DNA of 39,172 nucleotides from Treponema sp. (GTDB lineage Bacteria > Spirochaetota > Spirochaetia > Treponematales > Treponemataceae): the NCBI GenBank assembly GCA_017617145.1, contig JAFZWX010000227.1, forward strand, positions 1 through 39,172. The letters are read 5' to 3'. Below the pieces are notes generated by a model. That model made no database searches, was not told where the DNA came from, and worked only from the letters and a program-made list of their open reading frames with translations. Position 1 is the stretch's first letter, and the number at the start of each line of letters is the position of its first letter. Below, in pieces: positions 1 through 39,172 of this stretch. The position numbers were made by a program, and so were the translations under genes.

Positions 1-316
1 AGATGATGAACGGAACAACAAACGAGAATATTCCAAGAAAACCCCATTTGCTGTTGATTTTTTTGTAAGCTGTAAGAGGGCTTTCCTGTGTTTTACGACC
101 AATTGCAATTTCTGTAATCAAAAGTGTAAAACCAAAGGTGAGTGCAAGCACAAGATAAACTACTAGGAATAATCCTCCGCCATCTTTTGCTGCAAGATAA
201 GGGAAGCGCCAGATGTTTCCAAGACCAACTGCACTTCCTGCCGCTGCAAGTACAAAACCAAGTGAACCGGTAAATGAGTTACGAGATTTTGCTTGAACTG
301 CTGTTTCATTTTCCAT
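1..316 (-). CDS. NSS-family sodium-dependent transporter, N-terminal part (cut by window edge)
   Basis: The first 105 codons are visible; the gene continues beyond the left edge. The protein begins MENETAVQAKSRNSF and carries the NSS (SLC6/LeuT-type) signature GSAVGLGNIWRFPY followed by GGG at about residues 32-50. In this family the segment is the unwound first transmembrane helix that binds Na+ and substrate. A second hydrophobic helix (LFLVVYLVLALTFGFTLLI) and the ITEIAIGR motif follow, in the family order. The family imports amino acids or related amines with Na+ across the cytoplasmic membrane; the substrate cannot be told from this part. The start is the ATG at 316-314, with AAAGGAG about 7 bases upstream. 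It is transcribed divergently from the gene at 420, sharing a 103-bp intergenic region. Confidence 0.93.
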   Translation of the reverse strand, partial: MENETAVQAKSRNSFTGSLGFVLAAAGSAVGLGNIWRFPYLAAKDGGGLFLVVYLVLALTFGFTLLITEIAIGRKTQESPLTAYKKINSKWGFLGIFSFVVPFII

Positions 317-384
317 AAAATAACTCCTTTTTTTATTAACTTATAACAAAATATTATACCATAGGTTTTGCGGGTTGTAAAATG

Positions 385-413
385 TTGAAAAATCTGAGAA
401 ATATTCCGATAAT
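385..413 (+). promoter_or_regulatory. Promoter placing the start codon at +1 (probably leaderless mRNA)
   Basis: TTGAAA (385-390) and GATAAT (408-413) are separated by exactly 17 bases; each differs from the sigma-70 consensus at one position. Only six bases separate the -10 box from the ATG at 420, so transcription should begin at or within a base or two of the start codon. No Shine-Dalgarno sequence precedes that ATG, which agrees with a leaderless message. This is inferred from sequence only. Confidence 0.5.
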
Positions 414-419
414 TAATTT

Positions 420-1643
420 ATGGCAAAGAAAAACTCAAAAAATAAGAAAAAATCAAACAATAAAAAAATTAATAAAACAGTATTGTGTGTAATTACAATT
501 ATTCTATGTATTTGTGGTGTTATTAGCGGAACCCTGGCAACAATTTCGACTATAAAGAAATCAAAAGCAGAAAAAACAGTTCGTGTAGCATTTTACGGAC
601 TTTCTGAAGAATACGTAAAAATATTACAGGATAAAATTCCTGTTGAAGAAAAAATCACTTTGAAATGCGATGTTATTTCAGAGGGAAATATTGATCTTGG
701 CGCTCTTAAACAAAAATATGATATGCTTTTTACCTGGAAGGGTGAAATTACAGATACTCTTGAAGCTTCTTCCGAAGATATACCGGCAAAAATTCTTGAA
801 GTAATACCTTCAAGTCTTCGTAATAAAAAATGTGTACCAATTCTTTTGGATCATTGCGAGCTGGCTTATAGTAAAGCTGTTGTAGAAAATACAACTCAAA
901 ATGTACCTTCAAGTTTTCCAACTTTTTTGAATTATCTTAATCTGGCAAAAAATGAAGTATTCAGTCCTTTTTTCTGTGCAGGTGCTGATGACAGAGTTCT
1001 TACAGCTTTTGTTGGAAGTCTTATTGAGGCAAATGGCGGTGTTAGTGCTTATAATGATCTTATAGAAGAGTTAAAAGCAGGAACAGAATTTGAAGAATTA
1101 CTCGACAAAGAGCTTGGAACTGCAAAAGTTACTCTTCGTTTTGTACTTAATATGCTGCAGTCCTGGCCAAAGGAAGGTTTTGTACATCCGGCATGGTTTA
1201 ATGGACAGCAAAATGATTTATTATATTTTGCACATGATAATCATGTGGGAGTATTCTTTACATTTCTTAAAGATCACCGAAATATTCCTTATGAAACAAT
1301 CAGTAAATTTGAATCATTTGTAATGCCGCCTGTTTCTTCTACAACAGAATATGGAATAATTGCTCCTGCTATTTCTTGTATGCTTTTAACAGGTAATTCA
1401 AACTGCAAACGTTATATTGCTGAATTTTTTACCGAGGATGCTCAGGAAGATCTTTCGAATCTTACAAAACTGGCTCCAGTTCATTCACGGGCTCAGGCTT
1501 ATGATAGACAAGCTGATGATGTTCGCTTTTGGGCAGCTTCTTGTCCAGGAGGAGCTTTGCCAGACCTTTATCTTGCGGTTTACCAAAGAAATAGTGCCGC
1601 CTTTACAGAATTTGCAAAGAACATAAGAAATATGGTAAAATAG
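420..1643 (+). CDS. Membrane-anchored protein resembling ABC-transporter solute-binding proteins
   Basis: The 407-residue protein starts with a very basic Lys/Asn-rich stretch (residues 1-19) and one hydrophobic segment (about 20-45), then about 360 residues predicted outside the membrane. The hydrophobic segment contains CIC but no convincing lipobox, so a signal anchor is more likely than a lipoprotein. The remainder has the feel of a family-1 extracellular solute-binding protein: a VRVAFYGLSEEYVKIL-like first strand-helix, a PSSFPTFLNYL segment, an FVGSLIEANGG segment, and a C-terminal part with AAEFF/RAQAYD-like residues. I recognise this only loosely. No permease or ATPase genes lie beside it, so a transport role is not supported by context. 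It could be an orphan sensor or binding protein. The start lacks a Shine-Dalgarno sequence; see the promoter immediately upstream. Confidence 0.6.
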   Translation: MAKKNSKNKKKSNNKKINKTVLCVITIILCICGVISGTLATISTIKKSKAEKTVRVAFYGLSEEYVKILQDKIPVEEKITLKCDVISEGNIDLGALKQKYDMLFTWKGEITDTLEASSEDIPAKILEVIPSSLRNKKCVPILLDHCELAYSKAVVENTTQNVPSSFPTFLNYLNLAKNEVFSPFFCAGADDRVLTAFVGSLIEANGGVSAYNDLIEELKAGTEFEELLDKELGTAKVTLRFVLNMLQSWPKEGFVHPAWFNGQQNDLLYFAHDNHVGVFFTFLKDHRNIPYETISKFESFVMPPVSSTTEYGIIAPAISCMLLTGNSNCKRYIAEFFTEDAQEDLSNLTKLAPVHSRAQAYDRQADDVRFWAASCPGGALPDLYLAVYQRNSAAFTEFAKNIRNMVK

Positions 1644-1684
1644 ACAAAATTTCAAAAAATGTCATAATAAACATAAGTCTATTT

Positions 1685-1690
1685 TATAAT
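1685..1690 (+). promoter_or_regulatory. Candidate -10 box for the giant Ig-repeat gene
   Basis: A perfect TATAAT lies 118 bases upstream of the ATG at 1808. The -35 region is weak: nothing better than TCATAA or GTCATA lies 17-18 bases upstream, so an activator might be needed. The following leader is A/T-rich and contains the direct repeats at 1701-1731. Confidence 0.4.
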
Positions 1691-1700
1691 TAAATGTAAA

Positions 1701-1731
1701 TCTCAAGAAATGTTAGTTTTCTCAAGAAATG
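1701..1731 (+). repeat. Two perfect 12-bp direct repeats in the leader of the giant gene
   Basis: TCTCAAGAAATG occurs at 1701-1712 and again at 1720-1731, 19 bp apart start to start (just under two helical turns). They lie downstream of the TATAAT at 1685-1690 and so probably in the transcribed leader. The arrangement suits tandem binding of a regulator on one DNA face, or an RNA-level signal. Function is unknown. Confidence 0.5.
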
Positions 1732-1807
1732 GCCTTTTTTTGCCGAAAATAAAAGGTAAAAATATTTTTTTTAAAAAAAGTGCCAGAGAGTGTTAGCGAG
1801 GTTTTTT

Positions 1808-4800
1808 ATGAAGAAAAACAGTATTTATGCAAAGGCATTTAGTTTGATTTTTTTATTTATTTTTGTTCTCGTAAGTATATGTATTTCTTGTGAAATAGGA
1901 TTAGGTTCTGCTATAGATGTTGAACCACCAAGTCTTACCATAGACAGTCCTGAAGTTGATAAAGTTATCAAAGATAAATTTTTCATCAAAGGAACCTGGG
2001 GTGATGATGGAACAATCGAAAGCCTTTATGTAATTTTAAAACGAACAGATGGAAACCCTATAGACGGTAATGTAAGGTCTGCTGAAGCTTTAAAGGAATA
2101 TAAAATAGACGGAACAATTGAAAAGAACCTTGAAGAAAAAGACAAGGGTACTTGGAAAGTTGAAATAAATCCTTTAGACGAAGAAAAAAGAATTATAGAT
2201 GGAACTTATCTGGCAACTGTTTTTATAAAAGATAAAGGAAATCACACAACCTCGCAAAGTGTTTCTTTTACAATTGATAATACGCCACCGGTTCTTATAC
2301 TTTCAAAACCAAATTCTGTTCCTGGTGATAAAACAATGTCTGTTTATGGACAGCGTTTATTTCTTGAAGGAAGTATAGCGGATTCAACAAAAGAAACATG
2401 GATAGAAATAAGTTTTTATTCTGATGAAGCATGTCAGGAAGATTCTTTGCTTACTACAATTGAAACAGGTTTGATTGCCCCAACCGATGTAAATTCAAAT
2501 AACGCAAAGCTTGCCGCATTTGATACAAATCTGGATGCAGATTTAGCGCAAGAGTATTTTGATATTTACAGAAGTTTAACAAAGGAAGATTCCAAAACAG
2601 TTTATTCAACAATAACTGTCTATGATACAGCAGAAACTTGTTATGAAAATGAAGGACAAGAATTAGAACAAGAAACAAGCAAAGATGGAAAAATAAAAGG
2701 AAATGCATCGAAAACATTTTTTATTTCAAAGCAGCTTGCAGAATTAATTACAAAATCTCAATCTGCCGGTGGATACGGACTTGCTCCAATTGATATTTAT
2801 AATGTGCTGAACGGAACTTATGAACTTAAAAATTCTTCCCGTTCAATTGATGCAGAAACAGTAAAAGCAAAACTCGAAAACGATGACAGTAATTTAAAGC
2901 AAAATAAAACTGTTTTTAAGATGAATCCGCAGAACAGTCCTTATTTTACTGTTAGTGGACTTAAAGCGCTTACAAAGACAGGTCGAGATTTTGAAAAAGC
3001 AGAAAACGGATATTTTGTAATAAACGGTGCTCAAACTCTTGAAATTTCTGTTTTTATGGGAAGCGATAATATTGAACTTGTAGATAACGATGATTTTTAT
3101 GTATATCTTTTGGCTTGCGACGAAAAAGGTGAACCGCTTGAAGAAGATAAAGAAGAAAACAGAATAAAGCTTTATTCAAAATCAAATGAAACCGGAAGTG
3201 GTGCAGACAAAAAAACTTATTACAGCGTTGGAGGAAAAGAAACTCACAAAACAACAAGTGGTGCATATGTTTTCACAATTCCAATAGCAAAGAATATAAA
3301 CGCAAATCCTGATGCAGAAGGAACAAACGGTATAATAGCAATTCCAATAGAATATGGAAATTATGTAATTCGTGTAAGCGGAAAAGACAATGAAGAAAAT
3401 CCTATTGAACCTTATGAGCCAAACGGATATGGATTTCATTTAACTACAGGTGGAAGTGCGCCAGAATTAAAAGTTGAAGAACCGGCAGATAATACTTTGT
3501 TTAATAAAGAAGGCGACGGTTTAACTTTTAAAGGAACTGTAAAGGTCGAAGAAGGAAATCCGAGTGTTTCTGTTTGGAACGGAAAAACAAAGCTTGTTGA
3601 TATTCCTGTTTTTCCAGAAAGAGAAACAGAAGATAATGCAGTTGTATTCGAAGGTTCGTTTACAGCAGAAGAATTAAAGTTTAATACAGATGAAAGTCCT
3701 ATTTCTCTTATTATAAGGGCAGCTGGTGCTGGTGAAGTCGTTACAGATTATCAAAAATCTATCTGGTATGATGGAGAAAATCCTTTAGCAGCTAACATAA
3801 AATTTAGTGAAGTAACTGTAGATGCTCAAGGAAAAGAAATAGTTAAAGATGTTTATTCAAACGAAAGCTCTTATTTTATAAATAACTTAGGAAAAACATT
3901 TACTCTTTCTGGAATAGCAACAGACAATGTTGGTGTAGAAAAAGCAGATCTTAAAATTACGAATAAAACCGATGAATCTAAAACCATAACAGATACAAGC
4001 AATGCTTCTACAGGAAAATGGGTTTTTAAAAATATTGATTTAAGGTCTTGGACAGGTGACGGGGCAACAATTGAAATAACTTTACAAGATAAATCTGGAA
4101 ATCAGAGCAAAGAAACACTTGATGTTATTTTTGATGTAATTGCTCCGGCTGCAGAACATCAGATAGATGATTCTCAAAAAGATTTAGTATTCCGAATTGG
4201 AGATTATGCAAATGATAGGGGCGATAGTGATGTTGGTGGAAAGTATTCCAACGGTACTTATGGAAGTGCCTTAACAATGCAGATTCGCGGAAATTATCCA
4301 GATAACGAAAATGGTTCGGGAATAAAGAAATTTTATTATAAGGTATTTAATAATCAAGAAGTAATAATTGATTCGGTAAAAGCACCTGAAACAACGCCTG
4401 TTGTTGGAACAGGTAATGATGATGGAAAGATTTTCTTTAAATCTCTTGAAGTTCTTAAAGATTATGTAATTGCAAATAAAACAGAAACATTTTCTCCTTT
4501 GTCTGAAAATGAAGAAAGATTTGTAGAGTATAACATTAAACCACAAAATACACCGGCAAATGAGCAAAATACAATAGACAGAATTGGTGGCGGAACACTT
4601 ACAAATAATTATGTTATTACTTCAAAAGGTTATGTTCAGTTTAGAAAAAGTATTACAACAAATTTCAAAACAACAATTAAAGGATTTAGCGAAGGAAGAA
4701 ACTATCTTGTTCTTGTAGCCGAAGATAATGTTGGAAATACAAGTGTTGATTATGCAGAAGTTCCTACACCAGAAAATCCGGCTGTTACAGCAATATATCC

Positions 4801-7800
4801 TTGTTATTCTTTGAATGTTGATATTACTGCGCCAAATATTCCTTCAAAGCAGGAAGGAACTGTTTATACAAATGTAACTAAAAAGAAAGAAACCGGAGAA
4901 GAAAATCCGGATGTAAAAGTTGAAATTTCGGGAACTGTTTCAGATAAATCAAATGTTATAAATGGTTCTTCGGGATTAAAGAACATTGTATTTACAAGTG
5001 ATCAGAACAATGAAAAAGTAACACTCAATGCTGCTTCATTAACAGGAAATGGAACGGAGGAAGATTTAACTTTAAGAAACTGGACTGTTGATGTAAGACC
5101 TCTTCTTTCAAAAAAAGGAACAGCAATTATTTCTGCAAAGGTTACTGATAATGCCGGGTATGAAACTTCAATGCCTGTAGCAAATATTCTGGTTGATAAA
5201 GATGCCCCTGTTGTAAGAATTACTTCTCCGTCATCAAATACAATTACAGGAACAGATATTACTCTTTCTGGAACAGTAAGTGATGGAAATGGAGCAGGTC
5301 TTGATACTACAAAACAAATGGAGCTTTTCTACAAGACAAATCTTTTGAATGATTGGGAAAAGCTTGCTGACATTACAACAGCAGAAAACTGGACATATAA
5401 TCTTGATGCAAAGACAATAACACAAGACGCCGAAAATACTCCATTGTTTTTTATGGTAACCGCAACAGATAAAGCAGGTTCTGGAAACACAGGATATTCC
5501 GAAACCTTAAGTATTACTGTTGATAGAAAAAAGCCAGAAATGAATGATGAAAAATCGGGAATTGGAGATCAGAAGACAGCTGCAAATGTTAATGAACATT
5601 GGTTCAAAACAACAACACTAAAAGTGTTTGGAGAATATACAGATTTTCTTGGAAGCGGAACAACTACAATCAGTTATAAAATTGGCGAAGGAAATGAAAA
5701 TGACCTTTCAACAACAGACGGAACCTACAACATAAATATTTCTGATTTTGTAAAGGGCGCAAATTCTATTACTATTTGGGCAACAGATAAAGCAGGTAAT
5801 AAATCAGAAGAGACTGTTTATAATTTTAACATAGATAATGAATTGCCGGTGATTCAATCTGTTGCTGGTCCGGAAACGACTCAAGGCGAAGATGTAATTC
5901 TTACAGTAAATATCAAGGATGAAAATCCTGTAAAACCAGATGTAATTGTAAAACAAAATGGAACAGCCATAGAACCAACTTTAGACGTAACTGTTTCAGA
6001 ACCTTCAGGGGCAGGCTCTGTTTGGGCAAGCACTGTAACAATACCATTTAATTCAATTATTACAACAGACGGAACTTATGAATTTGAAATTACAGTAAAA
6101 GACAAGGCTGGAAATAGTTCGGCTTCTGTAACAAAAAGAATAACAAGAGATAACGTTCCTCCTGTAATTGTAATAACTAAACCTGAATCAGCATCGGGTG
6201 CTTTTATTCAGGCAGGAAGTTATAAGTTTGAAGGAACTATTACAGATATTACAAGTGAAATAAAGCAGGCAAAAGCAGAACTCTGGAGTGTACCAGAAAC
6301 TGGTGAACCTGTTAAAAAAGATGAAGCAGCAATAACTCCTAACAGTTCAGATGGTGGCAAATGGTCATGGCAGGTATATGAACTTGCAGCCGCTGCTTAC
6401 AAAATAAAGGTAACTGCAGAAGATACAGCCGGAAATTTTGCTGTCGAAACAGAAAGTCCGCTTGTTTATATTGATAACACAGCTCCTGTTGTTACAGTAA
6501 AATCTTCTTGCTCAGGCGAAGCAGGCGAAGAACACTTTGATTTAACCGATTCAGAAGTAAATGAAATTGAAACACTTGTTTCGGGCAAAACTTATTATGC
6601 AAAAGGCGTTTATTCTCTAATTGTTAGCGTAGATGATTTGAATTTTGATTCTAATTATGATAAGAACGAAGATGGTATAAAAGATTTATTTACAATTACG
6701 GCGACAAACAACGCAGAAGAACAAACCTTTATAATTACACCAGATGATAATAATCCTCGTAAGTTTACAATAAGGCCGGTAGTATATGTAGAAGGGGTTG
6801 CTGATTACAAAATCAATGATGGTGTTGCAACATATAAAATCAATGTTGAAGATAAAGCCGGAAACAAAGCAGATGAAATTGTTATAAAAGTACAACTTGA
6901 TACAACAGGTCCTGTGGTATCTATAAATAAACCTGGGGAGGATATAACAAAACCAGAAAACTCTCTTTCTGAGTCGACATATTCTTTTAAAATTTATGCA
7001 GGTGATAGTGGCGTAGGTGTTGCAAAGCTTTTCTATGCATTCACAACTAATTCTGAAAAACCTGCAGATTCCGAATGGATTGAAGAAAGCTTTACAGATG
7101 GTGACAGATATATAGAAATGGGTCTTGTAGCAGGAAAGAACCCTGTATATACAAATGGAAAAATAACTTCATTGTGTGAAGGTAACTGGTATCTTTATGC
7201 AAAAGCGCAAGATAAATCTGGAAATGAAACAGAAACAGAAACTATTGCTCGTAGAGCATTCCCTGTTGATAGGGCTAATCCAACTTTAACAGTTTCAGAT
7301 CTTTCAGAAAGTGGAGAAAATCCTTTATCTACCGAAATTGAAGAAGCTACAGAAACAGAAGAAGGTGGATATACAATCAGTGGAACTGTACAAGATACAA
7401 ATGGTCTTGCAGAAAGCAATGCTGTAATGATTGAAGTAGATAAACAGGAAGCAGAAGCTGCAACTATAGATGGTGAAAACTGGTCATATAAGATTAAAAC
7501 AGGAACGACTGACGGAAAATTAAAATCAGATGCACCAGTTGAAGTAAAGATAACTGCAACAGATATTGCAGGAAAGACAACACAAAAAACTTATATTTTA
7601 TACTATGATACCAAAGCTCCTGACCTTACTGTTTCTGCTCCTGTAGAAAATGAACCGGTTGCAGATTCAAATAAGTCAATAAAAGGAACTGTAAGCGACA
7701 ACGGTTATGGAATTGATAAAATTGAATATGTTCTTTACAAAGGAACTATTACTGAAACAAATGAAACAGAAGCCACAACGGTTCAGTCTGGTGAAAAGAA

Positions 7801-10800
7801 TGTAACATCAGAAAATTTCCCTGTTGAAATAAAGGGAGAACAGTGGTACATCAAAGACACTGCAACAAACATGCCTCTTGGAACCAAAGAAGGAGCATTA
7901 ACACTAAAAGTAATAGCGACCGAAAAAACAATTCAAAAGGGAACAAAAACTTACGGTGGTCGTAAAACAGCAGTATATAGACCGTTCTATTATGATAAAG
8001 CAAATCCGGTATTGGAAGAAAACAAAATCGGAACAAGAGGAATAACAACAAAAACAACATTCAAATTTAAAGGAAAAGCCTGGGATTCTAATGAGCTTGA
8101 CAGAATAGAAATCTGGTGTGGAAATACAGTCTGGAAATCGACAGATGATAATTCATTTATTGAATTAACAAAAGCAACAGAAGACCCTGGTGAAAATAAG
8201 ACGAACTGGAGTGCAGAATTTGTTGTTGGATCAAATACAGGTATAAATCATATTCCTGATGGAACAAAAGAATTCACAATTATAGCCTACGATATTTCGG
8301 GTAAAGAAAAACAGCTTACTCGAAGCGTTGTTGTTGATACACAAAATCCTGTGATAGACAATATTTCTGTTGATCAAACGCACGAAACAGAAATAGATGA
8401 TGTTATCTGGCATACATCTACAAGTCTTCCTATTGAAGTAGAAGCTTCTGATTTTGGAGATTCTGGTCTTTCAAAAGTAGAGTATAAGGTTGGAACCGGA
8501 GATTGGACTCCTTTATCATTTGCAGATGAATATAAGGGAACAATAAATTTTGCTTCTAACGGAGAACAAAGATTTAAAATAAAAGCAACTGATGTTGCAG
8601 GAAATTCTTCAGACGAAGATGAAAATGAAATTACAGTTCATATTGATACAACTGCGCCAGATTTATTGGTACTATATTATTCAAAAGGAACTGCAACAAC
8701 AGAGACTCTGAAAGCTATAGAAAATACACTTTATCTTAAATCTAATACTCAAATTACAGTTTATGGAAATTATAAAGATGATCAAACAGGTGTAAAAGAG
8801 CTTACTTTCAAGCTTGGCGATTCTGAGATTTCAGAAAATATAACTGTAAAATATTCAACAGAAACTATAGAAAATAAAGAAACAATATTAGAAATAGAAA
8901 ATGCAGATGAAAATTCAACTGAAAAATTTAATTCTTATGAAGATATCACAGACAAAAACTCTATAAAATCTTGGAAAGCTGTGCTTACTCCAAATGAAAG
9001 CAAAAAACTTTCTGTAATAGGAACGAACAGAACAGACAGACCAACAGAAGAAATCAAAATTTCAGATATCACAATTGATAAAGAATCGCCTGTTCCAAGT
9101 AATATCAAACTTTTCGAAATCACAAAGAATGAACAGGATGAAGATGTTACAAAAGACGCTTATCTTAAGAATAATAATTATTATGTAAAACAGGCAGACA
9201 GAAAATTCAAAATTACAGGTGTTGCTACAGATAATATTGGTTTGGATTCTGTTGTTCTTACAATAACTAAGGATAATACAACAACAACTGTCTCAAGAAA
9301 AAATTCCGGCTCCCCTAGTCAATGGATATTTACTGATATAGACTTAAGCAGTTGGACAGATGCAGCTGAAGCAGAGGCCACAGTAACCGTAACAGATAAA
9401 GCGGGTAATGTTGGAACTTCAAAAATTAATATAAGCTTTGATAATGAAGTACCGGTTTTCAGCACTGGAACAGTTGGTGGAAAAGAAAACGCTCTTGTAA
9501 ATACAGCGTGGTTCAAAGATACAACCTTGAATGTTTCTGGAGCCTTTACAGATACCGGCTGTGGAGTAACAACAATTAAATATAAAATAGGAAGTTCAGG
9601 AGACGAAACTTCAGTTTCTACAACCGACGGTAACTATAATACAAATATTTCTGGATTTAATCCTGGTACTAATACCCTTTACATTTGGGCAATTGATGCG
9701 TTAGGCAATGAATCGGAACAAAAAGAATATACAGTGCAGCTTGATAATAATAAACCTGTACTTGAAAAGAAAACAAACGAATTTGACGCTACATATTTAA
9801 CAAATGGAAGTAAAATACAAAAGTTTGATTTCTACATTAAAGAAGCCGAAAGTGGAATTACAAACGAAGCTACAGAATTTACTCTTAAACTTGGAACAAA
9901 AACAATTGCATTGACAAAAGCGGTAACTCTTGAAAATGCAGATCCAACAAAAAGTCTGTTTGTTTTAGGAACGAAAGAAGGCACGGAAGAAAATACAAAA
10001 TATCCTGTTGAAATTCAACTTGGAACTACAGCCTTTGATAATGTTTCAGGAGCTCCTTCTGTAACTGTTAGTGTAAAAGATACTGCCGGAAATATTTCGG
10101 AAGAAACTCTTATTGGAACTATGGATATAGACAAAACAGCTCCGGTTCCATCATTTACAACACCAGTTGCAAATGCAAAAATAAACAAAGAAGTAACAAT
10201 AAAAGGTAAAATCACAGAAAAGAATACTGTTGCTTCAATTTCATTAACCGCAACTTATGATACAGGGGAAAATATTAAAACAAATACCTTTACATATGAA
10301 AAAGATAATAATTCAAATACCCTGATTTTTGATGAAACCGAAAAAGAATGGGAAGTAACAATAGATACTAATTCTGTAACCTGGAACAATACAAACGCGG
10401 CTCAAAACTGGAGCTTCTCTTTGACCGCAACTGATGAAGCCGGTAATGTTGCAACAGATGCTGTGGTTCGCAGTTTTACTATTGATCAGAACTCCGATCG
10501 TCCTGTTATAAAATTCTCTAACCTCGATATTTCTCGTATGACAAGCACCAATAGAATCTGGATAACAAAACAGGATTTGTATGCCTCTGTTACAGATGAC
10601 GATGGCGAAGTAAAAGCTGTTGAAATTTCTTTTGACGGAACAAATTGGAAAAGTGAAGACTCAAAACACAATAAATATTACACACCAGAAAACGGTTTAT
10701 CTTATCCACTTCCTTCAGACAAAGATGGTGAACAGACAATTTACTTTAAGGTAACAGATGCCAATGACACTGTATTTACTTCAACTCTTACTTCAAATGC

Positions 10801-13800
10801 TGCAGTAACAACGGCTCCAAAGCTTGCGTATAAAACAACAGAATTTGGTGCAACAGAAGGAAAATATTATTCTGTTCTTTATTCAAAAATAGATTTGGGT
10901 GATCCTAAAATTCCTCTTGCTTATTACATAACAACAAACGAAGATTCGGCACCAGTTGCAAATGCAGAAGGTTTGCTTGGACTTATAAAAACAGATGCAC
11001 AAGGAAAACTGCTTGATGAACTTACAGATTCTGCAAAACAAACATGGAAAGATCTTACAGGAATAAAAACAATAATAGGTGGTCCTGAAAGCAACTACGT
11101 TTGGATTTTTGTAAAAGCAAAGGATGAAAACGGAATATTAGAAATATTTGCAACATTAGGTGAAAGTGCACTTAATCCGCCTGTTTACAAAATAAATACC
11201 AGCGATAAAGGATTACTTGCTTTGTTCAAAAAAGATATTTCTGAAGTTTCTGATACAAATGAATATAAGCTTGAAATTAAAGCAACAGATAATGCAAGTC
11301 ATAATACTTCAAGAAACTTTGATATTAAAATTGACAAGGAAGCTCCTCAAGTATTTATAGACAGTCCTTCTGCAAATGCAGAAATTTATGGAACTGCAGG
11401 TGTTGCTCAAACAAATGTTACTGTACGTGGACGAACAAGCGATTCAAGCGAAGTGTCAAATATTTATCTTGCAGTTACAACCGGGGAATCTGTAGAACCG
11501 GCGCAAACAGGTGCTTCTGCATATAAAGATATTACAAAGAAAAGCGCGCTTTCGTGGACAGCAATCTTTAATGGTGGTCAAGACACTTCTGAAGATGTTT
11601 ATTATACAGATTTGTTCAACAACTATGTAGAGTCTCTTTATGGAGCAGGAACAACAACTAATGCATCACAAAAAGATATTTGTTTGTGGTTGTATGCAGT
11701 AGACAAGCTTGGAAACTCAGGAAAAGAAAATTCTGTAAAGCTTCCTCTTACAATTTTGACTCAAGGAGACAAACCAATAGTTTCAATTACATATCCAACA
11801 AAAGAATCAAAGGTTGGAGGTGTAATTACAATAACAGGTTCTACTTCGATTGCAACAAACGAAGTAGATAAAATTTATGTTCAGATAGATCCTAATTACG
11901 ACCATGAAAATCCGGATTATGATATAACAAATAATGAGTTCGCCAGTGAGTGGGAAACTTCTTTACAAACTCTTATTACTACAGCAACTACAGCAGGTAA
12001 AACAATTGAGTACTCTGTTGAAGATATAAAGAATTCTGAAAATACAGTTGTCGCAAGGGGAATTGTTGCAGGCGGTTCAAAGCAAAGCTGGAATGTTATT
12101 TTGAATGCTGCCTCTGAATTTAATACAGAAGGAAACAGAGATATTGCTGTACGAGCATATGCTATAAGTAAATCAAATAAAATAAGTGAACCTGTAATAA
12201 ACTGGTTTACGCTTGATCCGGATTCTCCAACTTTTGGAAATAATGAACCTTTGACTCTGGTACAGTATTCAGATAATGATGACGGAACAGGAACTGTTAT
12301 AGCAAGTCAACTTTATACACCAGGAATGTGGATTCAAGGTAAATGGTGGCTTACTGGTTCTGTAGAAGATGAAAGTGGAATTGCTTATGTAAAACTTAAT
12401 GATGTAAATCTTGATACTCAGTATTATCAGGTAAAAACAACACCATATAAAGGTTGGAAATTAAACATTCCAGTTGGAAAAGCTATTGATTCCGAAACTG
12501 TTTATGGTCCAAATATTAGGCTTGTTACAAAAGAATCTGGTGGTGAAAAAACAAGTCAGATGGATATAAAATTTTATTATGATAATATTCCTCCAGATTT
12601 TGAATGTACAACTTTAAAATCAGACGATGAATTAGAAGAAGATGAAACAAATACCCTCGTTCAATCTGATGGTGTTTGTGAAATAAAAGGAACTCTCAAA
12701 GAACTTGGAGAACAGAGTGGCTTTAAGAGAATAGCGTTCTATGTAACAAGAACTTTGAACAGTACTAATTATGTAACCGATGTAATGAAAGCCCAAGGTT
12801 CGGGAACCGATAACTGTTATGAACAGAGTTCTCTTTCAAATGACGAAAACTTGTATTGGCAAACTGCAGCAAATTGTACAGCAAAGAATGGAATCGAAAT
12901 TGAAGTTCCAGAAGCTAGTGTTCCAGCCTTTGCACGTACTGGTGGACTTTGCCGTATTAACGATGTTATTTACACAATAAAATCTATTACTGCTGGTGCT
13001 AACGGTAAAAAAATAATTACAATCGATTCGAAGATTGATAATGGAACAGTAGATGTTGATTTTATTCTGGCACAGGTTATTGATAACACAGTTTCTGAGC
13101 TTGGTATTACAACATACTTTGGAGATACAACTCATGGAATCACAAATGATGATGGTGATGAAATGGTTGAAAGCTACAAAGAATCTAGCGGTGAATGGAC
13201 AGTTTCAATCAACTCAAAGAATATAAAGGATGGAACAATTCAGCTTCATTTTGTTGCTTATGATCAGGCTGGAAACAAAACTTATAAAACATACAATGCA
13301 ATAGTTGCAAACAATGCGCCTCGTATTGCAGGTGTAAAGTTTGGAACAGATACAAATGGCAATGGCGATGTTGAAGGTTCAGAATTAAGAACAGGATATA
13401 GCGGTATTTATGCAGTTGAAGGTTTAAACAAAAAACCAAACATTACAGTAAACGGTCAGGCTGCAAACGGAGTAAAAATTTCAAAACTTGCTCTTCCAAA
13501 TAATGGAACAGATATTACTGCAATAGATAACACAAAGAATTCCGTAATGACTGTAAAGGGTGCAATAAAGGTTATTCCAGAAGTTGTTGGTGGTAACAAT
13601 GGTTTAAGCTGGACTTATTCTGTGAACGGAACCAACAAGAGTACAACTGCAAATAGTCTTAACAACACACATAGTGGTAATGACGATATTCGAGCTGAAA
13701 GTGCAACAACAATTTCTATTGATACCTTAACTTTATTAAAAGATATTTCCTCAGATGGAAATACTGTTCTGGGCTTTACTATCTGGGATAAAACAGAAGG

Positions 13801-16800
13801 AACAACTCCAGGAACAGACAGTAACAAAGCAGAACTTCTTCTTAAAGTTAATGTTGAATTACGCGATGAAACACCTCCAACTGCTGGTATAAAACCGTTC
13901 TACTGGGATTCTATTCCTATAGGCGACAAAAACAACAGCAGCGTTGTTTATAAAGACGGAATTGCTTTTGGACACATTGAACTTGAAAAAGATTTACCAG
14001 AAACAGGCTTTGATTATGACGGAACAGACGGACAAGAATTTGACCTTGATCCTAAGGTTTCGGGAGCAATTTACCTTGAAGGTTTTGCACAAGATAATGT
14101 TGCGGTAGAAAAGCTTTATCTTAACTTCCCAGGACTTAGTGGTTTTGAAAACTTTGGACTTGTTGCTCAAAGAGACAGAGAAGATGATTCCGAAACAAAA
14201 GGCCAGATTATTTCAGTTCCAAAATTTGTGGAAAAAGGTGTAGAACTGATATCTGCTACCGAAGAGCTTAAAATTGATGGCAATAAAGAATATAACCTTG
14301 TTCACTGGAAGATAAAGATTGATACATCAAGAATTACAACATCGGCTGCTACAAACGTTCTGGTACAAATAAAGGCAGAAGATCGTGGTAAAGCAACTAT
14401 TGCAAATGGTGGTTCTGGTTACAACTACCAGGGTGCAAAACAATCTGATGTTCCGACTACTTTTGTTTTGGCTAAAAATCAGACAGGCTATAAGCTTGGA
14501 GAAGATGGAAATGTTGAAATGAGCAATGATCGTCCAGTTTACGACAGCGAAAATCAAACCCCAAGTTACCGAATTGATGTTGTACCATATATTGCAAAAG
14601 TTTATACATCTTTAGCATCGCTCAAAAAGAACAACTGGTCTGTATATAACAGAACAGCGCTTGGACATTATCCGATTGCAAGTGATGGAACTGCATATTT
14701 ATACGGATTCAATTTAGGCAATGCAGATAAACTTCCAAATTATGGATCACAAGCTCTTGCAGTGCCGGCAGACGGTTCTGTTTCAAATGCAAATTATTCT
14801 TCCGGTAGTGACTATGCAGCCTATAAGGTTGTAACATTCCCGATTTCTGATGAAATACCATCAGGCCAAATCAGCCTTAAAGTAAACGATGTAGAAACAC
14901 TGAACAACAAGAATAATAATGAAGCCCGCGGTTCATACACTGGTTCTGTAGACTTAGAAACAAATCCAACTGGCGACAAAAATATTTTCACAACATACTA
15001 CTACAACCGTCAGCCTAATGGAGATAATAATAATCGACTTACTGATGATATTGAGATTGATATTTGGGAGATAGATCCTACGGCAGTTTACCCAATGCGT
15101 CAGAAAGGAAGTATTGCACAGGCAATTATGAAGATTAATCCTGTTACAGATCAGCTAGGATTTGCATTTGCGAATGCAGCAGCTTATTTCAGTATGCCAG
15201 GTAAGACTGTTGAGGCGGCAAGGGATACTTCGGCTTCTGCATGGGATGGTCAAAAAGTAAAAGCTTTTAGTAAAATACGTGATTATTCATATACTTATTG
15301 GAATGGTGAACTTGAACCATTTACTTCTGTTGGATTTACCTATGATAAATATGGTTATTCTTATGGAGTTGCAAGTGGTGGGGATATTAACTCTGGAAGT
15401 AACGAAACAGTAGATTGGTTTAGTTTTATGACTGACAGATGGGGTAAGGCTCTCGGTAGTTATTCTGGTGGTGATGATTATGCAAGACATAAGAGTTCAA
15501 AACATGATCAAAATGCGGTTCGTATAGAGACAAATGGTTTGAAAGAAGGGGATGTAGCTGTATTTGAAACAAAACGCATAAAATCTCCTTCAATAGTAGT
15601 TTCTGCCCATGGTGAAATTAATACCTCTGCAGATACAAATGTTTATCTTGCATATTTTGATGTATTAACTGCTCAAATTAGATTTAGGGCAGGTAATATT
15701 GGACAAAAACTTGAAAATGTTGATTCCAATAACTATTCTCCAGCAACTTTCTATCAACTTACTGCCTTTTCAAAATCTAAGACAACAGGTCAGAATTTCT
15801 ATTCTGTAAGTGAAAATATTTATTGGAATCTAACAGATGGTAATAGGGTAAAGATTTATAAAGAACAAGATGGAGAAAAGGTTCTTTTAAGTGAAAAAGA
15901 ATATATTATTTATAATTTAGATTATAATGCAAAAAAATTCGCGCTTCTTTCTACCGATGAAGACGGAAATGTATCAGAGGAATATCCATTATATAACGCA
16001 GACACCTCTAACAAATTGGAAGAGGGTACCTATTATGTGCAGGCAGTTCCAGAAAAGAGCAAAGGTTTCTTTGGTAATTTTACAAATACATATGGAACAA
16101 AATTAAAACTTAAGGATCTTGGAACATCTGCCAGTACTGTAGAAAATCTTGGAATTATTGTTGAAGGAACAACTGCAGGGGAATATCTTTCAATGGGTGT
16201 TATTCCAAAAGATTCAACAGGTGGTATTTCTACAGATGATGTTTTAGTTATTGTTTGGTATGGAGATGATCTTCAACTTCATTACGCATATAATACTACA
16301 CCATCAACAATACGGGGAAATGGTGATACAGATGGTTGGATATCAACAACCCTGTTTACTGGTGATTTATCACAAGCAGGAGAATATTGTCAGCTGGTAG
16401 TAGATGCCAAAGGTGGAATACATATTGCGGGTCTTGACTCAACAAATAGTGATCTTATTTATGCATATATCGCCAAATATAACGAACCAAATAATGTACA
16501 AACTTGTATCGTCGATTCAAGTGGTATAGTTGGCGACAATCTTATGATTGATGTTGCAATGAATGGCAGCGGAACAGACGCAAAAGCAGTTCCAAGAATC
16601 AGCTACTACAATTCATCAACAAAACGACCAAAACTTGCTTATCTGGTTGATACTACACAGGCAAATCCTGCCGGTGCAAGCAATGATATGTTTACAGGAA
16701 AATGGGAATGTTCTGTTATTCCAACTTCAAGCAAAATTGATTTATCAGACAGCGGAAACAAAATCAATGTTGGTGTTTGGAAAGATGATAATGGAGTTAT

Positions 16801-16969
16801 AAAGAACTCAACACCTATAACAAAGGTACAATCTGTGGATCATGTAAACAATTACTATTCAACCTCGTATGGAATTGTTGGTGGCAATGGTTCAGCTAAC
16901 GCTGTTTTGGGTTATATCGTCAAAAAAGATTCAACTACCAACACCATCGAAACCGCCCAGATGCGATAG
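1808..16969 (+). CDS. Giant secreted Ig-like repeat protein, 5053 residues
   Basis: The start chosen is the ATG at 1808 because AGCGAGG sits six bases upstream; an in-frame GTG at 1790 has no such signal. Residues 1-27 form a signal peptide and Cys28 (context SICISC) may be lipidated under the loose spirochaete lipobox. From about residue 35 to 4100 the protein is a chain of Ig-like modules of 80-150 residues. Each ends in a junction such as IDNTPPV, VDKDAPVV or DTTAPDL (about 26 such junctions) and contains ISGTVSD-, ATDKAGN- or TVKDKAGNSS-type strands. This pattern is typical of bacterial Ig-like adhesins and extracellular stalks. The last roughly 950 residues are different: Tyr/Gly-rich, and near the end (from about nt 16,140) segments such as AKGGIHIAG and RPKLAYLVD look like beta-propeller blades. 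No LPXTG, autotransporter barrel or protease motif was seen. A surface adhesin or ligand-binding role is inferred. Confidence 0.85.
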   Translation: MKKNSIYAKAFSLIFLFIFVLVSICISCEIGLGSAIDVEPPSLTIDSPEVDKVIKDKFFIKGTWGDDGTIESLYVILKRTDGNPIDGNVRSAEALKEYKIDGTIEKNLEEKDKGTWKVEINPLDEEKRIIDGTYLATVFIKDKGNHTTSQSVSFTIDNTPPVLILSKPNSVPGDKTMSVYGQRLFLEGSIADSTKETWIEISFYSDEACQEDSLLTTIETGLIAPTDVNSNNAKLAAFDTNLDADLAQEYFDIYRSLTKEDSKTVYSTITVYDTAETCYENEGQELEQETSKDGKIKGNASKTFFISKQLAELITKSQSAGGYGLAPIDIYNVLNGTYELKNSSRSIDAETVKAKLENDDSNLKQNKTVFKMNPQNSPYFTVSGLKALTKTGRDFEKAENGYFVINGAQTLEISVFMGSDNIELVDNDDFYVYLLACDEKGEPLEEDKEENRIKLYSKSNETGSGADKKTYYSVGGKETHKTTSGAYVFTIPIAKNINANPDAEGTNGIIAIPIEYGNYVIRVSGKDNEENPIEPYEPNGYGFHLTTGGSAPELKVEEPADNTLFNKEGDGLTFKGTVKVEEGNPSVSVWNGKTKLVDIPVFPERETEDNAVVFEGSFTAEELKFNTDESPISLIIRAAGAGEVVTDYQKSIWYDGENPLAANIKFSEVTVDAQGKEIVKDVYSNESSYFINNLGKTFTLSGIATDNVGVEKADLKITNKTDESKTITDTSNASTGKWVFKNIDLRSWTGDGATIEITLQDKSGNQSKETLDVIFDVIAPAAEHQIDDSQKDLVFRIGDYANDRGDSDVGGKYSNGTYGSALTMQIRGNYPDNENGSGIKKFYYKVFNNQEVIIDSVKAPETTPVVGTGNDDGKIFFKSLEVLKDYVIANKTETFSPLSENEERFVEYNIKPQNTPANEQNTIDRIGGGTLTNNYVITSKGYVQFRKSITTNFKTTIKGFSEGRNYLVLVAEDNVGNTSVDYAEVPTPENPAVTAIYPCYSLNVDITAPNIPSKQEGTVYTNVTKKKETGEENPDVKVEISGTVSDKSNVINGSSGLKNIVFTSDQNNEKVTLNAASLTGNGTEEDLTLRNWTVDVRPLLSKKGTAIISAKVTDNAGYETSMPVANILVDKDAPVVRITSPSSNTITGTDITLSGTVSDGNGAGLDTTKQMELFYKTNLLNDWEKLADITTAENWTYNLDAKTITQDAENTPLFFMVTATDKAGSGNTGYSETLSITVDRKKPEMNDEKSGIGDQKTAANVNEHWFKTTTLKVFGEYTDFLGSGTTTISYKIGEGNENDLSTTDGTYNINISDFVKGANSITIWATDKAGNKSEETVYNFNIDNELPVIQSVAGPETTQGEDVILTVNIKDENPVKPDVIVKQNGTAIEPTLDVTVSEPSGAGSVWASTVTIPFNSIITTDGTYEFEITVKDKAGNSSASVTKRITRDNVPPVIVITKPESASGAFIQAGSYKFEGTITDITSEIKQAKAELWSVPETGEPVKKDEAAITPNSSDGGKWSWQVYELAAAAYKIKVTAEDTAGNFAVETESPLVYIDNTAPVVTVKSSCSGEAGEEHFDLTDSEVNEIETLVSGKTYYAKGVYSLIVSVDDLNFDSNYDKNEDGIKDLFTITATNNAEEQTFIITPDDNNPRKFTIRPVVYVEGVADYKINDGVATYKINVEDKAGNKADEIVIKVQLDTTGPVVSINKPGEDITKPENSLSESTYSFKIYAGDSGVGVAKLFYAFTTNSEKPADSEWIEESFTDGDRYIEMGLVAGKNPVYTNGKITSLCEGNWYLYAKAQDKSGNETETETIARRAFPVDRANPTLTVSDLSESGENPLSTEIEEATETEEGGYTISGTVQDTNGLAESNAVMIEVDKQEAEAATIDGENWSYKIKTGTTDGKLKSDAPVEVKITATDIAGKTTQKTYILYYDTKAPDLTVSAPVENEPVADSNKSIKGTVSDNGYGIDKIEYVLYKGTITETNETEATTVQSGEKNVTSENFPVEIKGEQWYIKDTATNMPLGTKEGALTLKVIATEKTIQKGTKTYGGRKTAVYRPFYYDKANPVLEENKIGTRGITTKTTFKFKGKAWDSNELDRIEIWCGNTVWKSTDDNSFIELTKATEDPGENKTNWSAEFVVGSNTGINHIPDGTKEFTIIAYDISGKEKQLTRSVVVDTQNPVIDNISVDQTHETEIDDVIWHTSTSLPIEVEASDFGDSGLSKVEYKVGTGDWTPLSFADEYKGTINFASNGEQRFKIKATDVAGNSSDEDENEITVHIDTTAPDLLVLYYSKGTATTETLKAIENTLYLKSNTQITVYGNYKDDQTGVKELTFKLGDSEISENITVKYSTETIENKETILEIENADENSTEKFNSYEDITDKNSIKSWKAVLTPNESKKLSVIGTNRTDRPTEEIKISDITIDKESPVPSNIKLFEITKNEQDEDVTKDAYLKNNNYYVKQADRKFKITGVATDNIGLDSVVLTITKDNTTTTVSRKNSGSPSQWIFTDIDLSSWTDAAEAEATVTVTDKAGNVGTSKINISFDNEVPVFSTGTVGGKENALVNTAWFKDTTLNVSGAFTDTGCGVTTIKYKIGSSGDETSVSTTDGNYNTNISGFNPGTNTLYIWAIDALGNESEQKEYTVQLDNNKPVLEKKTNEFDATYLTNGSKIQKFDFYIKEAESGITNEATEFTLKLGTKTIALTKAVTLENADPTKSLFVLGTKEGTEENTKYPVEIQLGTTAFDNVSGAPSVTVSVKDTAGNISEETLIGTMDIDKTAPVPSFTTPVANAKINKEVTIKGKITEKNTVASISLTATYDTGENIKTNTFTYEKDNNSNTLIFDETEKEWEVTIDTNSVTWNNTNAAQNWSFSLTATDEAGNVATDAVVRSFTIDQNSDRPVIKFSNLDISRMTSTNRIWITKQDLYASVTDDDGEVKAVEISFDGTNWKSEDSKHNKYYTPENGLSYPLPSDKDGEQTIYFKVTDANDTVFTSTLTSNAAVTTAPKLAYKTTEFGATEGKYYSVLYSKIDLGDPKIPLAYYITTNEDSAPVANAEGLLGLIKTDAQGKLLDELTDSAKQTWKDLTGIKTIIGGPESNYVWIFVKAKDENGILEIFATLGESALNPPVYKINTSDKGLLALFKKDISEVSDTNEYKLEIKATDNASHNTSRNFDIKIDKEAPQVFIDSPSANAEIYGTAGVAQTNVTVRGRTSDSSEVSNIYLAVTTGESVEPAQTGASAYKDITKKSALSWTAIFNGGQDTSEDVYYTDLFNNYVESLYGAGTTTNASQKDICLWLYAVDKLGNSGKENSVKLPLTILTQGDKPIVSITYPTKESKVGGVITITGSTSIATNEVDKIYVQIDPNYDHENPDYDITNNEFASEWETSLQTLITTATTAGKTIEYSVEDIKNSENTVVARGIVAGGSKQSWNVILNAASEFNTEGNRDIAVRAYAISKSNKISEPVINWFTLDPDSPTFGNNEPLTLVQYSDNDDGTGTVIASQLYTPGMWIQGKWWLTGSVEDESGIAYVKLNDVNLDTQYYQVKTTPYKGWKLNIPVGKAIDSETVYGPNIRLVTKESGGEKTSQMDIKFYYDNIPPDFECTTLKSDDELEEDETNTLVQSDGVCEIKGTLKELGEQSGFKRIAFYVTRTLNSTNYVTDVMKAQGSGTDNCYEQSSLSNDENLYWQTAANCTAKNGIEIEVPEASVPAFARTGGLCRINDVIYTIKSITAGANGKKIITIDSKIDNGTVDVDFILAQVIDNTVSELGITTYFGDTTHGITNDDGDEMVESYKESSGEWTVSINSKNIKDGTIQLHFVAYDQAGNKTYKTYNAIVANNAPRIAGVKFGTDTNGNGDVEGSELRTGYSGIYAVEGLNKKPNITVNGQAANGVKISKLALPNNGTDITAIDNTKNSVMTVKGAIKVIPEVVGGNNGLSWTYSVNGTNKSTTANSLNNTHSGNDDIRAESATTISIDTLTLLKDISSDGNTVLGFTIWDKTEGTTPGTDSNKAELLLKVNVELRDETPPTAGIKPFYWDSIPIGDKNNSSVVYKDGIAFGHIELEKDLPETGFDYDGTDGQEFDLDPKVSGAIYLEGFAQDNVAVEKLYLNFPGLSGFENFGLVAQRDREDDSETKGQIISVPKFVEKGVELISATEELKIDGNKEYNLVHWKIKIDTSRITTSAATNVLVQIKAEDRGKATIANGGSGYNYQGAKQSDVPTTFVLAKNQTGYKLGEDGNVEMSNDRPVYDSENQTPSYRIDVVPYIAKVYTSLASLKKNNWSVYNRTALGHYPIASDGTAYLYGFNLGNADKLPNYGSQALAVPADGSVSNANYSSGSDYAAYKVVTFPISDEIPSGQISLKVNDVETLNNKNNNEARGSYTGSVDLETNPTGDKNIFTTYYYNRQPNGDNNNRLTDDIEIDIWEIDPTAVYPMRQKGSIAQAIMKINPVTDQLGFAFANAAAYFSMPGKTVEAARDTSASAWDGQKVKAFSKIRDYSYTYWNGELEPFTSVGFTYDKYGYSYGVASGGDINSGSNETVDWFSFMTDRWGKALGSYSGGDDYARHKSSKHDQNAVRIETNGLKEGDVAVFETKRIKSPSIVVSAHGEINTSADTNVYLAYFDVLTAQIRFRAGNIGQKLENVDSNNYSPATFYQLTAFSKSKTTGQNFYSVSENIYWNLTDGNRVKIYKEQDGEKVLLSEKEYIIYNLDYNAKKFALLSTDEDGNVSEEYPLYNADTSNKLEEGTYYVQAVPEKSKGFFGNFTNTYGTKLKLKDLGTSASTVENLGIIVEGTTAGEYLSMGVIPKDSTGGISTDDVLVIVWYGDDLQLHYAYNTTPSTIRGNGDTDGWISTTLFTGDLSQAGEYCQLVVDAKGGIHIAGLDSTNSDLIYAYIAKYNEPNNVQTCIVDSSGIVGDNLMIDVAMNGSGTDAKAVPRISYYNSSTKRPKLAYLVDTTQANPAGASNDMFTGKWECSVIPTSSKIDLSDSGNKINVGVWKDDNGVIKNSTPITKVQSVDHVNNYYSTSYGIVGGNGSANAVLGYIVKKDSTTNTIETAQMR

Positions 16970-16978
16970 TTTGCACAC

Positions 16979-17013
16979 AAGGGAATAATTACCTATTAGG
17001 TAATTATTCCCTT
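16979..17013. promoter_or_regulatory. Perfect 17-bp inverted repeat, upstream operator of higBA
   Basis: A 17-base left arm (16979-16995), one central T (16996) and a perfectly complementary right arm (16997-17013) contain the core AATTACCTATTAGGTAATT (16987-17005). The same 19-bp core recurs 50 bp downstream. The right end overlaps the TTGACA -35 box (17012-17017). HigA-type antitoxins repress their own promoters through such palindromes, so this is the likely upstream operator. It begins 10 bases after the giant gene's stop codon and could also act as a hairpin in that mRNA, but no T-tract follows. Confidence 0.75.
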
Positions 17014-17040
17014 GACAAATTTCCCAACACATATTAAATT
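17012..17040 (+). promoter_or_regulatory. higBA promoter
   Basis: TTGACA (17012-17017), a 17-base spacer and TAAATT (17035-17040). The -35 overlaps the first palindrome and the -10 overlaps the second, so repressor bound at either site would block RNA polymerase. The same TTGACA-N17-TAAATT arrangement occurs at the aroF promoter (28676-28704). Confidence 0.6.
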
Positions 17041-17056
17041 ACCTATTAGGTAATTT
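17036..17056. promoter_or_regulatory. Second palindromic operator, overlapping -10 box and higB ribosome binding site
   Basis: AAATTACCTA and TAGGTAATTT are perfect inverted arms around the central T at 17046. It shares the 19-bp core with 16987-17005. It covers the -10 box, the predicted transcription start and the only Shine-Dalgarno-like AGG (17048-17050), ending one base before the higB ATG at 17058. Confidence 0.7.
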
Positions 17057-17057
17057 G

Positions 17058-17426
17058 ATGGAAATAGAATATTTATCTTCTTCAATTCAGCAATACTTCT
17101 CGGACTTATACGATATTCCTAATTCCAGAAATTTACTTCAAAAAAAGATTGGTTTAATACTTACAAAAAATGTTGCAAAGAGAATTGATCAGCTCAAAGC
17201 TGCAGAAACATTTCAAAAGTATCTGGACTTTCATATAGGAAATCCACACAGTTTGACAGGAGATTTATCAACTTATTATGGTGTGGATCTAGACAAAAAT
17301 ACACGACTAATAATTCAACCGATTCCGCCAGATTTGTCGGCAGAGGCGCTGAAAATATGTGAAAAGGTTATGATTATTGGAATAGTTGATTATCATGGAG
17401 ACAAAAATGAGTGGCTTATCGCGTGA
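17058..17426 (+). CDS. higB: HigB-like toxin, RelE/ParE superfamily
   Basis: The 122-residue protein resembles the RelE/ParE-superfamily toxins that pair with HigA. Supporting segments are KNVAKRIDQLKAAETFQKYLD, the FHIGNPHSLTGDLS stretch, RLIIQPIP, and a closing VMIIGIVDYHG strand. Family members are ribosome-dependent mRNA endonucleases or gyrase poisons; which applies cannot be seen here. The ATG at 17058 is preferred over an in-frame TTG at 17055 because the latter lies inside the operator. It overlaps the antitoxin gene by 20 bases. Toxin-before-antitoxin order is the HigBA arrangement. The two palindromes upstream imply autoregulation by the antitoxin. The pair lies between a giant surface gene and unrelated genes, consistent with a mobile addiction module, though no ends or integrase are visible. 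Confidence 0.8.
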   Translation: MEIEYLSSSIQQYFSDLYDIPNSRNLLQKKIGLILTKNVAKRIDQLKAAETFQKYLDFHIGNPHSLTGDLSTYYGVDLDKNTRLIIQPIPPDLSAEALKICEKVMIIGIVDYHGDKNEWLIA

Positions 17427-18324
17427 GATGATTATTCATCCTGGTGAAACTTTAAAAGAGGTTCTTGAAGAAAGAAATATGTCGCAGCAGGAGCTTGCCT
17501 TACGTACAGGCGTTTCAGCAAAGCATATTAGCACAGTCCTTAGTGAGGAAAAAAATATCTCTGTAAATTTTGCAAAAAAGCTAGAATATGCCTTAGGAAT
17601 AGATGCAGAATTCTGGATTGGTTTACAAGCTTTGTATGACCGGCAGCTTCTTGAGTTTGATGAATTGCACTCAATTTCAAAAGAAGAGATTTCTATTTTC
17701 AATCGATTAAAAGATGTTTTTGATTACATCGTAGAAAAAAAATTCATTTCTAAAGAAAAACAAAAGGAACAGAATATTCTTGAATTAAGAAAGTATTTAA
17801 ATGTAAGTAATCTTACGGCAATATCATATCTTGTTTCTTTTGGAGCTTTCAAAGTTCAGACAAATGTAAAATATGATCCTTATGTTTTATTTGCATGGCA
17901 AAGAATCTGTGAGTCGCTTTCGGAAAAAGTAACTACAAAAGAATTACCTCGAGAAGAACAGATTAAACAGCTATTAGAAATCTGTCCGGAAATAAAAAAA
18001 CTAAAACGTCTTTCCCAAGATAAGATAAACAAAAAACTTCAGGAATATTTTTCTTTATGTGGAATTGCTTTTATAATAGCTCCGACTTTTAAGGGTGCTC
18101 CAGTCCAAGGGTTTATAAAAACAAATTCTGATAATAAAACTATAATTTGCATGACGCTTAGTGAAAAACGGCCTGATAGTTTCTGGTTTACTTTATTTCA
18201 TGAAATCGGGCATTTTATAAATGGTGATGCAAAACAAAGATTCATAGATTTTGAATCTGTTGAGAATGAACGAGAAATAAAAGCAGATCTTTTTGCTAAG
18301 AAAATTTTAGGAAAAAGCGCTTAA
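17407..18324 (+). CDS. higA: HigA-like antitoxin fused to a shortened ImmA/IrrE-type metallopeptidase domain
   Basis: The start is the ATG at 17407, with GGAG six bases upstream, giving 305 residues. Residues about 8-75 are an XRE helix-turn-helix of the HigA type (IHPGETLKEVLEER, MSQQELALRTGVSAKHIS, LEYALGIDAEFWIGLQ). After a helical middle part comes an ImmA/IrrE-like zinc peptidase domain: FHEIGHFINGD gives the HExxH zinc site and NEREIKADLFA should give the third ligand. The protein stops 8 residues later (KKILGKSA), whereas family members as I remember them run on for several dozen residues, so the C-terminus looks truncated. Its TAA overlaps the stop codon of the convergent gene on the other strand. 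It should neutralise HigB and repress the promoter; whether the peptidase is active is unknown. Confidence 0.82.
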   Translation: MSGLSREMIIHPGETLKEVLEERNMSQQELALRTGVSAKHISTVLSEEKNISVNFAKKLEYALGIDAEFWIGLQALYDRQLLEFDELHSISKEEISIFNRLKDVFDYIVEKKFISKEKQKEQNILELRKYLNVSNLTAISYLVSFGAFKVQTNVKYDPYVLFAWQRICESLSEKVTTKELPREEQIKQLLEICPEIKKLKRLSQDKINKKLQEYFSLCGIAFIIAPTFKGAPVQGFIKTNSDNKTIICMTLSEKRPDSFWFTLFHEIGHFINGDAKQRFIDFESVENEREIKADLFAKKILGKSA

Positions 18325-18722
18325 AACTTCACCACCTGTGGTGCCCCACCAAAACTGTACAGAGTTGCTGTTGCATTTTTAAAATACAAAACTTCTGTGT
18401 TGTCATCGGTAGCAGAGTACATGTTCTTCAAGTCTGGGTAGTTGTTGAGCATGTCTTCTTTGGCTTCTACTCGGTCATCACGAACAAGTTCTCCTGCCAA
18501 GCGCAACCATTCGCCGCCTGCAAAGCAGCAGATTTCAACCTTTGGATTTTTCTGGATTTGTTTTGAAACATCTTTAACTTTTCCTGTCTGGATATAAAGC
18601 TTGCCTTCAAAAAGATTGATAGTTCCAAAAGGGCGGTTTCGGGGCTGATCGTTTTCTACAGTTGCAAGGTAGTAAACTCCGCATTTTTTAATAAAATCAC
18701 AAACATCATTAATAGTATTCAT
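18321..18722 (-). CDS. Pyridoxamine 5'-phosphate oxidase-fold flavin-binding protein
   Basis: This 133-residue single-domain protein has the split-barrel layout of the PNPOx-like family. It shows YYLATVENDQPRNRPFG near the N-terminus, LYIQTGKVKDVSKQIQKNPKVEICCF in the middle and GEWLRLAGELVRDDR after it. These proteins usually bind FMN or F420 and reduce small molecules; many are uncharacterised, and the length is normal for stand-alone members. The ATG at 18722 has AAGGAGA just upstream. The gene is convergent with higA and their stop codons overlap by three bases, leaving no room for a terminator between them. A specific substrate cannot be deduced. Confidence 0.82.
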   Translation of the reverse strand: MNTINDVCDFIKKCGVYYLATVENDQPRNRPFGTINLFEGKLYIQTGKVKDVSKQIQKNPKVEICCFAGGEWLRLAGELVRDDRVEAKEDMLNNYPDLKNMYSATDDNTEVLYFKNATATLYSFGGAPQVVKF

Positions 18723-18832
18723 AAAAATCTCCTTAATTACAATTTATAATTATTTTATATCACTTTTTTTGTTATGTCCAAATTATATTTACTATGCCCA
18801 TAAAAAGCATTAAACTATTTTCAATATTTTTT

Positions 18833-18905
18833 GGGGATGTAGCTCACCTGGTAGAGCAACAGGTTCGCAATCTGTAGGCAGGCGGTTCGAGTCCGCTCAT
18901 CTCCA
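18833..18905 (+). tRNA. tRNA-Ala, anticodon CGC
   Basis: A complete 73-nt cloverleaf folds: acceptor GGGGATG/CATCTCC, D stem GCTC/GAGC, anticodon stem ACAGG/TCTGT with loop TTCGCAA, variable AGGCA, T stem GGCGG/CCGCT with loop TTCGAGT, discriminator A. Anticodon positions 34-36 read CGC (decodes GCG, alanine). The acceptor stem has G3-U70, the known alanine identity pair, which independently confirms the assignment. The CCA end is not encoded. The 3' end is only two bases from the stop codon of the convergent ABC-F gene, and no terminator is seen. Confidence 0.95.
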
Positions 18906-18907
18906 GT

Positions 18908-20782
18908 TTATGCTCTTTCTGCTAATTCTTCCCAGCGACTATATTTTTCTTCAAGAATTTTTTCTATTTGCGAATAGCGTTCTCCAGCCTTGCGGGATTC
19001 TTCGTAATTTGTAGAAGCCATTTTTTCTTCAAGCGATTTTTGTTCTGCTTCAAGGGCAGGGATTTCCTGATTAAGCTGTTCGAATTCTTTTTGCTCTCTG
19101 AATGAGAGTTTTTTCTTTTGTGAGGGGGAAGTCTCCCCCTGGCTCGCACTTTGTTGCTCGCCACCCTCTCTAGCGGGGGTTTCCCCCGCAACGCCCCCTT
19201 CCTTTTTCATTTCTTCGCGCAGTTCTATGTACTCACTGCATTTACCTACAAAGCCGCTGATTGAGCCGTCGTCTTCCATGATAAAAAGGGAATCCACAGT
19301 TTTGTCCATGAAGTAGCGGTCATGACTTACCAGCAGCAGGCAGCCTTCGTATTGCATGAGGAACTGCTCAAGGATGTTCATTGTAAAAATATCAAAGTCG
19401 TTTGTTGGTTCGTCAAGAATAAGGAAGTTAGGATTCTCTAACAAAAGGCGCACTAAGAAAAGTCGCTTACGTTCGCCACCGCTTAAAGTACTGACCGGGG
19501 AATGCTGGATTTTTCCTTCAAAGCCAAACTCTTCCAAAAAGCGCGAAGCACTTACTTCTTTTTTGCCGTCATTCAAAGTCATGTGCTCGGCAGTTTCTTT
19601 TATGTATTCCAGAACTGTCTGATTTGTATCTGGGAAAGTTGGATTTTGGTTATAGTAGCCGAACTTTGTGTTTACACCAACATCGATTGTGCCTGTGTCT
19701 GGTGCAAGGTTGCCTGTTATGAGATTAAGGAAGGTTGATTTACCTGAACCGTTGTCGCCGAATACGCCGATTTTCTGTCCTTTGGTAAAAACGTATGAAA
19801 AGTTTTTTATAACAGGCTGGTCAAAGCTTTTACTGATGTTGTGAAGCTCAAGGACTTTTCCGCCTAAGCGTTTGCCTTTTACTTCGAAGGTAAAGCCTTT
19901 GTCGGCCTAGAACTTTTCGCGGTTGATAAGCTGTTCGTCGCGCTGGATTCGAGCTTTGATTTTTGTTCCGCGGGCGCAGGGACCTCGTAAGAGCCAGTCG
20001 CGTTCAAAGCGCAAAACAGATTCTATTCTGCGTTCTGTATTTGCTTCAATTTCTGCTTCGGTTTCTTTTTTTTCAAGATACTGGCTGTAATTGCCTTCGT
20101 AAAGCTTAAGGCGGTTTCGGGCAAGCTCGTAGATGTTTGTGCAGACTGCGTCCAGAAAGTAGCGGTCGTGGGTTACCATAAGAACTGAACGCTTTGTGTC
20201 GTGAAGATAATTTTGCAGCCAGAAAATTGTTGTGATGTCCAGGTGGTTTGTCGGTTCGTCGAGCAGGAGCAGCTTTGTGTCTTCTACAAGAACCTGTGCT
20301 AGCGCAACTTTTTTTACCATGCCGCCGGAGAGATCTCCCATTTTGCGGGAAAGGTCTTTGAGACCAAGAGTTCCAAGAATTGAAGAGATTTGTGCTTCGT
20401 AGTTCCACAGGTTCTGCTGGTCCATTTTTAAAAGGATTTGTTCGTAGCGTGCGCTATTCATCTGTTCGCACACTTCTTCGTATTCGCGGATTATTTCGAG
20501 CTTGGGCGATTTGCTTTTGAAAATGTGTTCACGGATTGTATCTTCTTTATTGAATGCTGGATTTTGTGGAAGATAACTTACACCGGCTTCTTTGTTTATA
20601 ACTACTGTTCCTTCGTCTGGCTGGAGCACGCCTGCAATTGTATTAAGCAGAGTTGATTTTCCTGTTCCGTTGCGTCCAATGAGAGCGGCTTTTTCGCCTT
20701 CCTGTATTCCAAAGGTAACGCCTGTGAACAAAGGTTTTTCGCGGCCGATTTTTGAAAGATTACTTATTGAAAGAATGTTCAT
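18908..20782 (-). pseudogene. uup: Uup-like ABC-F ATPase interrupted by one in-frame TAG
   Basis: One reading frame of 624 sense codons is broken only by a TAG at 19909-19907 (codon 292). Before it are ABC domain 1 (Walker A GRNGTGKST, signature LSGGM, LLLLDEPTNHLD) and the inter-domain linker (LLRGPCARGTKIKARIQR). After it, in the same frame, are ABC domain 2 (GDNGSGKST, LSGGERKRLFL, LILDEPTNDFD) and a C-terminal coiled coil (about 560-620), the Uup architecture and length. ABC-F proteins act on ribosomes; Uup is also linked to branched DNA intermediates. All motifs are intact, so the stop is a recent nonsense change, a readthrough codon or a sequencing error. Residues about 529-554 come from the GC-rich repeat at 19122-19198. 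It is the last gene of the helicase operon, with an ATGA overlap at its start. Confidence 0.85.
19122..19198 (-). repeat. GC-rich dispersed element, copy A, in frame inside the ABC-F gene
   Basis: Read on the minus strand this 77-bp element has hairpin 1 (GCGGGGG-AAA-CCCCCGC), a middle part GAGCAACAAAGTGCGAGC and hairpin 2 (AGGGGGA-GACT-TCCCCCT). It matches copies at 22606-22682 and 35745-35830. It supplies about 26 Gly/Glu/Ser/Thr/Pro-rich residues just before the C-terminal coiled coil and keeps the frame open. Confidence 0.85.
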
Positions 20783-21420
20783 TTTGTTCCGCCATTTGAT
20801 GGTGTTGTGTGTTTTTCATAGAAGTCTTTGGTTTTTACAAAGTCCATTTTTTTAAGATATTTTTCGTGTGCGGGTACAAGGTTTGCGGCGGCAACTTTAA
20901 ACGATTGTAGACCCTGTGCTTCAAGATATGTAAATAAAAATTTTGCAACGCTGGTGTCGCGGTAAGCTGGGGTTGTGTAGTCTAATTTTACTAAGAGGGC
21001 CTGCGGGTTTGCGCTGTCAGTTTTTGCAATAAGGATTCCAGCGCAAGTTGAGTGACTGTTTACAAGATAAATTGTGTCTGACTGATCTGGTTCTGAAAAA
21101 TCCGGGAAATATTTTTTTATGTCCTGGGCGTTTTGTTCAAGAAAGTGCTTTGCAAAAAGATCGTTGCCACAAAGCTTAACAACGTTGAATTCTTTTTTTA
21201 CAGAAAAGAGTTTGTAAAGGTTTATTACATTTATGATTATCAAAAACAACTGGAGTACTGCGGTTGGGTAGGAGTGAATTAAAAGTGCATACACGCCAAA
21301 AATCACGCTGCCGATTGTGTTGATTATTCTTAGTTTTACGACAGATGTCATGAGCATTGAAACAATTACGAGAAGGGAACCAAGGTAACCGATTAATTCA
21401 AAGATGGTAGAAATTGTCAT
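20779..21420 (-). CDS. YgjV-like membrane domain fused to a GNAT-like C-terminal domain
   Basis: 213 residues. Residues 1-75 are strongly hydrophobic, with three or four membrane segments (IGYLGSLLVIVSMLM, IINTIGSVIFGVYALLI, TAVLQLFLIIINVINLYKLF). The pattern resembles the YgjV inner-membrane family, whose role is unknown. Residues about 80-205 are soluble: ILIAKTDS, LLVKLDYTTPAYRDTSVAKFLF, FKVAAANLVPAHEKYLKKMDF and a closing FYEKH. This order resembles a GNAT acyltransferase fold (strand, acetyl-CoA loop region, last strands), but the usual Q/RxxGxG/A loop is not convincing, so catalysis is doubtful. The start ATG overlaps the helicase stop (ATGA), and its own TGA overlaps the ATPase start (ATGA), so all three genes should be translationally coupled. 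Confidence 0.7.
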   Translation of the reverse strand: MTISTIFELIGYLGSLLVIVSMLMTSVVKLRIINTIGSVIFGVYALLIHSYPTAVLQLFLIIINVINLYKLFSVKKEFNVVKLCGNDLFAKHFLEQNAQDIKKYFPDFSEPDQSDTIYLVNSHSTCAGILIAKTDSANPQALLVKLDYTTPAYRDTSVAKFLFTYLEAQGLQSFKVAAANLVPAHEKYLKKMDFVKTKDFYEKHTTPSNGGTK

Positions 21421-23639
21421 TGTGAAATCCTTTTTATAGGGGCTTTGAAGCTCATCTTGCGGGGGGTGGCGACTTTTTCGAATTTGATTGTGTAGACGGC
21501 GGCGGTACGGTCAATTGAAACAACTGTTCCGCGGCCTAAGATTTTGTGTTCTACTATGTCACCTTCCTGCAAAACAGAAAGCTCTGATTTTTTTTCTAAG
21601 ACTGTATTTAGTTCTTTTATAAAGGTTGTGGCTTTTGAAACAAGCTGGGCCGGAAGCTCTACTTCGTAATTAAGAAGCGGCTTGTCTATGTCAAAAATAA
21701 AGCGAGACGGAAAGCGGCCGCCTGCGTTTTGAGAAAAGCCTTCGGCTTCGGTTAGGAAGAGCATTTTTTGTGCGCGGGTAATTGCAACAAAAGCAAGACG
21801 GCGTTCTTCTTCCATGGCTTTTAGTGAGTCGATTTTTTTGCTTGGAAACATGTTTTCGTTTAAGCCAACAATAAACACAACCGGGAACTCAAGTCCTTTT
21901 GCAGTGTGAATTGTCATAAGACGCACGGCATTTTTGGAGCTTGTTACGTCGGCATTTGTGTAAAGGGCGGCGTGGGCTAAATAATTTTCAAGAGTGCATT
22001 CTTCACCACAAGATGTTTCGTATTCATAAATTGACTGCTTAAGCTCTGCAAGGTTATCAAGGCGCTCCTGACTTCCTTCTGTGCGCAGGGCAAGCTCGTA
22101 GCCGCTTTTGTTCATTACATGACTGAATAATTCCGAAATCTGCATTTTGGAATAGGTGCCTGCAAAGTGTTCGATGAGGTCTATAAAATCCTGGGCTTTG
22201 GTGTTTGCAAAAAGCTCGTCGCCTACACTAAGTTTTAATGCGTTGTAAAGAGAACACTTGTTAGTTGCGGCTAACTCCTTTAAAAATTTAATGCGTCGTT
22301 CACCGATGTTTCGTTTTGGTGTATTTGCAATTCGCAGGAACGAAAGGTCGTCCTTGTAGGCTATCATTCTAAGATAGCTGAGGGAATCTTTAATTTCGGC
22401 ACGGTCAAAAAACGGAACGCCTGAGTTTAGTGTGTAAGGAATTTTTTCCTGCTGGAAAACATCTTCGATGGGGCGGCTAATGTAATGGGCGCGGTATAAA
22501 ATTGCAATCTGGCCCATGTTGAAATCTTCTGCAAGGGCACGGATTTTTTTTACAATGTAGCGCGCTTCGTCTTCGGCGTCCTTGGCGTGATAATAGCAGG
22601 GACGCGGGGGCGTTGCGGGGGTGTCCCCTGCAGAGGGGGTAGTGAGCGACGAAGTGCGAGCGAGGGGGAGACTTCCCCCTCCTAAAACTAAATCCTTCTT
22701 AATTCGATTCCTGTTTTTGCTGATGAGACTATTTGCCACCGAAAGAATTGGCTGGGTGCTTCGGTAGTTTTTGTTCATAACGATTGTTTTTGAAACAGGA
22801 AAGTTTTTATCAAAATCAAGAAGGTAGCGGATGTCGGCACCACGCCAGGTATAGATTGTCTGATCGGGGTCGCCAACTACAAAAAGATTATTGTGATATG
22901 GACACAGCGCCTTCATGAGCTCGTACTGAATAAAATCAATATCCTGGAACTCGTCAATCATTATGTATTCAAGGCGCTCCTGCCACTTTTGACGAACCGC
23001 ATCGTTTGTCTGAAAAATATAGAGCACGAATTTTAGAAGGTCGTTGTAATCAAGGCCAAAGCATTTTTTCTGCTGGTAAAGGTAGCCGTAAAAAATGATA
23101 TCGTCTGCGCGGGTGGAGTCAAGATATTTCTGGTGTATTTCGTCCAGCGTCATGCGGATAAGGTCTTCGTAGTAGTGGGGCTCTTTGAAGATTTTTCGCA
23201 TTTCTATCATGTCGCGGGCGTTTGAAAAAGTCATCTGGCGCAGGGTCAGGCCACGTTCTTCGTAAATAATTTGCAGCATGGCGTCGATGTCGGAATTGTC
23301 GAGCACAAGAAAACTTTTTGGGTAGCTCACGGCGTTTGAATCTTCCTGAAGCACGCTTACGCAAAAACCATGGAAGGTAGAAATGTAGCCTGTGTCGTTG
23401 TCGCCGGTTAGCTTACGAATTCTGTTTCGCATTTCGGCAGCGGCCTTGTTTGTAAAAGTAACGCAAAGAATATGCGAAGGCATGATTCCAATTTCGTTTA
23501 CAAGGTAGGCAAAGCGGTAAGTGAGCGCGCGTGTTTTTCCGGAACCAGCCCCCGCAATTACACGGATGTAGCCTTCGGTTGAGGTCACTGCTTCAAGCTG
23601 TTCGGGATTCAGTTCCTTTTGTAAGTCTTCGAGCTCCAT
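21417..23639 (-). CDS. pcrA: PcrA/UvrD-type superfamily 1A DNA helicase
   Basis: The start chosen is the ATG at 23639 (MELEDLQKELNPEQLEAV), giving 740 residues, the usual family size. The open frame continues upstream but only as antisense of the next gene. Helicase motifs occur in order: IRVIAGAGSGKT, IDEFQD, GDPDQTIYTWRG, NYRSTQPIL, TIHTAKGLEFPVVF, and RLAFVAITRAQ. The C-terminal about 50 residues (EGDIVEHKILGRGTVVSID) form the Tudor-like domain found in PcrA, which contacts RNA polymerase in that family. The role is 3'-5' unwinding in nucleotide-excision repair, replication and transcription-coupled repair. Residues about 320-345 are encoded by a copy of the GC-rich repeat, in the loop before AEDEARYIV. 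No Shine-Dalgarno precedes the start; a TATACT six bases upstream suggests a near-leaderless message. Confidence 0.95.
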   Translation of the reverse strand: MELEDLQKELNPEQLEAVTSTEGYIRVIAGAGSGKTRALTYRFAYLVNEIGIMPSHILCVTFTNKAAAEMRNRIRKLTGDNDTGYISTFHGFCVSVLQEDSNAVSYPKSFLVLDNSDIDAMLQIIYEERGLTLRQMTFSNARDMIEMRKIFKEPHYYEDLIRMTLDEIHQKYLDSTRADDIIFYGYLYQQKKCFGLDYNDLLKFVLYIFQTNDAVRQKWQERLEYIMIDEFQDIDFIQYELMKALCPYHNNLFVVGDPDQTIYTWRGADIRYLLDFDKNFPVSKTIVMNKNYRSTQPILSVANSLISKNRNRIKKDLVLGGGSLPLARTSSLTTPSAGDTPATPPRPCYYHAKDAEDEARYIVKKIRALAEDFNMGQIAILYRAHYISRPIEDVFQQEKIPYTLNSGVPFFDRAEIKDSLSYLRMIAYKDDLSFLRIANTPKRNIGERRIKFLKELAATNKCSLYNALKLSVGDELFANTKAQDFIDLIEHFAGTYSKMQISELFSHVMNKSGYELALRTEGSQERLDNLAELKQSIYEYETSCGEECTLENYLAHAALYTNADVTSSKNAVRLMTIHTAKGLEFPVVFIVGLNENMFPSKKIDSLKAMEEERRLAFVAITRAQKMLFLTEAEGFSQNAGGRFPSRFIFDIDKPLLNYEVELPAQLVSKATTFIKELNTVLEKKSELSVLQEGDIVEHKILGRGTVVSIDRTAAVYTIKFEKVATPRKMSFKAPIKRISQ
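22606..22682 (+). repeat. GC-rich dispersed element, copy B, in frame inside pcrA/uvrD
   Basis: Same element as 19122-19198 but in the opposite orientation relative to its host gene. The plus strand reads hairpin 1 (GCGGGGG-TGT-CCCCTGC), a middle part GAGCGACGAAGTGCGAGC and hairpin 2 (AGGGGGA-GACT-TCCCCCT). The helicase therefore translates the complementary strand, giving a Ser/Thr/Pro/Ala-rich loop at residues about 320-345. Related PcrA/UvrD proteins, as I remember them, have only a short loop there. Confidence 0.87.
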
Positions 23640-23645
23640 GGGTAT

Positions 23646-23651
23646 AGTATA
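23646..23651 (-). promoter_or_regulatory. Candidate -10 box directly upstream of pcrA/uvrD
   Basis: Reading the minus strand, TATACT is followed by six bases and then the start ATG at 23639. The -35 region 17 bases further upstream (TAGTTA) is poor. If used, transcription would begin at or beside the start codon, which fits the lack of a Shine-Dalgarno sequence. Confidence 0.35.
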
Positions 23652-23716
23652 AATGATAAAGTTCAAATTAACTATAGATTTATACAATAAATATTTTTCC
23701 AAGAAGGTTGTTTCCG

Positions 23717-23725
23717 TGTTATAAT
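23717..23725 (+). promoter_or_regulatory. Extended -10 promoter for the 23760 gene
   Basis: TGTTATAAT is a perfect TATAAT (23720-23725) with an extended TGn motif; no clear -35 was found. It would start a transcript about 25-30 bases before the ATG at 23760, leaving room for the GGAG at 23750-23753. Confidence 0.5.
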
Positions 23726-23759
23726 TTGAATATACAAGATTTTGTGTTTGGAGATTTCT

Positions 23760-25529
23760 ATGCATTATAAGAATTTTAAAACTGTTTTGTATTGTGTGAC
23801 TGGATGGGTGAATCATGTGACCGAAGAGCAGCTTCGCAAAGAGGCGGAGTTTTTTCAGAAGTATGTTGGCGTTGATAAGATTTACCTTGAGGCTTTTCGC
23901 GACGAGTTTTCTAAACAGGAGCAGCTGGACCTTATAAAACGCGTGATGAAGGAATACAGCATAGAAGTTTCGGGTGGGATTACTACTGTTTGCCCCGACC
24001 AGAATGAAAGCGACAAAAAACGGCAGCGGCTTTTTAATACTATGTGTTACTGCAACGAGCCTATGCGCGAGCTTACAAAAAAGGTTTCGGAATATACGGC
24101 GGCTAACTTTGATGAATTTATAATCGATGATTTTTTCTTTACTCAATGTATGTGCGAGGATTGTGTGCGTGAAAAGGGGGAGCGTTCGTGGGAGGAATTC
24201 CGGCTTGCAAAAATGATGGAGGTTTCGCGCGACTTGATAATCGGGCCGGCTAAAAAGGTGAATCCTAAGGTGCGTGTGATTATTAAGTATCCTAACTGGA
24301 GGGAAAGCTATCAGGAAACTGGGTATAATCCTGGCCAGCAGCGCGAGATTTTTGATGCGATTTACACAGGTACAGAAACTCGTCACGGAGCTTTGCAGGA
24401 CCAGCATCTTCCGCGATATTTGAGTTATTCGCTTATGCGTTATATGGAAAGCGTAGCTCCCGGCAGGAACGGCGGCGGCTGGTTTGATCCTTATGACTGC
24501 GACAGAATTGATACTTACCTGGAGCAGGCATATCTTACTGCTTTTTCTAAACCTAAAGAAATGATGATGTTCTGCTGGCCTTCGTTGGCTGGTGACAAAC
24601 GTGCTACTCCGCTTGGTTTTATGTACGAGAGGCTTGATGCAATTTTGGACAAGGTGGGCGAGCCTGTGGGACTTAAGGTTTATATTCCTTTTAATTCTCA
24701 GGGTGAAGATCATGTAGAGGATTATCTTGGAATGGCGGGTGTGCCTATGGAGCCGGTGTGCGAGTTTCCTTCTGAAGCCTGCAAAGTTCTTCTTACTGCG
24801 GCAGCCCTCAAGGACTCTGAGATTGTGAAAAAGCTTACTGTCTTTGTTGGTGGCGGGGGACATGCTGTTGTGACGAGCGGTTTTATGACTGGGGCTTTGA
24901 AGCGATACCCCGAGATTAGTCAACTAACGAGTGTTAGTTATAATGACCGTGTTCTAACTGCAGATGAGTTTCAGAGTCCTTCTGCAATTGGTTTTGGAAA
25001 AGAATATGTTTCTTCTAAGGTGGCCATTACATTCCCGCTGCTTGAACACCGCAACAATGCAACCTGGTCTATTATGAATGCGGGCCATGGTGAATATCAC
25101 GAAAGCATTTTGTGTTATGATACTTACGGAAAGGGAAGACTGACAACTCTTGTGTTGCCAGATATGCCAAGCAGGATTTATGAGCTGCCCCCTCCTGTTC
25201 TTACTGCAATCCGAAAGGAGCTTGCGGTTAGCGGGCTTTGGATTGACGCGCCAGCCGGGGTGAGCCTTTTTACTTACGACAACAAAACCTTTGGTTTGTA
25301 TTGCTACACCTGGGACGGCTGCAAGCCTGTTGAATTTACAATTTATATAAAAGGCGAACACAAGGTTCTTAAACGCATTCCAGATTCCGAAAAATCTTCT
25401 CCTTGGAAAAATTTCCCACTGCCAGTCATGAGTACACATCCTTTGGATTTCCGTACAAAAGAAATGGTAAGTGAATTTCATGTTCGCATGACGCCTGGAG
25501 AATTTGACTTTTTTGAAATTGACGGTTAG
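23760..25529 (+). CDS. Putative GH42-like protein with a TIM-barrel-type N-terminal domain
   Basis: The start ATG at 23760 has GGAG six bases upstream; 589 residues, no signal peptide, so cytoplasmic. The N-terminal half looks like a TIM barrel (VDKIYLEAFRDEF, VSGGITTVCPD, NFDEFIIDDFFFTQC, VRVIIKYPNWRE, DAIYTGTETRH). It contains a C-x-C-x-x-C cluster (CMCEDC) like the metal-binding cysteines near the active site of some GH42-type enzymes. Residues about 330-400 (VCKVLLTAAALKD-like helix, VFVGGGGHAVVTSGFM) resemble the class-I-amidotransferase-like middle domain of that family. The C-terminal part is beta-rich. I infer a carbohydrate-active enzyme but could not fix the catalytic acids, so activity and substrate are open. 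It heads a closely packed co-directional group. Confidence 0.55.
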   Translation: MHYKNFKTVLYCVTGWVNHVTEEQLRKEAEFFQKYVGVDKIYLEAFRDEFSKQEQLDLIKRVMKEYSIEVSGGITTVCPDQNESDKKRQRLFNTMCYCNEPMRELTKKVSEYTAANFDEFIIDDFFFTQCMCEDCVREKGERSWEEFRLAKMMEVSRDLIIGPAKKVNPKVRVIIKYPNWRESYQETGYNPGQQREIFDAIYTGTETRHGALQDQHLPRYLSYSLMRYMESVAPGRNGGGWFDPYDCDRIDTYLEQAYLTAFSKPKEMMMFCWPSLAGDKRATPLGFMYERLDAILDKVGEPVGLKVYIPFNSQGEDHVEDYLGMAGVPMEPVCEFPSEACKVLLTAAALKDSEIVKKLTVFVGGGGHAVVTSGFMTGALKRYPEISQLTSVSYNDRVLTADEFQSPSAIGFGKEYVSSKVAITFPLLEHRNNATWSIMNAGHGEYHESILCYDTYGKGRLTTLVLPDMPSRIYELPPPVLTAIRKELAVSGLWIDAPAGVSLFTYDNKTFGLYCYTWDGCKPVEFTIYIKGEHKVLKRIPDSEKSSPWKNFPLPVMSTHPLDFRTKEMVSEFHVRMTPGEFDFFEIDG

Positions 25530-25538
25530 AATTTAGGA

Positions 25539-26441
25539 ATGTTTATTCTTGGTCAGACGCTCATATTATTAGGCTTTATTTTTCAGATTTGCAATCTCAT
25601 TATTGACGTAAGGTTCATGCTTTACAAACGAAATTTCGTTGAAGATAAAAAACATAGAAACCGTTTTCTTGACTTTTTAATTTTTGGAATGGTCTGCCTT
25701 TTTTGTGTTGTTTATCTGATTATTTTCTTTGCAAAATTAAAATCTGTTTGGGTTGGTATTCTTCTTTTTGCGGGTGCTTGTTTTGTTACTACAGTTTTGC
25801 TCTGGATTTACACGCTTACAAAAGGAATCCGCGCCTCTGCCTTTGCAATTTCTAAAACCTTGATTGGTGTTGTTGAAGCGCGAGACCCTAACTTAAACGG
25901 ACACAGTCTTCATGTTCAGGAATTGTCGATGCTTATGTATAAGTATTTACCGCAGCCTCTGCACAAGGGAATTGGAAGTGAAAATCTTAAGTATGCCGCG
26001 CTTTTTCATGATGTTGGTAAGCTTGGAATTCCCGAAGTTATTTTGAATAAACCCGGTAAGCTTGATGACGATGAATGGAAGGTTATGCGTACACACCCGG
26101 AGATTTCTGTGAAGATTCTGAAACCTCTTCATTCTTTTGATAAGCTGCGCAACTGGATTTTGTATCATCATGAGCGCATGGACGGTCGTGGTTATTATAC
26201 TATACCTAAAGAAGAGATTCCTCTTGCCGCACGGATTATTTCTGTTGCCGATACTTATTCTGCAATTACAATGGCGCGTTCTTATAAGCCTGGTAAATCC
26301 TATGAAGAGGCAATTGCAATTATAAAGGATGTTGCCGGAAGCCAGCTTGATAAATATATTGTTGATATTTTCTGTTCAATTCCAAAAGAGGAAGTGGAGG
26401 CATGTATATGTCGGATTCAGGCGCAGACACAAAATCTGTAA
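25539..26441 (+). CDS. Membrane-bound HD-GYP domain phosphodiesterase
   Basis: 300 residues. The first about 100 form three or four membrane helices (LILLGFIFQICNLIID, FLIFGMVCLFCVVYLIIFF, VGILLFAGACFVTTVLLWIY). The rest is an HD-GYP domain: EARDPNLNGHSLHVQELS, the HD pair in FHDVGKLGIPEVILNKPGKL, HPEIS, HHERMDGRGYY (variant HHERxDGxGY signature) and ARIISVADTYSAIT. HD-GYP proteins hydrolyse cyclic di-GMP or related cyclic dinucleotides with a two- or three-metal centre, and all visible metal ligands are present. No receiver, PAS or GAF input domain is present, so the membrane part may sense the signal. It begins nine bases after the preceding stop, in the same frame, with only a weak AGGA at the start codon, so translation may depend on coupling. 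Confidence 0.88.
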   Translation: MFILGQTLILLGFIFQICNLIIDVRFMLYKRNFVEDKKHRNRFLDFLIFGMVCLFCVVYLIIFFAKLKSVWVGILLFAGACFVTTVLLWIYTLTKGIRASAFAISKTLIGVVEARDPNLNGHSLHVQELSMLMYKYLPQPLHKGIGSENLKYAALFHDVGKLGIPEVILNKPGKLDDDEWKVMRTHPEISVKILKPLHSFDKLRNWILYHHERMDGRGYYTIPKEEIPLAARIISVADTYSAITMARSYKPGKSYEEAIAIIKDVAGSQLDKYIVDIFCSIPKEEVEACICRIQAQTQNL

Positions 26442-26953
26442 GTCAAGCGTTGGCTGATTTTTCCGAAAAGTTTGCAAGGTTTGCAGCAGACACTCAGGCT
26501 GTTGAAGAGCTTAAAGTTGAATCTCCATTAAAGACGCTTCAGCATCAGATAAACGAAAGAGAGACGGAACGAATTTCGCTTTTGCGCCGCCAGTTTTTAG
26601 AATATGCCTGCCCCATGACTTCTGATATTGAAGAGGATGAAGAGGCGCTTCTTAAGGCATACAAACTTTACTGTATGTTAGTCGAAGCTAACGAAGCAGC
26701 AGGAGACACAACGACACATCTGCGTGATTTTTCCCTTACAAGTCCTCTTTGTCGTAAAAGTGAATATATAGGTGGTGGCGACGGACGTTTTTGTTACTTG
26801 CGTCTATGGTTTGCTGCAACAAATCCTGATGCTCTTTTTATGCCGGTAATGGAACAGGATTCAAACGGAAACTGGTATCTTACCTTCGTGGAAAAGGAAT
26901 TATGGAAACCGACTCTGTTTGAAAAAGAAATTATGCAGGTGGTAGGGGAATGA
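26408..26953 (+). CDS. Conserved-looking protein of unknown function
   Basis: I do not recognise this 181-residue protein. The start chosen is the ATG at 26408, because GGAGG (26396-26400) is then seven bases away; the ATG at 26402 would be one base from it. Residues about 10-75 are helical and charged, probably a coiled coil (LKTLQHQINERETERISLLRRQFLEY). The second half is globular (YIGGGDGRFCYLRLWF, NWYLTFVEKELW). There is no signal peptide or membrane segment. It overlaps the end of the HD-GYP gene by 34 bases and its TGA overlaps the next start (ATGA), so all three are probably made together; it might be a partner of the HD-GYP protein. Confidence 0.7.
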   Translation: MSDSGADTKSVSQALADFSEKFARFAADTQAVEELKVESPLKTLQHQINERETERISLLRRQFLEYACPMTSDIEEDEEALLKAYKLYCMLVEANEAAGDTTTHLRDFSLTSPLCRKSEYIGGGDGRFCYLRLWFAATNPDALFMPVMEQDSNGNWYLTFVEKELWKPTLFEKEIMQVVGE

Positions 26954-27990
26954 AAAAAACAAAAATCTTTTTTACAGGATTTTTAATCATTACATTTTTT
27001 TTAGAAACAATTTTAATTACTTCTTGTAAATCGGAACCTGAACCAAAACTTACAAAACCAATAGTAACACTTGCGTTGTCGGAAACATCTCCTCAAACAG
27101 AAATTATTATTTCGTGGACTCCATCTGACAATGCCCAAGCTTATTCTATTGAGAGGACAATGATTCGTGATTCTGTTACAGATACAAGATATTTTGAATG
27201 GCGCGAAACAGATGAGATTTGTTCTAAAGATGACAGTAAATTCTACCTGACAGATAATACCTGCGAAAGCGGAACTGAATATACATATGTTGTAACTGCG
27301 AGCGCCAGTTGGAATGATGTTTTTAATCGAAAAAGTTCTACAGAACATTCCGAAAAAAAATCGATTACAACTGCTGCAGATTCAAAAGTTCAACTTGTTT
27401 ATCCAAAAAATGTTAAAGTTGAACCGTCAGACAAAAAGCATAATGCACTTACAATATCGTGGGATGCTGTGGAAGGGGCAGCTGGTTATGAAGTTTGGTA
27501 TACAAATAGTTTTTGGATTCATTTCAACGAAGAGTTTAAAAAAGCTGGAACAACATCACAGACTTCTTTTACACAGGAACATCTTTATAACAAGTCTGAA
27601 TACACATTTATGATTAAAGCTGTAAACGGAGACCAATGCAGTTTATTTTCGGCAAAGGCTTCTGGAACAGTTCCGGCGGCAGATAACCTTACAATGGATA
27701 AAGCCTTGGTTCTTGAAAACGGCGTTACTGAGTATTTGTATTCTGATTCAGATTCGCTGTGGTTTAAATGCACTCCACAAAAATGTTTGCTGTTGTTTTC
27801 CGATTATGATTATCTTGATGAAATTTCATTATCAGTTTTTCTTGAGGATGGAACTATCGTAGATTCAGGCTTATCTTTAAGTAATTATGCAATGGAAAAA
27901 AATAAGCTGGATGTTTTTATTTCCGGAACTACTTATCTATTGAGAATTGTAAATGCAAACCGCTGTGGTTTTTCAATTTGCGTGGAGTAA
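26950..27990 (+). CDS. Fibronectin-III-domain lipoprotein, 346 residues
   Basis: A signal peptide ends in the lipobox ILITSC (Cys26), so the protein is probably a lipoprotein. Two fibronectin type III-like domains follow: one with IIISWTPSDNAQAYSIER and GTEYTYVVTASA, one with ALTISWDAVEGAAGYEVWY and SEYTFMIKAVNGD. The C-terminal about 100 residues (ADNLTMDKALVLENGVTEY onward) look like a small beta-sandwich of the pre-peptidase type. No enzyme motif is seen; a surface or periplasmic binding role is inferred. TAGGGGA precedes the ATG, and the start overlaps the preceding stop by four bases. Confidence 0.8.
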   Translation: MKKTKIFFTGFLIITFFLETILITSCKSEPEPKLTKPIVTLALSETSPQTEIIISWTPSDNAQAYSIERTMIRDSVTDTRYFEWRETDEICSKDDSKFYLTDNTCESGTEYTYVVTASASWNDVFNRKSSTEHSEKKSITTAADSKVQLVYPKNVKVEPSDKKHNALTISWDAVEGAAGYEVWYTNSFWIHFNEEFKKAGTTSQTSFTQEHLYNKSEYTFMIKAVNGDQCSLFSAKASGTVPAADNLTMDKALVLENGVTEYLYSDSDSLWFKCTPQKCLLLFSDYDYLDEISLSVFLEDGTIVDSGLSLSNYAMEKNKLDVFISGTTYLLRIVNANRCGFSICVE

Positions 27991-27993
27991 AAG

Positions 27994-28701
27994 ATGAACA
28001 GGAAAATTGGTTTATATAAAAAGCTTTATTCTTTTTCGATAGCAATTGTTTCACTCTTTTTTCTTAGCTGTGATTTTATTCCTGGTTTTGCAAGCAGATT
28101 GGATACTCCTCAAGAACTCGAGGTGTCTTCAGTAACTTCGGATAGTGCTGTTGTTTCCTGGTCTGCTGTAAAAAACGCTGTTTATTATGATGTAATGTGG
28201 CAGAGAAAAAATGAAGAGGTTTGGCAAAATGAAATAACTATTTCAACTTCTATACAACTTAATGACCTTTATTATTCACAGGAATATACTGTGCAGGTTG
28301 CAGCGATGCCGGAAAATGATTCACAAAAATATGTTATAAGTGAATATGCAAAAACAAATTTTACTACGCTTGAAGATATTCCGCCACAGGGGCAGTTAGC
28401 ACGTCCTAACAATATACAAGCTGTGTTTAACGAAGATGAATCTGCCATAACTATTTCGTGGGATGCAGTTGCCGAAGCCACTTATTATGATATAGATATC
28501 GAAGGTTATGAAACATATATGCCAGGTGTAGTTTTCAAAACACGTAAAACTGTGGCCGCTAGTAAGACTCAACTTATTTATACAGATAAAATGTCGGGGA
28601 CTAGAATCATTATAAAAGTGGCCGCCCGTAATTCTGATTTTTCGGATTCCTGCCGTTGGTCAAAAGAAGTGTGTCTTGACAAACTTGCTCTAACTCATTA
28701 A
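27994..28701 (+). CDS. Fibronectin-III-domain lipoprotein, 235 residues
   Basis: A signal peptide ends in LFFLSC (Cys26), a good lipobox. Two fibronectin III-like domains follow, with the repeated core SAVVSWSAVKNAVYYDVMW and ITISWDAVAEATYYDIDI. It is a shorter paralogue in style of the preceding lipoprotein, three bases downstream of it, so the two are likely co-expressed and possibly interact. The 3' end carries the -35 box of the aroF promoter (28676-28681) inside the coding region. Confidence 0.8.
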   Translation: MNRKIGLYKKLYSFSIAIVSLFFLSCDFIPGFASRLDTPQELEVSSVTSDSAVVSWSAVKNAVYYDVMWQRKNEEVWQNEITISTSIQLNDLYYSQEYTVQVAAMPENDSQKYVISEYAKTNFTTLEDIPPQGQLARPNNIQAVFNEDESAITISWDAVAEATYYDIDIEGYETYMPGVVFKTRKTVAASKTQLIYTDKMSGTRIIIKVAARNSDFSDSCRWSKEVCLDKLALTH

Positions 28702-28704
28702 ATT
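28676..28704 (+). promoter_or_regulatory. Promoter of the aromatic amino-acid operon
   Basis: A perfect TTGACA (28676-28681), a 17-base spacer and TAAATT (28699-28704). The transcript would begin around 28711, about 17 bases before the leader-peptide start. The -35 box lies within the last codons of the upstream lipoprotein gene. Confidence 0.65.
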
Positions 28705-28727
28705 AATTTTATCTTTTGGAGAACAAA

Positions 28728-28799
28728 TTGAAAGGTAACTTTTATTACAGCGCATATTATTATTACTCTTATTATGCTTCACGCAAGGGCAGTAAGTAA
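28728..28799 (+). CDS. Tyrosine-rich leader peptide of the aro operon attenuator
   Basis: A 23-codon open frame starts with TTG at 28728, with GGAG six bases upstream, and stops with TAA at 28797. Eight of 23 codons are tyrosine, in runs YY, YYYY and YY (28743-28775), with one Phe just before; the tail is Ala-Ser-Arg-Lys-Gly-Ser-Lys. It lies between a promoter and an intrinsic terminator, directly ahead of DAHP synthase and prephenate dehydrogenase genes. By analogy with the his, phe and trp leaders of enterobacteria, ribosome stalling at the Tyr codons when charged tRNA-Tyr is scarce should favour the antiterminator (28794-28806 with 28840-28852). The start codon is unusual but the ribosome binding site supports it. 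Confidence 0.88.
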   Translation: MKGNFYYSAYYYYSYYASRKGSK

Positions 28800-28852
28800 T
28801 TTGTGCAATAAATGTTACTAAACATTGAATAGAACAACCGCACGGATTACTT
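28794..28852 (+). promoter_or_regulatory. Antiterminator pairing of the aro attenuator
   Basis: Bases 28794-28806 (AAGTAATTTGTGC) can pair with 28840-28852 in 13 consecutive pairs, eleven Watson-Crick and two G-U, with a 33-nt loop. The first strand spans the leader stop codon; the second takes most of the terminator's 5' arm and loop. A28842, the single mismatch in the terminator stem, pairs normally here. A terminating ribosome would mask 28794-28800, while one stalled on the Tyr codons would leave it free. AGTAAT (28795-28800) can also pair with ATTACT inside the Tyr codons (28762-28767), a candidate pause hairpin. Confidence 0.8.
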
Positions 28853-28869
28853 CCGCGCGGTTTTTTTTT
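28836..28869 (+). terminator. Intrinsic terminator of the aro attenuator
   Basis: AACCGCACGGA (28836-28846) pairs with TCCGCGCGGTT (28852-28862), ten pairs with one A-C mismatch, around a five-base loop. It is followed by an uninterrupted run of nine T (28861-28869). It ends 24 bases before the aroF start. Confidence 0.93.
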
Positions 28870-28893
28870 GGGCGTGGCGCCCTTGGAGGAATT

Positions 28894-29892
28894 ATGATAG
28901 CAGTATTAAAAGCAGGTGCAACTCACGAGCAGATTGACAATCTTATTGAATGGTTCAAGGAGCAGGGACTCAAGGTTCATCTTTCGGAAGGTGATTATAA
29001 AACCATTGTAGGTTTGATTGGTGATACTACAAAGATTGATATTGACCTGCTTAAGGGTTTGGATATTATTGAATCAGTTACACGCATTACTGAGCCGTTT
29101 AAAAAGGCAAACAGAAAGTTTCACCCTGAAGATACTATTGTTGATGTCAGCGGTGTAAAAATTGGCGGCGGAAACTTTGCTTTTATTGCAGGTCCTTGTT
29201 CTGTAGAAAGTCGTGATCAGATTATTGAAGTTGCGCAGGCTGTTAAGGCAAGTGGTGCAAAGCTGCTTCGTGGCGGTGCATTCAAACCTAGAACAAGTCC
29301 GTATGATTTTCAGGGACTTAAAGCAGAAGGTCTGGAATTGCTGCTTGAGGCAAAGAAGGCAACAGGCATGCCGATTGTTACAGAAATCATGAGCCCTGCC
29401 CATATTCCTCTTTTTGAAAATGTAGATTTAATTCAGGTTGGCGCACGCAACATGCAGAACTTTGAGCTGCTCAAGGAGTTAGGTAAGCTTAACAAACCAA
29501 TCCTTCTTAAGCGCGGACTTGCCAACACAATGAAAGAATTTTTGATGAGTGCCGAATACATCATGGCCGGCGGAAACGAAAACGTTATTTTGTGTGAACG
29601 CGGAATCCGAACTTACGAAACTTATACCCGTAATACGCTGGATCTGTCTGCGGTTCCTATGCTTCATGAACTTACACATCTTCCTATTATTGTTGACCCT
29701 TCTCATGCAACTGGAATTGCCCGCATGGTTAAGCCTATGGCAATGGCCGCTGCTGCCTGTGGTGCTGACGGAATTATGATTGAAGTTCATAACAATCCGC
29801 AGAAGGCTTTGTGCGATGGAGCTCAGTCTCTTACCCCTGAACAGTTTGATGATGTTGCAAAACGTGTAATGAAGATTCGCGAGGTGATTTAA
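28894..29892 (+). CDS. aroF: 3-deoxy-7-phosphoheptulonate (DAHP) synthase
   Basis: Condenses phosphoenolpyruvate with erythrose 4-phosphate, the first step of the shikimate pathway. The ATG at 28894 follows GGAGGA; upstream in-frame codons run through the terminator and are not used. The 332-residue protein has an N-terminal ferredoxin-like regulatory domain (about 1-75, MIAVLKAGATHEQID) and a class-I-beta catalytic barrel: AGPCSVES, RGGAFKPRTSPYDFQG, GARNMQN, KRG, ERGIRTYE, DPSHATG, MIEVHNNP and LCDGAQSL. These include the metal-ligand Cys, His, Glu and Asp. In related enzymes the N-terminal domain gives tyrosine or phenylalanine feedback inhibition. Transcription is controlled by the Tyr-codon attenuator directly upstream. 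Confidence 0.96.
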   Translation: MIAVLKAGATHEQIDNLIEWFKEQGLKVHLSEGDYKTIVGLIGDTTKIDIDLLKGLDIIESVTRITEPFKKANRKFHPEDTIVDVSGVKIGGGNFAFIAGPCSVESRDQIIEVAQAVKASGAKLLRGGAFKPRTSPYDFQGLKAEGLELLLEAKKATGMPIVTEIMSPAHIPLFENVDLIQVGARNMQNFELLKELGKLNKPILLKRGLANTMKEFLMSAEYIMAGGNENVILCERGIRTYETYTRNTLDLSAVPMLHELTHLPIIVDPSHATGIARMVKPMAMAAAACGADGIMIEVHNNPQKALCDGAQSLTPEQFDDVAKRVMKIREVI

Positions 29893-30741
29893 GTGAGTGA
29901 TGCAAAAATGAAAACTGTTGGCGTTGTTGGTCTTGGACTTATTGGTGCTTCGTTTGCAAAGGCTTTTAAAGAAGCCGGTCACAAGGTACTTGCTTATGAC
30001 AAAGATTCGTCTGCCATTTTGATGGGAAAAATTGCAGGCTTTGTTGATGGTGAGCTAACTTCTGAAAATCTTAAGAGCTGCGGTGTTGTTTTGATTTGTA
30101 TTTATCCGCAGGGAACAATTGATTATGTAAAAGCCAATGCGGCCAATTTTGCAAAGAATACGCTTATAATGGATACCGGTGGAATTAAGCGTGTTGTGTG
30201 CAAAGAATGTTTTAAGATTGCTGCAAAGAGTGATTTTATTTTTGTTGGAACACACCCTATGGCAGGAAATAAATATTCGGGACTCAAGCATTCAAGAGCA
30301 TCGCTTTTTAAGGGCGCTCCGCTTGTAATTGTACCTCCGACTTTTGATGACATGAAGCTGATTGACCGTGTAAAAGAAGCAATGGCTCCTGCAGAGTTTG
30401 GAAGCTTTATGCTTTCGCACGCCGACAAGCACGACAAGATGATTGCCTTTACTTCGCAGATGGCACATGTTGTTTCAAACGCTTATGTAAAAAGTCCAAC
30501 GGCAAATGAACACCACGGTTTTTCTGCCGGCAGCTACAAAGATCTTACCCGAGTTGCCTGGCTCAACGCACCAATGTGGGCCGAACTTTTTATGGAAAAC
30601 AAGGATAATCTTGTAAATGAAATTGACAGTTTGATAAAAGAACTGACAAAATATAAAAAAGCTATGGTTGATGATGACCAGGAAAAATTGCAGAAACTGC
30701 TTGAAGAAGGTAGTCAGCGCAAAGCAGAGCTTGATGGGTAA
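29893..30741 (+). CDS. tyrA: Prephenate dehydrogenase
   Basis: Oxidatively decarboxylates prephenate to 4-hydroxyphenylpyruvate, the tyrosine-specific step. The start is the GTG at 29893, abutting the aroF stop, with GAGGTGAT about five bases upstream. 282 residues: the Rossmann motif GVVGLGLIGAS (9-19), an Asp after the second strand (AYDKD) that usually signals NAD+ preference, the catalytic-region GTHPMAG, and SHADKHDKMIAFTSQMAHVV. No ACT or chorismate mutase domain is attached; the mutase is fused to AroC four genes later in the operon. The C-terminal helix is charged. Its presence as second gene explains why the attenuator reads tyrosine. Confidence 0.94.
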   Translation: MSDAKMKTVGVVGLGLIGASFAKAFKEAGHKVLAYDKDSSAILMGKIAGFVDGELTSENLKSCGVVLICIYPQGTIDYVKANAANFAKNTLIMDTGGIKRVVCKECFKIAAKSDFIFVGTHPMAGNKYSGLKHSRASLFKGAPLVIVPPTFDDMKLIDRVKEAMAPAEFGSFMLSHADKHDKMIAFTSQMAHVVSNAYVKSPTANEHHGFSAGSYKDLTRVAWLNAPMWAELFMENKDNLVNEIDSLIKELTKYKKAMVDDDQEKLQKLLEEGSQRKAELDG

Positions 30742-30745
30742 AAGA

Positions 30746-30831
30746 GATTCCCGGGTCAAGCCCGGGAATGACAAAGTGTTTTGCTGAGAAAAACAAAGTT
30801 TGTCATTGTCGGGCTTGACCCGACAATCCCG
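30746..30831. repeat. Inverted pair of hairpin repeats between tyrA and aroB
   Basis: Two related units face each other. Unit 1 (30746-30777) contains ATTCCCGGG-TCAAG-CCCGGGAAT; unit 2 (30795-30831) contains ATTGTCGGG-CTTGA-CCCGACAAT. Each is a perfect 9-bp stem with a 5-base loop. Comparing unit 1 with the reverse complement of unit 2, two stem positions differ and both differences are compensated on the other arm. The units can also pair with each other into a longer stem. There is no T-tract, so simple termination is unlikely; mRNA processing or stability is possible. Confidence 0.85.
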
Positions 30832-30851
30832 AATTAAAAAGAATTGTATTT

Positions 30852-31877
30852 ATGGAACGAATAACAGTAAAAGTAAAAAATCAATATAACGTTCTCGTAG
30901 GAAGTGGCTTACTTAGTCAGAGCGGTGAACTTATCCGAGGGGTGGATTCCCGCATTCAAAAATTATTCGTGGTAAGCGATTCAAACGTTGCTCCTTTGTA
31001 CTTGGAAAAATTACGAGATGTTTTGCAGTCTGCCGGTTTTGAAGTTTTCAGTTTTGTTTTTGCAGCAGGCGAGCAAAGTAAAAATCTTGAAACAGTTGGT
31101 CAGATTTTGGGTCAGCTTGCACAAAACGCCTTTACCCGAACCGATGCTCTTGTTGCCTTGGGCGGTGGAGTTACCACAGACATTGCAGGTTTTGCTGCTT
31201 CCATTTTTTTGCGTGGAATAAAAGTTTTTCAGATTCCAACTTCGCTGCTTGCACAGGTTGATGCTTCTGTTGGCGGAAAGACCGGTGTTGATTTACCTCA
31301 GGGAAAAAATCTTGTTGGTGCTTTCTGGCAGCCTTCTCTTGTAATTATTGATACTTCGTTGCTTGCAAGTCTAAGTGATGTTTTGTTTATGGAAGGAATG
31401 GCAGAGGTAATTAAGTATGCGTTTATCTGCGATAAAAATCTTTTTGAAAAATTGCAGCATAAGGTGAGCAAAAGTTCGCCCGAGCTGGAAAGTGTTGTTG
31501 CAAGATGTGTTCAAATAAAAGCCGACATTGTCAGCCAGGACGAACACGATAACGGCTTACGTCAGCTTTTGAACTTTGGTCATACAATTGGTCATGTAAT
31601 CGAAGCCCGCAGTAACTTTAAAGTTTCGCACGGATTTGCTGTCGCCAAGGGAATGGAAAGAATATGCCGAAAGAGTGATATTCATGATGACCTTGTGTCG
31701 CTTTTGAAATTGTACGACTTGCCTTGCGATGACGACATTTCTGCCGACCAGATAATTCAGGGAGTAATGAACGACAAGAAAAAACGCGGTGGAAATATAA
31801 CGATTGCGTATGTTGCAAAAATCGGTTCAGGCGAACTTCGCACAATGGATTTGCAGGAGTTCAAAAATTATCTATGA
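30852..31877 (+). CDS. aroB: 3-dehydroquinate synthase
   Basis: Converts DAHP to 3-dehydroquinate with bound NAD+ and a divalent metal. 341 residues, near the family's usual 340-370. Key segments: VVSDSNVAPLY, GGGVTTDIAGFAASIFLRG (NAD-binding glycine run), IPTSLLAQVDASVGGKTGVD, KNLVGAFWQP, EGMAEVIKYAFI, and the metal-ligand region LNFGHTIGHVIE with SHGFAVAKGM. All expected motifs are present. The ribosome binding site is weak (AAAAAGAA). The last codons overlap the aroA start (ATGA), indicating coupling. The hairpin-repeat pair just upstream separates it from tyrA. Confidence 0.96.
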   Translation: MERITVKVKNQYNVLVGSGLLSQSGELIRGVDSRIQKLFVVSDSNVAPLYLEKLRDVLQSAGFEVFSFVFAAGEQSKNLETVGQILGQLAQNAFTRTDALVALGGGVTTDIAGFAASIFLRGIKVFQIPTSLLAQVDASVGGKTGVDLPQGKNLVGAFWQPSLVIIDTSLLASLSDVLFMEGMAEVIKYAFICDKNLFEKLQHKVSKSSPELESVVARCVQIKADIVSQDEHDNGLRQLLNFGHTIGHVIEARSNFKVSHGFAVAKGMERICRKSDIHDDLVSLLKLYDLPCDDDISADQIIQGVMNDKKKRGGNITIAYVAKIGSGELRTMDLQEFKNYL

Positions 31878-33097
31878 ATTACAAAATAGAAATTCCCAGC
31901 CTTAAGTTAGATTTTACAGTTCCTCCTTCAAAGTCCGTTGTGCACAGAAATCTGATTGTTCAGTTTTTGCGCGCGGTATTGGACGGACAACTTAATAAAA
32001 CAAAGGCATTTTTTTGGGAGCCTGAGCAGACAGATAATGATGATATTCTTGCAACCCGTGCCTGTCTTAAAGCCTTGTACGAAGGCTCTCAAAATGATGA
32101 AGAAATAATTTACATGCCTTGCAACGAAAGTGGTTCAACACTACGTTTTATGATCAGTGTGGGTGCGGCATTTTTGAATTATATGGGTCTTGCACAAAAA
32201 AAGAAGCTCGTGTTTTTACCCAAAGGCCGCTTGATTGAACGCCCGCTTGAACAGCTTATTGTATGTCTTGCAAAACGCGGGGTAGATGTTGTAGTTGATA
32301 GGGCAGCCGGAACAGTTACAGTTAGCGGTGTGCTTACTCCTGGATGTTTCGAAATTGAAGGAAATGTTTCATCGCAATATATTTCGGGACTTTTGATGGC
32401 ACAGATTGTTTTGCCGGGATTTTCTGTAGAGCTTAAGGGCGAGCTTGAATCAAAGGGGTATGTTGAATTAACAAAACGTGTTGTTGAAGAAAATGGAATA
32501 CCAAATGAAGGCGACTGGTCCAGCGCAGCCTTCCTGTTGTGTCTTGGAGCCCTTACCCCAAACAGCCAGATCATCTTACACGGCTTGAACAAATCCTCCG
32601 CCCAAAAAGACAAAATCATTTTGGAAATTTTAGAGCAGCTTGGAATACACGCAATCTGGAACGACGATACAGTTTCTTTAAAATCAGAGCATTCTGAAGC
32701 TCCTGCAACACTAGAGCTTGATGCCACCGATTATCCCGACATTGTTCCTTACATCGCAATTGTTGCTGCTGCGTTTACAAAAGAAACAAAAATCAAAAAT
32801 ATCAGCCGACTTCATTTTAAGGAATGCGACAGGGTAGAGGCAATAATTCAAGCCTTGGCCGCTGTTGGGGTTAGCGCAGTTGAAAAGGACAGCATACTCA
32901 TAATTCAAAATCAGAATTTCCAGAACAAAAAATCAGACGAAGCAATAGAAATAAAAACCTTTAGCGACCACCGCATTGCAATGACAGCAGCCCTTGTAGC
33001 CGCATGGACAGGCCGCCCGGTTTTGATAGATAATAAAGAATGCGTAAATAAATCCTTCCCGGGATTGTGGGAGATAATTGAAAATGCAAAACTATAA
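31874..33097 (+). CDS. aroA: 3-phosphoshikimate 1-carboxyvinyltransferase (EPSP synthase)
   Basis: Transfers the enolpyruvyl group of phosphoenolpyruvate to shikimate 3-phosphate. 407 residues. Recognisable sites: VPPSKSVVHRN, ESGSTLRFM, PKGRLIERP, SSQYISGLLMAQ, the ESKGY helix start, GDWSSAAFLL, TDYPDIVP (catalytic Asp), FKECDRVEAI and SDHRIAMTAAL. Between ESKGY and EGDWSSAAF only about 17 residues are present, where the E. coli enzyme as I recall it has about 24 more. The N-terminal part has a compensating insertion near AVLDGQLNKTKAFFWEPEQ. All listed active-site motifs survive, so it is probably functional. It overlaps aroB by ATGA and aroC by 14 bases. Confidence 0.94.
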   Translation: MNYKIEIPSLKLDFTVPPSKSVVHRNLIVQFLRAVLDGQLNKTKAFFWEPEQTDNDDILATRACLKALYEGSQNDEEIIYMPCNESGSTLRFMISVGAAFLNYMGLAQKKKLVFLPKGRLIERPLEQLIVCLAKRGVDVVVDRAAGTVTVSGVLTPGCFEIEGNVSSQYISGLLMAQIVLPGFSVELKGELESKGYVELTKRVVEENGIPNEGDWSSAAFLLCLGALTPNSQIILHGLNKSSAQKDKIILEILEQLGIHAIWNDDTVSLKSEHSEAPATLELDATDYPDIVPYIAIVAAAFTKETKIKNISRLHFKECDRVEAIIQALAAVGVSAVEKDSILIIQNQNFQNKKSDEAIEIKTFSDHRIAMTAALVAAWTGRPVLIDNKECVNKSFPGLWEIIENAKL

Positions 33098-34490
33098 TTG
33101 GTTTACCGGCAACAAAATAAAACTCGGAATCTACGGCGAATCTCACAGCCCAAGCATTGGTGTTTGCCTTGAAGGTCTGGACTACGACAAACTGGACACC
33201 ACAGCCCTTTCCGCATTTATGAAGCGACGCGCCCCTGGTCAGAATGCCTGGTCTACTCCACGCAAGGAAGAAGACGCTGTTGTTGTTGATGTACTTCAAA
33301 AAGGTTTATTCAAAGCGCATATTGATAACACAAATATCAAACCACATGACTACAGTAATCTTCTTATAACTCCACGTCCAGGTCACGCAGATTTTACGGC
33401 ACGACTTAAATATAGTGAGGATTTTAAATCTTCCGGCGGAGGTGCTTTTTCGGGAAGACTTACAGCTCCTTTGTGCATTGCAGGTTTTTTAGCAAAATCA
33501 TTTCTTGAAGAAAAAAGCATAAAAATTTTTGCGCATATAAAATCAATTGCCGGTGTAAAGGATGATGTCTACAATTTTGATAACCGCACAAACGAAGATG
33601 ATTTTTTAAATAAGCTTGAAGAAGTTTCAAAAAAAGAATTCCCGGTAATTGATGACAAAGCCGGCGAACAGATGAAAGAAAAAATTGCCCAGGCAAGAGA
33701 AAAGGGAGACTCTGTTGGCGGAACAATTGAAGTTGTAATTCAAGGCATGCCAGGCGGAATTGGCGGCCCGATTTTTGAAGGCATAGAAGCCAGAATCGCT
33801 GAGCTTTGTTTTGCTGTTCCAGCCTGTAAAGGCGTCGAATTTGGAAATGGATTTGAGGCAGCAGAATTAACAGGGTCAACGAATAATGATTGTTTCAACT
33901 TCGAAGGGCCGCAACTAAAATTGCAGACCAACCGCTGCGGCGGCATTCTTGGCGGCATAAGTGTTGGCGGAACCGTAGCTCCAATTGTTTTTGATGTAGC
34001 CGTAAAACCAACCCCAACAATTTCTAAAGAACAGGCAACCGTAAATCTTGAAACAAAAGAAAACACAACGATAACAGTAGGCGGCCGTCACGACCCATGC
34101 ATTGTTCCAAGAGCAGTGCCAGTGTATGAAGCAGTGGCTGCGCTGGCTCTGGCGGATGAAATGCTTTCTAATACGACCCTGAAATCAGCGGTTGCTGAGC
34201 CTGTCGAAGCACAGGGACCGCGGTTAGATCAAGAAGATCTTGCTTCTCTTCGCACACAAATAGACCAGGCCGATGAACAGCTTCTTGCAGCTCTTGCAAA
34301 ACGAATGGAAGTAGCAGAAAAAATTGGGTTATTAAAAAAGCAGGAAGGAAAGCCTGTTTTGGACACTTCACGCGAAGCACAAAAACTTGAATCCATTTAC
34401 GAAAAAACAGACGAGCGTACAAAGCCTTACATAAAGGATATTTATAAAAAATTGTTTGAAGCATCTAGGGATTTTCAAAATAAGTTGTAG
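33084..34490 (+). CDS. aroC: Chorismate synthase fused to AroQ-type chorismate mutase
   Basis: 468 residues from the ATG at 33084; GGGAG lies ten bases upstream, and an in-frame TTG at 33078 is less likely. Residues 1 to about 365 are chorismate synthase, an FMN-dependent enzyme that makes chorismate from EPSP: GIYGESHSPSIGV, RRAPGQN, PRPGHADF, GGGAFSGRLTAP, GDSVGGTIE, TNRCGGILGGISVG and GGRHDPCIVPRAVPV. Residues about 382-468 are a type-II (all-helical) chorismate mutase: LRTQIDQADEQLLAALAKRMEVAEKIGLLKK, then a DTSREAQKLE helix, with the usual basic residues. It thus catalyses two consecutive steps, EPSP to prephenate. The linker (about 369-380) is encoded by a short dispersed repeat at 34189-34220. 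Confidence 0.94.
   Translation: MQNYNWFTGNKIKLGIYGESHSPSIGVCLEGLDYDKLDTTALSAFMKRRAPGQNAWSTPRKEEDAVVVDVLQKGLFKAHIDNTNIKPHDYSNLLITPRPGHADFTARLKYSEDFKSSGGGAFSGRLTAPLCIAGFLAKSFLEEKSIKIFAHIKSIAGVKDDVYNFDNRTNEDDFLNKLEEVSKKEFPVIDDKAGEQMKEKIAQAREKGDSVGGTIEVVIQGMPGGIGGPIFEGIEARIAELCFAVPACKGVEFGNGFEAAELTGSTNNDCFNFEGPQLKLQTNRCGGILGGISVGGTVAPIVFDVAVKPTPTISKEQATVNLETKENTTITVGGRHDPCIVPRAVPVYEAVAALALADEMLSNTTLKSAVAEPVEAQGPRLDQEDLASLRTQIDQADEQLLAALAKRMEVAEKIGLLKKQEGKPVLDTSREAQKLESIYEKTDERTKPYIKDIYKKLFEASRDFQNKL
34189..34220 (+). repeat. Short GTCGAA-type dispersed repeat encoding the AroC-mutase linker
   Basis: CGGTTGCTGAGCCTGTCGAA followed by GCACAGGGACCG. The reverse complement contains CTTCGACAGGCTCAGCAACCG, which matches 18 of 21 bases of the repeat at 35203-35223. 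In both genes it ends CAGGGACCG in the same frame, encoding Ala-Gln-Gly-Pro. I recall similar short repeats being scattered in many bacterial genomes. Confidence 0.7.
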
Positions 34491-34500
34491 GTAGCATAAG

Positions 34501-35721
34501 ATGAAATTTGGCGTTTTAGGAAAAAGTTTACCTCACACATACTCACCTCAAATACATAAGGAATTTGCGGATTACGAATACACAGTCCTTGAACGTACAG
34601 AAGACCAAGTGCATGCAATTTTTGAAGGTGCCGAAAATCTGGACGGTTTTAATGTAACAATTCCGTATAAAAAATTGGCAGCCAGCTTTTGCAAAGAACT
34701 TTCTCCTGCTGCAAAAGAAATTGGTGCTGTGAATACGGTTGTTGCTCTTCCTGGCGGAGGTTTTAGCGGCGACAACACAGATGTGTTTGGTTTTACCTTT
34801 ATGCTCACAAATGCAGGGATTGATGTTGCTGGTAAAAACTGCCTGATTCTTGGAACTGGCGGAGCGAGCGCTGCAGTGAACTATGCCCTCAAACAAATGG
34901 GAGCAGGCAGTATAAACTTTTGTTCCCGCACAGGACAAATTAATTATGAAAATGTTTACAAGGTTGCAGCAGACACACAAATTATTATAAACACAACACC
35001 AGTTGGAATGTTCCCCGAAATTGATAACTCGCCGGTTGACCTCTCACATTTCAAAAATCTTGAAGCCGCCGCAGATATAGTTTACAATCCGTCGCGCACA
35101 AAGTTTTTACAGCAGGCACAGGAGCTAGGGCTTAAAACAGCCGGTGGATTGAGTATGCTGGTAGCACAGGCTTATAAGGCGAGTGAGATTTTTAAGAAGG
35201 CCCTTCGACAAGCTCAGGGACCGCAGATGGACGAGCCACAACAAGAAGAAATCAACACTGTAATCGAAAAACTCCAAAACCAAATGCTCAACATCACCCT
35301 AATCGGTATGCCAGGCAGCGGCAAAACAACTCTTGGTAAAAAACTCGCCAAAGAACAAAACCGCAAGTTCATAGACTTGGACGATGCCTTCAAAGAAGAA
35401 TACGGCATCAACCCAGCCCAGTGCATCACCCAGAAAGGTGAAGACGAGTTCCGCAAAATGGAAACACAAATTGCAAAAAAAATCCTTCCGCAATCTGGCT
35501 TAGTAATTGCAACCGGCGGCGGTATAGTGACCCGCAAAGAAAACTGGTTCTATTTGCGCGCCAATTCCAAAGTTATTTACATTGAACGCCCGCTTGAGTT
35601 CCTTTTAAAACAGGACACTTCTAACAGGCCGTTGAGCCAGAATAATAGAATTGAAGAATTATATAAAAAGAGAACTCCTCTTTACGAACAGCTGTGCGAT
35701 GAAAAGTATACGAGGTTTTAG
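34501..35721 (+). CDS. aroE: Shikimate dehydrogenase fused to shikimate kinase (AroE-AroK)
   Basis: 406 residues. Residues 1 to about 232 are shikimate dehydrogenase: GKSLPHTYSP, FNVTIPYK (catalytic Lys), GAVNTV, GDNTDVFGF (catalytic Asp), the NADP-binding LGTGGAS, NTTPVGM and GGLSMLVAQA. Residues about 262-406 are shikimate kinase: P-loop LIGMPGSGKTTLGKK, FIDLDDAF, GEDEFRKMET, ATGGGIV and NRPLS (lid). It therefore converts 3-dehydroshikimate to shikimate 3-phosphate in one chain. The linker contains the short repeat at 35201-35224. The kinase part is about 145 residues and stops at DEKYTRF, roughly 20 short of the usual C-terminus; the stop lies 24 bases before a GC-rich repeat element. ATG 34501 has AGGTA upstream. 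It is the last gene of the operon. Confidence 0.94.
   Translation: MKFGVLGKSLPHTYSPQIHKEFADYEYTVLERTEDQVHAIFEGAENLDGFNVTIPYKKLAASFCKELSPAAKEIGAVNTVVALPGGGFSGDNTDVFGFTFMLTNAGIDVAGKNCLILGTGGASAAVNYALKQMGAGSINFCSRTGQINYENVYKVAADTQIIINTTPVGMFPEIDNSPVDLSHFKNLEAAADIVYNPSRTKFLQQAQELGLKTAGGLSMLVAQAYKASEIFKKALRQAQGPQMDEPQQEEINTVIEKLQNQMLNITLIGMPGSGKTTLGKKLAKEQNRKFIDLDDAFKEEYGINPAQCITQKGEDEFRKMETQIAKKILPQSGLVIATGGGIVTRKENWFYLRANSKVIYIERPLEFLLKQDTSNRPLSQNNRIEELYKKRTPLYEQLCDEKYTRF
35201..35224 (+). repeat. Short GTCGAA-type dispersed repeat in the AroE-AroK linker
   Basis: CCCTTCGACAAGCTCAGGGA plus CCGC; the ends CCCT and AGGG are inverted. It matches the reverse complement of the repeat at 34189-34220 (18 of 21) and encodes Leu-Arg-Gln-Ala-Gln-Gly-Pro between the two enzyme domains. 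Confidence 0.75.
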
Positions 35722-35744
35722 GGGTGTGTAAGGCCGCAACTTGC

Positions 35745-35830
35745 GGGGGCGTTACGGGGGTGTCCCCCGTTAGAAGGGGTAGCGGAAAACCGCGAAGCGG
35801 GTTGCAGCGAGGGGAAGGCTTTCCCCTCCT
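35745..35830 (+). repeat. GC-rich dispersed element, copy C, between convergent aroEK and ftsK
   Basis: The most diverged copy. Hairpin 1 is ACGGGGG-TGT-CCCCCGT, the middle has GCGG-AAAA-CCGC, and hairpin 2 is GAGGGGAA-GGCT-TTCCCCTC. Compared with copies A and B the stems carry compensating changes (G-C to A-T in both hairpins). It fills the gap between the aroEK stop (35721) and the ftsK stop (35836) and may act as a bidirectional transcription barrier, although no T-tract is present. Confidence 0.85.
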
Positions 35831-35835
35831 GTCTC

Positions 35836-38800
35836 CTAGCTTGGTATATGAATAATCTCCCTTGGCTTGCTTCCGTTGGCTGGGCCTACAATTCCTCGCT
35901 CTTCCATTTCTTCTACGAGGCGGGCGGCACGGTTGTAACCAATTTTCAGACGACGCTGGATGTAGCTGGCACTGGCTTTTCCGGACTGAACAACAATTTC
36001 CAGGGCCTGATCATATAAAGGATCTTCGTCCATGTTGTTTCCAAAAAGGTCTACGTTGCCTTCTTCGTCTTCTTCATCTTCTACGAAAATCTGGTCATCT
36101 ATGTATTCTGGCTCGCCGTATTGCTTAACGTAATCAACAACCTTTTCTACTTCGTTGTCGTCAAGGTAGGTTCCCTGAATACGAATTGGGGCTGGGTCAA
36201 CGGCAGATGCATAAAGCATATCACCACGGCCAAGAAGTTTTTCGGCACCAACACCATCAATGATAATCTGAGAGTCGATGCGCGAAGCAACCATAAAGGC
36301 AATTCGGCTTGGGATGTTTGCTTTAATCAAACCGGTGATTACATTTGTAGAAGGTCGCTGGGTTGCAAGTACAAGGTGAATACCAACGGCACGGCTCATG
36401 GCTGTAAGACGGGCAACTATATTTTCAAGTTCCTTTCCGCTTGTTGCCATAAGGTCTGCAAACTCATCAATAATTACTACGATGTAAGGAAGCTTTTCTG
36501 TAGCGATGTTGCGTTCCTTAATTCGTTCGTTGTAGCTTGAAATATCGCGAACACCAAGTCCGTCGAGCAGGGCATAGCGGCGTTCCATTTCGCACAAACA
36601 ATACTGCAAGGCCTGGATTGCTTTCTTTGGCTCAGTGATAACCGGTGTAAGCAAATGCGGAATATTATTATAAAGCTTAAGCTCAACAACTTTAGGGTCA
36701 ACAAGAATCATCTTTACGTCTTTGAATGAGCGCTTGTAAAGGATGGACAAAATGAGCGAGTTTACACAAACGGATTTTCCGGAACCTGTTGCACCGGCAA
36801 TGAGCATATGCGGAGTTTTTACAAGGTCAACGAGCTGGGCTTTTCCAAGAATATCTTTTCCCAAAATTACTGGAACTTTCATCTTGTTCCATTCTGGTAA
36901 ATCCATTTCGATAATTTCGCGGAAGCCTACGACACTGCGGCGTTTGTTTGGAACTTCAATACCAACAGCCTGCTTTCCAGGAATTGGCGCAACAATACGA
37001 ACTGACTGTGCAGCAAGACTAAGTGCAATGTTATCCTGAAGTGCTACAATCTTACTGAGCTTTACACCAGGGGCTGGAAGGATTTCGAACATTGTTACAA
37101 CCGGACCTTTTTTAATTCCAATGATGTCTGCATCAATGTTGAATTCTGCCAAAGTCTGCTTGAGGTTTATAGAAGCCTGTTTTGTTTCGTCATCAATAAT
37201 CCAGTACTGGTCATCTTTATATGCTGTAAGAAGATTTGACGGAATTACATAAGGACCTTTTTTTGTAGCCTTGTGCGATTTTGGAGCTGGGCCTTCAATA
37301 ACTTTATGCTGCGGTGTGTTTTCTTCCTGCTGTGCGTTGAAGAAATCTGTAAGTTCATCGGCAGTAAGATTGTTTGCATGACCGGCGTTTGGATTTAATT
37401 CTGGAGAAGTTTCATCATCGTCTTCGAGGTTTTCTCCAGCAGGTGCGTCGTCTTCATCAGTGTCATCGTCATCGACAACTTTCTCTTCAGAAGTTTCTTC
37501 TTCAAAGGTTTCGTCTACATCAAAAAGTTCGTCGTCGCTGATATCATAATTTTCGTCTTTTGTAAAATCTGCAAAATCAGTGATTTCATCATTTGTGTCT
37601 GTTGTTGCGCCATCCTCAAAATCAGAATCTGCATCGGCATCGCGACGGATATCGTCTTCCATATCAGAGAAAACATTTTCGGCTGCATTTGAAACATTAG
37701 AGAAGTTTATACTTTTTTCCTGTTTTGCAATTTGCTTGAAGACAGTATTGTCAACTTCCATTTCTTCAGGAACCGGTTCAATATCTTCAGACAAATCTTC
37801 ATCTACCGGCATGTTGTTAGGGTCAACGTCAAAGAAATCAGGATCAAGTTCTTGAGGAGCTTCGGATTTTTTTTCAGTATCACCGGCGGCTCCTGAAAGA
37901 GAAATTTTCCTTGGATATTTTGAGTTTATATTTTGTGCTGCAGCGTAAGGATTATTTTCGTCTGATTTTTTCTGTTCGTCAGTTGCGCCTTCTTCATCAT
38001 TAAGGGAAATAGCATACGGAAGCGATTTGTTTGTTACAACAGAATTAATGTACTTTGCTGAATCGTATGGAGAAGTTGAAGTTTGTGAAACAGCAGGTTC
38101 TTTTGAAATATCAGGGAGTTCTTCGGAAAATGATTTTTCTTCAAGTTCATCTGGTGAAAAAGAAAGCGACGGATCGTTTTCATCAAAATCTTCGACATAA
38201 TCGGAAGGAAGCTCTGCTGGAGCTGGAGGTACATTATCCCATACAAGTTCTTCAACCTGATGATTTTCCGGGGCATCTTCAGAAAGTAAAGCGTCATATT
38301 CTTCTTTAGAAATTATTGAAGCTGGATTTTTAGGTTCTTCTTCTGGTTCTTCTGGAGCTTCAAAGGCAGGCATTGGTTCAGAAGGGAAATGTCCTGCAAA
38401 GGTTTTTTCCATATGTAGTTGAGCGGCATTTTTTTCTGAGTTAGTTTCAATAGGAGCAGGAGCTGGTTCAGAGGAAGGTGTTTCTGTAGTCTGTGTTTTT
38501 GAAGTGTTGTTTCCAAGTTTATCATAATCGTCTACACTTGGAATATCTGCTTCGTACAATTCTTCTGCAGATTCCATAAGGGCTTCAAAAGATTCATCCT
38601 TCTTTTTCTTTTTGAGTTTATCAAGAGCTTTGTCAAAAACAGTTTTCTTAGCACCAATTTTTTTGTACTTAAACTGAGTGTCTTCTTTTTCAGAATCATC
38701 AGCCGGTTCATCATCAGAATCCTCAGCTTCGTCTTCGTCAAAATCTTCTTCAGTATCCTCAGTTTCATCAACAAACTCAATTGTATCTTCAGAATCGTCA

Positions 38801-39172
38801 TCAAAATCATCTTCTGAATATTTTGGAGGTTCTTTGCCTTTATAAAAAATCTTACGGTTAACAGATTCTGCAATTACACCGGCGCCAAGAATTTCAATAA
38901 TCACAAGCATAAGGCCTGTAACACCGGCAATAATTGCTTTTATAATTCCAGAAGTTCCATCGGTACCACTACTAAGCGCGCCACGACAGATTCTTTCTGT
39001 AACAACGCACGTAAAAAACGGCAGGATAGCAGTAATAAGACGCATTGTTTTTTGCGCCGTCCAGATTGAAGCAAAGCAGTAAAGACCCGAAATCAAAAGG
39101 AAAGTCGGAATCAGAATGCTTGAGAATCCATAAACTGTAATGAGCATATTTCCTAAATAATAGAAAATATTG
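35836..39172 (-). CDS. ftsK: FtsK/SpoIIIE DNA translocase (N-terminus cut by window edge)
   Basis: 1111 residues are visible. An ATG at 39147 exists, but the frame stays open to the edge (NIFYYLGN precedes it) and matches the start of the first FtsK membrane helix, so the true start probably lies outside. The visible N-terminus has several membrane helices. A linker of about 500 residues, very rich in Asp, Glu, Ser and Pro, follows. The motor then has IGIEVPNKRR, Walker A GATGSGKS, Walker B VVIIDEFADLM and LATQRPSTNVITGLIKANIPSRIAF. A C-terminal winged-helix gamma domain (SYIQRRLKIGYNRAARLVEEMEERGIVGP) reads orientation motifs and activates XerCD in model species. The role is pumping chromosome ends through the division septum. 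It ends five bases from the repeat element. Confidence 0.96.
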   Translation of the reverse strand, partial: NIFYYLGNMLITVYGFSSILIPTFLLISGLYCFASIWTAQKTMRLITAILPFFTCVVTERICRGALSSGTDGTSGIIKAIIAGVTGLMLVIIEILGAGVIAESVNRKIFYKGKEPPKYSEDDFDDDSEDTIEFVDETEDTEEDFDEDEAEDSDDEPADDSEKEDTQFKYKKIGAKKTVFDKALDKLKKKKKDESFEALMESAEELYEADIPSVDDYDKLGNNTSKTQTTETPSSEPAPAPIETNSEKNAAQLHMEKTFAGHFPSEPMPAFEAPEEPEEEPKNPASIISKEEYDALLSEDAPENHQVEELVWDNVPPAPAELPSDYVEDFDENDPSLSFSPDELEEKSFSEELPDISKEPAVSQTSTSPYDSAKYINSVVTNKSLPYAISLNDEEGATDEQKKSDENNPYAAAQNINSKYPRKISLSGAAGDTEKKSEAPQELDPDFFDVDPNNMPVDEDLSEDIEPVPEEMEVDNTVFKQIAKQEKSINFSNVSNAAENVFSDMEDDIRRDADADSDFEDGATTDTNDEITDFADFTKDENYDISDDELFDVDETFEEETSEEKVVDDDDTDEDDAPAGENLEDDDETSPELNPNAGHANNLTADELTDFFNAQQEENTPQHKVIEGPAPKSHKATKKGPYVIPSNLLTAYKDDQYWIIDDETKQASINLKQTLAEFNIDADIIGIKKGPVVTMFEILPAPGVKLSKIVALQDNIALSLAAQSVRIVAPIPGKQAVGIEVPNKRRSVVGFREIIEMDLPEWNKMKVPVILGKDILGKAQLVDLVKTPHMLIAGATGSGKSVCVNSLILSILYKRSFKDVKMILVDPKVVELKLYNNIPHLLTPVITEPKKAIQALQYCLCEMERRYALLDGLGVRDISSYNERIKERNIATEKLPYIVVIIDEFADLMATSGKELENIVARLTAMSRAVGIHLVLATQRPSTNVITGLIKANIPSRIAFMVASRIDSQIIIDGVGAEKLLGRGDMLYASAVDPAPIRIQGTYLDDNEVEKVVDYVKQYGEPEYIDDQIFVEDEEDEEGNVDLFGNNMDEDPLYDQALEIVVQSGKASASYIQRRLKIGYNRAARLVEEMEERGIVGPANGSKPREIIHIPS

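Follow-up and report, generated by a model that had tools for sequence, protein, structure and literature searches.

The window, a stretch of 39,172 nt of Treponema DNA, carries an aroF-tyrA operon that is directly preceded by a short reading frame full of tyrosine codons and by a hairpin with a T run, raising the question of whether entry into aromatic synthesis is set here by the charging of tRNA-Tyr. From the sequence, predicted folds and comparison with related loci, we consider it very likely that positions 28676-28869 are a ribosome-mediated transcription attenuator that senses Tyr-tRNA and sets the expression of aroF, tyrA and the shikimate genes.

A tyrosine-rich leader and two competing folds

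An earlier note on this DNA had described a TTGACA promoter, a Shine-Dalgarno (SD) site, a 23-codon leader with eight tyrosine codons and a stop codon, all of which agree base for base with the sequence (Table 1). The leader peptide, MKGNFYYSAYYYYSYYASRKGSK, has eight Tyr and one Phe in its 23 codons, and an alternative in-frame TTG at 28716 would give a 27-codon version of the same ORF. The ORF is short and could be translated, having a start codon, a ribosome site and a stop codon shortly 5' of a terminator (36 nt from the leader stop), and its codon run is for the product of the operon (8/23 Tyr, with tyrA as the second gene). Among window-type elements, i.e., those of the window and of eight treponemes, the promoter-like site is located 23-25 nt 5' of the leader start in 9/9 and an SD-like site is present in 9/9. 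The leader ORF is presumably translated in vivo.

When 28676-28893 was shuffled 5000 times with dinucleotide composition kept, a terminator arose in 40 cases and an ORF with at least eight Tyr in none, and among the 1587 short ORFs (10-40 codons) of the whole window, the leader ORF alone, from TTG 28716 or 28728, has at least six Tyr. These figures bear on another reading, namely that two transcription units are separated here by an ordinary terminator, constitutive in action, and that the Tyr-rich ORF before it arose by chance. The promoter-like site overlaps the end of an upstream fn3 ORF (27994-28701), and the natural terminator of that gene, which ends just upstream, could fall here. However, besides the absence of the Tyr ORF from all shuffles, such a terminator would separate the promoter-like site at 28676 from aroF, and the arrangement recurs before aroF in relatives despite different DNA further upstream (as judged by eye). 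We regard a constitutive terminator as highly unlikely.

Table 1. Features of the leader region and of the operon behind it.
Feature	Position	Strand	Basis
Promoter-like site, TTGACA (28676-28681), 17-nt spacer, TAAATT (28699-28704)	28676..28704	+	sequence; consensus scan, 10/12 matches
Leader Shine-Dalgarno site, GGAG	28718..28721	+	sequence; 6 nt 5' of TTG start
Leader ORF, TTG start, 23 codons, stop TAA 28797-28799	28728..28799	+	sequence; retained in relatives
Antiterminator 5' strand, AAGTAATTTGTGC, over leader stop codon	28794..28806	+	sequence
Small predicted hairpin between the antiterminator strands, AATGTT-ACTA-AACATT	28811..28826	+	folds
Intrinsic terminator, stem 28836-28845 / 28853-28862, T run 28861-28869	28836..28869	+	sequence; hairpin -15.7 kcal/mol
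Antiterminator 3' strand, GCACGGATTACTT, overlapping terminator 5' arm and loop	28840..28852	+	sequence; 13/13 pairs
aroF, DAHP synthase	28894..29892	+	NF006421, TIGR01361, PF00793
tyrA, prephenate dehydrogenase, GTG start directly after aroF	29893..30741	+	PF02153, PF20463
aroB, 3-dehydroquinate synthase	30852..31877	+	TIGR01357
aroA, EPSP synthase	31874..33097	+	PF00275; TIGR01356 below cut-off
aroC-chorismate mutase fusion	33078..34490	+	TIGR00033 and PF01817
aroE-shikimate kinase fusion	34501..35721	+	PF08501, PF01202; TIGR00507 below cut-off

The earlier note had also proposed a 13-bp antiterminator in competition with a terminator followed by nine T, and both are confirmed in the sequence. 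Strand AAGTAATTTGTGC, which as claimed spans the leader stop codon, pairs with GCACGGATTACTT at all 13 bases, two of the pairs being G-U, while the terminator at 28836-28862 reads AACCGCACGG / ATTACTT / CCGCGCGGTT and is followed by the nine T. The two folds are mutually exclusive, with 28840-28852 used in both. The sole mismatch of the terminator, A28842 opposite C28856, is paired with U28804 in the antiterminator, again as had been stated. A simple terminator scan reported the window hairpin on the minus strand only; on the plus strand, the A-C mismatch presumably hid it. At the position equivalent to the small hairpin 28811..28826, loci L002 and L003 have hairpins of different sequence (by eye).

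With ample charged tRNA-Tyr, a ribosome would translate as far as the stop at 28797, where it would sit on 28794-28806, upon which the terminator would form and transcription would stop ahead of aroF. With scarce Tyr-tRNA, the ribosome would instead stall on codons 6-16 (28743-28775), leaving 28794-28806 free to pair with 28840-28852, and the polymerase would read through. We folded nascent RNA ending just 3' of the antiterminator, with an assumed ribosome footprint that, counted from the first base of the A-site codon, reaches 18 nt upstream and 11 nt downstream. For the window, the predicted probability of the antiterminator is 0.41 or 0.66 when no ribosome is present, depending on which of two sets of transcript ends is chosen, and 0.93-0.98 when a ribosome sits on any of the six Tyr codons that were tried. 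Averaged over the core aromatic codons, it is 0.97 as compared to 0.00 with the ribosome at the stop, so that under the assumed footprint the antiterminator is predicted to be masked by a ribosome at the stop and not by one on the control codons. This bears out, in predicted folds, the earlier claim that a ribosome finishing the peptide would block the antiterminator strand and one stalled on Tyr would free it. At full-length equilibrium with a stalled ribosome, the terminator fold (-29.1 kcal/mol) is 1.8 kcal/mol better than the antiterminator fold (-27.3 kcal/mol), and the switch must therefore be kinetic, the antiterminator forming first. The sequence elements, their recurrence in relatives, the exclusivity of the two pairings and the genes that follow are observed; that the leader is translated, that ribosomes stall on it, that the antiterminator forms kinetically and that the operon responds as a whole is what we presume.

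As for the operon, tyrosine synthesis is indeed among the downstream genes, but not at the end of the operon as the earlier note had it: tyrA is the second gene, not the last. Its product scores below the cut-offs of the NCBIfam prephenate dehydrogenase models. Between tyrA and aroB is a gap of 110 nt with two GC-rich inverted repeats (30747-30826) that have the look of a repeat element, and it is for this reason that control of the genes beyond tyrA is something we infer. The nearest named relatives of the window aroF are those of Treponema sp. RGIG8218, a water-buffalo rumen MAG (97 percent identity), Treponemataceae bacterium RUI404 (89 percent) and an uncultured Treponema (97 percent), which makes a Treponema, likely one of the rumen, the probable bearer of the window. 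Elsewhere in the window, 1790-16969 is a single ORF of 5059 codons that is Thr/Ser-rich and has a signal-like hydrophobic start.

Control of aroF might instead lie with a T-box or with some other riboswitch that binds tRNA or a metabolite, and tyrosine genes are T-box-regulated in other species according to PMC1262725. However, an Rfam search, T-box included, gave no match at gathering score at the window element or at 16 loci related to it, of which two are from treponemes and 14 are of clostridial type, leading us to reject T-box identity, and the predicted 5' UTR ahead of the leader start is only approximately 17 nt. We give riboswitch control next to no credence.

Leaders and pairing in related loci

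A DAHP synthase search in 200 genomes of the genus gave a match in 163. Upstream regions were taken from 28 new loci, 68 of 86 further listed standalone genes and 12 fused genes, and the 450 nt upstream of each gene were scored for a short ORF with at least seven aromatic codons in 12; L110 and L070 were omitted from the scoring, as their upstream sequence is missing. Such an aromatic leader is present at all nine window-type aroF, in 7/7 regions of the genus of L002, at 61/89 native Treponema standalone aroF (77/89 with at least six codons) and at 58/76 clostridial-type aroF (60/76 with at least six), leaving 28/89 native and 18/76 clostridial-type regions under the cut of at least seven. Dinucleotide shuffles of the upstream regions reach this cut in 0.2-2.1 percent. 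Judged by their titles, almost all members of the clostridial-type set are Clostridia; a Bacteroidales MAG (L034) and one further bacterium (L064) also belong to it. The aromatic-leader system is not peculiar to the window organism. The exact 21-base Tyr run, among the matches listed, occurs once each, at aroF, in G088, G089 and G001.

By the same score, no aromatic leader was found in the 12 upstream regions of DAHP synthase (DAHPS)-prephenate dehydratase (PheA) fusions, and just one in the 29 prephenate dehydratase (PDT) loci, again long fusions, from which L216 was omitted; three genomes (G015, G049 and G156) are counted in both sets. For trpE, leaders were seen in 0/28 regions (2 with at least six codons), two of 30 loci being below the length limit; this negative is a weak one, as trpE may sit within longer operons and its start is approximate wherever the flanks of a locus were cut.

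Other Spirochaetota have an aromatic ORF in 12/20 loci, a raw count in AT-rich DNA, and a terminator near aroF only in L288. This locus, from another spirochaete, has a leader and terminator of clostridial type, and its aroF groups with clostridial-type rows in the tree described below; it looks like a second transfer. L291, L294 and L306 carry a 23-codon leader before aroF that ends in a run such as IYAYYFFYYGV; there, a small hairpin covers the leader stop, and a terminator close to aroF was not found.

Requiring a terminator and at least six aromatic codons gave 136 elements from 181 regions (9 window, 7 L002, 75 native and 45 clostridial-type), the ORF picked for some native elements (e.g., L112) beginning within an apparently longer leader. 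We paired the stretch after the aromatic run with the terminator arm of its own element and, in 5000 permutations, with the arms of other elements. None of the permutations was as good as own pairing in native Treponema or in the clostridial-type elements (0/5000 each), and 9/5000 matched it in the L002 genus; the nine window-type elements resemble one another closely, and among them own pairing was no better than permuted (569/5000). In a preceding round, just 58/89 elements paired better than their mononucleotide shuffles at z below -2. A motif, AGYRATTTGTGCTGCA, fits the antiterminator 5' strand of the window and is found with at most four substitutions in 25/45 clostridial and 11/16 treponeme elements, and the pair A28798-U28848 is replaced by G-C, with both sides changed, in L003 and L002. 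A column-wise count of covariation (MAFFT, 36 motif-bearing sequences) gave 64.6 percent of cells paired as compared to 62.8 in shuffles, 54/1000 of which were as high, and sliding the partner by +1 in this alignment gave more double changes. We think that misaligned 3' arms hampered the count.

Of the features that the earlier note proposed to look for in relatives, runs with Tyr are present in 136/136 elements, and the arrangement is conserved with pairing kept despite sequence change, clearly so by permutation in native and clostridial-type elements and also in the L002 genus, but not within the window type. The antiterminator overlaps the stop codon in the window; in 18/75 native elements, it begins over 26 nt ahead of the end of the stop codon. 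The predicted drop in antiterminator probability between stalled ribosome and ribosome at the stop is at least 0.3 in 9/9 window, 6/7 L002, 52/75 native and 33/45 clostridial-type elements (100/136); it is below 0.3 in 36/136, one native element being reversed. Among the 18 native elements whose stop is distant, a ribosome at the stop masks the antiterminator weakly, a median of 0.52 remaining, and only four have a drop of at least 0.3. The stop codon is well downstream of the antiterminator in L089, L091, L100 and similar native elements. In these, the first leader codons, CGCAAC, are complementary by eye to GTTGCG past the stop, which may constitute a further pairing.

The leader might also act as a functional small protein, or as a ligand-sensing arrest peptide, rather than as a codon counter. 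Its frame is kept, with length changes that are codon-sized (by eye), and the Sinorhizobium trp leader peptide is described as acting in trans in PMC7298713. Residues outside the Tyr/Phe run, however, vary among groups (by eye), and it is the run, the antiterminator pairing and the terminator that recur, which makes a functional peptide very unlikely.

The native Treponema leaders start differently from those of the window type. Only 2/75 have an SD-like site, as compared to 74/75 for the aroF gene that follows. Of the native leaders (among L089-L111 and L112-L191), 38/75 have a good promoter, and 35 of those 38 start 5-10 nt past the -10 box (1.5 percent in shuffles), while window-type leaders start 23-25 nt past it. 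In the L002 genus, a promoter was found for four of seven elements (L194-L197), and these likewise start 5-10 nt past the -10 box. Since the promoter finder accepted only -10 boxes with A as their second base, it missed the promoters of L002 and L193, which were read by eye. Native leaders thus appear to be leaderless, i.e., to start at the mRNA 5' end. The RNA of the Sinorhizobium trpL leader begins at its ATG, according to PMC7298713. A leaderless native version would raise the testable question of how a ribosome lacking an SD site keeps pace with the polymerase. Judged from these elements, the aroF of native Treponema, mostly followed by tyrA, has its own version of the switch.

Tyrosine, phenylalanine and the origin of the proposed switch

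The elements were selected on aromatic codons and not on Tyr. Nevertheless, Tyr is present in the leader core of all 136 terminator-bearing elements, and Phe is absent from 16/75 native cores; the signal that never varies is therefore Tyr, often joined by Phe. The earlier note had held that relatives that lack the Tyr codons and keep the terminator would speak against it, and no such relatives were seen among the 136. Tyr exceeds Phe in 9/9 window, 4/7 L002, 56/75 native and 24/45 clostridial-type elements, and Phe exceeds Tyr in 0, 2, 10 and 18, respectively. Mean core contents in the window type are 7.4 Tyr and 1.3 Phe, and none of the other three groups is as Tyr-pure. Since Phe codons join Tyr in most relatives, 'Tyr only' best fits the window type.

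A leader that senses Tyr and Phe charging jointly, with the Tyr excess of the window due to local drift in composition, would account for the cores of the L002 genus (mean 4.6 Tyr and 3.7 Phe; the L002 leader peptide is MTFTAYYNTFYFYSFYYFTNSRG) and of the clostridial type (4.2 and 3.9), which are nearly as rich in Phe as in Tyr. Against this stand the predominance of Tyr in every window-type core, its presence in all 136 elements and the Phe-less native cores. Moreover, the second gene in the window is tyrA and not pheA, and in native Treponema a same-strand tyrA follows aroF in 14/17 loci examined (in one across a gap of approximately 1.1 kb). The separate native DAHPS-prephenate dehydratase fusion has no leader in 12/12 regions and 28/29 loci. 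General aromatic sensing is in our view improbable, and tyrosine sensing remains our preferred reading. Many native Treponema (L172-L183, L200-L229) have this second DAHP synthase fused to prephenate dehydratase, in frames of mostly approximately 615-730 aa, and many therefore seem to have one entry enzyme for Tyr and another for Phe.

Where the operon and its switch came from was approached via an AroF tree, a quick maximum-likelihood tree of 111 rows with SH-aLRT support only and a long-branch warning for other rows, in which 71 of the 77 loci of clostridial type are represented; its native rows number 17, with one protein present twice. The window and L002 types form one set (9 rows, support 99) inside an 83-row set (95) that otherwise consists of clostridial-type sequences and three other spirochaetes. 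Native Treponema AroF is separate from this set, in 21 rows together with four of the L002 genus (99). In 12 clostridial-type operons compared, tyrA is beside aroF in 10, and aroB and aroA come next in all 11 with enough sequence. The tree and the clostridial operon order therefore suggest that the operon was probably transferred together with its switch from Clostridia, a direction that we infer. Clostridial origin of the operon without the switch was considered and rejected, because aromatic leaders are also present in the clostridial relatives, which have the antiterminator 5' strand in common with the window.

Relation to known attenuators

Classical leader-peptide attenuators respond to Trp, Phe, His, Leu, Ile/Val or Thr, and regulation by Tyr is usually exerted by T-boxes or repressors. 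In the enterobacterial pheA/pheL, pheST and trpL systems, a stalled ribosome frees the antiterminator and a ribosome at the stop favours the terminator; the window would follow the same logic, but those leaders use Phe or Trp codons. The aroR-aroF attenuator of Corynebacterium glutamicum was reportedly described by Neshat et al. in 2014. Searching the open-access literature, which omits most subscription papers, we found no description of an attenuator with a Tyr-run leader.

In PMC11802643, the pheA/pheL, pheST and trpL attenuators are named and E. coli aroF is placed under the repressors TyrR/TrpR; an attenuator for E. coli aroF was once hypothesised, according to PMC8632094. Two described systems come closest. 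One is aroR-aroF of C. glutamicum, where, as in the window, a leader peptide with aromatic codons precedes the DAHP synthase gene aroF and attenuation is described as ribosome-mediated (PMC11802643; predicted in PMC4046766). This leader, from another phylum, contains Phe-Tyr-Phe and is reported to respond to Phe limitation and to be insensitive to Tyr. The window leader lacks Phe-Tyr-Phe and has a Tyr run, with its eight Tyr and one Phe. The other, a uORF of Acholeplasma, uORFC-13-1, also precedes aroF just 5' of a terminator, as the window uORF does, and has 24 representatives with a possible promoter and RBS; however, its U run encodes at least one Phe, it is confined to Acholeplasma and environmental sequences, and a Tyr run is unmentioned in the passages of PMC8632094 that bear on it. 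In bacilli, leader-peptide attenuation has replaced T-boxes in Firmicutes by means of His leader peptides, but with His codons before hisS/hisZ, and aroF and tyrosine are absent from the main text of PMC2965389.

On balance, we lean towards the view that Tyr forms a leader-peptide attenuator class of its own, at aroF-tyrA of gut and rumen Clostridia and Treponema, that crossed phyla with its operon and is leaderless in native Treponema. If true, the Tyr-run leader would fill a gap among the amino-acid attenuators and would be a clean case of a regulatory RNA crossing phyla with its operon, and it would suggest how common gut and rumen bacteria control entry into aromatic synthesis.
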